Below, in pieces: positions 1 through 64,000 of a stretch of 64,000 nt of DNA. The DNA lies in the NCBI RefSeq assembly GCF_000156335.1, contig NZ_DS999213.1, forward strand, positions 3,572,491-3,636,490, read 5' to 3'. Each line of letters begins with the position of its first letter. Position 1 is the stretch's first letter. The DNA is from Roseobacter sp. GAI101. GTDB lineage: Bacteria > Pseudomonadota > Alphaproteobacteria > Rhodobacterales > Rhodobacteraceae. Both the position numbers and the translations under genes were made by a program. The notes beneath the pieces were generated by a model. That model was not told the origin of the DNA, did not search any database, and saw only the letters and a list, made by a program, of their open reading frames with translations.

Positions 1-2
1 AT

Positions 3-335
3 CCTGTGAACCGTCTGGGGGATGTGCGCGTGTCGCTCGACGACGGCCGCACCTTGCGAACCGGTGTGTTTGCAGGCGGGTGGATCATCACCGATCGCCA
101 TGACGGGCTGACCGTGCCCACGACAGCCGTCTTGACCGATGCCACGGGCGATTACGTTCTTGAGGTTGATGGCGATAGCCTGGTGCGCCGGGACGTGACT
201 GCCGGACTGATCTGGGACGACCGCCGCGAGGTGTTGGCGGGCCTTGAGGAAGGTGCCATTGTGGTCGCCAAGGCCAGTGCGTTCTTTTCCGATGGGGACA
301 AGGTCAACCCTGTCATGGAAGGGGCTGATTCTTAA
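3..335 (+). CDS. RND efflux periplasmic adaptor, C-terminal part
   Basis: This is the C-terminal end of a membrane-fusion (HlyD/AcrA-type) adaptor. The gene begins upstream of the window. The visible 110 residues read as the beta-barrel and membrane-proximal domain: a segment like VPTTAVLTDATGDYVLEV, then DSLVRRDVTAGLIWDDRREVLAGLEEGAIVV, the usual alternating strands of AcrA/MexA C-termini. It would link the pump encoded immediately downstream to an outer-membrane channel in the periplasm. Its stop codon overlaps the start of the pump gene by one base (TAATG), so the two are translationally coupled. The substrate cannot be deduced. The family call is firm because of the partner gene; the fragment alone would be weaker. 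Confidence 0.85.
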   Translation, partial: PVNRLGDVRVSLDDGRTLRTGVFAGGWIITDRHDGLTVPTTAVLTDATGDYVLEVDGDSLVRRDVTAGLIWDDRREVLAGLEEGAIVVAKASAFFSDGDKVNPVMEGADS

Positions 336-3300
336 TGAATATGTCCACTTGGGCCATCCGGTCTCCGGTCCCGTCACTGGCTTTGTTTCTGGTGCTGTGC
401 CTGATCGGTCTGGTCGGGTTCTTCCGTTTGCCGGTCACGCAATTCCCCAACATCGACATTCCGATTGTCACCGTGAATATCGCGCAACCCGGTGCGGCAC
501 CGACCGAAATCGCGACACAGATCGTCAAACCGGTCGAAGGGGCGGTGTCGGATGTGACGGGGGTCAAACATGTCACGGCTGTCGCCTCGGATGGGTCGGC
601 CAGTCTGACCATCGAATTCGAACTTGAGACCGACAGCGCCACCGCCCTGACCGATATCAAGGACGCGGTCGCAGGCGTGCAGGGCGATCTGCCGGATAAC
701 GCGACCGAACCGATCATCAAACGTCTGGATGTGACGGGGCAGGCGATCCTGACCTATGCGGTGTCAGACCCGACGCAATCGATCCAGGATTTGTCCTATT
801 TCGTCGATGAAATCGTTGCGCGTGAACTGCAGGTGGAAAAAGGCGTCGGCAAAGTGACCCGCATCGGGGGCGGCGACCGCGCGATTGAGGTTGAACTGGA
901 CCCGGACCGTTTGCTGTCCCTTGGCCTGACGGCGGCGGATGTGAACAGTCAACTGCGGCAGAACAACATCGATCTGGGCGGCGGTTCGGGTGATCTGGGC
1001 GGACAGGAGTATTCAATCCGCGCGCTGGGCAGCGCTGATACGGTGGCGCAATTGGCCGCGACGCCGATCATTACCGCACCGGGCCAGACCGTGCGGCTGG
1101 ATGATCTGGGCAAAGTCTTTGACGGTGCAACCGAAACGTCAAGCTTTGCGATGCTAGACGGTCAGCCCGTCGTGGCCTTTGGTGTGTTCCGGTCGACGGG
1201 GGCGAGCGATCTGGCAGCGGGGGACAACGCGAAGGAACGGCTGGCCGAACTGGCCGAGGAATATCCCAATGCAAGCTTCGCGCTGATTGATGATGCCACG
1301 GTTTACACCGAGGGCAATTACCACTCCGCGATGGACACGCTGTACGAGGGGGCCGCCCTTGCGATCATCGTGGTGTTCTTGTTCCTGCGCAACTGGCGCG
1401 CGACGATCATCACTGCCGTTGCCTTGCCATTGTCGATCATCCCGACATTCATGGTGATGCAGTATCTTGGTTTCTCTCTGAACACCGTCAGCCTGTTGGG
1501 CATTACGCTGGTCACGGGCATCCTTGTCGATGACGCGATTGTCGAGATTGAAAATATCGTCCGGCACATTCAGATGGGCAAACCGGCTTACGAGGCTTCA
1601 GAGGAAGCTGCCTCCGAAATCGGCCTGACCGTCATCGCGATCAGTTTCACCATCGTTGCGGTCTTTGCGCCGGTCAGTTTCATGTCGGGCATCGCCGGGC
1701 AGTATTTCAAGCAATTCGGCCTGACCGTGGCTGTCGCGGTGTTGTTTTCGCTGCTGGTGGCACGGCTGATCACCCCGATGATGGCGGCCTATTTCTTGCG
1801 TGACGGCATCGCCCCCGAGGAAGAGGAAAAAGACGGCTTCATCATGCGGCGCTACATGGGCGTTTTGGGGTGGACCTTGCGCAACCGTACGCTGACGCTG
1901 TTGTTGGGGCTGGCGATTTTCGCGGGCTCGATCTTTTCCGCAACGCTGCTGCCGACCGAATTCGTGCCCGCCGCGGATCGGGGGCGATCGACCGTATCGC
2001 TTGAGCTGCCCCCCGGATCAACGCTGGACCAGACCCGCGCGCAGGGACGTCAAGTGTCCGCCATCCTTGCGCAAATCCCCGAGATCACGAATGTGTTCGT
2101 CGAAGGCGGCACATCATCGGATACCAAGGCCAATCTTATCGTGAACTACGGTCAGAAAGACGAACGGGACCGGTCGTCGTTTGTGATCGAAGAACAGATG
2201 AAGCAGATATTGCAAGGCATCCCCGACGTTAAGATCAATGTGCTGAAGGACAACGGCCAGCGCGACCTTCAGCTAAATGTGCTGGGCGATACCGAAGCCG
2301 CTGCATCCGCCACGGCGATCAGCCTGGCTGCGCAAATGAACGCGCTGCCCCAGATCGTGAATGCGTCCAGTACGGCATCGTTGGTCCGCCCCGAGGTGCA
2401 GATTACCCCGCGTCCGCAACTGGCGGCCGAGATGGGGGTGACATCGGCGGCGCTTGCCAGCACGATCCGGATTGCCACGCTTGGCGATACCGACAGCAAT
2501 GTCGCCAAGTTCAACGCAGGCGATCGCCAGATCCCGATCCTTGTGCGGATCAAGAAAGACGTGCGCGACGACCTGAGCAAACTTGCCGGTTTGCGCGTGC
2601 CCTCGACCACCGGTGCGCCGGTGCCGGTCAGTGTGGTGGCCGATGTTCGGCTGTCGTCGGGGCCCAGTACTATTGAACGCTATGACCGGCAGTATCGCAC
2701 CAGCGTAGAAGCTGATCTGGCCCCCGGTGCCCCCCTTGGACCCGCAACCGAAGCGGTGATGGCGTTGCCGCTGGCCCAATCCATGCCCGAGGGGACCGCG
2801 ATCCAGAGTGCGGGCGACGCAGAGGTGATGGGCGAGGTCTTTACCCAGTTTGCGTTGGCGATGGGGGCCGGTATCTTGCTGGTCTATGTGGTTCTGGTGT
2901 TGCTGTTCAGCAGCTTCATAACGCCCGTGACCATCCTGATGTCCCTGCCGTTGGCAATCGGGGGGGCTATCTTTGCACTCTACCTGAACAATTCCGCCAT
3001 TGGTCTGTCGGTCGTGATCGGCTTTTTGATGCTGATGGGGATCGTGACGAAAAACGCGATCATGCTGGTGGAATTCGCGATGGAGGCGATGGCCCACGGG
3101 GTCACCAAATCAGAAGCGATGCTGCAAGCGGGCCACAAGCGCGCGCGCCCCATCATCATGACAACGGTGGCGATGACGGCGGGTATGGTGCCGTCGGCAT
3201 TGGCGGTAGGGGCGGGCGGCGAATTCCGCGCGCCAATGGCGATTGCGGTGATCGGCGGTCTGCTGCTTTCGACGCTGCTGTCGCTGTTGTTCGTGCCGTC

Positions 3301-3400
3301 GCTTTTCAGCGTGATGGACGGGCTCAAGGATCGCATCCGGTGGTCCTTGGTCGCGGTTTTCGGCGCGAACAAACCGCGAGAGGTCCATGGTGACGGATGA
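335..3400 (+). CDS. RND multidrug efflux inner-membrane pump (HAE1/AcrB-like)
   Basis: A 1021-residue resistance-nodulation-division transporter that exports hydrophobic or amphipathic compounds using the proton gradient. The sequence shows the two-fold RND layout: TM1 near residues 10-30, a large periplasmic loop, a TM2-TM6 block near 335-485, a second loop, and a last TM block near 850-1000. The proton-relay residues are present: the Asp pair in ILVDDAIV (D399, D400) and the Lys in GIVTKNAIM (K906). The length is typical of AcrB/MdtB homologues. It is coupled to the adaptor by a one-base overlap. No outer-membrane factor is visible in the window and no regulator lies next to it, so the substrate range is unknown. 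Confidence 0.95.
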   Translation: MNMSTWAIRSPVPSLALFLVLCLIGLVGFFRLPVTQFPNIDIPIVTVNIAQPGAAPTEIATQIVKPVEGAVSDVTGVKHVTAVASDGSASLTIEFELETDSATALTDIKDAVAGVQGDLPDNATEPIIKRLDVTGQAILTYAVSDPTQSIQDLSYFVDEIVARELQVEKGVGKVTRIGGGDRAIEVELDPDRLLSLGLTAADVNSQLRQNNIDLGGGSGDLGGQEYSIRALGSADTVAQLAATPIITAPGQTVRLDDLGKVFDGATETSSFAMLDGQPVVAFGVFRSTGASDLAAGDNAKERLAELAEEYPNASFALIDDATVYTEGNYHSAMDTLYEGAALAIIVVFLFLRNWRATIITAVALPLSIIPTFMVMQYLGFSLNTVSLLGITLVTGILVDDAIVEIENIVRHIQMGKPAYEASEEAASEIGLTVIAISFTIVAVFAPVSFMSGIAGQYFKQFGLTVAVAVLFSLLVARLITPMMAAYFLRDGIAPEEEEKDGFIMRRYMGVLGWTLRNRTLTLLLGLAIFAGSIFSATLLPTEFVPAADRGRSTVSLELPPGSTLDQTRAQGRQVSAILAQIPEITNVFVEGGTSSDTKANLIVNYGQKDERDRSSFVIEEQMKQILQGIPDVKINVLKDNGQRDLQLNVLGDTEAAASATAISLAAQMNALPQIVNASSTASLVRPEVQITPRPQLAAEMGVTSAALASTIRIATLGDTDSNVAKFNAGDRQIPILVRIKKDVRDDLSKLAGLRVPSTTGAPVPVSVVADVRLSSGPSTIERYDRQYRTSVEADLAPGAPLGPATEAVMALPLAQSMPEGTAIQSAGDAEVMGEVFTQFALAMGAGILLVYVVLVLLFSSFITPVTILMSLPLAIGGAIFALYLNNSAIGLSVVIGFLMLMGIVTKNAIMLVEFAMEAMAHGVTKSEAMLQAGHKRARPIIMTTVAMTAGMVPSALAVGAGGEFRAPMAIAVIGGLLLSTLLSLLFVPSLFSVMDGLKDRIRWSLVAVFGANKPREVHGDG

Positions 3401-3534
3401 AACCACGTTAGTTTCGCCAGGTGGAATAGATTTCCGAAATAACGGCTAGGCGCGCCGTACATTATTCCCTTTAATGTGCGGTGCGCCGATGTGTTCTTGC
3501 AGGGGCGCGGAATTTGCAAGAAAGGCCCGTGCCC

Positions 3535-4695
3535 ATGACCCCCTTTGTCTTCAACACCACGAAATCTGTCGTTTTCGAAAATGGTGCAGCAGTCCGGCTG
3601 GCAGAGCTTGCGGGCGGTTTGCTGGGCGTAAATTGCCTGTTCGTCACGGACCCCGGCCTGCGCAAGCTGGGCCTGTGCGATCCGGCCATCGCGGCGCTTG
3701 AGGCCGCAGGCCATAGTGTCACCGTCTTTGACGCGGTCGAGGCCGACCCGTCGCGCGAAACCCTGATGGCAGCGGTCGAGGCGGGCAGGGCGGCGGGGGC
3801 CACTGGCGTGATCGGATTCGGCGGCGGGTCGTCGCAGGACGTGGCCAAGTTGGTGGCGTTGCTGTTGGGATCTGGCGAAGATCTTGATGGTGCATGGGGC
3901 GTCGCGCAGGCCAAGGGCCCGCGCCTGCCGCTGGTCCTGATCCCGACCACCGCCGGCACAGGGTCCGAAGTCACGCCTGTCTCGATCATCACCGTCGGGG
4001 CCGAGGAAAAACGCGGCGTGTCGTCTGCCGTGATCCTGCCTGACATGGCGATTCTTGACGCGGAACTGACGCTGGGCCTGCCTGCACATATCACGGCTGC
4101 GACCGGCATCGATGCGATGGTCCACGCGATCGAGGCCTATGCTTCGAAGAGTGCAAACAACAACCCCTTGTCCAAACTGCTTGCCCGCGAGGCGCTGCGC
4201 CTGCTGGGCGCAAACATCGAGGCTGTCGTGGCAGATGGTCGTGACCTTGCCGCGCGCGGTGCCATGCTGCTGGGGTCGATGCTGGCGGGGCAGGCCTTTG
4301 CCAACTCTCCTGTCGCGGCGGTGCATGCACTGGCCTATCCCATTGGCGGCACGTTCCATATTCCGCACGGGTTGTCCAACGCCCTGGTTCTGCCCCATGT
4401 GCTGCGGTTCAACGCGCCGGATGCAGGCTCGGTCTATGCCGAAATTGCCGCAGATGCCTTCCCCCATCTGGATGCCGTCGAAGGCACGCAGGCGCGGACC
4501 GCCGCGTTCATTGATGCCTTGGCGGATTTGTCGGCGCGTGTTGGTTTGCAGACGCGGCTGCGCGATGTGGATATCCCGAAGGATGCGATTGACAAGATGG
4601 CGGCTGACGCGATGCTGCAATCGCGCCTGTTGGTGAACAACCCCCGCGCGGTCAGCCAGTCGGATGCCCATACAATCTATACGGCGGCGTGGTGA
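3535..4695 (+). CDS. iron-containing alcohol dehydrogenase (group III)
   Basis: An NAD(P)-dependent, metal-activated alcohol dehydrogenase of 386 residues. Visible family signatures are the nucleotide-binding GFGGGSSQDVAK near residue 80, TTAGTGSEVT near 130, and the metal-ligand segments ATGIDAMVHAIEAY and HALAYPIGG with FHIPHG, which supply the Asp and His ligands. The ATG at 3535 is preferred to the upstream GTG at 3481 because the residues before MTPFVFNTTK do not look like the family. The stop overlaps the next start by one base (TGATG), coupling it to the thioesterase. The substrate is unknown; homologues act on short alcohols, lactaldehyde, hydroxybutyrate or maleylacetate. Confidence 0.92.
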   Translation: MTPFVFNTTKSVVFENGAAVRLAELAGGLLGVNCLFVTDPGLRKLGLCDPAIAALEAAGHSVTVFDAVEADPSRETLMAAVEAGRAAGATGVIGFGGGSSQDVAKLVALLLGSGEDLDGAWGVAQAKGPRLPLVLIPTTAGTGSEVTPVSIITVGAEEKRGVSSAVILPDMAILDAELTLGLPAHITAATGIDAMVHAIEAYASKSANNNPLSKLLAREALRLLGANIEAVVADGRDLAARGAMLLGSMLAGQAFANSPVAAVHALAYPIGGTFHIPHGLSNALVLPHVLRFNAPDAGSVYAEIAADAFPHLDAVEGTQARTAAFIDALADLSARVGLQTRLRDVDIPKDAIDKMAADAMLQSRLLVNNPRAVSQSDAHTIYTAAW

Positions 4696-5135
4696 TGGCG
4701 GACCGACCCGTTGCCCCCAAACGCGCTGAGTTCTCTGAATTCTACCCCCTGCAAACCCGCTGGAACGACAATGACGCCTATGGCCACATGAACAATGTGG
4801 TGCATTACGCGCTGTTCGATACCGCCGTGAACGGTTGGCTGATCGACCGCAGTTTGCTTGATCCCCTGACCAGCCCGGTCTTTGGTCTGGTCGTGGAAAC
4901 GGGCTGCCGGTATTTCGGCGAAATGCAGTTTCCCGACCGGGTCACGGCGGGGTTGCGGGTGGCAAAACTGGGCCGCAGTTCTGTCAGGATGGAGCTGGGC
5001 CTGTTCCGCAATGACGATGAAACCGCATCGGCTGAAGGGTTTTTCGTGCACGTCTATGTCGACCGCCAAAACCATCTCCCGACCGATATACCGGACGCGA
5101 CGCGCAGGGCATTGGAGGGATTGCAGAGCTCCTGA
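4695..5135 (+). CDS. 4-hydroxybenzoyl-CoA-type acyl-CoA thioesterase
   Basis: A single-hotdog thioesterase of 146 residues, likely hydrolysing an acyl-CoA in the cytoplasm. The motif TRWNDNDAYGHMNNVVHY near residues 20-38 is the 4HBT/YbgC catalytic segment, with the Asp before YGHMNN as the expected catalytic residue. Two in-frame GTG codons lie just upstream, but the ATG at 4695 overlaps the alcohol dehydrogenase stop and gives the natural start. Coupling to the dehydrogenase suggests that the two act on one metabolite, but this is inference. It is the last chromosomal gene before the tRNA-Cys insertion site. Confidence 0.88.
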   Translation: MADRPVAPKRAEFSEFYPLQTRWNDNDAYGHMNNVVHYALFDTAVNGWLIDRSLLDPLTSPVFGLVVETGCRYFGEMQFPDRVTAGLRVAKLGRSSVRMELGLFRNDDETASAEGFFVHVYVDRQNHLPTDIPDATRRALEGLQSS

Positions 5136-5375
5136 AAAGAGTGACGTGAAGCGTTTGAGCGCAGATGGCGGCGTTAGGGGGATGCTACTGACTGGCGCGA
5201 CGTGCAAAACGTCCCGGCGTCTTTCAGCAAGCGGGCCAACCTGCGCGGTGAATAGCAATATTCAATTCCCGTCGCTTTGTCACAAACTGGGCTAGACAAA
5301 CCCCGAAAAAGTCGGGATAAGCCGACACGCATCCAGGCAAGGGCCTCGGATGCTACGCCGTAGAAATACGGTCGA

Positions 5376-5449
5376 GGCGAGTTGGCGGAGTGGTTACGCA
5401 GCGGATTGCAAATCCGTGTACAGGAGTTCGATTCTCCTACTCGCCTCCA
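5376..5449 (+). tRNA. tRNA-Cys (GCA), integration site
   Basis: The 74 nt fold as a cloverleaf. The acceptor stem GGCGAGT pairs with ACTCGCC, the discriminator is T, and CCA is encoded. The D-arm lies within TGGCGGAGTGGTTACGCA, the anticodon loop is TTGCAAA with anticodon GCA, and the T-arm is AGGAG-TTCGATT-CTCCT. U73 is the expected Cys identity base. Its 3' half is duplicated twice downstream, marking it as the attachment site of the islands. The tRNA itself remains intact because each insertion restored the 3' end. Confidence 0.97.
5401..5449 (+). repeat. attL: 3' half of tRNA-Cys
   Basis: A 49-bp segment from the anticodon arm to CCA, starting GCGGATTGCA and ending TCGCCTCCA. It is identical to 29329-29377 and shows five or so changes from 32141-32189. 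Direct repeats of a tRNA 3' end are the hallmark of tyrosine-recombinase integration. The crossover probably lies in the anticodon-loop region, as in other tRNA att sites (family knowledge). Confidence 0.93.
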
Positions 5450-5803
5450 TTTGATTTCAAAGACTTAGCCGTCGCCGCCCTAACGCAAAAATGCGGCTGC
5501 CACACACTTTGCCGCACATTCTTGTTCCGTTCCTGTTCTGTTTTCTAATAGGTTCTCAACCCTTAGTTAATATGTACCAGCCAGGTGCTTGAGTATTGAG
5601 CCAATTGAACGGCAGCGTGAATTTGGATCTTCTGCTAGCTAAAAGGCGCTTTAGATGATGTAGATTCAGCTGTCTTAACTGCATAAGACTTTTAAGGAAT
5701 TCCGGTTCTGGGCAACGAGTTGGTACTGCTACGGTGTTTTGCAAGCGGGGGATCTTGCGTATAGTCGTAGGGGGGGGTAGCCTAACAAAAATTGAGGTGC
5801 AGC
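5450..5803. other. non-coding left arm of element 1
   Basis: I see no gene in these 354 bases. The first 90 contain sequence similar to the bases following the second att copy (29378 onward), notably ATGCGGCTGCCACAC then CTTTGCCGCAC, so this is a conserved end of the element rather than native chromosome. The rest is AT-rich and presumably carries the promoter of the kinase operon. A GAGG ribosome binding site lies at 5794-5797. Confidence 0.6.
5510..5540 (+). repeat. arm-type repeat copy, left end of element 1
   Basis: The segment GCCGCACATTCTTG plus the following TTCCGTTCCTG resembles 29250-29276 (GCCGCACATTCCTG, then ATACGTTTCTG) and 32060-32086 (GCCACACATTCTTG, then ATATGTTTCTC), all in the same orientation. 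Repeats placed near both att ends suggest integrase arm-binding sites. That role is inferred; only the similarity is seen. Confidence 0.5.
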
Positions 5804-8107
5804 TTGCAGAATACCCAGAAATTTAGGGATGAACTGACCCTCGAGCTACAAAAAGAGGTTCCAGATCCCAAAGTAATCGCAGAACTAAGTGACGCCATTC
5901 TAAATGAAACAGAGGGCTCAGTCCGCTTTACTGTAGACGCACAACATATAAATCGGTTGGGACTTGAACTAGTTGGCAAGCAAGAGACCGCCTTATCTGA
6001 GCTAATAAAGAATGCGTATGACGCCGATGCGACCGAGGTCAACATTACTTTCGCAAATTTCGAGAAGGCTGGCGGCGAACTTATCATAGCTGACAACGGC
6101 GTTGGGATGGATATTGATACCATACGCAATTCCTGGATGCGCCTTTCGACAAATGAAAAGGGTGAGAATCCAGTTTCGGAAATTTTCTCACGGCGGAGAG
6201 CAGGGAGGAAGGGTATTGGTCGCTTCGCTGTTCAGCGTCTTGGGACTTCGCTTGTTTTAGAAACTGGACAAAAGGGTCAGAAGATTGGACTTCGGGTCGT
6301 ATTTAGCTGGGATCAAGATTTCAAAGCAGGAATAAGTCTTAATCAAGTTTGGCATAAAATTGAAACCTATGAAAAGGATGAGGTCACCTCTGGGACAGTA
6401 CTCAAAATTCGGGATTTACGTGATCGCTGGACGAAACCAACGCTAGAAAGAGTTTGGAAATCGGTGCTGTTCTTACAGGTCCCCTTTGAGCCCGGCGGTA
6501 ATCAATCGAAAGATTCCGAGAATTTTCTTGTGAGCATTAATGGGGCTACTAACCGTCAGCAACGTATTGACCTCAATATGAAGGATAACTTTCTCAACAA
6601 TGCTGTTGCACAGGTTTCTGGCTGGATCGATGTTTCAGGTATTGCTACTTTCAAAGTCGTTTCGGAAAAGCTGGGGATAGATGAGACATTTCAGTCTGAG
6701 GACATTTATGAGTTTGTAGGGCCTTTAACTTTCTCAAGTGCCTACTTTATCTATTTACGTGAGTACATGTCTGGAATTTCGGTGCGAGTTGCTGAGAAAA
6801 TGGGACATAGTTATGGTGGTATTAGAGTATACCGAAATGGATTTAGAGTACTTCCCTACGGTGAGCAAAATGACGATTGGCTCAAGCTGTCATTTGACTC
6901 AGCCAGGCGAAATCTTTTGGTCCCAGCCAATAACTTTAACTTTTTTGGCCAAGTGGATGTTGATGGTCAGTCAAACCCTCTGTTGGAGGAAACAAGTTCA
7001 AGAGAAGGCTTCATCGAGAATGAGGCGTTTGAGGAGCTTCAGGTATTTTGCCGGAGATGTATCGAGTGGGCTGCACAGCGGGTTGGAAGCGTTCGAAAGA
7101 AGAAAACGTCGACCTCTCAACAAGGTTTTCAACCTACGTATACTCGTAAACCTTCAGAGATCATTCTTGAAAAATTGGCTCAAGAAGAAAGTAAGATCGA
7201 GAGAGACGATGACAACCAAATCCCTGAGGATGAACTGAAACCCGAAAATACTGATCGCAATGAGAATTCTGGACACAACACGGAGTTTCTTAAGGAGCTA
7301 TATTCCAAGCAGAGAGAGTACGAGCAGAAAACAGAGGAGAGGATTGAACTATCGATCGAATACGAAAACATGCTCCGAATCTTGGCTTCGCTCGGTATAT
7401 CAATTAGCCTATTTGGTCATGAAATAAAAAGTGCCACCACAGCCGTCGACAACAGCTTGGCGGTAGCGGAAATTGATGCGGAACGTCTCAAGGATAGTAG
7501 AGAAAGAGCCCAGTTGGAGGCGGACCTTAACTCTTTGAAAACGGCTACCAACCGCATCTTTGATTTGGGTAGTTATGTCGAGGCCCTAGTTTCTAAAACG
7601 CGGTCGAGAGAACTCACTGAAGTTCATGTCGATACGGCTGTTCGACGATTTTTGGGTCAGTTCCAATCTTACATGCACAAGAGAAACATCAACTTTGATG
7701 TGGATGTCCAGCCTGTGGACCTCTTAACTCCCAAGATGCACGCCTCAGAACTTGATTCCGCACTGTTCAATTTCTTGACAAATTCTGTCAAGGCCATTGA
7801 AAAGGCTGGGGTTCCTAATCCGATGATAAGGGTCAGTGGTCGCCAACAGGGTGATTTTGTAATTGTTTCGTTCGAAGATAACGGCACCGGCGTACCCAAA
7901 GAAATTGAAGAGAGGGTTTTCGATGCGTTTTTTACAACCACGGAAACTGACGGTGACAGTATTTCGGGTATAGGGACAGGGCTGGGACTCCAGATAGTAG
8001 CGGACATAGCATCTGCATATGGAGGGAGTGTTTCCCTTTCTGATGACGTCACTCACGGTTATTCGGCAAGGTTTGATCTGAAATTAAGAAAGAGCAAACA
8101 AGAATGA
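5804..8107 (+). CDS. dual-GHKL sensor: Hsp90/MutL-type ATPase fused to histidine kinase
   Basis: A 767-residue cytoplasmic protein with two GHKL ATPase modules and no membrane segment. The N-terminal module (about 50-130) has ALSELIKNAYDADA, ADNGVGMD and GRKGIGRFAVQRLG, typical of Hsp90/MutL/MORC ATPases. The middle (about 200-430) is a transducer-like domain. A charged coiled coil (about 470-530) leads to a dimerisation helix with LFGHEIKSATT, where His539 fits a phosphoacceptor. The C-terminal kinase ATPase has ALFNFLTNSVKAIEKAG, DNGTGVP and GIGTGLGLQIV. The TTG at 5804 is chosen because a GAGG site sits about 6 nt upstream; TTG 5792 is possible. It overlaps the receiver gene by 4 bp (ATGA). 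Related GHKL proteins occur beside restriction-modification genes (MORC-like families), so a conflict role is inferred. Confidence 0.85.
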   Translation: MQNTQKFRDELTLELQKEVPDPKVIAELSDAILNETEGSVRFTVDAQHINRLGLELVGKQETALSELIKNAYDADATEVNITFANFEKAGGELIIADNGVGMDIDTIRNSWMRLSTNEKGENPVSEIFSRRRAGRKGIGRFAVQRLGTSLVLETGQKGQKIGLRVVFSWDQDFKAGISLNQVWHKIETYEKDEVTSGTVLKIRDLRDRWTKPTLERVWKSVLFLQVPFEPGGNQSKDSENFLVSINGATNRQQRIDLNMKDNFLNNAVAQVSGWIDVSGIATFKVVSEKLGIDETFQSEDIYEFVGPLTFSSAYFIYLREYMSGISVRVAEKMGHSYGGIRVYRNGFRVLPYGEQNDDWLKLSFDSARRNLLVPANNFNFFGQVDVDGQSNPLLEETSSREGFIENEAFEELQVFCRRCIEWAAQRVGSVRKKKTSTSQQGFQPTYTRKPSEIILEKLAQEESKIERDDDNQIPEDELKPENTDRNENSGHNTEFLKELYSKQREYEQKTEERIELSIEYENMLRILASLGISISLFGHEIKSATTAVDNSLAVAEIDAERLKDSRERAQLEADLNSLKTATNRIFDLGSYVEALVSKTRSRELTEVHVDTAVRRFLGQFQSYMHKRNINFDVDVQPVDLLTPKMHASELDSALFNFLTNSVKAIEKAGVPNPMIRVSGRQQGDFVIVSFEDNGTGVPKEIEERVFDAFFTTTETDGDSISGIGTGLGLQIVADIASAYGGSVSLSDDVTHGYSARFDLKLRKSKQE

Positions 8108-9231
8108 ATGGTTTTTTTGTTGACGACAATTCTGAAGAACGCATCCGTATTTCCAGGTTGTTGGAGCAGGAAGAACTGAGAATTGACTCCAATTTCGTGC
8201 CAACAGAGCCTACAAAGTTACGCGATGCTATTCTTGCTCAAAATCCTGATCTTGTGGCGTTAGACTTTAGACTAGATGATGAAGATCTTAGAGATGAGAA
8301 AGATCTAAAACAAAATAACTACAAGGGCGGAGCGTTAGCTCAAATTTTGAGAGAAGCAGTTTTAGAAACTCCTGATCGTGACTTTCCTATTATCCTTGTA
8401 TCTACTGAAGAGAATATTAAGCAAATATATAGTATTGATAAAACTTCCCACGACCTTTTTGACCAAAAGTACATGAAAGGCCGACTGAGTGATAAATACT
8501 ATAGACTTGAGTGCCAGCGTCAAATTCTTAGTCTCGCAAAAGGTTATAAAGAGATTGCGAGTAAAGAAGCAGAGGGCAAGGGCCTTTTCGCTTTATTGGC
8601 GCTCGAGCCAGAGGAACTCGAAATAGTACCTCTTCTTGGGCTGGCAACAGACTTGAAAAATGCCAATTCTGTAGTTCACGTTATTTCGAGGCTCATCCTC
8701 CGTCAATTAATAGAGCGTCCGGGGCCCCTTCTTGCTGGTAGGGACGTGGCGGCCCGCTTAGGTCTGTCCAACAATAGGGATCAAATCGAACATGTGATGT
8801 CGTTTCTATTCAACGAGGGTATGGCTTACGAGGGTGTTTACTCTGATGGCTGGCTGCGAGTTTGGCGTCATCGATTAGATGATTGGGCAAATGAGCACTT
8901 TCACGCGCCACTTAGCTCCATACCCGGTTCTGAAAGAGCTGCGAAGATTTCGGAATTGATCGGCTTGGACCTGGAGCCCGCTATTTCGAGGTGGAGTAGC
9001 AAGTCAGATGAGCTATTTGCTTTTGCCTGCTCTTTGTGTGCGAACCCCACGGAACGTCGAAACTCTGTTGCACTCTATGATAAGTACCTTCTCCCCTACG
9101 CCGAGCGAAAGAGAGTTTGTTTTGATTGTCTGATGAGAGGTCGGCTTGACGAACATCCGCAGTTGTCAGTCGATGAGTCGGATCTGGATATCTTTGCCGA
9201 TGTTCGTGAAGGCAGGATTACTCGACAATGA
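8104..9231 (+). CDS. response regulator-like protein with receiver domain
   Basis: A 375-residue protein coupled to the kinase by an ATGA overlap. Residues 1-120 form a receiver: acidic pair D7-D8 in FFVDDN, phosphoacceptor candidate Asp54 in DLVALDFRLDD, Ser/Thr in IILVSTEEN, and Lys in DQKYMK. It is therefore the likely phosphotransfer partner of the upstream kinase. The remaining 250 residues do not match a common output domain that I recognise. The stretch DVAARLGLSNNRDQIEHVMSFLF near 220 could be a winged-helix-like fold. Two C-x2-C-like elements near the end (CSLC, CFDC) might bind metal. Function beyond phosphorelay is unknown. Confidence 0.75.
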   Translation: MNGFFVDDNSEERIRISRLLEQEELRIDSNFVPTEPTKLRDAILAQNPDLVALDFRLDDEDLRDEKDLKQNNYKGGALAQILREAVLETPDRDFPIILVSTEENIKQIYSIDKTSHDLFDQKYMKGRLSDKYYRLECQRQILSLAKGYKEIASKEAEGKGLFALLALEPEELEIVPLLGLATDLKNANSVVHVISRLILRQLIERPGPLLAGRDVAARLGLSNNRDQIEHVMSFLFNEGMAYEGVYSDGWLRVWRHRLDDWANEHFHAPLSSIPGSERAAKISELIGLDLEPAISRWSSKSDELFAFACSLCANPTERRNSVALYDKYLLPYAERKRVCFDCLMRGRLDEHPQLSVDESDLDIFADVREGRITRQ

Positions 9232-9914
9232 CAGGCATAACCGGAGCCGATATGGCAAAGGCCTTGGAAGCTTCAGTACGCAGATATGTTGAAGCAGGCA
9301 TTCTAGAGGGCGAAAGCTGCAACGCGGTCAGTTCAGCGGTAGCAAAGTTGCGGAAAGCTAAATCTAGCAAATCGTGGGATTATAGTGTTTCAAAAGGCGA
9401 TCCCATACGTTTTACGGAATGTGTAGATCCAAGAGACAATAGCAAGTTTCACCCACTTATTATGGTGGAGAGTATTTCGGTCGATAGCGCGGAAGACTTT
9501 CCATATCAAGAATGGGTAACCGTACTAGTACTTGAATACAAAGACCGAGATAGAGAGTGCCCAAGGTGGCACTTCGATCTCGGCAATGCAGGGCAACCTG
9601 GGCCAAGGTTGCACCTGCAGTACGGCGGCCATTTCCATGACGATCGAAAGCTTGACGCGTCATTCAAGGTTCCGCGTTGGTCCGCTTTCCCTCTTGATAC
9701 AGTTTTGCTGATGGAAGTCGTCGCCGCGAATTTCTTTGCGCAGCATTGGAATGACACGCTTCGCGATGACCGGACAATTATGAAGCATGTCAAGACCAGT
9801 GAAGGGCTGTGCTATCGTCCATTGGCAGACAGACTGATGGCATACATGAACGATCCGGCAATGGGACGAGAGGCGACCTTCTTGCGCAGTTGCTGGAATG
9901 ATACCTGGGCATAG
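9228..9914 (+). CDS. unknown protein, third gene of kinase-receiver operon
   Basis: A 228-residue protein that I cannot assign to a family. It overlaps the receiver gene by 4 bp (ATGA), so the three are made together. The centre is rich in aromatic and basic residues: CPRWHFDLGNAG, then HLQYGGHFHDD, and a hydrophobic helix LLMEVVAANFFAQHW. There is no signal peptide or clear membrane segment. Repeated His, Asp and Trp in the core could form an active site, which would make it an effector candidate for the phosphorelay. That is inference from operon position alone. Confidence 0.7.
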   Translation: MTGITGADMAKALEASVRRYVEAGILEGESCNAVSSAVAKLRKAKSSKSWDYSVSKGDPIRFTECVDPRDNSKFHPLIMVESISVDSAEDFPYQEWVTVLVLEYKDRDRECPRWHFDLGNAGQPGPRLHLQYGGHFHDDRKLDASFKVPRWSAFPLDTVLLMEVVAANFFAQHWNDTLRDDRTIMKHVKTSEGLCYRPLADRLMAYMNDPAMGREATFLRSCWNDTWA

Positions 9915-10057
9915 ACGCATTCTTAGCTGTCGCATGAGAAATACTCGCACTGGAAGATTTTAAGGAACCCCAACTTTCTTGAGATTTGTCTTGTCACTTA
10001 GCTTCCAAATAGAGTGGTCTAGAGCTAGGGTATCCGAAAAAAGGTGGGGAAGACGTC

Positions 10058-11728
10058 TTGACTGTCATGCGAACATTCGACTCCCGTCGGAAAAAAGACT
10101 TGGGCGCATTTTATACTCATCAAGGTCTGACAGATTTAATTTGCGCTTGGTCAGTACAAACTCCGGAGACTACAGTTCTAGAACCAAGTTTTGGTGGCTG
10201 TGGCTTTCTTCGATCTACGCGGGATCGCCTCGCTAAAATCGGATCTACAAGCTCCATAAGTCAAATTTACGGATGTGACATCGATACTAGAGCGTTTCTG
10301 CTTCTGTCAGACGTGTTTGAACAACCAGTAGATCTGGAACGGTATCACGAGGGTGATTTTCTAGATCAACGTTTCCCTTCAAGCTGGCCAAAAACTTTTG
10401 ACGCAGTCGTGGGCAATCCTCCATATCTCCCATATCGTAAGATTGATGTTTCTCGCAGAGAGCGTGTTCTAGATCAGCTGAAAGATCTTGGGTTGACGCT
10501 GGATCGAAGAGCAAGTCTGTGGGCCTACTTCGTTGCACTTTCTATTCCTTTCACGTCAACGGGAGGTAGGGCTGCTTGGGTTTTGCCTAGCAGTTTCCTT
10601 TACGCAAATTTTTCCGCTGCACTCCGCTCCTTTATCACTGAAAATTTCGAAGAGGTCCGAGCGTTTGAGCTGAAAGAGCGCCAATTTCTCTTAGAAGGGA
10701 CGGAAGAGAAAACAGTGGTTTTGCTATGCAAAGGCAAGCTTGAAAAGAGTCGGTTGCCTACACAGTCGGATATTTCGCTAGACCAATGTGCTGGCGTTGA
10801 AGAACTGAAAAAGGCGATCAACAGTTGGGAGTTGGGTCAGGCAAAAACTACCTCCTTATGCGGAACGTCAGTTTTTGATAGCCTTTCAGAAGGGTCGCGA
10901 CGTTTGTTTGTACGACTCCAAAAAAGTCCAGTATGTAAAAAGCTTGGTGACTTCTTAGGGGTAAGAATAGGGCTAGTCACTGGCAACAATGCGTTTTTCC
11001 TCTTGAGCGAAACTGAACGCGAAAATCTGAATTTGGATACAACTGAATTGAAAAGGATTTTGCCTAGATTTCAGTTTGCTCAAGGCATGCAATTCAGCCT
11101 TTCGGATCACGGCAGGTTGCTCGAAAATGGAGGTAAAGGATACCTTGTAAGCGAAGATGACCCGACTAACGCATCTCCTGAAATGCGGGCATATCTCGCT
11201 CAGTATTCTAAGTCAGACATCGATGGATGCTCAACGTTTAAGAAGCGCTCAATCTGGTGTCGGACTGAAGACGAAGCTGCGCCAGATGCGTTTTTTCCTG
11301 TTATGCAACATCATGGGCCCAGGTTGGTGCTCAATCAAACCAGTTTTAACTGCACGAATTCCTTGCATCGAGTATATTTTGATAGACAGCTTACGAAAAG
11401 CCAACGCCAGTTGGTCTCGCTATCTCTCCTATCAACTTTTTCACAGATTTCCGCGGAGGCGTGCGGTCGGTCATATGGGTCTGGTGCTTTAAAACATGAA
11501 CCCCGAGAAGCGGAGCAGATCGAAGTTTTGATGCCTGAAATGCATCCTAGAACTGTAAGCGCTTCATTCACTCGTGTTGATCGAATGCTTCGTGAAGGAA
11601 ACCTCGAGGAAGCTCGTCAGTTTGTAGACCAACTTATTCTTAATGGTATTGGACTAAGTAATTTGCCTTCCAATACTGCGCTTCTTCGTTCGGGCTTGGA
11701 GCATCTCCGTTTCCATAGACATCGTTGA
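10058..11728 (+). CDS. N6-adenine DNA methyltransferase (Eco57I/TaqI-like), solitary
   Basis: A 556-residue class I SAM methyltransferase. Motifs in order: X-like GAFYT near residue 17, motif I VLEPSFGGCGF near 45, acidic motif II YGCDIDTRAF near 70, and catalytic motif IV VVGNPPY near 118, typical of gamma-class adenine methylases. The C-terminal 300 residues would be the target-recognition domain (TaqI-C style). No nuclease domain (PD-ExK or HNH) is evident and no restriction gene lies beside it. Start choice is uncertain: TTG 10058 has an AAGGTGGGGA site upstream; ATG 10067 is the alternative. It follows the kinase operon after 143 bp and may have its own promoter. Low GC indicates recent transfer. 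Confidence 0.85.
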   Translation: MTVMRTFDSRRKKDLGAFYTHQGLTDLICAWSVQTPETTVLEPSFGGCGFLRSTRDRLAKIGSTSSISQIYGCDIDTRAFLLLSDVFEQPVDLERYHEGDFLDQRFPSSWPKTFDAVVGNPPYLPYRKIDVSRRERVLDQLKDLGLTLDRRASLWAYFVALSIPFTSTGGRAAWVLPSSFLYANFSAALRSFITENFEEVRAFELKERQFLLEGTEEKTVVLLCKGKLEKSRLPTQSDISLDQCAGVEELKKAINSWELGQAKTTSLCGTSVFDSLSEGSRRLFVRLQKSPVCKKLGDFLGVRIGLVTGNNAFFLLSETERENLNLDTTELKRILPRFQFAQGMQFSLSDHGRLLENGGKGYLVSEDDPTNASPEMRAYLAQYSKSDIDGCSTFKKRSIWCRTEDEAAPDAFFPVMQHHGPRLVLNQTSFNCTNSLHRVYFDRQLTKSQRQLVSLSLLSTFSQISAEACGRSYGSGALKHEPREAEQIEVLMPEMHPRTVSASFTRVDRMLREGNLEEARQFVDQLILNGIGLSNLPSNTALLRSGLEHLRFHRHR

Positions 11729-11860
11729 CTTGTCGCATTTCTCGGCAATAGGTTTGGTCAACTATTAATTGCATTATTTTTCGCGTCTTGGATTATTTTG
11801 ACAGGGAAGTGCTTGTGAAAATACGGGACTGGGTATCTCCAGCCATCTAAAGATCCATAG

Positions 11861-12343
11861 TCATAATTTGGATGCCCGCGCGTTGTTTGCAGCCCGGGCT
11901 CGCAGCTTCTGCCGTTCTGCACCTGCATAGAGCTGCACCATACGGTGGGTTTTGTGCCCGGTGATAGCCATAATCAGATCGTCGTCCAACCCAACGCGGG
12001 CCAGCTCGGCCGTCGCAGTGTAGCGCAGGGAGTGGATATCGTATGCTTCAGCGCCGATCTGCCGTCTCAGCTTCATCATGCCGTCGGCCGCGCCGCGATA
12101 CGACCAAGGGCCTGTTTCGGCCTGGTTGGTCAAAATGAATACCGAGCTGCGCTGGGCGCTTGCCAAGGCCTGCAGTAGCATCTGAGGCGCTGGGATCCAC
12201 AGATTGGCTTTGGTCTTGCCCTGGCGGACGCTTATGGCCTCTCCGTCGAAGTCTGACCACCTCATCTTCAGCACATCGCCGATCCGCTGGCCGGTCCCTA
12301 GCAGGAGCTCAAACAGCAGGCGGGTACGTGGTGCTGCGTTCTC
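11861..12343 (-). pseudogene. tyrosine integrase, C-terminal catalytic part, cut by IS21
   Basis: Reading leftward from the IS edge gives ENAAPRTRLLFELLL, GTGQRIGDVLKMRW (catalytic Arg), KTKANLWIP (Lys), HSLRYTATAEL (His-x-x-Arg), ITGHKT (His) and VQLYAG (nucleophile Tyr). All active-site positions of a phage-type tyrosine recombinase remain, but the N-terminal arm-binding and core-binding regions are missing at 12343, where an IS21 end begins. The lost half is not found on the other side of the IS, so adjacent DNA was deleted. This was presumably the enzyme that used the tRNA-Cys att site. Confidence 0.88.
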
Positions 12344-12653
12344 TGTGATCGGCGGAGCAATACTCGACCACGGTAGCGGCGGCGTAGTGCGGTCGCGGGC
12401 GGCTTAAAAGTCGGCCACTTTGGCCCTTTCATTTGATGGGAGGGTTTGGGGATATTCACTGTGGAATTATATTTGAAGGTGCGTCGCGCCCATTTTCAGG
12501 ATGGGTTGAGCGGGCGGCAGATAGCTCGGGATTTTGGGATCAGCCGGGACAGTGTTGCGAAGATGTTGGCGCATTCTGAGCCGCCTGGATACCGGCGGAC
12601 GGCGGCGATTAAACGCCCGAAGTTGGATGCATATATCGATCAGATTGATCGGT
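12344..12653 (+). mobile_element. IS21-family fragment (istA-side end), older copy
   Basis: 310 bp that are the exact reverse complement of 14844-15153. It begins with the IS terminus TGTGATCGGCGG and contains the first about 70 codons of istA (from 12446), stopping inside the gene where a second copy is inserted in opposite orientation. The open frame at 12446-12670 is therefore a truncated istA, not an independent gene. Confidence 0.9.
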
Positions 12654-12790
12654 TGTCAACGGCGGCGTAACAACCTGCCATTGGGGCGGAGCAAAAGTCG
12701 GCCACTTGGTTACGCGCCTTGGGGCGTGATGCCATTAAGTAGCAAGCACGTTCCATGGCGCGTTGGCCGTCAGGCCAACCTGATGATGTG

Positions 12791-13549
12791 TTAAGTTTTG
12801 GTACGCTTTGATTTGCTCTGATTGAGCCTGTAGCTTTCACCATTCATTTCCAGAATGTTCACGTGGTGTGTCAGCCGATCCAGTAATGCGCCGGTCAGTC
12901 GTTCTGTGCCGAAGGTTTCTGTCCACTCTTCGAACGGCAGGTTGCTGGTGATGAGTGTTGATCCACGCTCGTAGCGTTGCGAGATCAGTTCGAACAGCAG
13001 TTCAGCGCCTGTTTTACTGAGCGGCACAAAACCCAGTTCATCGATGATCAACAGGCTGACCTTAGCGAGCTGGCGTTGCAATCGCAGCAGCCGTTTCTCG
13101 TCTCGCGCTTCCATCAACTCGTTCACCAGTGAGGCCGCCGTGACAAAAGCGACAGGCATGCCCTTTTGGCAGGCGGCCAGGCCCAACCCGAGGGCGATGT
13201 GGGTCTTTCCAGTGCCAGATGGGCCAAGTGCGATGACATTCTCCCGCCGTTCGACCCAATCACACCGCGCCAGATCCAAGACCATCATCTTGTTCAACGA
13301 CGGGATTGCCTTGAAGTCGAAACTGTCCAGGCTTTTGACGGCTGGGAACTTGGCCGATTTGATCCTGCGCTCGACCATGCGGCGTTCGCGGTCGATCAGT
13401 TCAAGCTCGGTCAGCCGGGCCAAATAACGGACATGATCCACGCCCTGCGCGGCACAGATGCGCGCGAGCTTGTCGTGTTCACGCTGGAAGGTCGGTAAGC
13501 GCAGGGTTTTGAGATGGTTGGCCAAGAGCAGTTCTGGTGCATCGGTCAT
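12791..13549 (-). CDS. istB: IS21 helper ATPase IstB
   Basis: A 252-residue AAA+ ATPase that assists the IstA transposase by remodelling target DNA. Walker A is GPSGTGKTH near residue 106, Walker B is LLIIDELGF near 168, and the C-terminal segment has SNLPFEEWTETFGTERLTGALLDRLTHH with the arginine-finger region of the DnaC/IstB family. Length is standard. It overlaps istA by 4 bp. No disruption is visible, so it is probably functional. Confidence 0.95.
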   Translation of the reverse strand: MTDAPELLLANHLKTLRLPTFQREHDKLARICAAQGVDHVRYLARLTELELIDRERRMVERRIKSAKFPAVKSLDSFDFKAIPSLNKMMVLDLARCDWVERRENVIALGPSGTGKTHIALGLGLAACQKGMPVAFVTAASLVNELMEARDEKRLLRLQRQLAKVSLLIIDELGFVPLSKTGAELLFELISQRYERGSTLITSNLPFEEWTETFGTERLTGALLDRLTHHVNILEMNGESYRLNQSKSKRTKT

Positions 13550-15051
13550 GCGCCACCTCCATCCAGCAGGCTCATGTAGGATGCGGCTGATGTCGTCGCG
13601 ACATGCGTTCTGGGCAGAAACGGATAGAGATCCAAATCCAACCGAGGCTGCCTGCGTTCAACGCGGCATAGCACAAGGTGTTTGATGGCATCAAAGCTGA
13701 TGGCTCCCATTTGAAGCGCATCTTTGACTGCATTGTGCAGCACCTCCATCTCAAAGCGTTCCAGCAGACGGAGGACCTGCACGTACTCGCGCTTCCCAGC
13801 CTTGCCCTGCCGCGCTTCCAACAACCGTTGCAACGTTGAAAATGCATCAGGTAGGTTCCAGTTTTGCAACGGAGCTGCCTGATCAAAGGCCATGATCTTA
13901 CGCTCAATCAGTCGTAGATAATGCACAGGGTCAAAGGTGATATCGTCTTTGTCGTATGACCTGACATGCTGCGCAATCACCTCAGCAGCGCAGCCAATAA
14001 CGACCCGATCCACAAATCCCTTTATCCAGACCTCACGGTGACCAAAGGCCACCGGCACTGAGTAATCATTGCCGCGATAGCGCACCACGGATGTCGATGT
14101 GACCTGGCCACTGCGCAGGTCGCAAGCTTCAAACGGCGCATCTGGCAAGCCCTGCATCGCAGCCAGATCAGCCTGCAATCGTTCACCGATGCTGATCTTA
14201 TAGCCGCGCAAGATGTCTGCTTGCCGTTTGCAGCACTGTTCTTCGAGGTAATCGTTGAACGCTGCCCAACTCGCAAAGCGGGGCATTGGTACCATGAAGT
14301 TACGACGAGAATAGCCGACGAGACCTTCGACTTTACCTTTATCGTTCCCCTTTCCGGGGCGACCGTATCGGTCTCGGACCACGTAATGCGACAGCATCGC
14401 GCTGAACCGCTGTGTTCTCTGACGTTCGCCATTCGGCATGATCTTTGCAACCAAGCAACGGTCATTGTCGTAGAGCACCGACTGTGGCACCGCTCCAAAG
14501 AACGCAAACGCGTGAACATGCCCATCCAACCAAGCCTCGGTGTTCGCGGCAGGATAGGCACGGACATAACAGGCATCACTATGCGGCAGATCCAGCGCGA
14601 AGAAATAGGCTTTCTGCTCAATGCCACCAATCACAACCAACGCTTCGCCAAAGTCGGCCTGCGCATGTCCGGGCGGATGGCTCAACGGCACGAACATCTC
14701 ACGCGAACCGCGCTTCTTGTTGCGCACATAATCTTTGACGATGGTGTACCCGCCGTTGAAGCCGCATTCATCACGGAGCCGTTCAAAAATGCGCTTGGAT
14801 GTGTGTCGCTGCTTACGAGGGCGCATCTTGTCTTCCGCCAACCACCGATCAATCTGATCGATATATGCATCCAACTTCGGGCGTTTAATCGCCGCCGTCC
14901 GCCGGTATCCAGGCGGCTCAGAATGCGCCAACATCTTCGCAACACTGTCCCGGCTGATCCCAAAATCCCGAGCTATCTGCCGCCCGCTCAACCCATCCTG
15001 AAAATGGGCGCGACGCACCTTCAAATATAATTCCACAGTGAATATCCCCAA
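13546..15051 (-). CDS. istA: IS21 transposase IstA
   Basis: A 501-residue DDE transposase. The N-terminus has a helix-turn-helix (LSGRQIARDFGISRDSVAKML, near 20-40). The catalytic core has HAQADFGEALV (first Asp), LYDNDRCLV (second Asp) and KGNDKGKVEGLVGYSRR (Glu). The C-terminus is the beta-barrel and tail region of IS21 transposases. It appears intact and is followed by istB. A second, truncated copy of its first 70 codons lies inverted at 12446-12653. Confidence 0.95.
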   Translation of the reverse strand: MGIFTVELYLKVRRAHFQDGLSGRQIARDFGISRDSVAKMLAHSEPPGYRRTAAIKRPKLDAYIDQIDRWLAEDKMRPRKQRHTSKRIFERLRDECGFNGGYTIVKDYVRNKKRGSREMFVPLSHPPGHAQADFGEALVVIGGIEQKAYFFALDLPHSDACYVRAYPAANTEAWLDGHVHAFAFFGAVPQSVLYDNDRCLVAKIMPNGERQRTQRFSAMLSHYVVRDRYGRPGKGNDKGKVEGLVGYSRRNFMVPMPRFASWAAFNDYLEEQCCKRQADILRGYKISIGERLQADLAAMQGLPDAPFEACDLRSGQVTSTSVVRYRGNDYSVPVAFGHREVWIKGFVDRVVIGCAAEVIAQHVRSYDKDDITFDPVHYLRLIERKIMAFDQAAPLQNWNLPDAFSTLQRLLEARQGKAGKREYVQVLRLLERFEMEVLHNAVKDALQMGAISFDAIKHLVLCRVERRQPRLDLDLYPFLPRTHVATTSAASYMSLLDGGGA

Positions 15052-15153
15052 ACCCTCCCATCAAATGAAAGGGCCAAAGTGGCCGACTTTTAAGCCGCCC
15101 GCGACCGCACTACGCCGCCGCTACCGTGGTCGAGTATTGCTCCGCCGATCACA

Positions 15154-15395
15154 ATAACGAGCGCCTCGGGGTCGCGTGGGGTGCTGCCGTTGTCCTGGCT
15201 GTTGAGCCAGACGATTTTGCGCCGCAGGCGGATCAGTTTGATATTTGGCGTGTCGAATGGGCCCATTCGGCCGATATCGGTCCGAGCTTCTTTGTCGATG
15301 ATGGGCTGACGCCGACGCAGGTGCTCAGTTCCTGGTCACCGGATATCGGGCTTGCGTATGAGGACGACTATGTCGCGGAGGCTGGCGATGTCTGA
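15154..15395 (+). pseudogene. 5'-truncated phage tail-region gene
   Basis: An open frame that continues out of the IS right end. Only the 80 residues after 15153 (from NERLGVAWGAAVVLAVEPDD) are native; the GTG at 15126 lies inside the IS terminus. It ends just past the start of the baseplate V gene, as expected for a phage gene upstream of V. I cannot assign it to a named P2 protein. Whether the fragment is translated from an IS-borne start is unknown. Confidence 0.6.
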
Positions 15396-15777
15396 GTTCG
15401 CACTGTCGCAGTTGATGCAGGCCGTTGAGCGGCTGATCATGGTCGCTACGGTTACTGCGCGCGACGGCGATCGGGCCAAGGTCAAATGGGCCGATGGGGC
15501 CGAGAGCGATTGGCTGAAGATTGCACAGCTCGGGTCGGCAGAGCTAAAGTTCTGGATCCCGCCATCAGTCGGCACTCAGGTGGTGGTGCTGTCGCCTGGT
15601 GGCAACACAGCGCATGGCATCATTTATCCTGGTCCGTTCGCGGGCGGTGTGCCCGCTGGCAACTTCGCGGGCACGATCACGGGGGACGGTGATGTCGTTT
15701 GTTCGGGGATCAGCCTGGTTTCGCATGTGCATGGTGGCATCCAGCCTGGTCCTGGCGACACCGGTGCACCGAAGTAG
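15388..15777 (+). CDS. phage baseplate assembly protein V (tail spike)
   Basis: A 129-residue homologue of P2 gpV, the central puncturing spike under the tail tube. It has the N-terminal OB-like fold (MVATVTARDGDRAKVKWADGAESDWLKIAQLG) and a C-terminal HVHGGIQPGPGDTGAPK segment of the kind found at the beta-helix tip. ATG 15388 is selected over upstream codons because MSEFALSQLMQAVERL matches the family start. It overlaps the truncated gene before it and precedes W after a 54-bp gap that contains a repeated 18-bp motif. Confidence 0.85.
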   Translation: MSEFALSQLMQAVERLIMVATVTARDGDRAKVKWADGAESDWLKIAQLGSAELKFWIPPSVGTQVVVLSPGGNTAHGIIYPGPFAGGVPAGNFAGTITGDGDVVCSGISLVSHVHGGIQPGPGDTGAPK

Positions 15778-15783
15778 GCCAGT

Positions 15784-15801
15784 GGGGAACCGCCAGAGGA
15801 T
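15784..15801 (+). repeat. intergenic motif copy 1 (GGGGAACCGCCAGAGGAT)
   Basis: Identical to 20773-20790 and near-identical to 27369-27384. It lies 6 bp after the V stop and about 30 bp before the W start. It could be a phage late-promoter activator site or another regulatory element; function unknown. Confidence 0.6.
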
Positions 15802-15831
15802 CGGGGCGGGCGTCCTGTCCAATGTGGGCGC

Positions 15832-16170
15832 ATGTATGGGATCAGCGCACTCACCGGCCGGAAACTAGGCGGCATCGACCACCTTCGGCAGTCCATCAGG
15901 GACATTCTCACCACGCCAGTTGGGTCGCGGGTGATGCGGCGCGATTATGGTTCGCGCCTGTTTGATTTGATCGATGCGCCCTATTCGTCTGCGACCAAGC
16001 TGGCGATCATCGCGGCCACGGTCGAGGCGTTGATGACCTGGGAGCCGCGCATCGATGTGGACACGGTCACCCTGCGCACCTTCGAGCCTGGGAAAATCAT
16101 CATCGATCTGAGCGGCCGGTATCTGCCCGACGGCCGTGAGGTCACGATTGCGGGGATCGAGGTCGGATGA
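15832..16170 (+). CDS. phage baseplate wedge protein W (gp25-like)
   Basis: A 112-residue gp25/GpW-type wedge protein, a lysozyme-like fold that is a structural part of all contractile-tail baseplates. The segment LRQSIRDILTTPVGSRVMRRDYGSRLFDLID near 21-51 is the conserved family core containing the EPR-like motif region; WEPRIDV follows near 80. It overlaps gene J by 4 bp (ATGA). Confidence 0.92.
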   Translation: MYGISALTGRKLGGIDHLRQSIRDILTTPVGSRVMRRDYGSRLFDLIDAPYSSATKLAIIAATVEALMTWEPRIDVDTVTLRTFEPGKIIIDLSGRYLPDGREVTIAGIEVG

Positions 16171-17069
16171 GCGCGTTTACGGCAATTAACCTCGATCGCC
16201 TACCTGCTCCGGCGATCATTGATCGCAAGGACTTTGAGACTATTTTGGCGGAGGTCAAAGCCTGGCTTGTCGATCGGGATCCGGACCTTGGGCCCATCGT
16301 CGGTTTGGAAAGCGAGCCGATCACAAAGGTGCTTCAGGCGTGGGCGTACCGCGAGCTTCTTTTGCGCGCCGAAATTGATGATGCTGGCCGTGGCAACATG
16401 CTGGCATTTGCGGCTGGCGCGCAGCTGGATCAATTGGCGGCGTTTTACGGTGTTCAGCGGGCAGTGATCCAGGAGGCCGATCCGGTCGCAGTTCCTCCTG
16501 TGCCTGAAGTGCTTGAGGACGATGTGCGTTTTCGCTCGCGGGTTCAGTTGGCACTCGAGGGTTTCACCACGGCCGGGCCGCGCGGATCATATGTATTCTG
16601 GGGGCTGTCAGCGTCTCCGCAGGTCAAGGACATCAGCGTTGAATCGCCAGCGCCAGGTCAAGTCGTCGTCACCGTTCTGTCCGAGGTAGGAAATGGGGGA
16701 GGTGATCCGGCTTTGGTTCAGCTGGTTGCTGACGCCTTGAATGATGAGGATATCCGGCCGTTGACCGATCAAGTGCTTGTCCAAGCGGCCACCATCGTGA
16801 CGTATCAGCTTGATGCCGTTTTGACCCTGTATGACGGCCCTGACGGGGAAATCGTGCGCGCGGCCGCGCTCGCTTCGGTTACTGCGTTTGTAGAGGATCA
16901 GCATCGCCTGGGGCACGATATCAGCATTTCTGGATTGCATGCCGCCTTGCATTTGCCCGGCGTTCAGAAAGTGTCTTTGGTCAGCCCTCTCGCCGACTTG
17001 GTTGTTGATGGATCGGAGGCTGCCTACTGCGGCTCGGTTTCCGTAAATGTCGGAGGGCGTGATGTCTGA
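16167..17069 (+). CDS. phage baseplate protein J
   Basis: A 300-residue homologue of P2 gpJ / Mu gp47 (baseplate wedge, outer ring). The sequence has the J-family features: N-terminal LEPIVGLESEPITKVLQAWAYRELLLRAEIDDA-like helix, and AAFYGVQR with a following acidic region, then RSRVQLALEGFTTAGPRGSYVFWGLS, and the C-terminal GHDISISGLHAALHLPGVQKVSL. It sits between W and I exactly as in P2, with overlaps on both sides, so it should be expressed with them. Confidence 0.92.
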   Translation: MSAFTAINLDRLPAPAIIDRKDFETILAEVKAWLVDRDPDLGPIVGLESEPITKVLQAWAYRELLLRAEIDDAGRGNMLAFAAGAQLDQLAAFYGVQRAVIQEADPVAVPPVPEVLEDDVRFRSRVQLALEGFTTAGPRGSYVFWGLSASPQVKDISVESPAPGQVVVTVLSEVGNGGGDPALVQLVADALNDEDIRPLTDQVLVQAATIVTYQLDAVLTLYDGPDGEIVRAAALASVTAFVEDQHRLGHDISISGLHAALHLPGVQKVSLVSPLADLVVDGSEAAYCGSVSVNVGGRDV

Positions 17070-17715
17070 TCTGCTCACAGTTTTGCCGCCAAGCGCACAA
17101 CAGATCGAGCGTGATCTCGAGCAGCTGTCTGGGCGTTTGCGCGGCTTCGGTGATCCAATTGCCGCGCTTTGGAATGCATCTGTTTGTCCAGAGCATCTGT
17201 TGTCGTATCTGGCCTGGGCATTCTCCATCGAGATTTGGGACAGCGCTTGGCCGGTAGAGCAGAAGCGCCGGATCCTCATTGATGCCGTTCAGGTGCACCG
17301 AGTGAAGGGCACCGTCGGGTCTGTGCGCCGCGCCTTGGCCGGGATCGGTGTGCCACCCGTGATTTCTGAGTGGTTCGATTATGGTGGCGAGCCGCACACT
17401 TTTCGGATCGATTTCTCGAGCACGGATGTGTTTGCGGCAGGGTTGGCAATTGATCCCAGAACGCTTGAAATCATCACGTCAATCCTCGTGAACCTTAAGC
17501 CGCAGCGCTCTCATTTCGCGGTGCGCATCGGCGAGGATTTCGGGACGGAAGTCTATATGCGGGCCAGCGCGAGAGGGCGATTGGTTTCTGAAATCGGGCA
17601 CGATCCGGTCCCTCGGACCCGTGCCTCTGACAGTTCGTTTCATCTGCGCAGCGGTGCCCGACAGCGTCAGTTGAGTGTTTTGACCCATGACGTTCAAAGA
17701 AGGGATGCGGCCTGA
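17062..17715 (+). CDS. phage tail protein I
   Basis: A 217-residue P2 gpI homologue, part of the baseplate wedge that carries the fibres. Family features are LLPPSAQQIERDLEQL near the start, CPEHLLSYLAWAFSIEIWDSAW near 45-66 and the helix VHRVKGTVGSVRRALAGIG. The ATG at 17062 overlaps the J stop by 8 bp and is preferred over the upstream GTG at 17047. Its stop overlaps the fibre gene start (TGATG). Confidence 0.9.
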   Translation: MSDLLTVLPPSAQQIERDLEQLSGRLRGFGDPIAALWNASVCPEHLLSYLAWAFSIEIWDSAWPVEQKRRILIDAVQVHRVKGTVGSVRRALAGIGVPPVISEWFDYGGEPHTFRIDFSSTDVFAAGLAIDPRTLEIITSILVNLKPQRSHFAVRIGEDFGTEVYMRASARGRLVSEIGHDPVPRTRASDSSFHLRSGARQRQLSVLTHDVQRRDAA

Positions 17716-18227
17716 TGCCCACTACAATTCTCACCGATACCGCCGAGGACAAGTTGCTTCTAGCTGCAGGCTCGGGTGCGCAAGTCGCGATTACACAGGT
17801 TGCCTTGGGCGATGCGAATGGTGCCAGCTATGTTGGTGATTTCGCGCAGACTGCACTGCGCAATGAGCGGATCCGGGTGCCAATTGAAACACGCCATATT
17901 ATTGATCCGAATGCCTGGCGTGTTCGGGCAGAGTTCGGGGCTGACACTGTCGCTTTCGACGTCCGTGAGGCGGGCTTTTACGACGAGGACGGCGACCTGA
18001 TCGCACTTTGTACGTTTCCAGCCGAAGAAGTGCGCCGCACTGGCGGGATCGTTTATTTGATCGACCACGTTTTGAGTTTTAGTCGCGTCGCCGATGGGCT
18101 GATCATTGCGGATGCTCCGGATGATGATCTGTTCGATCTTTCAGTCACCGTGGCGCTCGCGCTTGCCAACCTTCAAGTCGAGCAGCTTCGCCAGGCTGAC
18201 TTGATCGATTCCCTTCTAGATCAATAA
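17715..18227 (+). CDS. tail fibre N-terminal (collar/baseplate-binding) protein
   Basis: A 170-residue protein matching the N-terminal, baseplate-attaching domain of P2 gpH-type fibres (phage tail-collar fibre family): ILTDTAEDKLLLAAGSGAQVAITQVALGD and the later GFYDEDGDLIALCTFP. Normal H proteins are much longer; here the receptor-binding part seems to be split off into the two following genes. It is coupled to I by a one-base overlap. Confidence 0.82.
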   Translation: MPTTILTDTAEDKLLLAAGSGAQVAITQVALGDANGASYVGDFAQTALRNERIRVPIETRHIIDPNAWRVRAEFGADTVAFDVREAGFYDEDGDLIALCTFPAEEVRRTGGIVYLIDHVLSFSRVADGLIIADAPDDDLFDLSVTVALALANLQVEQLRQADLIDSLLDQ

Positions 18228-18240
18228 GGAGCTGCTTTTC

Positions 18241-19017
18241 ATGGTCACTACCGTTGAAGAAGTTGCGGCGCTCATCGACGCCTACACCGAACTGAAGGCC
18301 TATTTTGATGGGCAAAAGTCGCGTTGGGACGGCGAGCTTGATGTGGCGCGGGCATCATACGGCGAGCTACTGGGTGATCTGAACGCGGTTTTCCCTGGTA
18401 AGATGTTTTTCAGTGTCACCGTTGACCCAACGCTGCAGGAATATTCCAACGTAAATGGCGGTACATTTGCCACCATTAAGGAGGCCGTGAATGCCTCGCC
18501 CGTTGGTAGTTTCGTTCGGATTTATCTTCCTTACGGCACCGAGCATATCATCAATGACAACATTTATGTCTGGGGTCGCACTTTGACCTTCGAGGGAAAA
18601 AACAGCGGCTTAGTTGACCGCCCAATCATTCGGCTGGGATTCTCTTCAAGCGCGACCCACACTTATCGGTGTCGTTTTGTAGAGGCGTTCGGCTGTGCCC
18701 TAAAATTTAATAATATCGACATTCGTCCAGATGCACACGATCCGACTAATCCGCAACTTCACACCCCTTCAGAAGCCTTAGTTTCATCTGGTGGCCCTGA
18801 CATTGTCTCTCTCGGCTTTCGGGCGTCTATCTTGAGCGGTGATGGCGGCTTTGCACTTTTGGCCGGACACTATGGCGCATTCCCAACGCTGACAATTCAC
18901 GCCTCGACACTTGATGGAAACGTTTATGGGGTGCGGGGGTTCAGGGCGGGGGTGGGCAACATAGGCACTTCCGCCCTCACTCTCACCAACGGAGCAGCTT
19001 TAACAGACGCCGCTTAA
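18241..19017 (+). CDS. tail fibre/adhesin-like protein, paralogue 1
   Basis: A 258-residue protein following the fibre stem gene after 13 bp, with AAGGAG before the ATG. Residues 1-45 are a helical coiled-coil-like module (VEEVAALIDAYTELKAYFDG) shared with the next gene. The remainder, with TVDPTLQEYSNVNGGTFATIKEAVN and turns rich in Gly, Asn and Thr, resembles the start of a pectin-lyase-like right-handed beta-helix. The last segment GTSALTLTNGAALTDAA also resembles its neighbour's end. Likely a receptor-binding fibre tip; no database family recognised. Confidence 0.65.
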   Translation: MVTTVEEVAALIDAYTELKAYFDGQKSRWDGELDVARASYGELLGDLNAVFPGKMFFSVTVDPTLQEYSNVNGGTFATIKEAVNASPVGSFVRIYLPYGTEHIINDNIYVWGRTLTFEGKNSGLVDRPIIRLGFSSSATHTYRCRFVEAFGCALKFNNIDIRPDAHDPTNPQLHTPSEALVSSGGPDIVSLGFRASILSGDGGFALLAGHYGAFPTLTIHASTLDGNVYGVRGFRAGVGNIGTSALTLTNGAALTDAA

Positions 19018-19086
19018 TCACGCGCTTCGTGAAGTCTATGAATGTTTCGGCCGAAATCTGGCCACTTAGAAGAAGGGATAGCCGCA

Positions 19087-19887
19087 ATGGCCACCACCAT
19101 CGAAAAGTTGAATAGCCTTGTCGCAAACTATACCGATTTGAAGGATTACTTCGAAGCGCAGCGGCCGCGTTGGGATGATGACGTCGCAGCTGCCGAAGCT
19201 GCCTATGCTGCTCTAAGCGGAAACCTGAAGGGCGTCATTCGAAGCCTTATGGATTTCACCGGCACCGTGGATCCTGACATCGCCAATCCCACCAATCTGG
19301 ATGGCGGAACCTTCAACGATATTGCCACGCTGGTAGATGCGGCTCCCTATGGGGCATTCATACAGGCAAAACTTGCGGCCGACAAAACGCACGTTCTGAC
19401 GTCGCTAGTCTCTCTGGCTGGCAAGAACTTGATGATCTTGAAGGAGGGCGAGGGGTTTGACCCCATTTTCGAGCCTGGTTCGTTTGTCTCCTCTAATCAA
19501 AATCAGTGCTACCGCTTCACGAATTTGATGGGAGGGTGTCTGACTCTCCAGAATGTTGACATTCGGTTGCCTGCGAAAGCTGACCCGAATTTGGATTGGA
19601 ATGTGTTTTATCATGTGCTCGTTGACAGCACGACGGCGGCTTCGGTGGATGTGCGGCTGATGAATTGCGCTTTCTCCGGCAGCGATGGTGCGGCCATTGT
19701 CACGGTCAACCGCGGATCAATCGTCAATCTTTCACTTTGGGGCACATCTTTTGATGGACCTATTTTTGGCGTCACGCATGTGGGGGGCTGGGGGATCGCA
19801 CATATCGCATCCCAAGGTTTGACGCTTACAAACGGCGCACTCGCGCAGTCGGGCGGAACGCTCGGCACTGATCTTCTGCAAAATTGA
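19087..19887 (+). CDS. tail fibre/adhesin-like protein, paralogue 2
   Basis: A 266-residue protein with the same architecture as the preceding one. The N-terminal helix IEKLNSLVANYTDLKDYFEAQRPRWDDDV aligns with residues 5-35 of paralogue 1. The phrase TGTVDPDIANPTNLDGGTFNDIATLVDAAPYGAFI aligns with its TVDPTLQEYSNVNGGTF, and both end in SxxLTLTNGA. The middle has diverged strongly. ATG 19087 is chosen because AGAAGGG lies 10 nt upstream. A second, swappable receptor-binding protein is the likely role. Confidence 0.65.
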   Translation: MATTIEKLNSLVANYTDLKDYFEAQRPRWDDDVAAAEAAYAALSGNLKGVIRSLMDFTGTVDPDIANPTNLDGGTFNDIATLVDAAPYGAFIQAKLAADKTHVLTSLVSLAGKNLMILKEGEGFDPIFEPGSFVSSNQNQCYRFTNLMGGCLTLQNVDIRLPAKADPNLDWNVFYHVLVDSTTAASVDVRLMNCAFSGSDGAAIVTVNRGSIVNLSLWGTSFDGPIFGVTHVGGWGIAHIASQGLTLTNGALAQSGGTLGTDLLQN

Positions 19888-19895
19888 GGTAAACG

Positions 19896-20297
19896 ATGCT
19901 TTTTGATATTTCACATAATGGCCGAACCACCCTGTCGGTTGATCGTGCGGGCGCGATTGCGCTTGGGTATCCGGTAGATGCTATCGATGCGGCTGAGGCC
20001 GACCTACGCTTGACCAGGATCAAAGGCGAGTGTCGGCGAAGGATCTATGGCGCAGCATCGGCTGAAACTCAGATGAATATGGCAACTGCTGCAGCTGTGG
20101 TGTCGGCGAAAACTGCCAGCAACCGTTCGGCCGAGGAGAGCGCCATGCTGGCTGGGCTCGGCCAGGCTATCGATTGGGTCGCGGCCATGCGGGCGCGGGT
20201 GGTCGAGTTGGCCGCGGACGCCGATCTGGATTTCCGCGCAGACGAAAACTGGCCGGATTTGCCCGATGGCGCGCGAGACGTCGTCGCCATGTTCTGA
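19896..20297 (+). CDS. small phage protein after fibre genes (fibre-assembly-like)
   Basis: A 133-residue acidic protein with an Ala-rich helical C-terminus (AETQMNMATAAAVVSAKTASNRSAEESAMLAGLGQAIDWVAAMRARV). Its place directly after the fibre genes and its size resemble tail-fibre assembly or host-specificity proteins, but I see no decisive motif. A GAGGTAAA site precedes the ATG. It carries a segment DAIDAAEADLRLTRIKGECRRRIYGAAS that is similar to tail-protein DUF4376-type sequences. Confidence 0.55.
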   Translation: MLFDISHNGRTTLSVDRAGAIALGYPVDAIDAAEADLRLTRIKGECRRRIYGAASAETQMNMATAAAVVSAKTASNRSAEESAMLAGLGQAIDWVAAMRARVVELAADADLDFRADENWPDLPDGARDVVAMF

Positions 20298-20307
20298 TCT
20301 GCTTGGT

Positions 20308-20793
20308 GTGATCGTCCTGGCATTCTATAAAGGCCACGGCCGCTTCTTTGATCGGGTGATCCGTTGGGTCACCCGTTCTGCGTTCAGCCACTGCGAAATC
20401 CTGCGATTGCAACCAGCGCAGGCTGATGATGCGTTTGAGGCGCGCGCCTGGTCATCGAGTGGCCGGGACGGGGGCGTTCGCGAAAAGGTCATTCTGTTCA
20501 AGCCTGGGAATTGGGAGTTTGTCAGCGTTCTCTGGTCGGATGGCGAAGCTGTCGATCGGATCATCGCTGAAATCGGCAACCCCTATGACTATCTGGGCTT
20601 GATCGCATCGCAGGCTTTTAATCTGCGACGGCATCGGCGGGATCAGTGGTTTTGCTCCGAAATCTGCGGGCATGCCTTGGGCTTGAGCGCGCCGCAGGAG
20701 CTCTCGCCGGGTGGGCTCCACTGCCGGGTGCTTGAGATGAATTCGGCCTATTGCATTGGCTTCGAACACGCGGGGGAACCGCCAGAGGATTGA
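20308..20793 (+). CDS. permuted papain-fold amidase/peptidase (YiiX/NlpC-P60-like)
   Basis: A 161-residue enzyme with the layout of permuted NlpC/P60 (C92-like) hydrolases: SAFSHCEILR near residue 30 supplies the catalytic His, and DQWFCSEICGHALGL near 113-127 supplies the nucleophile Cys. VIVLAFYKGHGRFFDRVIRW at the start fits the family's first strand. GTG 20308 is preferred to the ATG at 20266, which overlaps the previous gene. It could cut peptidoglycan crosslinks or lipid amides. Being inside a tail cluster, it may act on the envelope during injection or release. The stop lies within a repeated motif. Confidence 0.72.
   Translation: MIVLAFYKGHGRFFDRVIRWVTRSAFSHCEILRLQPAQADDAFEARAWSSSGRDGGVREKVILFKPGNWEFVSVLWSDGEAVDRIIAEIGNPYDYLGLIASQAFNLRRHRRDQWFCSEICGHALGLSAPQELSPGGLHCRVLEMNSAYCIGFEHAGEPPED
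20773..20790 (+). repeat. repeated motif copy 2 (GGGGAACCGCCAGAGGAT)
   Basis: Exact match to 15784-15801. It covers the last codons of the hydrolase gene and ends at its stop; the sheath gene starts 60 bp later. Confidence 0.6.
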
Positions 20794-20849
20794 GCCGCAG
20801 CGCGGTGGAATGCTTGGGGCAACAGTTCACATCCGCAAGCGAGGTCACT

Positions 20850-22031
20850 ATGGCATTTCTTCACGGCGTCGAGGTCATCGAGATCGATGCAGGTCCACGT
20901 CCCATCCAGACGGTCAAATCGTCTGTCATCGGCATTGTGGGCACTGCGCCCGACGCCGATGCAGATGCATTCCCCTTGAACACGCCGGTCCTGGTCGCCG
21001 GTTCGCGCAAAGAAGCCGCAGGCCTGGACACGGTCGGCGATGCGCGCGGCACCTTGCCCACGGCAATGGACGGCATCTTCGATCAGATCGGTGCAGTCGT
21101 CATTGTCGTTCGTGTGGAGGAGGGGCTCGATGAGGCCGAAAGCCTCGCCAATGTTATCGGGGGCGTCAACGCGGTTGATGGCAACTTCGAGGGTGTCCAT
21201 GCCCTGGTCGGCGCGGAGAGCGTCGTCGGGTTTTCGCCGCGCATCCTGATCGCGCCGGGCTTCACTCACCAGCGCCCCGAGGGCAACGCCAACCCGGTGA
21301 TCGCGGAGCTGCAGGGCATCGGTGACCGGCTGCGGGCCGTGATCATCGCCGACGGGCCCAATACCAACGACGCCGACGCCATCGAGGCAGCCGGTGGCTT
21401 CGGCTCCGATCGCATCTACCTGATCGATCCCTGGCACAAGGTCACCGTCGGCTCCGATATCGTGGATGTTCCGCCATCGTCCCGCGTTGCAGGCTTGATC
21501 GCCACGGTGGACAACGACACCGGCTTCTGGGCGTCGCCGTCGAACCACCTGATTGGCGGAATCATCGGTACCAGCCGTCCGGTCGATTTCAAGCTCGGGG
21601 GCGCGAGCGCGCGTGCCAATCTATTGAACGAGGCGAAAGTCGCCACGACCATCCGCCAGAATGGCTACCGCCTGTGGGGCAACCGGACGCTGACCGACGA
21701 CACAAAGTGGATTTTCCTGAGCGTTCGCCGCACGGCCGACATCATCAACGACTCGCTTTTGCGCGCCCACCTTTGGGCTGTCGATCGTGGCATCACAAAA
21801 ACCTATGTCTCGGACGTCGAGGAAAGCGTGAACGCCTACCTCCGCGATCTGGTCGCTTTGGGCGCGATCCTGGGCGGTCGCTGCTGGGCCGATCCGGATC
21901 TGAATTCCGCGGCCAATATCCAGCTCGGCAAGGTGTTTTTCAACTTTGATTTCACGCCGGTCTATCCGGCCGAGCATATCACTTTCCGTTCGCACCTGGT
22001 GAAAGATTACATCGAGGAGGTGTTTAACTGA
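20850..22031 (+). CDS. contractile tail sheath protein FI
   Basis: A 393-residue P2 gpFI homologue, the sheath subunit that contracts to drive the tube. It starts AFLHGVEVIEIDAGPRPIQTVKSSVIGIVGTAP and has FSPRILIAPGFTHQ near 130, SSRVAGLIATVDNDTGFWASPSN near 210, ARANLLNEAKVATTIRQNGYRLWGNRTL near 250 and YLRDLVALGAILGGRCWAD near 330, all typical. The ATG at 20850 is chosen over the 5' extension because the family starts here. It overlaps FII by one base (TGATG). Confidence 0.95.
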   Translation: MAFLHGVEVIEIDAGPRPIQTVKSSVIGIVGTAPDADADAFPLNTPVLVAGSRKEAAGLDTVGDARGTLPTAMDGIFDQIGAVVIVVRVEEGLDEAESLANVIGGVNAVDGNFEGVHALVGAESVVGFSPRILIAPGFTHQRPEGNANPVIAELQGIGDRLRAVIIADGPNTNDADAIEAAGGFGSDRIYLIDPWHKVTVGSDIVDVPPSSRVAGLIATVDNDTGFWASPSNHLIGGIIGTSRPVDFKLGGASARANLLNEAKVATTIRQNGYRLWGNRTLTDDTKWIFLSVRRTADIINDSLLRAHLWAVDRGITKTYVSDVEESVNAYLRDLVALGAILGGRCWADPDLNSAANIQLGKVFFNFDFTPVYPAEHITFRSHLVKDYIEEVFN

Positions 22032-22537
22032 TGGCTGCTGAAGATATCCTGAAGTATCTCAATTTGTTCGTTGATGGCCGTGGCCATGCGGGCAAGATCG
22101 AGGAGTACAGCGCTCCCGATCTAACGGTTTCGACCGAAGAATTCCGCGGGGGCGGCATGGACGCGCCCATCGATCTCGACATGGGTCAGGAAAAAATGAC
22201 CACGTCGTTCGTCCTGACGTCCTACGATCGGGATGTGCTATCCCTCTGGGGCATCAAGGACGGATCGTTGGTCCAGCTGACGGCGCGCGGGTCGCTTGAA
22301 AGCCTGGATGGCACCAAGACGGCCGTCGCGCATCACATGCAGGGCAAGATCATCTCGGTGGCGCGCGGCACCTGGGGTTCAGGGGCCAAGCCGTCGCTGA
22401 CCTTCACGGTGAGCCTGCGCTACTACCGCGAGGTCCACGGTGGCGTCGATATCAACGAGATCGATGTCGTCAACATGGTGCGCAAGGTGCGGGGCGTCGA
22501 TCAGCTCGCCGAGCACCGCGCCAATATCGGCCTGTAA
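22031..22537 (+). CDS. tail tube protein FII
   Basis: A 168-residue P2 gpFII homologue forming the inner tube. Features: DILKYLNLFVDGRGHAGKIEEYSAPDL at the start, EFRGGGMDAPIDLDMGQEKM near 35 and the C-terminal ALRYYREVHGGVDINEIDVVNMVRKVRGVD-type segment. It is coupled to the sheath gene by a one-base overlap. Size and position match P2 exactly. Confidence 0.94.
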   Translation: MAAEDILKYLNLFVDGRGHAGKIEEYSAPDLTVSTEEFRGGGMDAPIDLDMGQEKMTTSFVLTSYDRDVLSLWGIKDGSLVQLTARGSLESLDGTKTAVAHHMQGKIISVARGTWGSGAKPSLTFTVSLRYYREVHGGVDINEIDVVNMVRKVRGVDQLAEHRANIGL

Positions 22538-22546
22538 GGAGCGCAC

Positions 22547-22837
22547 ATGGAAAACGCAAAAAACCCAGCCTGGTTGGTCGAGAACGAGGACGGCTCGATC
22601 ACGGTCAACTATGAGACCCGGCCGCCCAAGATCGACGGGACCGACGTCAAAAGCCTGAAGATGCGCGAGCCCTTCGTGGAGGATCAGCTGGCTGCCGATC
22701 GGGCGAGCTCGAACAGCGCCGAGGCTGAAATCACCTTGATCTCGAACCTCTGCGAAATCTCGCCCGAGGCGGTGCGCGGTCTGACGATGCGCCAGTACAG
22801 CAGGCTGCAGACGGCTCTCTCCGTTTTTATTGGCTGA
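22547..22837 (+). CDS. tail assembly chaperone E
   Basis: A 96-residue homologue of the P2 gpE / Mu gp41 tail-assembly protein. It has KSLKMREPFVEDQLAADRASSNSAEAEITLISNLCEISPEAVRGLTMRQYSRLQTALSVFIG, the usual acidic helical pattern. It ends next to a T-rich stretch (TTTTT at 22824-22828) where a -1 shift would continue into the following frame, as in P2 E/E'. Confidence 0.88.
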   Translation: MENAKNPAWLVENEDGSITVNYETRPPKIDGTDVKSLKMREPFVEDQLAADRASSNSAEAEITLISNLCEISPEAVRGLTMRQYSRLQTALSVFIG

Positions 22838-22980
22838 CCAGTGATCAAGTCCGGGCGGGGTCACTTCGGCTCGCCCGGCACACCGGATGGGCCGAGCGTG
22901 AAATCATGGCCATGCCGGTCAGTCGTTTCATCTGGTGGATAGAGGGCCTTCCAAAGAATGAGCAAAAACCAACGCCTTAA
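22834..22980 (+). CDS. E' extension reached by -1 frameshift (GpE-like)
   Basis: A 48-residue frame with no credible start of its own, beginning LTSDQVRAGSLRLARHTGWAE and ending PVSRFIWWIEGLPKNEQKPTP. It overlaps the E stop in the -1 frame and ends 20 bases inside the tape-measure gene. The hydrophobic, Trp-rich middle resembles the GpE-type C-terminal part. By analogy with P2, E and E' are made in a ratio set by slippage on the TTTTT run at 22824-22828. The frame is seen; the slip is inferred. Confidence 0.7.
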   Translation: MTSDQVRAGSLRLARHTGWAEREIMAMPVSRFIWWIEGLPKNEQKPTP

Positions 22981-25768
22981 TGCGACGATCACGATCGGTT
23001 CGGTTCTCGAGCAGTCGGTCAAGCGCAACGTCAGCTTCCTGAAAACGGGGCTTGCCCAGGTTGGCGATGCGATCAAGGGCGTCGAGCGCCGTCAAAAGGG
23101 GCTCGATCGCCAGCGCGACGTCTTGCGCAAGCAGGGCTTGTCGGTTGAGCACCACGATCGCGAGTATGAGAAACTCGAGCGGACCCTGGTGGATCTGCGC
23201 CGGGCCCAGGAACGCTGGAACCGCGCGGCCGCAGCATCGAGGCGTGTCGGCTCCACCTTCAGTAACATGGCATCTGGCATCGGCCGAAATGTGCGCCAGA
23301 TTGCGATCGGGGCCAGCTTGGCCGGTGGTGCCATCTTCGGGATCGCCAATTCGACGGCTGACCTGGGCGATAATGTTGCCAAGACGGCCGATAAGCTGGG
23401 CATCGGGCTCGGCGTGCTGCAGGAGCTGCGCTACGCGGCCGAGCGGTCTGGTGTTGCCACAGCGACCTTCGATGGCGCGCTGGAAAAAATGACCAAGAAC
23501 ATTGGTCTGGCGATGGAGGGCACCGGCGCGCAGAAGGATGCCCTGGACGCCCTGGGGCTTTCGGCCGCTGACCTTGCCTCCAAGCTGCCGGAGGACGCCC
23601 TGGCGATGATCGCCGACAGGCTGCAGGGCGTGGAGACGCAGGCGGAAAAGGCAGCGCTGGCAAACGATCTGTTTGGCCGGTCGGGCATCGGCCTGCTGAA
23701 CATGCTGAAGGACGGCTCCAAGGGGCTGACGCAGCTGCGCGAGGACGCGCGGCGCACCGGCTATGTCCTGTCCGACCAGGCTGCCCGGGACGCCGAAGTG
23801 TTCAAGGACACGCTGCTCGATACGCAGTTGGTGATGAAGGGCCTGAAAAACACGGTGGGCTCCGCGCTGATGCCGGTCGTGACGCGGTCCATGCGCCGGA
23901 TCGGTGACGCCCTGATCGGCAATCGCGATGACGTCGAGCGGTGGGCCGAGGGTTTCGCGGCCAGTGCGGAGCGCGCGCTTCCGATCATCGGCGAGATTGC
24001 CTCGGGTATCGGTTCGATCGGCTCCATCGTTTTTGAAGTGACCGAGCGGACGGCTGAAATGGTCGGGGGCTGGGAAAACTTCGGCATGATCGTCGGGGCT
24101 GTCCTGGCGTCGCGCACGATTGTGCGGGTCGGCAAGTTTGCCGGTGCCGTGTTCAGCCTCGGCCGCGCCATGCTGTCCCTGGTCAGCGCGTCGCCGATCG
24201 TGGTCGGGGCGATCCGCGCCATCGGTACCGCGTTGATGATGAACCCCATCGGGGCTGCGATCGGGGTCATCGCGGGCGGGGCGTATTTGATCTATCGAAA
24301 CTGGGAGACGGTCGGTCCCTGGTTCCGCGGGCTTTGGTCCGATACGAAAACCTACTTTGCGGGCTTCGGCAACTTCGTGGGCGGCGTGTTCTCCGGTGAC
24401 ATGCGGCGCGCAGAGCGCGGGGTTCGGGCGATGTGGTCTGGCACCACCTCATTCTTTGACCGGACCTTGAGCGGGATCGGTGCGGTATTCTCTGCCACCT
24501 ATGAGAACCTGATCAAGCCTGCGACCGACGCGATGGGGATCACGGCTCCGATTGAGGCCGCCTGGCGCAAAGCCGGGGATGTCCTGGCTCCAGTGCTGTC
24601 TGATATCGGTTCGTACTACACCGGGCTCGGTGACGTCGTCGCGGGCGTGTTCACCGGGGATATGGAGCGCGCTGCCCTTGGCGTCGGCCGGATGTGGCGC
24701 TCGGCCGCTTCGATGTTTGACCGTGTCTTGGGCCGCATCGGGGATCGCTTCGTCTGGGTCTATGACACTCTGATCAAGCCGGTGACGGACGCGCTCGGGC
24801 TGACGGCTCCGATCGAGCGCGCCTGGTCGGCATTTTCAGGTGCCATAGACGCGACGTTCAGCTCGATCGGGGCTGTGTTTGATGCGCTCTGGACGGGATC
24901 TGCCGAGCCGGTGATCGAGGGGCTGAAGAACACGGCCGGAATCGGTGCGGCCTGGGACGCCGTTAAGTCTGCCCTGGATCCTGTGCTGACTTGGATCGGG
25001 GATAAGTTCACCACACTGATGGGTTTGATCAAGCCGGTTATCGAGGCGTTGAAGTGGGGCTACGAGAACGCGCAGCGGGCCGGGAACGCCATCGGCTCGG
25101 CCGTAGGCTCTGCAGCTGCTGCGCATGTGAAACCTGGCAAGGTTTCGGGCCTGGGCAATACCGCATCTAATGCCAATGCCGCGCCCATGAGCGATTCGGA
25201 TGCGCAGAAGCTCTACGGCATCAAGCCGCAGAAGAACGCGCTGGGTGGGCCGTTCCGTCCTGGCTGGCATCTGACGGGCGAGCTCGGGCCGGAGCTGAAG
25301 TTCGAGAACCGCTCGGGCTATGTGGCGAACAATCGCGCCATGCGTCAGCTCGCCGGTTATGCCGATCGCGTCGGGTCGGTTATGCGGCCGAATGCGACAC
25401 GCGCCCAATCGATCGTGCCGGGGGCTCTAAGGCAAGCGCTGCGAAAAGCGCCGGCGCAATCTGTCGGAATGGCAAAACTTGGCAGCGCCAGAAACTCGGA
25501 CGCTTTGACGGCACACGCGGGCCAAATGGCCGAGGCCGTTCGCTCCCTGAGCATGGATCGGATGGAGGCGGTATTCGCGCAACCGGCTGCGGCCGCCCCA
25601 ACTGCCGCGCCTGTCGCGGGGCCGCAAACCGTGACCAACCAGTACACGATCCATGCGGCCGGGGCCGATGCCCAGGAGGTCATTCGGCTTCTGCGCGTTG
25701 AAGAGCGTCGCAACTCGGGCAACGGTCTGTTCGATCGCGCGCCGACAACTGGTCCGTTTGGGAGGTAG
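22958..25768 (+). CDS. tail tape measure protein T
   Basis: A 936-residue tape measure protein that sets tail length. The N-terminal 110 residues are coiled coil (KGVERRQKGLDRQRDVLRKQGLSVE). The centre carries TADLGDNVAKTADKLGIGLGVLQELRYAAERSGV, the classical TMP core, then hydrophobic helices near 330-430. Two about 70-residue repeats (near 466-535 and 553-622, each with GVFxGDM and LIKPxTDAxGxTAPIE) follow. The C-terminus has NRAMRQLAGYADRVG and a Pro/Ala-rich linker. A length of 936 residues predicts a tail of ordinary P2-like size. Confidence 0.93.
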   Translation: MSKNQRLNATITIGSVLEQSVKRNVSFLKTGLAQVGDAIKGVERRQKGLDRQRDVLRKQGLSVEHHDREYEKLERTLVDLRRAQERWNRAAAASRRVGSTFSNMASGIGRNVRQIAIGASLAGGAIFGIANSTADLGDNVAKTADKLGIGLGVLQELRYAAERSGVATATFDGALEKMTKNIGLAMEGTGAQKDALDALGLSAADLASKLPEDALAMIADRLQGVETQAEKAALANDLFGRSGIGLLNMLKDGSKGLTQLREDARRTGYVLSDQAARDAEVFKDTLLDTQLVMKGLKNTVGSALMPVVTRSMRRIGDALIGNRDDVERWAEGFAASAERALPIIGEIASGIGSIGSIVFEVTERTAEMVGGWENFGMIVGAVLASRTIVRVGKFAGAVFSLGRAMLSLVSASPIVVGAIRAIGTALMMNPIGAAIGVIAGGAYLIYRNWETVGPWFRGLWSDTKTYFAGFGNFVGGVFSGDMRRAERGVRAMWSGTTSFFDRTLSGIGAVFSATYENLIKPATDAMGITAPIEAAWRKAGDVLAPVLSDIGSYYTGLGDVVAGVFTGDMERAALGVGRMWRSAASMFDRVLGRIGDRFVWVYDTLIKPVTDALGLTAPIERAWSAFSGAIDATFSSIGAVFDALWTGSAEPVIEGLKNTAGIGAAWDAVKSALDPVLTWIGDKFTTLMGLIKPVIEALKWGYENAQRAGNAIGSAVGSAAAAHVKPGKVSGLGNTASNANAAPMSDSDAQKLYGIKPQKNALGGPFRPGWHLTGELGPELKFENRSGYVANNRAMRQLAGYADRVGSVMRPNATRAQSIVPGALRQALRKAPAQSVGMAKLGSARNSDALTAHAGQMAEAVRSLSMDRMEAVFAQPAAAAPTAAPVAGPQTVTNQYTIHAAGADAQEVIRLLRVEERRNSGNGLFDRAPTTGPFGR

Positions 25769-25770
25769 CG

Positions 25771-26184
25771 ATGGCAGAAGTGATGATGCAGCTCGGGTTC
25801 TTCCAGTTCTCCCTGGACAACGCGGCGTACCAAAGGCTCAGCCGGTCGACCGAGTATCGCTGGGCACGTCAGGCGCGGATCGGCACCAATGATGCGCTGC
25901 AGTTCACCGGGCTTGGTCCAGAGACAGTGGAGGTCGAGGGCGTGATCTATCCCCATTTCCGTGGCGGGCTGAAGCAGATCGATAAAATGCGCACACAGGC
26001 CAGTCTTGGCCTGCCGCTGCCCCTGGTGTCTGGCATCGGCAAGGTGCTGGGCCTGTGGGTGGTTGAGGGCGTGACAGAGGGGCAGGAGGTTTTTGCGTCG
26101 CAAGGCATCCCGCATCGGCAGGATTTTACAATGAGGATGGCAAGATATGACGGCGGTGCCCGGTCTCTACTTCGTTTCTTCTGA
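25771..26184 (+). CDS. tail terminator-type protein U
   Basis: A 137-residue P2 gpU homologue. It starts MAEVMMQLGFFQFSLDNAAYQRLSRSTEYRWARQARIGTNDALQFTG and has GVIYPHFRGGLKQIDKMR near 50-68, both standard for the family. It follows T by 2 bp and overlaps gene X by 38 bp. Its role is in tail completion near the baseplate. Confidence 0.92.
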   Translation: MAEVMMQLGFFQFSLDNAAYQRLSRSTEYRWARQARIGTNDALQFTGLGPETVEVEGVIYPHFRGGLKQIDKMRTQASLGLPLPLVSGIGKVLGLWVVEGVTEGQEVFASQGIPHRQDFTMRMARYDGGARSLLRFF

Positions 26185-26371
26185 CGGCGACGTCCTGGAC
26201 CAAGTGGTCGCGAGCCATTACGGCGACACTTCAGGCTTGAAGGTGGAGGCGGTGCTCGCAGCTAATCCTGGTCTGGGCGCGCTGGGCGCTGTCCTAAACG
26301 CGGGCGTCAGGATCCTGCTGCCGGATCTGGAAACCTCGACACCAATGGAAACGGCACAGCTATGGGGCTGA
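26147..26371 (+). CDS. tail protein X (LysM-like)
   Basis: A 74-residue P2 gpX homologue with the LysM-like pattern: LYFVSSDGDVLDQVVASHYGDTSGLKVEAVLAANPGLGALGAVLNAGVRILLPDL. It bridges U and D, overlapping both. In P2-like tails this small protein connects spike hub parts and may touch peptidoglycan. Confidence 0.9.
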   Translation: MTAVPGLYFVSSDGDVLDQVVASHYGDTSGLKVEAVLAANPGLGALGAVLNAGVRILLPDLETSTPMETAQLWG

Positions 26372-27369
26372 TGGACTTTCGGCCGCTGGTTCAGGTGACT
26401 ATTAACGGCGTCCCGCTGTCGGGCTTTGTGTTCTCTCAGCTGAGTTCGGTGCGGGTGTCGGACACGGCCGGGTTCATCTCGGACACGGCCGAGATCACTT
26501 TTGCCAACACATCGCCGATATCGCGCTTTGCCATGCCGGAGCCAGGGGCCGAGGTTGAGATCGCGCTCGGCTACCTGGGCGCGTTCTTGCGCATGGGTCT
26601 GTATATCGCCGACGAGGTGGAGGAGAGCTCTCCCCCTCGCATAATCACGGCCGTGTGCCGCGCGAAGGCGCAAGGCGAGACCCAGAGCGGGTTTGCTCCG
26701 ATCAATCAGCAAAAGTCGCGGTCTTGGCCTGCAGGCATGACGCTTAAGGCGATCGTGACCACCATCGCGGGCGACAACGGGCTTGAACCGGCCGTGACCG
26801 AAGCCGCGGGCTCGATCGTGCCTGGTCACATCGACCAGCTGGATGAAAGTGATCTGTCCGTTCTGACGCGGATCGCGGTGTTGCATGATGTGGTCGCCAA
26901 ACCGGCCGGGGGCGTTCTTTTTGTCGGCCGCAGGGCCGAAGGTGTCAAAGCGTCGGGTCAGCCGACGCCCGTCGTGCCACTGCTCGAGGCAGACGTAAGC
27001 CGCTGGTCCATGCGCCGGGGGCTCAGCGATGCGACGGGTACGATCATTGCCACCTACCGGGATCTCGAAAACGCCGAGGATGTCGAGGTGAAGATCGGGG
27101 ACGCCGAGCCGGTGCGCCGGTTGCGGCAGCGGTTTCGGTCGGAGGAAGAAGCGCGCGCCGTCGCCGTGGCCGAGTCGCGCCGCGCCAGCCGTGCGAAGGA
27201 GACGCTCGATCTTGAGCTGCCTGGCAATCCAACGATCGCTGCCGAGGGGCGCATCGTCCCGATCGGGTTCAGCTCGGCCGCTTCAGGCGAGTGGATCGTG
27301 AAAACCGCGACCCATGAAGTGTCTGAGGCGGGCTATCGCACGATGGCCCAATGCGAGCGGCCGGAGTAG
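26371..27369 (+). CDS. tail hub protein D (late-control/gp27-like)
   Basis: A 332-residue gpD homologue, the hub that joins the tube to the spike. It has DFRPLVQVTINGVPLSGFVFSQLSSVRVSD at the start, a central SWPAGMTLKAIVTTIAGDNGLEPAV near 125, then LDESDLSVLTRIAVLHDVVAKPAGGVLFVGRR near 150-180, and the C-terminal SGEWIVKTATHEVSEAGYRTMAQCERPE, all canonical. ATG 26371 overlaps the X stop (TGATG); ATG 26362 is three codons upstream and also possible. This is the last recognisable tail gene. Confidence 0.93.
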   Translation: MDFRPLVQVTINGVPLSGFVFSQLSSVRVSDTAGFISDTAEITFANTSPISRFAMPEPGAEVEIALGYLGAFLRMGLYIADEVEESSPPRIITAVCRAKAQGETQSGFAPINQQKSRSWPAGMTLKAIVTTIAGDNGLEPAVTEAAGSIVPGHIDQLDESDLSVLTRIAVLHDVVAKPAGGVLFVGRRAEGVKASGQPTPVVPLLEADVSRWSMRRGLSDATGTIIATYRDLENAEDVEVKIGDAEPVRRLRQRFRSEEEARAVAVAESRRASRAKETLDLELPGNPTIAAEGRIVPIGFSSAASGEWIVKTATHEVSEAGYRTMAQCERPE

Positions 27370-27384
27370 GGAACCCGCCAGAGG
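27369..27384 (+). repeat. repeated motif copy 3 (GGGAACCCGCCAGAGG)
   Basis: Same core as 15784 and 20773 with one inserted C. It begins at the D stop codon and precedes the next gene by about 58 bp. Confidence 0.55.
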
Positions 27385-27442
27385 CAACCAGCCGGGCGCT
27401 TGGGCAATTTGGCACCAATGTCTGCCTCTGGAGCCTGTCTGA

Positions 27443-28054
27443 ATGCCTGAAGAAGAAAGCCCGCGCGTGGGTCTGATCAACTGGTCAGAATGGAAAAAAG
27501 ACGGGGGCAAATTCTTCCGCATCACGGTAATCGGCGCATTCGCCGCGTGGGTCGGTGCCTACGTTCCGGTGATTAACGAGCTGGTATTCTCCCCCTGGCG
27601 ATTGGGCGACAAGGTCGATGCCAACACCGCAACGCTCGCGCACCTGGTCGAGGACGTGAAGATCCTGCAGCGGCCGGATGTCATCTTTCGGATAACGCGA
27701 TCGCAGGTTCTGGGGCCACCTTGTGGCGGGGGCCGCAGCTGCGCGATCGAGCTGGAAATTGAGCGCACCGAGCAGGGCCGAACCTGCCAAGTTGTCCCTG
27801 GCGAAACGCAATATTCGTTTCGGAATCCGCGCAATGAAGCCAGTCTGTTCGTGAGGCTCGATCGGCCGGTGCAAACCCAGAATGTCGGTTCAAAGCCGGT
27901 CACGTTCCAGTATCAGGTGACTGCGCCGTATGGGCTCGAGCCTAACGCTGAGTTCTGTCTGGAGCCTCTCTACATCGGGTGTCCTGGTATGACTGAGGGC
28001 GATTCCCCTATCAGGGCGACCCGCAGCTGCACGGCCGTGCCAGTAAAGCCTTAG
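27443..28054 (+). CDS. membrane-anchored protein of unknown function in prophage
   Basis: A 203-residue protein with one predicted membrane helix near residues 24-48 (FFRITVIGAFAAWVGAYVPVINELVF), a short coiled coil (VDANTATLAHLVEDVKIL) and a beta-rich domain with four Cys, which suggests an extracytoplasmic location with disulphides. A phage-membrane role (holin-like or exclusion) is possible from position after gene D, but 203 residues with a large exported part is not a usual holin. I do not recognise the family. Confidence 0.6.
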   Translation: MPEEESPRVGLINWSEWKKDGGKFFRITVIGAFAAWVGAYVPVINELVFSPWRLGDKVDANTATLAHLVEDVKILQRPDVIFRITRSQVLGPPCGGGRSCAIELEIERTEQGRTCQVVPGETQYSFRNPRNEASLFVRLDRPVQTQNVGSKPVTFQYQVTAPYGLEPNAEFCLEPLYIGCPGMTEGDSPIRATRSCTAVPVKP

Positions 28055-28235
28055 TAAATAAGAAAATAGCTCTGATAGATTTTCAATTTTAACCCAGCAT
28101 GACTGGCTTCGGCTCGTCTCGCAGGCGACCAGTGTCTGATCGATGGGCGGTTCGGAGCGATCGCTTCCAAGTAGACTGGCATTCGCCTATCATCGACGAT
28201 GGTGTATAAGCGCAATTAATCTGGAGTAAAAAAAT

Positions 28236-28991
28236 ATGACCTTTAAACGAGCTCTGTGGATAGCGACGTTTCCTCGGGACAAATGTCCTAAATATCCGTG
28301 CCCATCCTGTGAAGATGGACGTCTCATAGCTAGAAAAGACAGCATCACAGTAATTGAGCCTCAATACTCCAAGGCCGCCCACTCACACGACAGTTGGGAG
28401 CCGGACTGGGATGTCGAGCGTTTTTCTCTGAGGCTACATTGCGATCATGAAGACTGTGGAGAAGTCGTTAACGTTCATGGTAGCACTGTACTGGTTGACG
28501 TGCAGGACGATGAATTTGGATGGGGCTTGGCTACTGTATTGCAGCCCAACTCTTTCTCTCCCGCTCCCCCTATAATCGGTTTGCCCAAAAACCTTCCTGC
28601 GTCCGTCATTAGGCAGATGCGACAAGTATTTGCTCTGTTCTGGGTTGATATTGGTAGTGCAGGTAATCGATTGCGCACCAGCTTGGAAGGAGTCCTCGAT
28701 GACCTTCAGGTTCCTCGAGAAGTGTTAAGCAAGAAAAAGGGTGAAATGGTCGATCTTGATCTAAATGGCCGCATTCAACACCTAGAGAAAGAATCTCCCG
28801 ATCAGGCTCAGACCTTTCATGCTTTAAGGATAATCGGAAACATTGGTTCTCATACTACGGAGCTTTCCCGAGAAGTTCTTTTGGATGCATTAGAGCTGTA
28901 TGAAGATGCGCTGTTGGAAATTTATTCGAATCGCAAACTTTATCTTGATGCGCTGAAACAGAAGATTATCAAAACGAAAGGCCAATATTAA
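28236..28991 (+). CDS. DUF4145-type protein, prophage cargo
   Basis: A 251-residue protein. The N-terminus has a zinc-ribbon-like CPKYPCPSCEDGRL with a later CDHEDCGE. The C-terminal domain, GLPKNLPASVIRQMRQVFALFWVDIGSAGNRLRTSLEGVLDDL through HALRIIGNIGSHTTELSREVLLDALELYEDAL, is the helical DUF4145 pattern with its conserved RxxLE/IGNxGSH elements. DUF4145 is often found with restriction and defence genes (family knowledge). AT-rich composition unlike the tail genes and location beside attR mark it as separately acquired cargo. Its own GGAG site precedes the ATG. Confidence 0.75.
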   Translation: MTFKRALWIATFPRDKCPKYPCPSCEDGRLIARKDSITVIEPQYSKAAHSHDSWEPDWDVERFSLRLHCDHEDCGEVVNVHGSTVLVDVQDDEFGWGLATVLQPNSFSPAPPIIGLPKNLPASVIRQMRQVFALFWVDIGSAGNRLRTSLEGVLDDLQVPREVLSKKKGEMVDLDLNGRIQHLEKESPDQAQTFHALRIIGNIGSHTTELSREVLLDALELYEDALLEIYSNRKLYLDALKQKIIKTKGQY

Positions 28992-29328
28992 ACTTGTTTT
29001 CAAGGAAGCAGTTACCGAGCTCCTCAGGAACACTGGCTGCTATCGGACCGACTTAGATGATAGTTTTCGAACGGGCAGTCTTAGCTAGGAGAGCCCTCAG
29101 GAAAACTATCCTCAAAGGGCGCCAACGAAAATAGAAATGGAAGCAGCTGACAGGCGGCTTTGACGTGCATATATCGACGTAAGAGGGTTAGTTGGGTCAT
29201 ATGCGTCGGAAAAGTCCTGATCAGGTATCAATAAAGCGGCTATCCTGGTGCCGCACATTCCTGATACGTTTCTGATATGTTCTACCGGTTTGGTGCACAA
29301 AAAACCGTTTAAAATCAGTCAAAAACGT
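28992..29328. other. non-coding right arm of element 1
   Basis: Some 337 bases with no credible gene. The last 80 resemble the bases before the third att copy (32060-32140), including GGTGCACAAA against GTTGCACAAA and the direct approach ACGTGCGGATTGC. An arm-type repeat lies at 29250-29276. Confidence 0.55.
29250..29276 (+). repeat. arm-type repeat copy, right end of element 1
   Basis: GCCGCACATTCCTG followed by ATACGTTTCTG; compare 5510-5540 and 32060-32086. Possible recombinase arm site. Confidence 0.5.
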
Positions 29329-29377
29329 GCGGATTGCAAATCCGTGTACAGGAGTTCGATTCTCCTACTCGCCTCCA
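29329..29377 (+). repeat. att copy 2 (attR of element 1 / attL of element 2)
   Basis: Exact 49-bp copy of the tRNA-Cys 3' half (5401-5449). The 5' half of the tRNA is absent upstream, so it is not a tRNA gene. It marks the junction of the two tandem elements. Confidence 0.95.
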
Positions 29378-29643
29378 TATCTTTCAAAGAATTGAGCCCT
29401 GCGGCTACGAGGCACGGATGCGGCTGCCACACGCTTTGCCGCACGTCTTTATAAATAGGAGGTATATTTTCATATATATTTCAGTGTTTTAAGGTGGTGG
29501 ACAGCTTGAGGCCAACAGTTCGTTCATCAGACAATTAGATCTACTTCACGAGGCACAGTCTTGAGAAGATACAAAGTTGCCGGAAAACTGTCAGGGTGAT
29601 AGGGTTAAGAAATTACCTAAGTAAACAAAAGAAAGTGCTTTAG
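29378..29643. other. left arm of element 2, promoter region of exosortase cassette
   Basis: 266 non-coding bases. The first 75 resemble 5450-5525 (shared TTTCAAAG, and ATGCGGCTGCCACAC then CTTTGCCGCAC). The rest is AT-rich and must carry the cassette promoter; no clear -35/-10 pair stands out. Confidence 0.5.
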
Positions 29644-29820
29644 ATGCCAGACAAAATTTTCACTCTCAGTGTCATCGGTCTTATAACAGCTTCTCAAGCT
29701 TCCGCCGGGATCGTTCCTGCTCCCTTGCCGATTGCTGGGGCAGCAGGGCCATTGGGTTTGGCCGTAGCTGTCGTCGGGTATGGTGCATACCGGATCCTCT
29801 CAAGACGCCAAGATAAATAA
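29644..29820 (+). CDS. 58-residue putative exosortase substrate
   Basis: A very small open frame. Residues 1-21 form a signal peptide (MPDKIFTLSVIGLITASQASA, AxA cleavage before G22). The rest fits the tripartite PEP-CTERM-type sorting signal: a Pro-rich motif (IVPAPLP, 23-29), a hydrophobic helix (about 36-49) and a basic end (SRRQDK). The motif resembles the VPLPA-type signals common in alphaproteobacteria. Almost nothing lies between the signal peptide and the sorting motif, so processing would leave only a few residues. It sits 36 bp upstream of the exosortase-like gene on the same strand. The ribosome binding site is weak. Role unknown. Confidence 0.7.
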   Translation: MPDKIFTLSVIGLITASQASAGIVPAPLPIAGAAGPLGLAVAVVGYGAYRILSRRQDK

Positions 29821-29856
29821 TTCTCCCCAACAATATTTGAAACGAAAGAGTTTTGG

Positions 29857-30687
29857 TTGTTAATTCCAGAAATGAAAACACCAAGATTTGATATTCATCT
29901 TGGTTTTTTCACTGTTGTATTTATCAATGGAATTATTAGCCAATCATCGGTGAGTGAGATATCCGATATATTTTTGTCGGTGTTAAATTCAAATCTATTC
30001 TTTCTTTTTGCTTTTTATGTTTTGTTTGATCTGCTGATCGAAGGCCGAGATGACATTTCTGCGAATAGCCTAGACTATCTGATTTGTGGAGTGGTGATAT
30101 TGAGCCTCCTCCTTTTCGGTCGAATAGGGGTTTCCCGTGATGTTGGGTTGACGACAGCAGCGCTGGCTGTTTTCTTTTGGTGGCGTCGAGAAACAGGTAA
30201 TGCAAGATATATAGCCGTCGTATGGTTCGCATTAACTCTTAATTTGCTGATCGCACCGCTATTATTCCAAATTTTTAAGTCTTATATACTTATCGCTGAG
30301 GTGGATTTTGTTGCCCTCATGTGGAGATGCCTTGGTTTTAATGTATGGTCTGATGGTCAACTGCTTGTGTTGGAGCATGGTATGAAGATCCGCCTGATTG
30401 GTGCATGCTCTGTCTTCACCAATTTATCATTCGGCTTCCTGTGCTACGCTTCGGTAAAAGCCTTTAATCGTCGACGCATGTCTTACTCGGATGTGATTAT
30501 TGTTGCATCACTGATTTTCTTACTGATTTTGGGGAACACAATCCGGATTGGATTAATGCTGCCGAGTCGCGCTGACTATGAGTTTTGGCATCACGGGTCA
30601 GGTGCAACGATATTTGGCCTGGCGCAATTTTTCATAATCGTCGCCGCAAGCTATCTTAGCATTCGGGTCAGGTCATCAAAGTGCTGA
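29857..30687 (+). CDS. exosortase-family membrane protein
   Basis: A 276-residue protein with about eight hydrophobic helices. The exosortase/archaeosortase catalytic triad is visible in order and spacing: Cys184 in LIGACSVFTNL, Arg230 in LGNTIRI and His245/246 in FWHHGSG. Exosortases cut and transfer proteins bearing a C-terminal sorting helix at the inner membrane. Only one adjacent candidate substrate (the 58-residue protein) is seen. The TTG at 29857 has an AAAGAG site about 6 nt upstream; ATG 29872 is the alternative. It overlaps the next gene by 7 bp. It lacks the EpsI and CAAX-protease fusions of some classes, so the subfamily is not assigned. Confidence 0.8.
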   Translation: MLIPEMKTPRFDIHLGFFTVVFINGIISQSSVSEISDIFLSVLNSNLFFLFAFYVLFDLLIEGRDDISANSLDYLICGVVILSLLLFGRIGVSRDVGLTTAALAVFFWWRRETGNARYIAVVWFALTLNLLIAPLLFQIFKSYILIAEVDFVALMWRCLGFNVWSDGQLLVLEHGMKIRLIGACSVFTNLSFGFLCYASVKAFNRRRMSYSDVIIVASLIFLLILGNTIRIGLMLPSRADYEFWHHGSGATIFGLAQFFIIVAASYLSIRVRSSKC

Positions 30688-31190
30688 GGCGTGCTCTAAT
30701 TCTTGTATTCTTTCTCTTCCTTGCAGTATTTATCGCGAATGAGCGGATCTATGCTAGAGTGGACAGAGCCAAGTATAACGCAAGCTCCAGCTTTCAGGAT
30801 GCTTACCTATCAGTTTTAAAAAGTGAGGGGGCGTCAATTATCAAGGTTGTTGAAAACGATAAACGCACAGGAGACAGGAGCGTTGTGTTCAAGGAAAAAT
30901 CTTGTCCGGAGCCTTATGAGATTTTTGAGCACCGTGTTGCCCTAAGCTTGCCACATCATGCACAGGTGCCGCCACTAAGTGAAATGGATTTGAAGGTTAT
31001 ATACTACGATAAGGTATGGGGAGACTGGGGCCGCCTGCAAAATACGGTAGAAACGATTATGGTGAGCTTTGCTTCGGTGTTTGGACATTCTGATTTGCAC
31101 GATAATATGAAGGCTCTATTGCTGTTCATCCCTAAGGGTTGCGGCAATTACTTAAGATTAGACTGGTCGCAAGCCTGGATGCGGCGCTGA
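30681..31190 (+). CDS. single-pass exported protein of exosortase cassette, unknown
   Basis: A 169-residue protein starting at GTG 30681, overlapping the exosortase gene. Residues 4-22 form one hydrophobic helix (ALILVFFLFLAVFIANE), leaving about 145 residues outside the membrane. Two Cys (CPEPY near 75 and the CGNYLRL near 157) might pair. Its size and position recall small accessory proteins that follow exosortases (EpsI-like), but I see no definitive similarity. Likely works with the exosortase or its substrate. Confidence 0.68.
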   Translation: MLRRALILVFFLFLAVFIANERIYARVDRAKYNASSSFQDAYLSVLKSEGASIIKVVENDKRTGDRSVVFKEKSCPEPYEIFEHRVALSLPHHAQVPPLSEMDLKVIYYDKVWGDWGRLQNTVETIMVSFASVFGHSDLHDNMKALLLFIPKGCGNYLRLDWSQAWMRR

Positions 31191-31225
31191 TCTTCCAGTT
31201 TTAAGCAGTGAAGGTGCAATAGATC

Positions 31226-32005
31226 ATGTTCCTCCTATCCTTTATTTTCTTCGTAATTGTCGTTGGCTGGATTGAGTATAGTTCATTGGAAGTGGCTTTA
31301 CGTGACTCAACTAGAAAGCGTTGGCCTGCACACATTGGACTCTTTACCATGTCGCTCGCGATACAGATCAGCCTTCCTATTGGAGCTGTCGTTGCCGCGA
31401 TGGTGGCAGAGACGAATGCCTATGGTGTATTCAACTGGCTAAATGTTCCCTTTGCGTTAGAGGCCTTGTTCAGTGTGATCACAATGAGCTTTTCGTACTA
31501 CCTGCTCCATCTTTTGATGCACAAGGTTCCGGTTCTCTGGCGACTGCACCAAGTCCATCACAGCGATTATAAATTAGATATATCTACCGCGTATCGAACG
31601 CATCCAATTTCTGCTATTCTCACTCTAGCTATCATCTTTTTAGTTATTAGCCTTTTGGGAGCTGCTCCAGAGGTAGTAATTTTTTACTCGGGGTTTGTTT
31701 TAACTGTAGATCTCTTGCACCATTCGAGCCTCAATTGGCCGGCCGCAGTTGAGAGGGTGGTCGGAAAGCTGCTTATTACTCCTTCTCAACACCACATCCA
31801 TCATTCAGATTTTCAGCCTGAAACAGATACGAATTTCTCTGCAGACTTTTGTCTGTGGGATAAGGTTTTCGGAACTTTTCTAGCGCGGCCGCTGCGTCAC
31901 CATGCAGACTTCAAATACGGTTTGAAAGAGGTTTCGAGTGACGACGCGGTCGATATCCATGCAATTTTGCTGTCGCCGTTTGTTCGGGGGAATGGCGATC
32001 CTTAG
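31226..32005 (+). CDS. fatty acid hydroxylase / sterol desaturase family protein
   Basis: A 259-residue integral membrane di-iron enzyme. The His clusters are complete: HLLMH near residue 95, HQVHH near 110, a lone THP and LLHHSSLNW in the next segment, and SQHHIHHSD near 193. Four membrane helices surround them. Members hydroxylate or desaturate lipids, or cleave ether lipids. It follows the unknown exported gene by 35 bp on the same strand and closes the cassette. A link with an exosortase is unusual; it could modify the lipid or anchor to which a processed peptide is attached (inference). Confidence 0.85.
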   Translation: MFLLSFIFFVIVVGWIEYSSLEVALRDSTRKRWPAHIGLFTMSLAIQISLPIGAVVAAMVAETNAYGVFNWLNVPFALEALFSVITMSFSYYLLHLLMHKVPVLWRLHQVHHSDYKLDISTAYRTHPISAILTLAIIFLVISLLGAAPEVVIFYSGFVLTVDLLHHSSLNWPAAVERVVGKLLITPSQHHIHHSDFQPETDTNFSADFCLWDKVFGTFLARPLRHHADFKYGLKEVSSDDAVDIHAILLSPFVRGNGDP

Positions 32006-32059
32006 GGTGCGGATATGTATACATTCACGCCGACCAGAGGTGGGCATCTGGACGGGATA

Positions 32060-32086
32060 GCCGCCACACATTCTTGATATGTTTCT
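32060..32086 (+). repeat. arm-type repeat copy, right end of element 2
   Basis: GCCACACATTCTTG followed by ATATGTTTCTC; similar to 5510-5540 and 29250-29276. Confidence 0.45.
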
Positions 32087-32140
32087 CTAATATTCCGCCT
32101 GTTTGTTGCACAAATAAACGTTTGAAAACAAAGAAAGACG

Positions 32141-32189
32141 TGCGGATTGCAAGTCCGTGTGCAGGAGTTCGACTCCGCTACTCGCCTCC
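32141..32189 (+). repeat. att copy 3, diverged tRNA-Cys 3' half
   Basis: The 49-bp tRNA end with about five substitutions (for example AAGTCCGTGTG for AAATCCGTGTA and GACTCCGCTAC for GATTCTCCTAC). This is the outer right boundary of the tandem insertions. Divergence suggests that it is the oldest att copy or that it came from a different donor. Confidence 0.85.
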
Positions 32190-32267
32190 ATATTTATCAA
32201 TGACTGGTGGTGGTCGCAGATTGGCTTGGCTTGGCTTTGTGTCGCTGTGGTCATTGATCTGTTATTG

Positions 32268-32637
32268 AGACGCCTCGTGGAGTGGACGATAAGAATACCA
32301 GGACATCCCAGATGGTGACAGACGCGCTGATGAAGGCGATTTGGCGCAGAGGGCGACCAAAGGAACTGCTGCATCACTCCGATCAGGGTCGCCAAATACC
32401 AGCGAACCGTCCCAACGGTTAATGAAGGCAGCGGTGCTCCCTATCTTATAAGCTGGCTGGCAAAGTCCGCGACAACGTTGCTGCGGAAAGCTTCGTGTCG
32501 ACATTCAAGATCGAGCGCGTGAAACGCGAATGCTCCCGACCACGCAGGCCTGTGCCGATGTCTATGATTGCATCCAACGCCTTTGAGATCCCATGCGCTG
32601 TCACTCGACCAACGGATATTTAAACCCCATGCAATAG
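32268..32637 (+). pseudogene. decayed IS3-family transposase (OrfB) remnant
   Basis: With several frameshifts and stops the reading is TSQMVTDALMKAIWRRGRPKELLHHSDQGRQ, then SEPSQRLMKAAV, NVAAESFVSTFKIERVKR and HSTNGYLNPMQ. These are the last two-thirds of the IS3-type rve integrase core, including the DQG and AAESF (Glu) segments. No matching ends can be traced. It lies between the tRNA islands and the catabolic cluster. Confidence 0.85.
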
Positions 32638-32933
32638 GGGGAGGTCGCGATGAAGGCTTAAGTTGCCGTCCATGAAATCGGCAGAAGCGCACCAAGTCGA
32701 AGCCATTTAAAAGGCCCGCGGAAATCAGGTTTGCATGCGTAAAGGGGGAGATCAGGACGCTTCGGGCAAATCTTGAACGCCTTGAAAGCTCGCGCAAAGA
32801 TGAAGTCAGCCAGTTGAATGGATATAAGCCCTATCGGTATCATCCGCGCGGGAACGATCCTTTTCCATCTATTAATTAGCTTGCAAATCATTATCAAGCT
32901 ACATAAAATAGCCAAGCAAGAGGAGGACTTGTA
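32638..32933. other. promoter region of catabolic operon
   Basis: About 296 bases after the IS3 remnant. No gene is seen. It contains the palindrome TAGCTTG-N11-CAAGCTA (32877-32901) and an AGAGGAGGA ribosome binding site before the ATG at 32934. Confidence 0.6.
32877..32901. promoter_or_regulatory. palindromic operator, site 1 (TAGCTTG-N11-CAAGCTA)
   Basis: A perfect 7+7 bp inverted repeat 33 bp before the MaoC-type gene. The same half-sites with the same 11-bp spacer occur at 42320-42344. The likely ligand is the MarR protein encoded in the cluster; this is inferred. Confidence 0.72.
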
Positions 32934-33794
32934 ATGATCGACTATGACGCTCTGATGGGGCGCACCTTTCCTATTACGGAACATGCCTATACGGAAAAGG
33001 ACACGATCCTTTATGCGCTTGGGCTTGGCCTTGGAACTGATCCGCTCTCGCAGTCGCATCTGCGTGCAACCTATGAGAATGCAAAGGGGTTCGGGGCTTT
33101 GCCTGCCATGGTTAACGTTCTGGCCTATCCCGGTTTCTGGGCGAAGGACCCCAGTACGGGCCTGACATGGCAGAAAATTCTTCACGGAGAGCAAAGCCTG
33201 ACCTTATACGCGCCGTTGCCTGCGTCCGGTGTACTGCTCGGGGAAACGCGGATTACCGGCATCGTCGACAAAGGGGCGGACAAAGGTGCGCTGATCTATT
33301 CCGAACGTATCATCACTGACAAATCGACCGGTGCCAAGATCGCGAAGGTCGTCAGCACATCCTTTGCAAGAGGCGATGGCGGGTTTGGCGGATCACACGA
33401 TGCGGTCCGTCCGGTCCACCCCATGCCCGAGAGCGCGCCGGATGCCACCTTTGATTTTCAGACGCCCGAAAATGCCGCGCTGGTTTACCGGTTGTCGGGG
33501 GACATGAACCCGCTGCACGCGGACCCTGAAATTGCACGGCAAGCCGGTTTCGACAGGCCGATCTTGCACGGGCTCTGCACGCTTGGGGTGGCGTCCTGGT
33601 CAATCACCGAAGCCTTGGCGAACGGTGATTTCTCGGCGCTGACGCATCTGCAATTGCGGTTCTCGTCCCCGGTCTATCCCGGCGAAACGATCCGCACCGA
33701 GATGTGGCGCGACGGCAATGCGATCAGTTTCCGCGCCCGCGTGGTCGAACGGGATATCGTTGTTCTGAATAACGGCCTTGCGCGGCTTGGCTGA
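32934..33794 (+). CDS. MaoC-type (R)-specific enoyl-CoA hydratase 2
   Basis: A 286-residue double-hotdog protein matching the hydratase-2 domain of peroxisomal MFE-2. The catalytic motif is GDMNPLHADPEIARQAGFDRPILHGLCT, with Asp190 and His195. The C-terminus LQLRFSSPVYPGETIRTEMW also matches MFE-2. It hydrates trans-2-enoyl-CoA to (3R)-hydroxyacyl-CoA. It is first in the forward operon, has a strong AGGAGG site and lies downstream of operator 1. The matching dehydrogenase half is at 42381. Confidence 0.92.
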   Translation: MIDYDALMGRTFPITEHAYTEKDTILYALGLGLGTDPLSQSHLRATYENAKGFGALPAMVNVLAYPGFWAKDPSTGLTWQKILHGEQSLTLYAPLPASGVLLGETRITGIVDKGADKGALIYSERIITDKSTGAKIAKVVSTSFARGDGGFGGSHDAVRPVHPMPESAPDATFDFQTPENAALVYRLSGDMNPLHADPEIARQAGFDRPILHGLCTLGVASWSITEALANGDFSALTHLQLRFSSPVYPGETIRTEMWRDGNAISFRARVVERDIVVLNNGLARLG

Positions 33795-33827
33795 TCCGAA
33801 AATCGTTTGAAATCAAGGAGAGATATG

Positions 33828-34235
33828 ATGGGTGACCGGCCTCTGCCAACCATTTATCCAGAGACAGAATTCTATTGGAACGGTGCAAAAGAGGGCAAGC
33901 TGTTGCTCAACAGCTGCCCGTCCTGTGACAAGGCGTATTTCCCGCCGCGCCCGTTCTGCCCGGTTTGCGGCAATCGCGATGTTGAAATCAAGCAAGCCAG
34001 CGGCAAGGGCCGGCTGTATTCCTATATTATCAACCACCTGCCGGCACCCGGTTACGAGCCTCCCTTTACCGTCGCAGTCGTCATGCTGGACGAAGGCGTG
34101 AAAATGGTGGCTAACCTCCTCGACTGCCCCCCTGATCCCGAGGCGCTGATCCTTGATATGCCGCTCGAGGTCACCTTTGAGCAGCGCGGCGATGTTGCCA
34201 TTCCTCAGTTCAAGCCCGCAGGAGGTGTCGCATGA
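33828..34235 (+). CDS. Zn-ribbon/OB-fold acyl-CoA-associated protein (DUF35)
   Basis: A 135-residue protein with a rubredoxin-like zinc ribbon (LNSCPSCDKAYFPPRPFCPVCGN, four Cys near 24-43) followed by an OB-fold (GKGRLYSYIINHLPAPGYEPPFTVAVVML). Such DUF35 proteins bind acyl-CoA and form complexes with thiolase-fold partners, as ChsH2 does with Ltp2. It overlaps the thiolase gene by 4 bp, supporting a complex. ATG 33828 is 7 nt after AGGAG; ATG 33825 is equally near. Confidence 0.9.
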   Translation: MGDRPLPTIYPETEFYWNGAKEGKLLLNSCPSCDKAYFPPRPFCPVCGNRDVEIKQASGKGRLYSYIINHLPAPGYEPPFTVAVVMLDEGVKMVANLLDCPPDPEALILDMPLEVTFEQRGDVAIPQFKPAGGVA

Positions 34236-35377
34236 CCCGTGCGTCCATAGCCATCGTCGGTGCCGCCGAAACCACGCGTATGGGCAAAGTTCCCGAACTT
34301 AGCCAGACAGGACTGCACGCCGATGCTGCGCTGAATGCCTTGGCCGATTGCGGTCTGACCCTGGCGGATATCGACGGGGTTGCGACCGCCGGGCATGATG
34401 TGGCCGAGATCATTCAATACCTCGGCATCACACCGACGTGGTACGATGGCACATCGGTGGGGGGCTGTTCCTTTATCACGCTGGTACGTCATGCGGCGGC
34501 GGCGATCGAAACGGGGCTGTGCAAGACGGTTCTGATCACCCACGGCGAAAGCGGGCGTTCCAACAACCGCAGCCACCGGCCCTTGTTTCCGTCCATGCAG
34601 CAGCAGGAATTTGAATCGATTTACGGCCCGCTGTTCCCGCCATCACGCTTCACGCTTCCGGTGATGCGCAAGATGAAAGACGATGGCCTGACCGTGGAAC
34701 AGATTGCCATGGTCGCCGTGGTGCAACGCGAATGGGCCGCACTTCACCCGCGCGCAACGGCCCATGATCCGCTTACGGTTGACGATGTTCTGAACTCGAA
34801 AATGATCGCATATCCTTTCCGCAAGCTGATGTGTTGTCTGGTCAGCGATGGCGGCGGCGCGTTGATCCTGACCAGCGCGGACCGGGCAAAAGATTTCCCG
34901 ACCAAACCGGTTTACCTGCGCGGCATGGGCGGCGAAAGCGCCGAAGGGCCGATGATCTCGCAGATGGAAAGCTTTTCGTCCTCCAAGGCCTTCCGTGTCT
35001 CTGGCAAAATGGCGTTCGAGAGCGCGGGCATCACCCATTCGGATGTCGACCACCTGATGATCTATGACGCCTTTGCGCATCTGCCGATCTACGGGCTTGA
35101 GGATCTTGGCTTTGTTAAACCGGGCGAAGGCGGGGCTTTCATCGCCGAGGGTCATACCCGACCGGGTGGCGCATTGCCGTTGAACACCAATGGCGGCGGG
35201 CTGTCATATATGCACTCTGGCATGTACGGGATGTTCGCCTTGCAAGAAAGCGTGCGGCAGATGCGCGGCGTGTCGCCAGCGCAGATCAAAGACGCAAAGC
35301 TGTCTTTGGTGCACGGGGTCGGTGGCATGTTCTCGGCCGCGGCAACGGCGGTTCTGACATCGGAGGACCAGTGGTGA
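34232..35377 (+). CDS. thiolase / lipid-transfer-like protein (SCP-x family)
   Basis: A 381-residue thiolase-superfamily protein. The first half ends with VGGCSFITLVRHAAAAIETGLCK, where the Cys fits the thiolase nucleophile position. The C-terminal half has NTNGGGLSYMHSGMYG near 309-324 and LVHGVGGMFSAAATAVL near 353, the HGxGG element. It belongs to the SCP-x/Ltp branch and its neighbour is the DUF35 partner. It may cleave the beta-ketoacyl-CoA by thiolysis, or act as a retro-aldolase as Ltp2 does. The retained Cys favours thiolysis. Confidence 0.87.
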   Translation: MTRASIAIVGAAETTRMGKVPELSQTGLHADAALNALADCGLTLADIDGVATAGHDVAEIIQYLGITPTWYDGTSVGGCSFITLVRHAAAAIETGLCKTVLITHGESGRSNNRSHRPLFPSMQQQEFESIYGPLFPPSRFTLPVMRKMKDDGLTVEQIAMVAVVQREWAALHPRATAHDPLTVDDVLNSKMIAYPFRKLMCCLVSDGGGALILTSADRAKDFPTKPVYLRGMGGESAEGPMISQMESFSSSKAFRVSGKMAFESAGITHSDVDHLMIYDAFAHLPIYGLEDLGFVKPGEGGAFIAEGHTRPGGALPLNTNGGGLSYMHSGMYGMFALQESVRQMRGVSPAQIKDAKLSLVHGVGGMFSAAATAVLTSEDQW

Positions 35378-36159
35378 GCTTTGCCGAAAAGACGGTCTGC
35401 GTATCGGGCGGCACCAGCGGCATCAATCTGGGCATCGCCAGGCATTTCGCGCGGGCAGGGGCCAAGGTCTTTGTCTTTTCGCGCGATCCGGCCAAGGTCG
35501 ACGCGGCGGTCGTCGAGTTGCGTGGCTTGGGGGCAGAGGCGCAGGGATGTTCGGCTGATGTGCGCAGTGCCGATGCGGTATCGGATGCGATTGGCCAATG
35601 TGCTGACGCGTTCGGGCCGATCGATATTCTGGTGTCCGGTGCTGCGGGAAACTTTGTCGCGCGGGCGGCAGATATTTCGTCGAACGGGTTTCGCGCGGTG
35701 CTTGAGATCGACGTGCTGGGCACCCATCACGTCATGCACGCCGCATGGCCGCATCTGCGCAAACCGGGGGCGTCGGTGATCAACCTGTCTGCAGGTCAGG
35801 CCAGCGTCGCGATGATCGGGCAGGCCCATGTTTGCGCGGCCAAGGCTGGCGTGGACATGCTGACACGGACCCTTGCGCTGGAATGGGGCCCTCATGGTGT
35901 GCGGGTGAATTCCATTGTGCCGGGGCCGATTGGCGACACCGAAGGTGTGAAGCGGTTAATGCCAGATGCCGCGTCGCTGGATGCCAAGATACAGTCCATT
36001 CCGCTGCGCCGGATGGGATCAACACAAGACGTGGCTGATCTGTGTGATTTTCTATGCTCGGACAGGGCCGGATATATTACGGGCACCGTGATCCCCGTGG
36101 ATGGGGGCGCGATACTGAACCCCATGCCGACCAGAATGGAGGCGTTTATCGATGGGTAA
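35371..36159 (+). CDS. SDR, 2,4-dienoyl-CoA reductase-like (DECR2 type)
   Basis: A 262-residue short-chain dehydrogenase. The cofactor motif is GGTSGINLGIA, and SGAAGNF, EIDVLGTHHVMHAAWPHL and AKAGVDMLTRTLALEWGPHGVRVNSIVPGPI follow. The canonical Tyr-x3-Lys Tyr is absent: the segment reads QAHVCAAKAG, as in peroxisomal DECR2. It would therefore reduce 2,4-dienoyl-CoA or another unsaturated acyl-CoA with NADPH. It overlaps the thiolase gene by 7 bp (GTG at 35371 or 35374) and the next gene by 8 bp. Confidence 0.88.
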   Translation: MVSFAEKTVCVSGGTSGINLGIARHFARAGAKVFVFSRDPAKVDAAVVELRGLGAEAQGCSADVRSADAVSDAIGQCADAFGPIDILVSGAAGNFVARAADISSNGFRAVLEIDVLGTHHVMHAAWPHLRKPGASVINLSAGQASVAMIGQAHVCAAKAGVDMLTRTLALEWGPHGVRVNSIVPGPIGDTEGVKRLMPDAASLDAKIQSIPLRRMGSTQDVADLCDFLCSDRAGYITGTVIPVDGGAILNPMPTRMEAFIDG

Positions 36160-38611
36160 AGGGTCGCTTGCGGGCCTGCGGGTTCTGGACCTGACCGACC
36201 AGCGCGGTGTTCTGACGGGGCGGATGCTGGCCTGTATGGGCGCGGATGTGCTTCAGATTGAACCCGCCACAGGGTCGACTGCCCGCGCCATGGCCCCCTT
36301 TGACACGGACGGGGCATCGTTGTTCTGGGCCGCTTATCGCGCAGGGCGGCGGTCGCTTGTGTTGGACCGCGACAGCGACCACGCGCGGCTGATGGCGCTT
36401 GCCGCTGTTGCCGACGTGGTTCTGGAAAGCGGGGTGCCCGGACGGGACGTATTCCTCGAGACGGATGCACTGTTGCAGGTCAACGCCGGAGTGGTGCATT
36501 CCATCGTGACGCCTTTTGGACTGGACGGCCCGAAAGCGGGCTATGCCGACAGCGATCTGACGCTATGGGCTGCTGGCGGGCCGCTCAAGCCTACCGAAAG
36601 TCAGGCGGGCATCCCGACCCGCGTGACCCTGCAGCAAGCCTATCATCATGCGGCGGCAGATGCGCTTTGCGGGATCATGGTCGCCCTTGAGGCGCGCAGG
36701 CGCGGCGGGCAGGGCCAGCGGGTTGTCACCAGCGCACAGGCGTCGGCCACGCAATGCACCTTGAGTTTGTCGATGGCGTCGGTGATCGGTCACCCCAATT
36801 ACGTCTTCCGCGCCGAGGTGAAATCCAAGAAGAAACGCGAGCTTGACCTGTCAGGATCGGGGTCGCGGACGCAGCGGTCGAAATGGCCGGTCAAGGACGG
36901 CATCGTTGAAATGCACCTTGCTCTTGGTCCGGCGGCAGGGCGGTTCACCAATGCGCTGTTTGCGCTCATGGCCGCGCGCGGGGCCTGTTCGCCCAAATTC
37001 GCCGCATGGGATTGGGTCACGCTGCCCCCCAAGATCGAGAACGATGAAATTACCGACGAGGAGATGGAGCAGGCGCGCACAGAGGTGGCCGATTTCCTTG
37101 CCTCCATGACCAAGCTTGAGGCCGTGGAGATGGCGTTGCAGCACCGTCTGATGCTGGCCCCGATCATGACGGTCGCGGATCTGGCCAACAGTCCCCATAG
37201 CAAAGCGCGCGGCTTTTTGCAGCAGGTTGGCGCACTGTCCTTACCGGGAAAACTGGCGCTTGGCTTTGACGAAGGGTTTGCCCCGCTGCGCCCCGCGCCC
37301 GATCCGGGCGAGGGCGGCGCAGAGGCCGAGGCAGATTGGCTTGCCAATCGTGATGGTGCCAGACCCTTTGCCGCGGCCCGCACTGTGACCAAAGTTGCGC
37401 GACCCCTTGAAAATATCACCGTCCTTGATTTGTCCTGGGTGGTCGCAGGCCCGATGATCGGGCGCAATCTGGCTGATTTCGGCGCGCAGGTCATTCGTGT
37501 CGAAAGCGCCCGCAAACCCGAGGTTGCACGTTTGACCGGCCCCTATCCCGAAGGAGTTCGCGATCTGAACCGGTCGGGGTTGTATGAAAACTGCAATGCA
37601 GGAAAATTGGGTCTGACGCTTGACCTGTCCCAGGATGCAGGGCGGGCGTTGGTCAAGGAACTGGCGGGAAAAGTCGACGTGTTGGTCGAAAGCTTTGCCC
37701 CCGGTAAGATGGACAAATGGGGGTTGGACTACGACACCTTGTCCAAAGACAATCCTGGATTGGTCATGCTGTCGACATCACTGATGGGGCAGTCGGGGCC
37801 GTGGTCTGCCCTGGCGGGGTTTGGCAATATCGGTGCCGCAATGTCGGGGCTTCAGGTGCTTGCCGGTCGCGATGTATCGGCCCCGATTGGCCCCTATGGA
37901 CCCTACACAGATTTCGTGGCCCCGCGTTTGGCCTTTCCCGTATTGCTGGCAGCCTTGGAAGTGAAACGCCTGACAGGCAAGGGCAGGCAGTTGGATGTCA
38001 GTCAAGCCGAGGCGGGGATGCAGTTCATTGCCGAAGCGTTTGCCGATTATGCCGCCACCGGACGGGTGCCGGTTGCAGACGGTAACCGCGATCCGCACTG
38101 CGTCCCGAACGAAGTCTACCCCTGCATCGCACCTGAGGGCGAAACCGCATGGGTAGCCGTATCTGCCACATCAGACGCCGCATGGATCGCCCTGCGTGAC
38201 GAAACCGGGCTGGCGGCGCTGGCTGATCCGGCGTTCGAGACGCTGGAAGGCCGCCGCGCGGCCGAGGCGGAGATTGATACGATCCTTGCCGATTGGTGTC
38301 GGGGTCAAACCCCCGAGGCTGTGGAACAGCGGCTGCAAGCGCGCGGGGTGGCGGCGCATGTTGTCGCGTCGCCTGCGGATCTGGCTGAGGATGCGCAGCT
38401 TGGCGCATGGGGACATTTCCAGACCTTGCCCAGAACCGACGGCACGCCCGCCCATCACGAGGCCTGCCGTTTTCAACTGGGTATGACGCCAGCCAAGACG
38501 GCGCGTGCGGCACCGGAATACGGGCGGGATAACCACCAAATTCTGGCAGACTATCTGGGGCTGGATGCAGCGCAGATTGATGCGCTGGAAAGGGATGGAG
38601 TTCTGACCTGA
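36152..38611 (+). CDS. tandem two-domain CaiB/BaiF CoA-transferase
   Basis: An 819-residue protein with two class III CoA-transferase modules in one chain. The N-terminal one starts LAGLRVLDLTDQRGVLTGRMLACMGADVLQIEP and covers about 1-400; it is short and less conserved. The second begins near 420, NITVLDLSWVVAGPMIGRNLADFGAQVIRVES, and continues with the usual GFGNIGAAMSGLQVLAG and RGQTPEAVEQRLQARGVAAHVV. Most CaiB proteins are about 400 residues and act as interlocked dimers, so this fusion may form a pseudo-dimer. Its substrate is probably the organic acid of the pathway. Confidence 0.9.
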   Translation: MGKGSLAGLRVLDLTDQRGVLTGRMLACMGADVLQIEPATGSTARAMAPFDTDGASLFWAAYRAGRRSLVLDRDSDHARLMALAAVADVVLESGVPGRDVFLETDALLQVNAGVVHSIVTPFGLDGPKAGYADSDLTLWAAGGPLKPTESQAGIPTRVTLQQAYHHAAADALCGIMVALEARRRGGQGQRVVTSAQASATQCTLSLSMASVIGHPNYVFRAEVKSKKKRELDLSGSGSRTQRSKWPVKDGIVEMHLALGPAAGRFTNALFALMAARGACSPKFAAWDWVTLPPKIENDEITDEEMEQARTEVADFLASMTKLEAVEMALQHRLMLAPIMTVADLANSPHSKARGFLQQVGALSLPGKLALGFDEGFAPLRPAPDPGEGGAEAEADWLANRDGARPFAAARTVTKVARPLENITVLDLSWVVAGPMIGRNLADFGAQVIRVESARKPEVARLTGPYPEGVRDLNRSGLYENCNAGKLGLTLDLSQDAGRALVKELAGKVDVLVESFAPGKMDKWGLDYDTLSKDNPGLVMLSTSLMGQSGPWSALAGFGNIGAAMSGLQVLAGRDVSAPIGPYGPYTDFVAPRLAFPVLLAALEVKRLTGKGRQLDVSQAEAGMQFIAEAFADYAATGRVPVADGNRDPHCVPNEVYPCIAPEGETAWVAVSATSDAAWIALRDETGLAALADPAFETLEGRRAAEAEIDTILADWCRGQTPEAVEQRLQARGVAAHVVASPADLAEDAQLGAWGHFQTLPRTDGTPAHHEACRFQLGMTPAKTARAAPEYGRDNHQILADYLGLDAAQIDALERDGVLT

Positions 38612-38659
38612 ACGGCCTGACACACGGGGCAGGTTTTCAACCCGATTAACAGTTTTCCC

Positions 38660-38689
38660 AAAGGGCCACGGGTTTCCCCGTGGCCCTTT
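38660..38689. terminator. bidirectional terminator hairpin
   Basis: A perfect 13-bp stem (AAAGGGCCACGGG with CCCGTGGCCCTTT) and a TTTC loop between convergent genes ending at 38611 (+) and 38710 (-). The A/T-rich ends suit termination in both directions. Confidence 0.88.
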
Positions 38690-38709
38690 CAGCATATGGC
38701 AATAACCGC

Positions 38710-39507
38710 TTACCGAAAGTCAAAGCGTGGCGGTTGCTTCTTGGTAAAGCGGTCGATTGCGTCTTTGTGGTAAGTGCTCGACAGGCATATGGCTTGCGCC
38801 TGTGCTTCGAGCTCAAGCAGTGCGTTGCTATCAAGCTCCATCGACCGGGCCGAAATCGCCTTGGTCATCGCAAAGGCTGTGCGCGAGGTGTCGCACATCA
38901 TGCGGGCAATCGCTTGGGCGCGGGGCAAAAGGTCATCGACGGCCAGCACTTCCATGCAGATGCCAAGACGTTGGGCTTCTTCTGCGTGAACGGTGCGGCC
39001 CGTGTAGAACAATTCGCGAGCGCGTTGCAGGCCGATCATCCGTGGCAGCGAATAGAACAGATTGCCATCCGGCACCGCCCCGACTTTGCAGAAGGACGCA
39101 TTGAAGCTCGCCCTCTCGGACGCCAATATGATGTCCCCGGTCAGCGCCAGACCCAGACCGGCACCATAGGCAGGGCCATCGACCGCGACGATGACAGGCA
39201 CCTGCAAGTCGCGCAGCAATGTGATCCAGCGATGCAGGTATTTCATCCGGGGCAGTATATCCTCGGCCCCGGTGACCAGTCCGGCCTTGTGGTTCGCCAA
39301 CATCTTTTTCAGATCACCGCCGGCGCAAAACACGCCGCCCGACCCGGTCAGGATCACCGCCTGAAGATCGGCATCGACCGACAGGTCCTGCATCGCGCTG
39401 GACAGGCCTTCGCGCATCGCGTCAGACAAGGCGTTCCGAGAGGCGGGTTCGTTCATGGTCAGCGTCACGACGCCGCCATCGCGGGTGATTTGCAAAGCGT
39501 CGGTCAT
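38710..39507 (-). CDS. enoyl-CoA hydratase/isomerase (crotonase family)
   Basis: A 265-residue crotonase. It has the oxyanion-hole segments RNALSDAMREGL near 17 and FCAGGDLKKML near 60, and VAVDGPAYGAGLGLALTGDIILASERASF near 105-130. The Glu pair of hydratases is not obvious, so isomerase or other crotonase chemistry is possible. It is the last gene of the minus operon and overlaps the ligase by 4 bp (ATGA). Confidence 0.9.
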   Translation of the reverse strand: MTDALQITRDGGVVTLTMNEPASRNALSDAMREGLSSAMQDLSVDADLQAVILTGSGGVFCAGGDLKKMLANHKAGLVTGAEDILPRMKYLHRWITLLRDLQVPVIVAVDGPAYGAGLGLALTGDIILASERASFNASFCKVGAVPDGNLFYSLPRMIGLQRARELFYTGRTVHAEEAQRLGICMEVLAVDDLLPRAQAIARMMCDTSRTAFAMTKAISARSMELDSNALLELEAQAQAICLSSTYHKDAIDRFTKKQPPRFDFR

Positions 39508-41108
39508 GTCGCAGCTTCCTTTGTGTATTCAGACCCTTGGCTTGCCAGAACCTGGGCCTTGATCGTCATTTTATCGAGCTTGTTGGTCGCGGACAGGGGC
39601 AGGGGCCCTTGCCAGATTGTCATGCCACGCGGGGCCTTGTAATGGGCGATGCGTTCGCGACAAAAGGCGATCAGCTCGTCTTCGCTGGCGGGCTTTCCGT
39701 CGTGCAGGGCGACGGCGGCATAGACCATTTCACCCCACTTGGCATGCGGCACGCCGAAAACGGCAGCCTGCGCGACTGCGGGGTGTTTGCTCAGGGCATT
39801 TTCAGTCTCGATCGGATAGACGTTTTCCCCGCCCGAGATGATCATTTCCTTGGTACGGCCCGCGATGGTCAGATAGCCATCGGCGTCCATCACGCCTGCG
39901 TCGCCCGTGTGGAAGAATCCACCGCGCATGGCGTGGGCGGTTTCTTGGGGGCGGTTCCAATAACCGTTCATTACCTGCGGCCCGCGCACTACGATTTCGC
40001 CCGGGGTGCCGGTCGGCACAGGATTGTCGTCCGCATCCACGATCCGCAGATCCGAATACAGGATCGGGCGGCCCACCGTGCTGAGCTTGTCCAGCATCGG
40101 ATTGCCCGGGATATGATCCGCCGGTTCAAGAACTGACAGCACTGGCGATGTTTCGGTCAGCCCATAGCCTTGGCAAAAAGTGATGCCGGGAATGGCTGCA
40201 ATCGCGCGCTCCATCAGGGTGACGGGCATCGGGGACGCCCCGTATGTCAGCACGCGGATCGACGAAAAATCGAACTCGGGGAAGCGCGGATGGTTCATCA
40301 CCATGTTCAGCATGGTCGGGACCATCGTCATTGTGGTGATCTTTTGCGCTTCGATCATGCGCAGGGTGTCCACGACTTCGAATTTCGGCTGAACAACCAT
40401 CGTTGTGCCGTAGGCCAGCGCCGTGAACACACGGCTGCCCGTGCCAAGGTGGAACAGCGGCCCCGACAGCAGCAGAACATCATCCTGCCGATAGCCATAC
40501 AGATGGCCCGATCCGGTGGCATTCACGAGAAAGTTCGAATGGCTTAGCATGACGCCTTTGGGCTGACCGGTGGTGCCTGACGTATAGAACAGGATCATCG
40601 TGTCGTCGGACCGGCTCGCACTCTCGTCAAAAGCATTATCCGCAACGGCGGGGGCCTCGGCGATCAGAGTGTCATAGTGCAGTGTGCCGTCGGGCAGATC
40701 GTCGGCGGGTTGATCCCAGTCGGCAAGGATCAGCGTTTGCAGCGACGGGCATTGCGCCAACAGGTCAGCGGCCTGTTCGTGGAAATGACGGTCGAAGATC
40801 AAGATAGCGGGGGTTGCATCACCAATCACGCCGACCATTTCCTCGACCGACAGACGGTGATTGATCGGCACGGAAATCGCCCCGATCATCGACGGGACCA
40901 CGTAGATCTCGACGATCCAATGGGAGTTCAGACCAAGATACGCAACACGGTCGCCGGGTTTGACGCCCAGCTTCTCCAACTGCCAGGCAATGGCATGCAC
41001 GCGGCGGTTCATTTGTGCCCAGCTGTAATCGCGGCCCTCGAAATGGGTGGCGCGCCAGTCGGGACGTTGATACGCATATTTGCGTATGAAATCGGGGTAA
41101 CGGATCAT
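39504..41108 (-). CDS. acyl-CoA synthetase (AMP-forming)
   Basis: A 534-residue ANL-family ligase. Motifs are ILFYTSGTTGQPKG near 170, GYGLTETSP near 300, HTGDAGVMDADGYLTIAGR near 385-405 and the C-terminal Lys region PLSATNKLDKM near 515. It activates a carboxylic acid to the CoA thioester. The start is placed at ATG 41108, which overlaps the dehydrogenase stop (ATGA); the longer frame to 41222 lies inside that gene. It is the middle gene of the minus operon. Confidence 0.92.
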   Translation of the reverse strand: MIRYPDFIRKYAYQRPDWRATHFEGRDYSWAQMNRRVHAIAWQLEKLGVKPGDRVAYLGLNSHWIVEIYVVPSMIGAISVPINHRLSVEEMVGVIGDATPAILIFDRHFHEQAADLLAQCPSLQTLILADWDQPADDLPDGTLHYDTLIAEAPAVADNAFDESASRSDDTMILFYTSGTTGQPKGVMLSHSNFLVNATGSGHLYGYRQDDVLLLSGPLFHLGTGSRVFTALAYGTTMVVQPKFEVVDTLRMIEAQKITTMTMVPTMLNMVMNHPRFPEFDFSSIRVLTYGASPMPVTLMERAIAAIPGITFCQGYGLTETSPVLSVLEPADHIPGNPMLDKLSTVGRPILYSDLRIVDADDNPVPTGTPGEIVVRGPQVMNGYWNRPQETAHAMRGGFFHTGDAGVMDADGYLTIAGRTKEMIISGGENVYPIETENALSKHPAVAQAAVFGVPHAKWGEMVYAAVALHDGKPASEDELIAFCRERIAHYKAPRGMTIWQGPLPLSATNKLDKMTIKAQVLASQGSEYTKEAAT

Positions 41109-42259
41109 TTCCGTCCTCCAAGCACCGAACGGCCAATAATCTCGCGCATGACCTCGCCGGTACCGCCGGCAATGCGCCCAACGCGGGCATCGGCCCATGC
41201 ACGGGCAATCGGATATTCCCACATATAGCCATAGCCGCCGAACATTTGCAGCAAGTCGTCAAGACACCGGCACAAGGTTTCCGAGGTCAGCATTTTGCCC
41301 ATCGCGGCATCAACGGCGTCCAATTCCCCCGCCACATGCAGTTCAAGACATTTATCGGTGAACACACGCATCAGAACGGATTGGGCTTTGATCTCGGCCA
41401 GTTTGAAACGCGTGTTCTGGAAATCGGCGATGGTCTTGCCGAAAGCCTTGCGTTCGGTGACGTGGTCGATGGTCCACTGCAGCGCAGCTTCAAGCGCTGC
41501 GGTGGCGCGAACGCATTGCAACAGACGTTCCTGTGGAAGTTGCTCCATCAGTTGGTAAAAACCACGGCCCTCTGCCCCCAGCAGGTTGGTCGCGGGGACG
41601 CGGACGTTGTCAAAGAACAGTTCAGCGGTGTCCTGCGCCTTCCAGCCAATTTTTTCCAACAGCTGGCTGCCCTTGCGAAAGCCCGGCGTGTCAGCGGGAA
41701 CCAGCAGCAGCGACGTGCCTTTTGCACCCAGTGCCGGATCGGTCTTGCAGGCAAGGACCACAATATCGCAATTGCCGCCGTTGGTAATGAACACCTTTTG
41801 ACCGTTGATGACGTAATCATCGCCGTCACGGATCGCGGTGGTTTTGATGCCTTGCACATCCGATCCGGCAGCCGGTTCAGTCATGGCAATGGCTCCGATG
41901 GCCTCGCCTGCGGCCATCTTGGGCAGCCATTCCTGCTTCACCGCGTCGCTGCCGTAATGCAGGATATAGGGGGCCACGATGTCGGAGTGCAGGGAGAACC
42001 CAGGCCCCATCGCGCCAGCGGCGGCCAGTTCTTCCATCACCACCATCGAAAACAGAAAGTCGGCACCGGCACCGCCATATTCTTCGGGCATTGCCGCGCA
42101 CAAAAGACCGTTTTCCCCGGCCTTGCGCCAGGCGTCGCGGCTGACCCGGCCATCTTTTTCCCACTGCGCGTGGTGCGGCGTGATTTCCTCGGCGACGAAG
42201 CGCCGGACCTGGTCGCGGAACATCTCGTGGTCTTCATTAAATACGGTGCGCTTGAACAT
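41105..42259 (-). CDS. acyl-CoA dehydrogenase
   Basis: A 384-residue FAD-dependent acyl-CoA dehydrogenase: N-terminal helices with MPEEYGGAGADF near 58-70, the FAD-binding AIAMTEPAAGSDVQGI, and C-terminal VTERKAFGKTIADFQNTRF and QMFGGYGYMWEYPI. The usual C-terminal catalytic YEGT reads RIAGGTGEVMREI, so the base must lie elsewhere, as in other bacterial homologues. It is first in the minus operon and divergent from the SDR at 42381; the shared palindrome lies between them. Confidence 0.93.
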   Translation of the reverse strand: MFKRTVFNEDHEMFRDQVRRFVAEEITPHHAQWEKDGRVSRDAWRKAGENGLLCAAMPEEYGGAGADFLFSMVVMEELAAAGAMGPGFSLHSDIVAPYILHYGSDAVKQEWLPKMAAGEAIGAIAMTEPAAGSDVQGIKTTAIRDGDDYVINGQKVFITNGGNCDIVVLACKTDPALGAKGTSLLLVPADTPGFRKGSQLLEKIGWKAQDTAELFFDNVRVPATNLLGAEGRGFYQLMEQLPQERLLQCVRATAALEAALQWTIDHVTERKAFGKTIADFQNTRFKLAEIKAQSVLMRVFTDKCLELHVAGELDAVDAAMGKMLTSETLCRCLDDLLQMFGGYGYMWEYPIARAWADARVGRIAGGTGEVMREIIGRSVLGGRK

Positions 42260-42315
42260 CGTGCGGTTCCTCCCTCATGTCGTGCGTCAAAAACTTTGAC
42301 GGTGTCAGGGAACTC

Positions 42316-42348
42316 TAATTAGCTTGCATATTATAATCAAGCTAATTA
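42316..42348. promoter_or_regulatory. palindromic operator, site 2, divergent promoter region
   Basis: TAATTAGCTTG and CAAGCTAATTA form an 11+11 bp perfect inverted repeat around an 11-bp AT-rich centre. The centre carries a TATAAT-like sequence (42332-42337) readable on both strands. It lies between divergent starts at 42259 (-) and 42381 (+). Binding here would block both promoters, as expected for a MarR repressor. Confidence 0.8.
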
Positions 42349-42380
42349 TAACTGCTGGAAATCATCTGGAGGAGACAGGT

Positions 42381-43283
42381 ATGTTGGAAGGTAAGTCAGT
42401 CATTGTAACCGGGGCAGGTCGCGGCATCGGCCGTGATATTGCGCTTATGATGGCCAGCCATGGCGCAAAAGTTGTCGTAAACGATTTGGGTGCTGCATCG
42501 GATGGTGCGGGCGCGGATGCGACCCCGGCGCAAGAGGTCGTCAATGAAATCATCGCGGCAGGCGGCGAAGCGGTCACCAACTTTGGTAACGTTGCAAAGC
42601 CCGAAGATGCCAAGGCGATGGTCGAGCAGTCCATGGATGTGTTTGGCGGGATCGACGTGATCGTCAACAATGCAGGCATTCTGCGCGACGTGATCTTTCA
42701 CAAGATGACCGAAGACGATTGGGATTCGGTCATATCGGTCCACCTGAAGGGCAGCTTTAACATGGCGCATGCCGTGGCGGCGCAATTCAAGATGCAGGCG
42801 TCGGGCTGCTTTATCAACTTTACCTCGACCTCCGGTTTGATCGGCAACTTTGGCCAGGCCAACTATTCTGCTGCCAAGATGGGGATTGTGGGGCTGTCAA
42901 AATCACTGGCGCTCGATATGTCGCGTTTCAATGTGCGCTCCAACTGTATTGCGCCTTTTGCATGGTCGCGCCTGATCGGTACCATTCAAGCCAAGACCGA
43001 CGCTGAAAAAGCCCGTGTCGAACGCATCAAGGAAATGACGCCGGCCAAGATTGCACCGCTTTGTGTGGCGTTGGCGGACCCGACTTGCGACACGACCGGC
43101 CAGGTCTTTTGTATCCGCAACAACGAGATCTTCCTGATGTCCCAGCCGCGCCCGATCCGGTCGGTGCACCGGTCAGAAGGCTGGACGCCCGAGACTGTGC
43201 GTGATCATGCGTTGCCAGCGATGAAGGCCGACTTTTACGATCTTGACCGGTCCAGCGATGTGTTTACGTGGGACCCGATTTGA
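42381..43283 (+). CDS. SDR, (3R)-hydroxyacyl-CoA dehydrogenase (MFE-2/HSD17B4-like)
   Basis: A 300-residue short-chain dehydrogenase closely resembling the N-terminal domain of peroxisomal MFE-2. It has GAGRGIGRDIA, VNNAGILRD, and the catalytic Ser149, Tyr162 and Lys166 in FTSTSGLIGNFGQANYSAAK. It oxidises (3R)-hydroxyacyl-CoA made by the hydratase at 32934 with NAD. The C-terminus (NNEIFLMSQPRPIRSVHRSEGW) also matches the family. ATG 42381 has GGAGGAGA upstream. Confidence 0.92.
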   Translation: MLEGKSVIVTGAGRGIGRDIALMMASHGAKVVVNDLGAASDGAGADATPAQEVVNEIIAAGGEAVTNFGNVAKPEDAKAMVEQSMDVFGGIDVIVNNAGILRDVIFHKMTEDDWDSVISVHLKGSFNMAHAVAAQFKMQASGCFINFTSTSGLIGNFGQANYSAAKMGIVGLSKSLALDMSRFNVRSNCIAPFAWSRLIGTIQAKTDAEKARVERIKEMTPAKIAPLCVALADPTCDTTGQVFCIRNNEIFLMSQPRPIRSVHRSEGWTPETVRDHALPAMKADFYDLDRSSDVFTWDPI

Positions 43284-43353
43284 TTTGGTTGGCGAGAGCG
43301 GTCAAAAGCACTAGAATGGCGTACGGACTTTGGACGCCGATAGACAGAAGGGT

Positions 43354-43833
43354 ATGCTGAGCTTGGAAGATGTTTCGACACCTGTGCACAAACAGACTTC
43401 GTTGAGCGAGGATAACAATCCTATTTATCAGGATATTGCGCGCTTTCGTGCGATCTTGTTCGACTCAATGCTGAAGCCCCATGACATGACCATGTCGCAA
43501 GGCTGGGTTATGGTGCATCTGGTGCGCGAGAACGGCTTGCGTCAGTCTGAACTGGCCGAACGGCTTGAGGTGGCGACTGTTACCACCTCCAAGTTGATCG
43601 ACCGGCTCGAGGCGCGCGGCTATGTCGAGCGCCGCGCAGACCCGGAAGATCGCAGGTCGAACCGGATCTATGCAACACCCCAGGCAAAGTCGCTGGTCAA
43701 GATTATGACCCGCACCATCTTCGAGGTCGACGAGATCGCAAACGAAGGCATCTCGGAAGCCGAGCTTGAGACGACCCTGAAGGTGCTGCGCAAAATGCGC
43801 AACAACCTGCGGCGCGGCTTGAGCAAGCGATAA
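43354..43833 (+). CDS. MarR-family transcriptional regulator
   Basis: A 159-residue winged-helix regulator. The DNA-binding part reads LRQSELAERLEVATVTTSKLIDRLEARGYVERRADPEDRRSNRIYATPQAKSL, including the wing DPEDRRSN. It likely represses the cluster and responds to an acyl-CoA ligand, as many MarR proteins near CoA ligases do (family knowledge). Start is uncertain: ATG 43354 has AGAAGG just upstream, and TTG 43330 is possible. No palindrome like sites 1 and 2 is seen at its own promoter. Confidence 0.9.
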   Translation: MLSLEDVSTPVHKQTSLSEDNNPIYQDIARFRAILFDSMLKPHDMTMSQGWVMVHLVRENGLRQSELAERLEVATVTTSKLIDRLEARGYVERRADPEDRRSNRIYATPQAKSLVKIMTRTIFEVDEIANEGISEAELETTLKVLRKMRNNLRRGLSKR

Positions 43834-43889
43834 GAACAAGCAGCGGGGCTTCCCGCGCTTGGTAAAATATTCCTGAAAGGACCCGTGAG

Positions 43890-45044
43890 ATGCAGCAAGA
43901 GGCATCCGCACCCCCGCTGGCGGGGCTGCGCATTATTGAATTCGCCGGTATCGGTCCCGGCCCCTTTGCAGGCATGATGCTTGCAGACATGGGGGCCGAA
44001 GTGATCCGGATTGAACGCCCCAATGCCGGATCCCCGACGGGGCAAGGCGCACACGAGCTGGATTTCCTTGCCCGTGGGCGCAGGTCGATCGCGCTGAACA
44101 TGAAGGCACCCGGTGCCGTCGATCTGGCATTGCGTTTGGTCGAAACAGCAGACGGGTTAATCGAAGGGTTCCGGCCCGGTGTGATGGAGCGTCTGGGCCT
44201 TGGCCCTGATGTCTGCCGCGCCCGCAATCCGCGTCTGGTCTATGGCCGCATGACAGGATGGGGGCAGAACGGGCCAGTCTCGAAAACCGCCGGTCACGAC
44301 CTGAATTACATCGCCCTCTCAGGCGCGCTTTGGGCCTCTGGTGAAGCTGGCCGTGCACCAAGTTTTCCGCTGAACCTTTTGGGTGATTTTGGCGGCGGCG
44401 GCATGTTTCTGGCCTTTGGTATGGTGACGGGGCTGCTTAAGGCCGCAAGAACCGGTTCGGGCGACGTTGTGGATGCGGCGATTGTTGATGGCACTGCCGC
44501 GCTGATGAGCATGATCTACAGCCGGCGCGCCATGGGGTTGTGGCGTGATGAACGTGCGTCCAATGCGTTGGATGGCGGGGTGCCTTGGTATGGCGTTTAT
44601 GAATGTGCGGATGGCGGATGGGTGACCATCGGTGCCCTTGAGCCACAGTTCTGGGCGGTGTTGCTGGATCGGCTTGGCCTGACGGCGCAGGAAATGGGCG
44701 ACCGCGCGGATCGGGGTACATGGCCTGCGATGCGTGCCCGGTTGACCGGGGTTTTCAAAAGCCAGCCGCGCGATCACTGGGTTGACCTTTTGCAGGACAC
44801 CGATGCGTGTTTCGCCCCGGTTCTAAGCCCGGCCGAAGCCCCTGGCCATCCACACAACCAAGCCCGCGGGATATTCTCGGAAGGGGTGGTGCAGCCGATG
44901 CCTGCGCCACGTTTTACCGATGCCAGTACCCCGTTGCCCACAACGCCGCCAGCCCCCGGTGCCGACAGCCGCGCCATCCTGACGGATTTGGGATTGGCTG
45001 CCGATGAAATCGAAGCGCTCTTTAGCGGGGGCGCGGTGACCTAG
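43890..45044 (+). CDS. alpha-methylacyl-CoA racemase-like CaiB/BaiF protein
   Basis: A 384-residue class III CoA-transferase-fold protein with the AMACR signature. AGHDLNYIALSGAL carries His136 and LLGDFGGGGMF carries Asp166, 30 residues apart exactly as in AMACR. The N-terminus LAGLRIIEFAGIGPGPFAGMMLADMGAEVIRIERP also matches. AMACR epimerises (2R)- to (2S)-methylacyl-CoA so that acyl-CoA dehydrogenase can act. It follows the MarR gene by 56 bp. Confidence 0.9.
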   Translation: MQQEASAPPLAGLRIIEFAGIGPGPFAGMMLADMGAEVIRIERPNAGSPTGQGAHELDFLARGRRSIALNMKAPGAVDLALRLVETADGLIEGFRPGVMERLGLGPDVCRARNPRLVYGRMTGWGQNGPVSKTAGHDLNYIALSGALWASGEAGRAPSFPLNLLGDFGGGGMFLAFGMVTGLLKAARTGSGDVVDAAIVDGTAALMSMIYSRRAMGLWRDERASNALDGGVPWYGVYECADGGWVTIGALEPQFWAVLLDRLGLTAQEMGDRADRGTWPAMRARLTGVFKSQPRDHWVDLLQDTDACFAPVLSPAEAPGHPHNQARGIFSEGVVQPMPAPRFTDASTPLPTTPPAPGADSRAILTDLGLAADEIEALFSGGAVT

Positions 45045-45065
45045 ATCACATAAGGGAGAAACCTC

Positions 45066-46043
45066 ATGACCTTGCCTGCAATTTTACAAAACCTGCGGCT
45101 GCCGCTGATTGCGAGCCCCTTGTTCATCATCTCGAACCCCGATCTTGTGATCGCGCAATGCAAGGCCGGAATTGTCGGATCTTTTCCTGCGCTGAATGCG
45201 CGTGAAAAGGACGGGCACAGCCTGGATGCCTGGCTGACGCAGATCAAAGAGGCGCTGGACCGTCACAACCAGGAGAACCCGGATTCCCCTGCCGCACCTT
45301 ATGCAGTGAACCAGATCGTTCATAAGTCCAACAGCAGGCTCGATCGAGACATCGAGATTTGCGTAAAGCACGAAGTGCCGGTTTGGATCACCTCGCTTGG
45401 GGCGCGGGTCGAGGTGAACGAAGCCGCACATTCCGCTGGTGGTGTCGTGTTGCACGATGTGATCAACAACCGCTTTGCCCGTAAAGCCATCGAAAAAGGT
45501 GCTGACGGTCTGGTCGCAGTGGCTGCCGGTGCCGGTGGCCATGCCGGAGCGCTGTCGCCTTTTGCGTTGGTTCAGGAAATCCGCAGCTGGTTCGATGGCC
45601 CCTTGTTTCTGTCCGGTGCGATTGCGCGGGGTGATTCCATTCTGGCAGCGCTCGCGATGGGGGCGGACGGCGGCTATGCAGGTTCGGCCTTTATCGCCAC
45701 GGATGAGGCGAATGCGGCTGAGGGGTACAAACGGATGATCGCGGATAGCGGTGCCGACGACATTGTCTATTCAAACCTGTTTACCGGCGTTTGGGGCAAC
45801 TATCTGAAACCGTCAATTGCGGCGGCGGGGATGGATCCGGACGCGTTGGAACAGTCTGACCCGTCCAAAATGAACTTTGCCGAAGATCGCGAGAAACCCA
45901 AAAGCTGGAAAGAGATCTGGGGATCAGGTCAGGGCATTGGTGCGGTTTCGGATGTGGTGCCAACTTCGGAAACGGTCGCACGGCTAAAGCGTGAATTCGA
46001 TGCGGCACGCCAGCGGTTGGACAAATCGCTTAGCAGTTACTGA
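45066..46043 (+). CDS. nitronate monooxygenase-family flavoprotein
   Basis: A 325-residue FMN TIM-barrel protein of the NMO/2-nitropropane dioxygenase family. Features: PLIASPLFIISNPDLVIAQCKAGIVGSFPALNAR near the start, GAGGHAGALSPFALVQEIR near 158-177, SGAIARGDSILAALAMGADGGYAGSAFIATDE near 190-220. Members near acyl-CoA genes often have unknown substrates. It follows the racemase by 21 bp and probably shares its transcript. Confidence 0.88.
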   Translation: MTLPAILQNLRLPLIASPLFIISNPDLVIAQCKAGIVGSFPALNAREKDGHSLDAWLTQIKEALDRHNQENPDSPAAPYAVNQIVHKSNSRLDRDIEICVKHEVPVWITSLGARVEVNEAAHSAGGVVLHDVINNRFARKAIEKGADGLVAVAAGAGGHAGALSPFALVQEIRSWFDGPLFLSGAIARGDSILAALAMGADGGYAGSAFIATDEANAAEGYKRMIADSGADDIVYSNLFTGVWGNYLKPSIAAAGMDPDALEQSDPSKMNFAEDREKPKSWKEIWGSGQGIGAVSDVVPTSETVARLKREFDAARQRLDKSLSSY

Positions 46044-46082
46044 CACTATTTGACGGGCTTTGCTGGGAGGCGTCCGAACAAA

Positions 46083-46111
46083 TAGATTGCTAGATAATAG
46101 TTATCATGCTA
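46083..46111. promoter_or_regulatory. possible degenerate operator, site 3
   Basis: TAGATTG and CATGCTA flank an AT-rich centre before the TRAP operon; half-sites resemble sites 1 and 2 but the spacer is 15 bp. Weaker evidence. Confidence 0.4.
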
Positions 46112-46169
46112 TTTAATATGTAATGCAAGTCGGGTGAAATCATACCCGCAATATAAGGGAGGAGAGACT

Positions 46170-47231
46170 ATGAAGAAATCTATTCTAGGGGCCGTGATGG
46201 CTGCATCCGTTTCGGTTTTGGCCATGGCGGCCCATGCAGAAACGACGCTGATCGCGAACGAACCTGGTCCGAACCGCGGCGTGCGCGCCGAGGCTGTGAA
46301 TTACATTGCAGATCAGATCGCGGAACGCACGAACGGCGAAGTGAAGGTCGAACAGAACTGGGGGGGAGCCCTGTTCAAGACCGATGCAGCTTTGCAGTCG
46401 ATTTCGGTTGGTGTGGCGGATATGGGCGTGCTGATCGGGGCCTATGTCGCGTCGGAATTCCCTGAAATTCAAATGGCGGGTCTGCTTTTGAACAAACCCG
46501 GTCATCCCTGGGTCATGATGCAGGCGGTCTATGAATTGTTCACGACCAATGAACGCATCCAAGAGCGCCTTGACGAAATGAACCTTGTCTATCTTGCGCC
46601 GTTTTCCTTGTCACCGGCCATTCTGGCCTGTCGCGGCGACGGCATCCGGTCGATCGAAGATATCAAGGGGGCCAAGATTGCCCATACCGGTTCTTCCGGT
46701 GACGTGCTTGCCGCGCTTGGTGGCAATATGGTGAGCATGCCAATTTATGACGTCTATCAATCCATGGAAACCGGCCTTGTCGATTGCTCGGTTACCTATG
46801 CGTATTACGCTGTCGCATCGAAGCTAAGCGAAGAAATCGATACCATGACAGAACTGCGGTATTCGACGATTACCAGCTTGGGTACCGTCATCAACAAGGA
46901 CACGTTCGAGCGCCTGACGCCCGAACAGCAGGAAGCGATCCTGGGGATCGGGCCTGACATGATGAATTTCTATGGCGAAAAGCTGGAACAGGCCGATGCA
47001 AAGGCGCTCGAGGTTCTGTCAGCGGGCGACGATGCCGTTGAATTCGTAAAGCTGTCGGATGCCGACTATGATGCGATGGATGTGGCCGGTGCGCCGATGT
47101 TCGACAACTGGCGCGCTGACGCCGCCGCAGTCGGCACAGATGGTGAGGCGTTGTTGGCCGAACTTTACGGGCTGATGGACAAGTGGACAGCGGTCATGCA
47201 GACCGAAGGCCTGCCTTGGAACCGCAAGTGA
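46170..47231 (+). CDS. dctP: TRAP transporter substrate-binding protein DctP
   Basis: A 353-residue periplasmic binding protein. Residues 1-23 are a signal peptide (KKSILGAVMAASVSVLAMAAHA). The DctP fold is shown by PNRGVRAEAVNYIADQIAERTNGEVKVEQNWGGALFKTDAALQSISVGVADMG and by ILACRGDGIRSIEDIKGAKIAHTGSSGDVLAALGG with the conserved Arg that binds a carboxylate. ATG 46170 is 6 nt after GGGAGGAGAG. It is first of three TRAP genes and delivers the acid that the ligases activate. Confidence 0.93.
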   Translation: MKKSILGAVMAASVSVLAMAAHAETTLIANEPGPNRGVRAEAVNYIADQIAERTNGEVKVEQNWGGALFKTDAALQSISVGVADMGVLIGAYVASEFPEIQMAGLLLNKPGHPWVMMQAVYELFTTNERIQERLDEMNLVYLAPFSLSPAILACRGDGIRSIEDIKGAKIAHTGSSGDVLAALGGNMVSMPIYDVYQSMETGLVDCSVTYAYYAVASKLSEEIDTMTELRYSTITSLGTVINKDTFERLTPEQQEAILGIGPDMMNFYGEKLEQADAKALEVLSAGDDAVEFVKLSDADYDAMDVAGAPMFDNWRADAAAVGTDGEALLAELYGLMDKWTAVMQTEGLPWNRK

Positions 47232-47311
47232 TCGTTTACGCGATCGCGTGACGATTGCCCTGTCCTTTCAGGGGCAGGGCAGCGTTTGTCCAAACTCCAC
47301 TGGAGAACATC

Positions 47312-47806
47312 ATGTTGAAACGTCTTGAGTTTACGCTCGATACGCTTGCAGCGGTGGCCGTGGTGCTGCTTTGCTTGCTTATTACAGCCAACATTATCGC
47401 CCGCGAATTTTTGATGGTCGGAATCCCTGACAGCATCATCATGGTCCGCGAGTTGATGGTGCCTGCGATCCTATTTCCGCTGGCCGCAGCCACCGCGAAA
47501 CGCGCGCATGTCGCCGTTGAATTCATCGCCAATCACTTCCCGGACGGGGTCAACCGCTGGATTGCCGTGCTGGCCACCGTCATCGGTCTGATCATCGTGA
47601 CAATTCTTCTGACTGCCGGCTGGTTCGAACTGGCCAAGAACTTCTCGAGCGGTACGCATTACGGCGGAGAGCTTTTGCTTCCGAAATGGCCAAGCCGCGC
47701 CCTGTTCGTACTGGCGATTGGCGCATTCTGGTTGCGATTGATCCACGTGCTCTGGGTCGATCTCAAAGCCGCAGTGACGGGTACGCCGGCACCGGCAGAA
47801 CTTTAA
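47312..47806 (+). CDS. dctQ: TRAP transporter small membrane subunit DctQ
   Basis: A 164-residue four-helix membrane protein: TM near 8-35 (LAAVAVVLLCLLITANIIARE), 50-68 (VPAILFPLAAATAKRAHVAVEF), 82-110 (IAVLATVIGLIIVTILLTAGW) and 130-150. The KRAHVAVEFI segment is a DctQ hallmark. ATG 47312 replaces a longer frame because upstream residues do not fit. It lies between DctP and DctM. Confidence 0.92.
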   Translation: MLKRLEFTLDTLAAVAVVLLCLLITANIIAREFLMVGIPDSIIMVRELMVPAILFPLAAATAKRAHVAVEFIANHFPDGVNRWIAVLATVIGLIIVTILLTAGWFELAKNFSSGTHYGGELLLPKWPSRALFVLAIGAFWLRLIHVLWVDLKAAVTGTPAPAEL

Positions 47807-47818
47807 GGAACTACCATT

Positions 47819-49159
47819 ATGGATCCGGCAACCATCGGCTATATCGCGTGTGCGATTGTGCTTCTCCTTTTGGCAATACGCATTCCCATTGCCTATGCCA
47901 TTGGCGGCGTCGCCGTCGTGGCAATATTTATCGTATTCGCAACGCGGACCGGCACTTTCATGCCAGAGCGCGCGATGTGGACCACCTTGTCGCTCGCGTT
48001 TTCGTCCAGTTTCGATCTGGTCCACAGCTATGACCTGTCGATGATCCCCTTGTTCATCGCACTGGGTCATGTGGCGTACAAAGCGGGCATCACAACCGAG
48101 ATTTACGAGGCCGCGCGTGTCTGGCTGGTGCGTTTGCCCGGCGGGGTCGCGATTGCGTCTGTCGCAGGCTGCGGCGGGTTCTCGGCTATTTCGGGATCGT
48201 CCATTGCATGCGCTTCCACCATGGGGCGGATCTGCACACCCGAAATGCTGAAGCTGAACTATGACCCGCGTCTTGCCACCGCATCTGTGGCGGCTGGCGG
48301 CACGCTGGGGTCGCTGATCCCGCCGTCGGTCCTGTTCATCATCTACGGCATCTTCACGGAAAGCTCGATCAGTGAGTTGTTTATGGCGGGCTTCCTGCCC
48401 GGCGTGCTTTCGATGTTTGGCTATGGCTTGGTGATTGTGCTTTGGGTGCGCCGCTCGCCCGAGATCGCACCGGTCCCTGATCAGGTCTTTACGATGAAAG
48501 AAAAAATCCATGCCGGTCTGCGGTCATGGCCGGCAGTATTCCTGTTCACAGTCGTCATCGGCGGTATCTATGGCGGCGTCTTTACCGCAACCGAGGCCGC
48601 TGCCCTGTCGCTGCTGTTCGCCACGCTTCTTGGCCTCGTGCGGGGCTTTATCAAGGTAAAGGACATCGTACCGATGCTGCGCGAGACGATGGCCACCACT
48701 GGCGCGATCTTCTTTATTGCCGCCTGTGCGAAAATTTTCGTTTCGTTGATCGCCTTGACCGGATTGTCCAACAGCCTTGTCTCGGCTCTGGGGGATTCAA
48801 GCATCGGACCCTGGATGTTCATCGCACTTGTTTGCCTGATCTATCTTGTGCTGGGGATGTTCCTTGATCCTGTCGGGATCATGGTGCTGACTTTGCCTTT
48901 GATGATCCCGATGGTCGAAAGCTATGACATGAACCTGATCTGGTTCGGGGTGGTGATCGTCAAGCTGCTTGAGATCGGGTTGATTACACCTCCGGTCGGG
49001 CTGAACGTCTTTGTGCTGGCAAGCGTATTGGAAGGAAAAGTCGAGATCGGCGAGATTTTCGCGGGACTGTGGCGGTTTCTGGCAATCGATATTGTCGTTC
49101 TGGCGCTTTTGGTGGCGATCCCGGCCATCTCTCTTATCCTTCCCATGTCGATGAACTGA
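47819..49159 (+). CDS. dctM: TRAP transporter large permease DctM
   Basis: A 446-residue polytopic permease with about twelve helices. Conserved parts are SYDLSMIPLFIALGHVAYKAGI, GCGGFSAISGSSIACASTMGRICTPEMLKLNYDPRLATASVAAGGTLGSLIPPSVLFIIYG and GMFLDPVGIMVLTLPLMIPMV, which build the sodium and substrate sites. It follows DctQ by 12 bp and precedes the ligase by 7 bp, so transport and activation are co-expressed. Confidence 0.95.
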   Translation: MDPATIGYIACAIVLLLLAIRIPIAYAIGGVAVVAIFIVFATRTGTFMPERAMWTTLSLAFSSSFDLVHSYDLSMIPLFIALGHVAYKAGITTEIYEAARVWLVRLPGGVAIASVAGCGGFSAISGSSIACASTMGRICTPEMLKLNYDPRLATASVAAGGTLGSLIPPSVLFIIYGIFTESSISELFMAGFLPGVLSMFGYGLVIVLWVRRSPEIAPVPDQVFTMKEKIHAGLRSWPAVFLFTVVIGGIYGGVFTATEAAALSLLFATLLGLVRGFIKVKDIVPMLRETMATTGAIFFIAACAKIFVSLIALTGLSNSLVSALGDSSIGPWMFIALVCLIYLVLGMFLDPVGIMVLTLPLMIPMVESYDMNLIWFGVVIVKLLEIGLITPPVGLNVFVLASVLEGKVEIGEIFAGLWRFLAIDIVVLALLVAIPAISLILPMSMN

Positions 49160-49166
49160 GGACATC

Positions 49167-50693
49167 ATGATGTATTTCAATCCACCCGTCGTTGACCGTG
49201 AAAAGTTCCTGAATTTTGGAGCCGCCCTTCAGGACAACGCTGCAAAACATGGTCAAAAACCCGCTTTGATCGTTGAGGACCGGACCATCAGCTGGGCCGA
49301 ATTCGGGGCGATAGTGGCGCAGGTCACCGGAAAACTTAGGGCCCAAGGCGTGGGGCAGGGCGATACTGTTGCGTCGCTGTCTGAAAACTCGGTCGAGCAT
49401 GTTGTGCTTTATTGCGCTGTGGTCGCCAGCGGTGCCTGTATCGTGCCGCTGCCGTTTTCCGCCACGCCCGAAGCGCTGGCCCTGATGATGGCCGATAGCA
49501 ACGCGGAGCTGCTCTTTGTGTCATCGGCGCATGCCGATACGGGGCGCGGTCTGTCTGTGAAACAGATCGTTGATCTGGACAGATTGATGGCATGGGCGGC
49601 CGACGCGGCCCCTGCCGGCCCGGCGCAAGTAAACCCGGATGATCTGTTCAACATCATCTATTCCTCAGGCACTACGGGGACACCCAAGGGGATCATTCAT
49701 GACCACCGCTTTCGGTCGCGCCAGCTGAACAGAATTACCAATTTCGGTCTGACTGAAGCTGACCGTCTGGTGATCTCAACCCCGATCTATTCCAATACAA
49801 CGCTTTTCGGGATGCTGCCGACGCTGTCTTTGGGGGCGACGGTGATCGTGATGCCAAAGTTCAACGCCGCAGAGTTTCTGAAGCTCAGCGCAGATCTAAA
49901 GCCGACCCACGCGGTTCTGGTGCCGGTGCAGCTGATGCGCCTGATGGCCGAGCCAACGTTCAACGACTATGATCTGACAAGCTACCGGTGCAAATTCTCG
50001 ACCTCGGCCCCGTTGCCCGGCACGTTGATCGGACAGGTAATGGAACGCTGGCCCGGTAACCTGATCGAGGTGTACGGTATGACCGAAGGCGGCATTTCCA
50101 CCGCGCTGAATTGCGAAGCATTCCCCGAAAAGTGGGACACGGTCGGCCGTCTGGGAGAGGGCGTGGACATGCGGGTGATCGACGATCAGGGCAAGGAATT
50201 GCCCAAAGGTGCCTTTGGCGAATTGATCGGTCGGTCGGCCTCGATGATGCGGAACTATCATAACGCGCCGGAAAAAACCCTGGAACTGCTTTGGACCGAC
50301 GAGAACGGCAATCAATTCATCCGGTCCGGAGACATGGGGCGGATTGATGAAGACGGGTTCGTGCATCTGATGGACCGCAAGAAAGACATGTTCATCTCTG
50401 GGGGCTTCAACATCTATGCCGCCGACCTTGAAGCCGTTCTGCGCCAGCATGGGGATGTGGCCGATGCAGCTGTCATTGCCATCCCCAGCGATGCCTGGGG
50501 CGAAACACCGCTTGGCTTTGTCGTGCTGCGCGCGGGGGCAACTGCGGACGCCCAACAGGTGCTTGAGTTCGCCAACGCAAAGCTGGGCAAGACGCAACGC
50601 TTGTCCAACATCATTTTGCTGGACGATCTCCCGCGGAGCGAAATCGGCAAAATCTTAAAGAAGGATTTGCGCGGGCCCTATTGGCCCGACTGA
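49167..50693 (+). CDS. acyl-CoA synthetase (AMP-forming), TRAP-linked
   Basis: A 508-residue ANL ligase with FNIIYSSGTTGTPKGIIHDH near 165-185, YGMTEGG near 305, RSGDMGRIDEDGFVHLMDRKKDMFISGGFNIYAADLEAV near 389-427 and the C-terminal catalytic Lys in RSEIGKILKKDLR. It follows DctM by 7 bp, suggesting that it activates the acid imported by this TRAP system. A second ligase is at 39504, perhaps for a different intermediate. Confidence 0.92.
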   Translation: MMYFNPPVVDREKFLNFGAALQDNAAKHGQKPALIVEDRTISWAEFGAIVAQVTGKLRAQGVGQGDTVASLSENSVEHVVLYCAVVASGACIVPLPFSATPEALALMMADSNAELLFVSSAHADTGRGLSVKQIVDLDRLMAWAADAAPAGPAQVNPDDLFNIIYSSGTTGTPKGIIHDHRFRSRQLNRITNFGLTEADRLVISTPIYSNTTLFGMLPTLSLGATVIVMPKFNAAEFLKLSADLKPTHAVLVPVQLMRLMAEPTFNDYDLTSYRCKFSTSAPLPGTLIGQVMERWPGNLIEVYGMTEGGISTALNCEAFPEKWDTVGRLGEGVDMRVIDDQGKELPKGAFGELIGRSASMMRNYHNAPEKTLELLWTDENGNQFIRSGDMGRIDEDGFVHLMDRKKDMFISGGFNIYAADLEAVLRQHGDVADAAVIAIPSDAWGETPLGFVVLRAGATADAQQVLEFANAKLGKTQRLSNIILLDDLPRSEIGKILKKDLRGPYWPD

Positions 50694-51029
50694 TACAAGG
50701 GCTCGCCAAAAGAGTGTTCGATTTCCGACAAGCCAGTTGCGGTATTTTCGGGGACCAGGACAACTGTTTCGGCGGCCGGAAGTGACGGTTTCCGGTGCAG
50801 CCCGGACAGTGCCGTGAACGCTCCTGAATAGTGGTGTGTTGGATGTCGTTGACGATCTGCGCGGAGCTGAGTCCCTCCGGTCAAATTGTGCAGTGATAAA
50901 TAAGAGATGTTCTGGCCATTCTCGGCATCCCTTCACGTTGGGCCAGGTATCGCTTGGGCGCGCAGCCGCCGGGCCATGGGGCAGTGGACACCAGCGTGCG
51001 TGGACTTGTGCTGCTGATCTCGGGGGGAT

Positions 51030-51320
51030 CACTTGGCTCTGTCCAAGATTGGCGCTCTCGACAGCGACTTAGGCGCAAGGCTGGCGGGTCTTGCTCCTAT
51101 GTCGCAAAGCCCCAGGAAATGGCAGGGAAAGGCCGGCATAGAAGGTGGTCGCCTAAATCTGCGATACGCCACCGTCATGCCAGCGCTCGTCACGATCCTG
51201 CACAACTGTGACTTGAACGCCCAGCACGATTAAATTTTTGGCGTAGGGAAAAAAAAGAAGGCCGCCATCAACGCTTTCATGCGCAGGCTGCTTGGCCTCG
51301 CCAAAGCCCTACTGCGATCA
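51030..51320 (+). pseudogene. IS110-family transposase C-terminal remnant
   Basis: Translation with a stop and a frameshift gives LSKIGALDSDLGARLAGLAPM, KWQGKAGIEGGRLNLRYATVMPALV, then KKAAINAFMRRLLGLAKALL. This is the IS110/transposase-20 region. It is truncated and inactive. Confidence 0.82.
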
Positions 51321-51600
51321 AAAGAAACAGAGCGAAAATATCGCTTGTCCAAGATGGATACTTCTCCTTGAGAATGCGGTTCTCGCGTCGAAGCTGGCCA
51401 TTCTTTTTGGCGATGCTCAAACCTTCTTTCGAAACAACATCGTTGGCCCGATGGACCGTGATCGACTTGTTCATCGCCGTCATGCCTATGTTAAGATCAT
51501 CAGCCGCCTGTCTATGTACTAGCCCGCTGTTCAGAGCTATCCGCACGGCATCTTTGAGAAATTCGTCCACCTGTTTCGGTCGCCTAATCAGCTTCCTTCG
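51277..51600 (-). pseudogene. IS3-family OrfA remnant
   Basis: On the minus strand RRPKQVDEFLKDAVRIALNSGL, QAADDLNIGMTAMNKSITVHR, DVVSKEGLSIAKKNGQLRRENRILKEKY follow the IS3 OrfA pattern (HTH and leucine zipper), then degenerate. Its tail overlaps the IS110 remnant. Confidence 0.82.
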
Positions 51601-52009
51601 TTGTTGCAGTCAGCGCTTTCAAAGGAACGGCATCAAACCGCGATAGATCCATCGGGCCTTCCAGATCGTGCAATCCCCCACAAGCCAGATAGGCACGCAC
51701 ATCAGTGCCCGGATCAATCATAAGGCTTCCAATGCACATGTCAGAAACATCCGCGCGGGCGGGTCAATGGCGCTGCGCCACCTGCGTCACACTCGCCGCG
51801 CAAATACCTGCCAACGTGACAATTACAAGCGTGTCTTCGCCATGGCAAAAAACCTGCGTTCCATACCGTATTTTTGACGACGCATAATGAACTCAATCTG
51901 AGATACGTCGCTAATGTCGTTAAACACCGATCTTGGATCAAAGGCAGAATTGCAGGCAAGCGTTGCCGATCATGCGGTTACGCAATGACACGTCCGAATC
52001 TACAACTGA

Positions 52010-54463
52010 TCAAAACTCGTCCCAGCCGCTATTGTCGGAAATTCTGCCGCCAGCACCGACGGCAACCTTTTGTCTTGGGTCTTGCGATCTGCTGGCTGGC
52101 CCTTTCTGTGGAAAATTCTGGACTTCGGCTGATGTTTTGAAAAGGGACGTTGATTGTTGCAGCGCCTCGGCCTGACTTGCCAGCAGGCTGCCTGATGCAG
52201 TCACTTCTTGATATGATGCCGCCTGCCTTTGTGTGCTTTGATCAATCTTGCCAACTGCACTCGTGATTTCCTGGATGCCCAATGATTGCTGGGAAATCGC
52301 GACCGAAACTTCGTCCACGCCTTCGGAAATCTTGATAACCCTTTCGGCAATTGCCTCGAGTGAGGATTTCGCGGCGGTAACTTTTGTAACCCCTTCGGAA
52401 ACTGCCTCGTCGCTTTGTGCTATTACTGTTGCAATTTCCTTGGATGCTTCGCCTGCGCGTTGCGCCAACTGCCGAACCTCTGACGCAACAACTGAGAATC
52501 CCCGTCCGGCATCGCCGGCACGGGCGGCTTCGACGCCAGCGTTGAGAGCCAGCAGGTTTATCTGGAATGCGATGTCATCAATAACGCCAACCACCCTTAT
52601 GATTTCCTTGGATGCATCAGCAATGCGATCCATGGAGGATGCGGCATCGGTCGCAATTTTCTCACTCGATTGGGCGGTATCGCGTGCCGCTTTGGCATTA
52701 TCTCTTGCGTCCGATACGTTTTCGCTTACCTGTCTGATGCTCGCCGAGAGTTCTTCAAGTGCGGCTGATGTCTCTTCAAGCGATGCCGCGTTCAGTTCAG
52801 ACTGGCGGGAAAGTACGTCTGCGGTATCGCGAAGCTCGCCCGAGGATGATGCGAGTGTGACGCCGCTTTCCGAGATATTGCCGATCAGGGATGTCAGGGA
52901 CACAATCATCTGGTTCACGTTCTCCTGGAGGTCGGCAAAATCCCCTACAAACGTGCCATTCATGTTCTTGGTTAAGTCGCCTTTCGCCAATTCGGTGATA
53001 ACGCTGGCCATCGCGGCAATCCCCTTGTCGACTTCCGACATCAGGGTATTCGTGCCTTGCACAAGCGCATCAAGGTTTGGCTCTTGGAATTTTGTCTCAA
53101 TGCGTTTGTCGAATTTGCCTGCGGATGCGCGCTCGACCACGGCACCAAACTCTCTCGCAAAGCGGTCGGCTGACGCTGCACGTGCCATCGTCTCCTCGCG
53201 CTCCCGTTCCGCAGCCTGCCGGGCGGCATCTGCCTCTTGCCGTTGGCTCTCTGCGGATTTTCTTTGTTGGTCTGCTTCGGCTTTTTCTTGCTCGGCCACG
53301 CGCTCGAGTCTTACCTGTTTCATCAATGCATCTCGAAGCTGATCGACGCTGTCGCGCAAAATGCCGACTTCATCTGTACTCCGCCACGTTGGCGGTTCAA
53401 CATCTAGGTCCCCGCCAAGCAAGCGCTGCAAGACTTTTGAAAGCTGAGTCAACCGCTGGCCCAAGCTCCTGTCAAGCCAGACGAAAGAGGCGAAAATCGT
53501 TGTCAAAAGGATGATAGCTGTGACTGCCCCCACAACCAACGCAACCGTTTGGCCTGCCTTGACGCGCTTGATCCCTAGTCGCATCTCTTCCTGAACCAGC
53601 GTCTCGGCCTCATCTGCGATTTTGATGAACTGCGCAAACGTCTCGTCAAACACAACATCAGCGTTTTCCATAAGCCCGACCTGCTTGGACGTCAGTGCAA
53701 ACCGAGCCTTTGCAAGGTCAGCAAACCTTTTTGTTTTTGTTTCCAGCGCTGTGATCTCTGCAGCGGCAGACGGTTCAGCTTGCCGAATTTCCCCCAACGC
53801 GACTACTGCGTTCTCAAAGGCAGCGATTGCATCGGAAAATTCTTCTCCCGTGTCCCCGCCAAGTGCTTCTTCGACAAGCAAATGCCCATGAGCCATTGAA
53901 TAGCGTGCATCGCCCGCAAGCTGTTGCACAGCCGCCGATCCCCGATACCTGGCCGACAAACCAGCAACCTGAGATGAAATATCATCATAAAGAGCATCAA
54001 ATTCTATGTCGGCATCGCTTCCGACCCCCTGATCACCCTGCAACAGTGCATACCTGTCAGCGACCGCTTGACGAAATAGGTCGAGTTTGGACAAAACTGT
54101 CGACACAGCGTCACGGACCCGGGGATCTTCCACCGCGATGAACGTACCCTCATCGTTCACGCCGCCGTTCAAGATAGCTTCGGCATAAAACTGTGAGTCA
54201 TCTAGAAACGCGTAGAGATCATCGATCGATTCCGCAGTATCGCCTCCCATGATCTCTTCTACCAGAAGATGTGCATTCGTCGCGGTGAGTTTGATCTCCA
54301 TTGCGGCATCAACAAGCGGTGCGAGACGTTCACCGATCCTGACACCCTGGGTGGACACGTTCAGGATCGACCAGACCAAAACAGTCGATCCAATCAGAAC
54401 GACCAATAGAAACGCGGTGAATGCGGCAAGTATCTTGCGACCTGCAGGAAGATTGGCAAGCAT
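52010..54463 (-). CDS. methyl-accepting chemotaxis protein
   Basis: An 817-residue transmembrane chemoreceptor. It has TM1 near 5-28 ([22 protein letters not shown]), a long helical periplasmic domain (about 30-290), TM2 near 300-325 ([24 protein letters not shown]), HAMP, a charged coiled coil (about 375-440), and the signalling domain with [35 protein letters not shown] near 675-710. ATG 54463 has GAGGGA 6 nt upstream; the earlier TTG 54484 is unlikely. No ligand can be predicted. No che genes are nearby. Confidence 0.93.
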
Positions 54464-54959
54464 GAATATCCCTCGAAATTTCAATGCTCTTACACCCGAA
54501 CTCCTTAAGCTTCGGTGAACCTTGATGGATGGACCGGCACGGCTTCATTTCACGCGAACATGTCGGTGCCGTCGCGCCGTGCATGAAAGGTCTCTTCAGC
54601 CTCGGCCGGCGGGATATTCCTATTGGGCCGGACAGTTGCCAGCAATCGAACCAGCCGGGCCATCCTCCAGATCCTGCATGCTGCGACAAGGCCCCCCGGA
54701 AATGAACCGGCATGCCTTTGCCGTTCAGCAATCGCCGTGGGGCGAATGCAGGATATGGCGTCTGGCCACGTTCAGGCCGCTTGAGTGTCCGATTGGACAT
54801 CAGGCACGCCCGAATGGGGAAATTGCTGCAAATACCGGACTTCCCTAGGTTTTTGATACCCGTCCGAAGCTGAGGCACCCCCAGTTCAAACAAGTCCCAC
54901 GCGCTGTTTGAGAGCCTCCTGCCTTGGGCGGGCACCCATTCAAAGGCTGTTAAAAAAAC
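54464..54959. other. non-coding gap before the exopolysaccharide locus
   Basis: Almost 500 bases between divergent genes. I see no gene with family similarity; short open frames are not convincing. It should hold promoters for both directions. An A-rich run precedes the glycosyltransferase ATG without a clear ribosome binding site. Confidence 0.5.
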
Positions 54960-56183
54960 ATGAAAATTATTTGGAGTATCCCTGTCTGGGGCGAGACGCT
55001 CAGTTCCACCCGAGGCGATATCGTGCGTGCCCGTCACCTTATCATGGCGCTCCGGTTGGCCGGCCACGATGTTAAGGTCGTCGAGCGGGGGCAGGGGGCC
55101 GGGACCGGTCTGATGGTCGCCGGATACCGTGGCGTTCTGCGCCGGATGCTTCCGCGGCATTTTGCGCTGGTCCTGCGCGACATCAGCCGTCTTGGTAATT
55201 CTCTCGCATTTGGAAGGCGTCTTGCGAAAGAAGCCCGGAAACATGACGCTGACCTCATTGTCGAAACCCAGATGAATGGGGCGGCATCGGGTGCGACCGC
55301 GGCGCGGATTTCCGGACTGCCGCTCGTGCTTGATGACTGCTCCCCGACGTCGGAGGAGGATGTCCTGGGCGCGGGGCTTCCCTTGCTTGCCCGCAAGATC
55401 CTGCTGTTTCAGGCCGGTGCGGCGGCGGTTGTGATCGCCACTTCACGCTCCGTCCGGGATCGTTTGGTGGGCGAGGGGGTCGCGGCCGACAAGATACATA
55501 TCGTCCGAAATGGCGTCAGCCTAGACCGGTTCAAGGCTGCCGACGGCCGTTCTATACGTGCCCGGCTTGGCTTGGCCGATCGCTGCATCATCGGTTTTGT
55601 CGGCTCTTTTCTGGATTGGCACCGTGTTGATCTGCTGGTCGATGCGGTCGGGCGCATCCCTGCCGCGATGAACGTTCATCTGGTCCTTGTCGGAACGGGT
55701 CCGAACCTTGCTGCAGTGATCCGGCAAAGCGAACGCATCGGCATCAGGGACCGCGTCACCTCGGTCGGCGGGGTCGCCGCTTCGGACATACCTGACCATC
55801 TGGCCTGCTTTGATATCGGGGTTTTGCCGGACACGCTGGACTACGGGAACCCGATGAAACTGACCGAATATGCCGCCGCCGGTGTGCCGACAGTTGCACC
55901 GAACCGCCCGTCCGTTCGGGAGGTCATCGAGAACGGCCAGACCGGGCTTCTGTTTCCCCCTCAGAATGTCGACGCGCTTGCCGGAGCCTTGATGCGGTTG
56001 GCGCAAGATCCGGCCCTGCGCGCGGAAATCGGTGGCAAAGGCCGCGTGCGCATTGCAGCGAAATCATCCTGGCCCGTGCTGGCGCAAAGCCTGATCGGCG
56101 CGCTTGACAGTCAAAGCATACAGGGCGCGGCACCGTCCGTCGATCCTTTGGAAACGCAGCAAAACGCCCCCGTCGCGGAATGA
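54960..56183 (+). CDS. glycosyltransferase family 4
   Basis: A 407-residue GT-B retaining glycosyltransferase. The C-terminal Rossmann domain has HIVRNGVSLDRF near 180, IIGFVGSFLDWHRVDLLVDAV near 215, VLVGTGPN, the FDIGVLPDTLDYGNPMKLTEYAAAGVPTVAPNRPSVREVIENGQTGLL stretch with the E-x7-E nucleotide-sugar motif near 300-310, all typical of GT4. It transfers a sugar to a polysaccharide or lipid-linked acceptor in the cytoplasm. First gene of the exopolysaccharide locus. Confidence 0.92.
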   Translation: MKIIWSIPVWGETLSSTRGDIVRARHLIMALRLAGHDVKVVERGQGAGTGLMVAGYRGVLRRMLPRHFALVLRDISRLGNSLAFGRRLAKEARKHDADLIVETQMNGAASGATAARISGLPLVLDDCSPTSEEDVLGAGLPLLARKILLFQAGAAAVVIATSRSVRDRLVGEGVAADKIHIVRNGVSLDRFKAADGRSIRARLGLADRCIIGFVGSFLDWHRVDLLVDAVGRIPAAMNVHLVLVGTGPNLAAVIRQSERIGIRDRVTSVGGVAASDIPDHLACFDIGVLPDTLDYGNPMKLTEYAAAGVPTVAPNRPSVREVIENGQTGLLFPPQNVDALAGALMRLAQDPALRAEIGGKGRVRIAAKSSWPVLAQSLIGALDSQSIQGAAPSVDPLETQQNAPVAE

Positions 56184-56261
56184 TGCGTGGTGGCCTGCGA
56201 GAGACGCAAAAAACGGGCGACGGCACTTGGGCCACGCTGATCGAAAGGGAGACGTAAGAGC

Positions 56262-57542
56262 ATGGGAACACCTGGGGATGTACCGCTGGCACGGACGGTT
56301 TACCGGATCGCCTCATCAGGGCGGGTGGATCTTTGTCGACAGACCATCAAGGAACGCAAGGCCTGGCCCGCGCCGGTGCCGTCATCCACCGCCATTGCGG
56401 ACCGGCCAGAGATCGTTTCGGCGGCACGGGCGGTTCTGGGATGGGTTGGGCGCGGGCAGGACTTCTGGGCCTGCGGGGGCATTCCCGCCAGCTATAACGC
56501 CCGCAAGCGGCGGTACGACGGACCATATCCCGAAACCACCGGTTACAGCATCCCCACCTTGATCGAACTGGGGTCCCTCACGGGGTTCCGAGAGGCTGAT
56601 TTGATGGCCCGCAAGGCCGCCGATTGGCTTGTCTCGCGGCAAAGCAACGCGGGCGGTATCCGGTGCAATATCGAAACACCGCCAAGCGGAGATAACGGTG
56701 CCGATCAGATCGTATTGTTCGATTGCGGGGCAATCCTGCAGGGGTTCACAGCGATGGCCCGCCGCTCCGAATACTATGCGGAACCGACAGAGCGGCTTGC
56801 CCGTTTTGTGATGGCCGCGCAACGGGACGACGGTCTTTGGGACAGCCATCTGGCATTCAAGCATTTCGGCAGCCACAATGCGCTGGTCGCCTATGCCCTG
56901 ATCGACGCTGGCAGCACGCTGAACCAACCGCAGTTCAGTGACGCCGGGCACCGATGCCTCAAGGCGCTGCGGGGCCGTCTGCGCAAGAACGGTTATATCG
57001 AAGGATGCGAATTTCCCGGCGTGCGCGCAGGCGTCGCGTTCCTGCATCCTTTTGTCTACACCATCGAAGGATACCTCAAGGCGGCGGCGCTTGCCCCTGA
57101 CCGCGGGTATCTCGAGGCTGTGCGCCCCGCGCTTGACGCATTACGCATCGGGATCGAACGCACGGGGCAGATCCCTGGCGCTTTCGTACAGCCGGACATG
57201 TCCACGTCCTGTTCCTTTACTGCCCTGACGGCCATTGCGCAGCTTGCTGACGTGGGCTTTCGGGCCGACCAGCTGAGCGGTGAGGGCACCTATACCGCCA
57301 TGTCCCGGCAGCTCATGCGCTTCTTGCGGCAGGTGTTGGGCGGCACGCTCTCTGACGTGGCATGGCAGGGCGGTTTGCCCTCCGCATTCCCGATTGACGG
57401 AGATTACCTGCCATTCTGCGTCAACAACTGGGGGGCCAAGTATTTTCTGGATGCAAGCATGGGAGAACTGACGGCCCTCCACCCCGTGCTGTCCAGCATC
57501 CCAACTGCGCAAAGCGCGGCAATCCCCCAAGGAGTAACGTGA
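56262..57542 (+). CDS. probable alpha/alpha-toroid enzyme of exopolysaccharide locus
   Basis: A 426-residue soluble protein that looks like an (alpha/alpha) barrel: repeated helix pairs with WLVSRQSNAGGI, FVMAAQRDDGLWDSHL, HNALVAYALIDAG, GYLKAAALAPDRGYLEAVRPALDALR. This layout is shared by terpene cyclases, GH88/GH105, lyases and epimerases. I do not recognise the exact family. Its stop overlaps the WecB start by one base (TGATG), which ties it to polysaccharide synthesis. The ATG has a GGGAGA 13 nt upstream. Confidence 0.68.
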   Translation: MGTPGDVPLARTVYRIASSGRVDLCRQTIKERKAWPAPVPSSTAIADRPEIVSAARAVLGWVGRGQDFWACGGIPASYNARKRRYDGPYPETTGYSIPTLIELGSLTGFREADLMARKAADWLVSRQSNAGGIRCNIETPPSGDNGADQIVLFDCGAILQGFTAMARRSEYYAEPTERLARFVMAAQRDDGLWDSHLAFKHFGSHNALVAYALIDAGSTLNQPQFSDAGHRCLKALRGRLRKNGYIEGCEFPGVRAGVAFLHPFVYTIEGYLKAAALAPDRGYLEAVRPALDALRIGIERTGQIPGAFVQPDMSTSCSFTALTAIAQLADVGFRADQLSGEGTYTAMSRQLMRFLRQVLGGTLSDVAWQGGLPSAFPIDGDYLPFCVNNWGAKYFLDASMGELTALHPVLSSIPTAQSAAIPQGVT

Positions 57543-58750
57543 TGAAGAAAGTCATGCTGATCGTAGGCACACGCCCCGAGGCCATCAAGATGGCACCCGT
57601 CCATATGGAGCTGGCTGCGCGCCCGTCCGAATTCGACGTCAGCGTTTGCGCGACAGGGCAGCACCGGCAGATGCTTGATCAGGTCTTGCGGATTTTCGGC
57701 ATTCAGCCGGATTTCGATCTGGATGCGATGCAGCCGGGGCAGTCGCTGAATGGTCTGGTGCCGACGGTGATGCGCGGGCTGGGCGCGGTGTTCGAAAAGA
57801 CAAAGCCGGACGTCGTGCTGGTTCAGGGGGATACGTCCTCTGCCGTTGCCGGTGCGATGGCGGCCTTTCACCTGCAAATTCCGGTGGGTCACGTCGAAGC
57901 GGGCCTGCGGACCTATAATAAACACGCACCGTTCCCCGAAGAGGTAAACCGCAAGCTGATTTCCTCGATCGCCGATCTGCATTTTGCACCGACACGCCAT
58001 TCGGAGGCAAACCTGTTGAGGGAATGTGTCGCCCCACAGGAAATCGTGGTCACCGGCAATACGGTGATCGATGCGCTTTATTGGGTCCTCAAGCACAAGA
58101 CCCCGGACATGGAGCCCTATACCGGCACCATTCCGAAGGGGTCTGGTTGGATCCTCGTGACGGGCCACAGGCGCGAAAGCTTTGGCGATGGCTTTCGGAA
58201 CATCTGTCTTGGCCTCAAGGAAATTTCGCAAAAATATCCGGCGCACCAGATCGTCTATCCCGTCCACCTCAACCCCAAGGTCCGCGATACGGTGAATGCC
58301 ATGTTGGGCGATTTGAAGAACATTCATCTGATCGAACCGATGGACTATGTCCCGTTCGTGCATCTCATGCAGCAGGCAGCCTTCATCATTTCAGATTCCG
58401 GCGGCATTCAGGAAGAAGCGACAGCCCTTGGAAAGCCGGTGCTGGTCATGCGCGACGTCACCGAACGCCCCGAAGCGGTGCAGGCCGGGGTCTGCAAGCT
58501 GGTCGGGACCGACCCCAAAAAGATCGTGGCCGAGGCATCGGCACTGATCGACGGCCGGTCCTTGGTCGGCGGACAGATTGATGCCGCGCGCAAGGTCTAT
58601 GGGGACGGCCACGCGGCACGGCGCATTGCGGATGCTCTGGCGGAAGATGAACGTGCGGTGAATAACTTTGTCACCCGCCCGCCTATGGGCAAGGGACGTG
58701 GCGCTGCCCTGCGTGCCGACGCCGCGCCTGCACCCGCGGTGCCGCGGTGA
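57542..58750 (+). CDS. wecB: UDP-N-acetylglucosamine 2-epimerase
   Basis: A 402-residue non-hydrolysing epimerase interconverting UDP-GlcNAc and UDP-ManNAc. Motifs: GTRPEAIKMAPVH at the start, VLVQGDTSSAVAGAMAAFH near 90-110, VGHVEAGLRTYNKHAPFPEEVNR near 117-140, NTVIDAL near 177, LVTGHRRESFGDGF near 205, and SDSGGIQEEATALGKPVLVMRDVTERPEA near 285-315. It supplies ManNAc for the downstream WecG/TagA-type transferase. Overlaps the toroid gene by one base. Confidence 0.96.
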   Translation: MKKVMLIVGTRPEAIKMAPVHMELAARPSEFDVSVCATGQHRQMLDQVLRIFGIQPDFDLDAMQPGQSLNGLVPTVMRGLGAVFEKTKPDVVLVQGDTSSAVAGAMAAFHLQIPVGHVEAGLRTYNKHAPFPEEVNRKLISSIADLHFAPTRHSEANLLRECVAPQEIVVTGNTVIDALYWVLKHKTPDMEPYTGTIPKGSGWILVTGHRRESFGDGFRNICLGLKEISQKYPAHQIVYPVHLNPKVRDTVNAMLGDLKNIHLIEPMDYVPFVHLMQQAAFIISDSGGIQEEATALGKPVLVMRDVTERPEAVQAGVCKLVGTDPKKIVAEASALIDGRSLVGGQIDAARKVYGDGHAARRIADALAEDERAVNNFVTRPPMGKGRGAALRADAAPAPAVPR

Positions 58751-58870
58751 TCGCTGCGCCGGCCAAGCCTATCTTGCGCGATCCGCGAAAAGCGCCCGAT
58801 GGGACGGTAACCGCCAGGACCAGGCTCCCTGCAAGAGTTTCCTTAACAAAAACCGGATCGGAGGTCTTTG

Positions 58871-59707
58871 ATGACATATCAGTTTAGCAGTCCTGAAAGG
58901 CTTGCCCCTTCAGGTCCGTGCATTGATTTGCTGGGCGTACGGGTTTCGGCACTGAACCTGATGTCGGCGTCCGACAGGGTGCATGAGGCTGTGCGTCAGG
59001 GGCAGCGGGGGTATGTTTGCCTGTGTGGTGCGCACGGGCTTGTCGACAGCCAGTCCGCGCCTGCTTTGCGCACCGCCTATAACAAGGCATTCCTGAACAC
59101 ACCGGATGGCATGCCGCTGGTCTGGGAACTGCATCGGCAGGGTCATCCTGATGCCGGGCGTGTCTATGGCCCCGATCTGATGCTTGAAATGTTTGCACGC
59201 GGGCTGCGCCACTACCTATACGGCGCGTCGCCCGCGACGCTTGCGCGGCTGGAAGCACGGCTGAGAACGCGGTTTCCCCACGCTGAAATCGCCGGTGCCT
59301 ATTCGCCCCCATTCCGGGCGTTGACGGTGCAGGAGGACGACGACGTTGCCGCCCGCATCAATGCCGCCAAACCCGATATCGTCTGGGTCGGCCTTGGAGC
59401 CCCCAAACAGGAGCTTTGGATGGCACGGATGCGGGACCGGCTTGATGCACCGATGCTGGTCGGCGTCGGGGCCGCTTTTGATTTCCACGCGGGTAAAAAA
59501 CCGCAGGCCCCGGCCATCTTGCAGTCGATGGGTCTGGAGTGGCTGTTCCGGCTCGCATCCGAGCCGCGCCGGTTGTGGCGCAGGTATCTGCGGGTCGTTC
59601 CGGGGTACCTTGCGCTGCTTGCACTGCAACGCACGGGGCTCAGGCAATTTCCAACCGCGACACCGGTTGGCGCACCGGGGATTCTCGTTGGCAAGGAGGA
59701 GAAATAG
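58871..59707 (+). CDS. WecG/TagA/CpsF-family glycosyltransferase (GT26)
   Basis: A 278-residue GT26 enzyme that transfers ManNAc or ManNAcA to an undecaprenyl-linked sugar. Family features: LLGVRVSALNLMSASDRV, CLCGAHGLVDSQ, AFLNTPDGMPLVWELHRQG near 75-95, RVYGPDLM, LYGASPATLARLEARLRTRFP, VWVGLGAPKQELWMARMRDRL near 170-190 and VGVGAAFDFHAGKKPQAPAILQSMGLEWLFRL near 195-227. GGAGGT precedes the ATG. Pairing with WecB makes a ManNAc-containing polymer likely. Confidence 0.94.
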   Translation: MTYQFSSPERLAPSGPCIDLLGVRVSALNLMSASDRVHEAVRQGQRGYVCLCGAHGLVDSQSAPALRTAYNKAFLNTPDGMPLVWELHRQGHPDAGRVYGPDLMLEMFARGLRHYLYGASPATLARLEARLRTRFPHAEIAGAYSPPFRALTVQEDDDVAARINAAKPDIVWVGLGAPKQELWMARMRDRLDAPMLVGVGAAFDFHAGKKPQAPAILQSMGLEWLFRLASEPRRLWRRYLRVVPGYLALLALQRTGLRQFPTATPVGAPGILVGKEEK

Positions 59708-59819
59708 GCGAAAATTACGGCAAAGACGCCCGGCCGAACTGTGGGGCTGACCTTTCAGGCGAAAGTTCGCCCTTTTGTGCCGAACCTTGCTGACCCCGGA
59801 TAAGCCTATGAAATAAAAC

Positions 59820-62800
59820 ATGATTTCAAAAATAAAGGGCTATACTCTTTGGTTGATCCTCTTACTGGTAGCATCATCCTTTAGGTTAAGCGGATACGCC
59901 GAAAGTAGTAGTCAATACAGCTTAAGTTCAAGCAAACAAACAGAAATTTCAGATACCTGCTGGCAGGGTCCCGAAAACCTCTCCTGCGAGGTAGGCAATT
60001 TGCTGCCCCGGGGTATACAAACCCCCTTGCGCTTCCGTAGCAGCACCCAACCCGGCTGGGTTATTTCTTCCGATGTCCTCGAACGTTTCGAGGAGTTTGT
60101 AACCATCGGAGGCAACAGCCCAATGACTATCTACTACGTCGCGACAAGCGGCAGTAACAATGCCAGCGGCAGTGCGACAGAACCGTTCGGTTCGATCCAG
60201 CAGGCGCTCAACTCAGGCTTGCAACCCGGAGACGAAGTCGTCGTTCGCGCCGGTACCTATCAAGAAGCGATCTACATCAATGACGGGGGCTCTGCCGCCG
60301 GAAACGTGGTGCTGCGCGCCGAAGAACCCGGCACCGTGACCATCGCGCCGCCATCCAACAGCTGGAATGCGATCAGCGTCGATGCCAACTACGTCACCGT
60401 AAGCGGGTTCATCGTCAGCAATGCCACCGGGGACGGTCTTGAAGGCAACAATGTGCACCACATTGAGGTTCTCAACAACGTGTTCCACGGCAACGGAGAG
60501 TCAGGCATCCAGTTCAACGGATCCGACTTCATCAAGATCGACGGCAACGTCACCTACGATAACGCCTCGGACGGGTGGTATTCAGGTATTTCGGTTTACC
60601 AGAACCGCAACATCACCGGCGATACATCCACGGATGAATTCCGCACGATCATCAGCAACAACATCTCGTATGACAACGTCACCAAGACGGGGGATCACAC
60701 GGACGGCAACGGCATCATCATCGATGACTTCCAAAGCACCCAGACCAGCGGTTTCCCCAGCTATGACTTCCCGACGCTCGTGGAAAACAACCTTGTCTAC
60801 GGCAACGGCGGCAAAGGTATCCAGGTGGTCTGGAGCGACGGTGTCACCGTCCGCAACAACACCGCTTACCACAACAACAACGACGATCTGAACGTCGGAA
60901 CCTGGCGCGGCGAGATCAGCAATTCGCAATCCAGCAACAACACGTTCATCAACAACATCGCGGTCGCCGACCCGGGCATCAATTCGCTCAACACGGCAAT
61001 CGATAACACGTCCTATGGCAACTACACGAACGACAATGTCGTGTGGATCAGCAACCTGACCTTCAACGGCCAGACCGGGACGGCTTCGGTTCGGACGGAC
61101 GGCAACAACGACGTGCCAAGCACCGCAGATGGTAACTTGCTGGGTGTTGATCCGGGCTTTGCCGATGCACCGAACGACTTCCGCTTGTCGGATGGTTCAG
61201 TCGCGATTGATGCCGGATCAAACGCCTACGGTTTGCCCGGTGCAGATCTGGATGGTCTGGCGCGTGCCATCGGTACCGTCGACATGGGCGCATACGAAGC
61301 CGGTTCAACCGGTGCCCCAACGCCGACCGCGCCAACACCCGCGGAGCCGACCGATCCTGTCCCACCAACGGACACCGTCGAACCCGTGGCACCTGCGGAA
61401 CCGACGGATACTGTTGAACCCGTTGCGCCCACAGAACCGACCGACACCCTTGACCCGGTAGCGCCAACAGAACCGACGGACACCGTTGAACCGGTTGCGC
61501 CGGAAGGCCCCGATGCGACAGAAAGCTTCAACATCTGGGCTGACGCAACGCCGGAAATGGCCGCTGCTTCGGATACCAACCCGGTCACGCTGGGGCTGGA
61601 ATTCACGGCAGACGAGGATGCGTCGCTGGAAGGTCTGCGGCTTTACGTAACCGAGGCAAACAGCGGTCTCGACTCCATCGATCTGTGGGGTGCTGACGGC
61701 ACGCTTCTGGCCCATGCACAGGTGAAACCTGCGGGCGGCGAAGGCTGGCAGATGCTGACCTTTGATGAACCGGTCCAGTTGAGCGCTGGTGAAACCTATG
61801 TCGCGTCCTACTTCACGACCAGTGGCGGCTATTCGGTCTCGCAAGGCTTCTTTACCGGTGCGGAAGACAAGGGCCCGGTCAGCTTCGGAGAGAATGCGGG
61901 TGTCTACAGCTATGGTTCGGAATCCGGTTTCCCGGACCAGACCTATCTGGCCAGCAACTACTGGGTCGACCTTGTGCTGACGACCGGCGCGTCCGGTGTA
62001 GAAGCAGAAGCCCCGGTTCAAGCGGAGACGGAAACTCAAGTCCAGTTGGAAGCCGAGACCCAAGTTCAAGTGGAAGCCGAAGCCCAGGTTGAAGCAGAAG
62101 CTCAAGTGGATGCCGAAGTGGCTTTGCCACCTCTCGCTGCGAATTCGATCATCGGCGAAGCCGGGGTTGTGACGCAGAACCAGGCTGACAGCGACACTTG
62201 GCACTCGGTCACCTTCGAGAACCCGTTGGTCGATCCTTCGGTCGTGATGGGCGGAATGACAGGAAACGGGGCGCAGCCCTATACTGTCCGCGTCCGCGAT
62301 GTGACGTCTGACGGGTTTGACTATCAGATCGACGAGTGGGACTACCTTGACGGGAAGCACACCACGGAATCGATCAGCTGGCTTGCCGTCGAAAGCGGGA
62401 CACACCGGTTGGAAGACGGGCGGACGATCACAGCAGGCAGCACGTCTGTCGGGGATAGCTGGAAAGCCGTTTCTTTCGACAAGGGCACTTTTGATCACGA
62501 TCCGGTGGTGTTTGGCCAGTCGTCCAGTGACGGCAATGCCAGCGCCGTGGTGGACCGGATCAGGTCCGTCACATCGGACGGGTTCGAAACATGCCTGTTC
62601 GGCGAGGAAGGCTCGGAAGCGCAGATCAGTTCTGATGCGTTCGACTGGATCGCGGTTGAAAGCGGTGGCTCTGCCTCAGCTGGATCGCTTGCGGGAACCA
62701 CCGGCAGGATGGTCAACCACAAAGGGTCCGCCGTCGACTTTGACGGAGCGTTCGTGAACGACGCCTTTGTCTTCATGACTGAACTGCAAACCACCAACGG

Positions 62801-64000: not shown

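Follow-up and report, generated by a model that had tools for sequence, protein, structure and literature searches.

Exosortases and archaeosortases form a superfamily (TIGR04178, PF09721) with a Cys/Arg/His core, and the PEP-CTERM-like proteins that they process carry a signal peptide and a tail made of a motif, a transmembrane helix and a basic end. An enzyme serving many proteins, as an earlier note on this locus took for the norm, is indeed the common case, but "dedicated systems" with one target per sorting enzyme, exosortases included, are already defined in the excerpted text of PMC3237569, which describes single targets encoded beside the enzyme and details rhombosortase. According to excerpts of PMC1569441, EpsI (TIGR02914) lies downstream of, or is fused to, EpsH, and a plasmid carrying an EpsH homologue along with four PEP-CTERM proteins was already on record in 2006. 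The locus described here has traits of all these systems, and we give a probability of about 0.65 to the reading that it is a dedicated exosortase cassette, the cargo of a recombinase-free element of 2.8 kb with att copies at its borders. What was observed directly is the order and homology of the genes, the invariant residues, the att copies, the foreign composition and the recurrence in Sulfitobacter sp. CW3.

The window, the whole stretch of 64,000 nucleotides from Roseobacter sp. GAI101 that was analysed, contains a complete tRNA-Cys (GCA) at 5376–5449 (plus strand; ARAGORN), and the att core corresponds to its 3' half. This half is repeated at 29329 (copy B, 29329–29378, plus strand, 49/49 bases), the left border of the mini-element, and at 32142 (copy C, 32142–32191, plus strand, matching copy B at 44/49 bases), its right border; a 31-base pattern taken from it matches three times in the window and never in 100 dinucleotide shuffles. 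The 2.8 kb in between are filled by four intact genes at 29644–32005, and the self-contained four-gene cassette between att repeats that the earlier note had described thus stands. The 79 bases preceding the two right-hand att copies, which represent the right ends of a neighbouring 24-kb element (29249–29328) and of the mini-element (32062–32141, both plus strand), are alike at 60 positions; elsewhere in the window, on either strand, the agreement stays below 42. Flanked by att copies, devoid of genes for integration or transfer and placed in tandem with a second element at the 3' end of a tRNA, the mini-element resembles the CIMEs of PMC5704250, as characterised in the excerpts of that work, the likeness being one of att copies, gene content and position; ICE/IME descent and mobilisation would be further traits of a CIME.

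The cassette is foreign by composition, its GC3 being 0.43–0.49 vs 0.68–0.75 in four nearby chromosomal genes. None of its four genes encodes a recombinase or integrase, and seven island integrases gave no tblastn match inside the mini-element. The neighbouring element holds the C-terminal remnant of a tyrosine integrase (11861–12274, minus strand; PF00589) that adjoins IS21 and has relatives, found by tblastn, in the tRNA-Cys islands of the genus. The best reading is that tRNA-Cys is a genus-wide hotspot and the cassette the cargo of a recombinase-less att-bounded element there, which would move only if an integrase acting in trans, or one in the adjacent island, used its att ends. The mobility claimed earlier is an inference: no recombinase is encoded in the element, and the 19 kb fetched around the CW3 copy contain no tRNA gene. 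An improbable alternative is that the element is a decaying leftover, cargo that was once of use in a larger, since integrase-less island and now serves no function. In favour of it are the lack of an internal recombinase, the remnant state of the compatible integrase in the neighbourhood and the divergence of att copy C. Yet all four reading frames are open, neither the catalytic residues nor the overlapping order of the genes has been lost, and CW3 retains the same gene set at an exosortase identity of 36%. Defence-like cargo is common at the tRNA-Cys site. An anti-phage role of the cassette was considered and dropped, genes 2–4 having no PADLOC match at E 0.01.

The first gene (29644–29820, plus strand) encodes 58 amino acids in what, judging from the residues and a rough scan, is a PEP-CTERM-type layout of signal peptide, motif, transmembrane helix and basic C-terminus. 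The Pro-Glu-Pro motif is absent and PLPxAGA stands in its place. Almost nothing lies between the signal peptide and the sorting tail; in its motif, its single substrate and the near absence of a passenger, the locus differs from other exosortase/PEP-CTERM systems. With the dedicated systems as excerpted from PMC3237569 it shares the single target beside the enzyme, but here att copies bound the unit and the target has no passenger. The tail is conserved, and the gene is located directly upstream of the exosortase in the window, in CW3 and in a third genome, G272. Searched with a profile of the three short substrates, each of these genomes yields a single clear copy, bearing out the one adjacent substrate of the earlier note; the weak extra matches of the profile in the window genome (E 0.19 and 0.26) are internal or unplaced.

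The 20 exosortase loci of our profile bear on whether this protein is the main target. A tailed protein was recognised near the exosortase at 11 of them and none at the other nine, and therefore substrates can be unlinked. Our crude signal-peptide/tail scan, in which exosortase C-termini appear as false positives, matched 15 of 467 nearby ORFs and 7 of 1987 ORFs elsewhere; it recovered the substrates of the window, CW3, G272, L034, L041 and L043, the tailed proteins of L013, L015, L033, L046 and G121 being judged by eye from ORF lists. We think it unlikely that the first gene encodes a small accessory membrane protein and that the exosortase, like ordinary ones, has its targets among other tailed proteins encoded in the genome. 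The nine loci fit such an arrangement, and a substrate profile of 57 positions could overlook relatives that share only the tail, the two weak matches being possible instances; however, the protein has a signal peptide, motif, helix and basic end, its tail is conserved, its gene keeps its place directly upstream of the exosortase in three genomes, and the weak matches are internal or unplaced.

The second gene (29872–30687, plus strand) is in our view a distant exosortase. Its ORF opens with TTG at 29857, but the ATG at 29872 is the more likely start because of the alignment with the CW3 protein. The Cys/Arg/His triad noticed earlier holds throughout: Cys184, Arg230 and His245 are invariant at 20/20 loci, as is the Asn of the Asn-Arg pair. 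The HMM comparison that the earlier note had proposed came out in two parts. The window protein itself passes the cut-off of no curated model (best NCBIfam E 0.86; no Pfam match), and PF09721 has no match in the window genome at E 0.001, so that for this protein the outcome which the note had named as refuting did, taken literally, occur; its relatives, on the other hand, bridge the gap, the CW3 protein reaching 17.7 against a cut-off of 23 on TIGR04178 and L041, found with the gene's family profile (8.5e-18), passing at 24.1. A leave-one-out profile with the window and CW3 copies removed gives an E value of 1.9e-36. It is because of this bridge, and not of a model match of its own, that we would place the protein in the superfamily and not in a curated family. 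None of the named exosortase subfamily models fits, and the best reading is an unmodelled alphaproteobacterial subfamily.

A multi-pass membrane protein with a chance likeness to exosortases might equally lack a curated match and yield an AlphaFold model of low confidence (mean pLDDT 43.9, modelled with the CW3 relative); we found no sequence relative in the PDB. Such a coincidence is nevertheless very improbable, given a profile chain that reaches TIGR04178 above its cut-off, invariant C, N, R and H residues and a partner gene at all 23 loci. Among three weak first matches, G015 (E 0.005, internal stops) and G102 (E 0.002) were dropped, being absent from the later profile searches, and G121 recurred at 1.0e-10. 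In plasmid and phage collections P0002 had no tblastn match; in IMG/VR it had one, L006, which is 100% identical over residues 1–174 and probably represents the same genome as the window. For P0005 and P0010, no match came up in such searches.

Overlapping the stop of the exosortase gene, the third gene (30681–31190, plus strand) encodes an exported protein with two cysteines, which we call the partner. Homologues are present at 23/23 loci, comprising the 20 profile loci and three outside the profile building, one of which, from Microvirga, has partner and exosortase fused; a cysteine is conserved at 20/20 loci. The place after the exosortase, the fusion at one locus and the N-terminal hydrophobic segment (one in each of the three partners checked, from the window, CW3 and G272) recall EpsI, but the 14 partners scanned against Pfam and NCBIfam, EpsI included, have no match over cut-off, and the conserved cysteine sets them apart. 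Points against the dedicated-cassette reading are that the window and CW3 partners align poorly with each other in BLAST (E 0.002 over 21 residues) and that in the partner tree the window groups with G272 and not with CW3.

The fourth gene (31226–32005, plus strand) encodes a membrane enzyme of the FA_hydroxylase superfamily and scores 94.5 bits on PF04116 against a gathering cut-off of 31, in agreement with the di-iron lipid enzyme proposed earlier. It shares the superfamily and the histidine clusters with OlsE (NF052566), the nearest curated model, but at about 77.3 bits it is far under the equivalog cut-off of 475. For its plasmid relatives in Phaeobacter, Dinoroseobacter, Loktanella and Marinibacterium, the incomplete gene tables list no neighbouring exosortase. 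Co-occurrence of the four genes, which the earlier note had proposed to test, was found in CW3, of the same genus, at a different site, and the contig of G272 ends after the first three; but the hydroxylase was found at 2/20 exosortase loci, and for this reason we regard exosortase plus partner as the conserved unit. Many relatives of the exosortase have EPS genes as neighbours. The RND adaptor gene beside the CW3 copy has relatives in the genus, several with a Bcr/CflA-type transporter upstream (by eye); among the loci fetched, the TAXI gene does not adjoin the adaptor and no clean empty site was found.

Under the preferred reading of a dedicated cassette, the substrate would be exported by Sec and, to judge from its residues, cut by signal peptidase after ASA, leaving a peptide of about 37 amino acids with its C-terminal helix in the inner membrane and PLPxAGA outside. 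By analogy with the superfamily, Cys184 of the exosortase, together with Arg230 and His245, would then cut at or near PLPxAGA, and the short N-terminal peptide may be released or transferred to a lipid or glycan acceptor. On the periplasmic side of the membrane the partner may cooperate with the exosortase, since the two are adjacent at all loci and fused at one, and the OlsE-like hydroxylase would modify a membrane lipid, possibly the acceptor. A substrate without a passenger also allows a rather unlikely extension, that the short peptide is itself the product: a stretch of some 5–10 residues, from an initial G-[IV] to the vicinity of PLP, would be joined by the exosortase to a membrane lipid that contains an amino acid and has been hydroxylated by the product of the fourth gene, and a 2.8-kb mobile cassette would make a ribosomally encoded surface lipopeptide. 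If true, the exosortase reaction would have found a new use, serving a RiPP-like pathway and not the sorting of proteins.

The earlier note suggested that the system is unusual and perhaps undescribed; its subfamily is probably unmodelled and its substrate, almost passenger-less, is unusual, but the idea of single-target sorting had already been recognised. To our knowledge, the exosortase reaction has so far not been reconstituted, partly because of many substrates and large polysaccharide loci. The cassette, which could be a compact system for a processed surface peptide, offers a very small test bed: one enzyme, one substrate of 58 residues, one partner and one lipid enzyme. Current annotation can miss the exosortase and its partner, both of which are "hypothetical protein" in a polysaccharide operon of Rhizobium sp. 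WL3. Independently of its use as a test bed, the locus indicates a subfamily of alphaproteobacterial exosortases that is consistently accompanied by a two-cysteine partner.

The bridging of relatives, leave-one-out recovery and the invariance of key residues all place the protein of gene 2 (29872-30687, + strand) within the exosortase superfamily and, as far as sequence comparison can tell, outside every named subfamily. Curated models fail on the protein itself: Pfam gave zero matches, the best NCBIfam model was XrtO at E 0.86, and a PF09721 search of the whole window genome had no match. Its motifs GACS, GNTIR and HHGSG resemble the exosortase core, and profiles were therefore built up in rounds. 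Among 145 related genomes, a search picked out the copy in Sulfitobacter sp. CW3, a member of the window's own genus, at E 2.0e-49. A two-sequence profile of the window and CW3 copies then had matches at genus level in 2 of 62 genomes and at family level in 4 of 394; a five-sequence profile had them at order level in 2 of 390, at class level in 12 of 385 and at phylum level in 5 of 299. These samples overlap, and the window's own genome is part of every count. The final set, from which dropped weak matches are excluded, consists of 20 loci in 19 genomes, all examined. One relative, L041, rises above the TIGR04178 general-signature cut-off (24.1 vs 23 bits) and another, L039, stays narrowly under it (22.8 bits), while L037 matches the cyanoexosortase C model at E 2.4e-7, yet far under that model's cut-off. 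With both the window and CW3 copies removed, a leave-one-out profile recovered the window protein at E 1.9e-36 among 876 ORFs, and Gly175, Cys184, Asn227, Arg230 and His245 are invariant across the 20 loci. The exosortase assignment of the earlier note thus stands through the relatives and not through the curated models. Structure prediction gave no confident model, and a PDB search with the exosortase profile no sequence relative at E 10. In the exosortase tree, window and CW3 pair (100/98), and moderate support (85/84) ties a third genome, G272, to the pair.

All 20 loci encode an exported-looking protein whose chosen start is at most 40 bases from the exosortase end, overlapping in 16; in the window, gene 3 (30681-31190, +) starts at 30681, before gene 2 ends at 30687. 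Starts were picked by rule, resulting in lengths of 119-203. Leave-one-out profiles recovered this partner at all 20, with E 5.6e-6 for the window copy and 2.3e-4 for the weakest. It is present, too, in all three plasmid loci that were found later via the L041 exosortase and lay outside the profile-building set (Microvirga, Rhizobium gallicum and Rhizobium sp. WL3; 2.4e-13 to 1.9e-10). One cysteine is invariant, and a second is present in 15 of the 20 aligned rows. In Microvirga, exosortase and partner form a single 479-aa ORF, preceded by a 97-aa protein with a C-terminal sorting tail; in the WL3 record both are annotated 'hypothetical protein' within a polysaccharide operon, and the other two records are without a gene table at the locus. 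Pfam and NCBIfam searches of 14 partners gave no model at cut-off and two chance-level Pfam matches (E 0.033 and 0.15). Because EpsI is encoded downstream of EpsH or fused with it, according to an excerpt of PMC1569441, the partner may by analogy have the same role; the two are alike in their place after the exosortase and in fusion, but the EpsI model has no match to the partner. In the partner tree, with its long branches, window pairs with G272 (100/96) and CW3 stands apart; a BLAST alignment of the window partner with that of CW3 covers 21 residues at a weak E 0.002.

The putative substrate, gene 1 (29644-29820, +), has 58 residues: a signal peptide ending in ASA, then GIVPAPLPIAGAAGP, a transmembrane helix and a basic end. 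The CW3 (60 aa) and G272 (59 aa) substrates share this design at 46 and 42% identity, and PLPxAGAxGPxG is conserved across the three. From signal-peptide end to helix they have 7-10 residues, against 43-82 in L034, L041 and L043, in a rough scan with predicted, approximate cleavage sites; a tailed protein in another genome, G121, has 345 aa. As to other sorting tails like that of gene 1 in the window genome, for which the earlier note had proposed a search, a profile of the three short substrates gives one clear copy only, as it does in CW3 and G272 (E 6e-29 or better); no second clear copy appeared in the six genomes searched, the next matches reaching E 0.03 at best. L013:6576-6905, L015:9672-10019 and L033:8626-8919, 3' of exosortase and partner, encode related small proteins with a tail; these have the pattern ANCxASF and a second Cys. 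The tail VPGPLEGVGLPF is carried by two small proteins near the L041 exosortase (genome G1042), one of them on the opposite strand; L039 is a second exosortase elsewhere in that genome.

Co-occurrence of all four genes, also proposed earlier, holds for exosortase with partner (20/20 loci) but not for the gene 4 hydroxylase (2/20) or for a recognised tailed protein (near 11/20, none recognised near the other nine), counts to be read with the G272 contig stopping at the partner and L015, L034, L042, L046 and L047 having <2.3 kb after the exosortase. Gene 4 (31226-32005, +) is a PF04116 enzyme. Between the window copy and that of CW3 the score is 192 bits; the best plasmid relatives reach 155 and 145 bits among the matches listed, 12 out of 206 and 8 out of 215. 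A 2011 paper reportedly linked N-acyl amino acid synthases to the PEP-CTERM/exosortase system, and given this, an amino-lipid theme for the cassette is just thinkable. The closest curated NCBIfam model, far under cut-off, is OlsE, whose hydroxylation target is the ornithine part of ornithine lipids (excerpt of PMC3972451). Five of the 20 loci (L016, L036, L037, L038, L042) have a homologous family-4 glycosyltransferase immediately upstream; in L035 it is at a distance from the exosortase. With eight neighbour proteins scanned around the relatives' exosortases, we noted a sugar transferase by L041, SLBB/Poly_export by L043, an epimerase by L040, a glycosyltransferase by L034, a GNAT acetyltransferase by L039 and a SIS/amidotransferase protein by L037; immediately next to the cassettes of the window, CW3 and G272, we noticed no polysaccharide-type genes.

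The four genes lie on one strand between two copies of the tRNA-Cys 3' half, the att copies at 29329-29378 (left border) and 32142-32191 (right border), with no further assignable ORF between them; the complete tRNA-Cys is at 5376-5449, and a 31-base repeat pattern has three matches in the window against none in 100 shuffles. With GC of 44.6% against 56.8% for the window, and third-position GC of 0.43-0.49 where four chromosomal genes nearby have 0.68-0.75, the cassette looks foreign in origin. The CW3 copy (NZ_JAHXRL010000007.1) is flanked by genes that look like those of a TAXI-type binding protein and an RND adaptor; the surrounding 19 kb contain no tRNA, and the cassette has therefore reached different sites. 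Across the genus, tRNA-Cys is a hotspot for integration: of 60 genomes, 18 have one or more additional att copies no more than about 100 kb away on that contig, counted by hand with the own genome included and one genome by a 24-base match only. Tandem att copies at the tRNA-Cys 3' end span 5376-32191 in the window and are seen in genus loci L099-L111. By eye, seven of eight small tRNA-Cys islands read (2.2-10 kb, seven genomes) have an integrase and the cargo is often defence-like; six of the seven integrases are related to the window's remnant, five at 48-57% identity and one at 36%. The 2.2-kb att-bounded island of G001 (L104:1182-3417) is, as the mini-element, without a visible integrase; of its two genes, one is read as an HD-type hydrolase and the other as Panacea-like. 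Besides phage tail genes, an IS21 and a methyltransferase, the adjacent 24-kb element carries a C-terminal integrase remnant (PF00589; 11861-12274, -). A defence-like group at 5792-11728 comprises a HATPase protein, two uncharacterised proteins and an Eco57I-type N6 methyltransferase; contractile tail genes (sheath PF04984/PF17482) occupy 15352-27369, and no head or packaging genes were recognised in the window ORF list. Since the ends of the two elements resemble each other, one integrase type could act on both. An att-bounded element that lost its integration and transfer genes is called a CIME (excerpt of PMC5704250).

The cassette had been thought an unusual, perhaps undescribed single-substrate system. 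One enzyme with one target is already defined as a 'dedicated system' in an excerpt of PMC3237569, so that part gives way; of the cassette and partner themselves, no description was recognised in the parts of the open-licence literature covered. What is new is threefold: an exosortase subfamily without a model and the partner that goes with it, a substrate with hardly any passenger, and the location between att copies.
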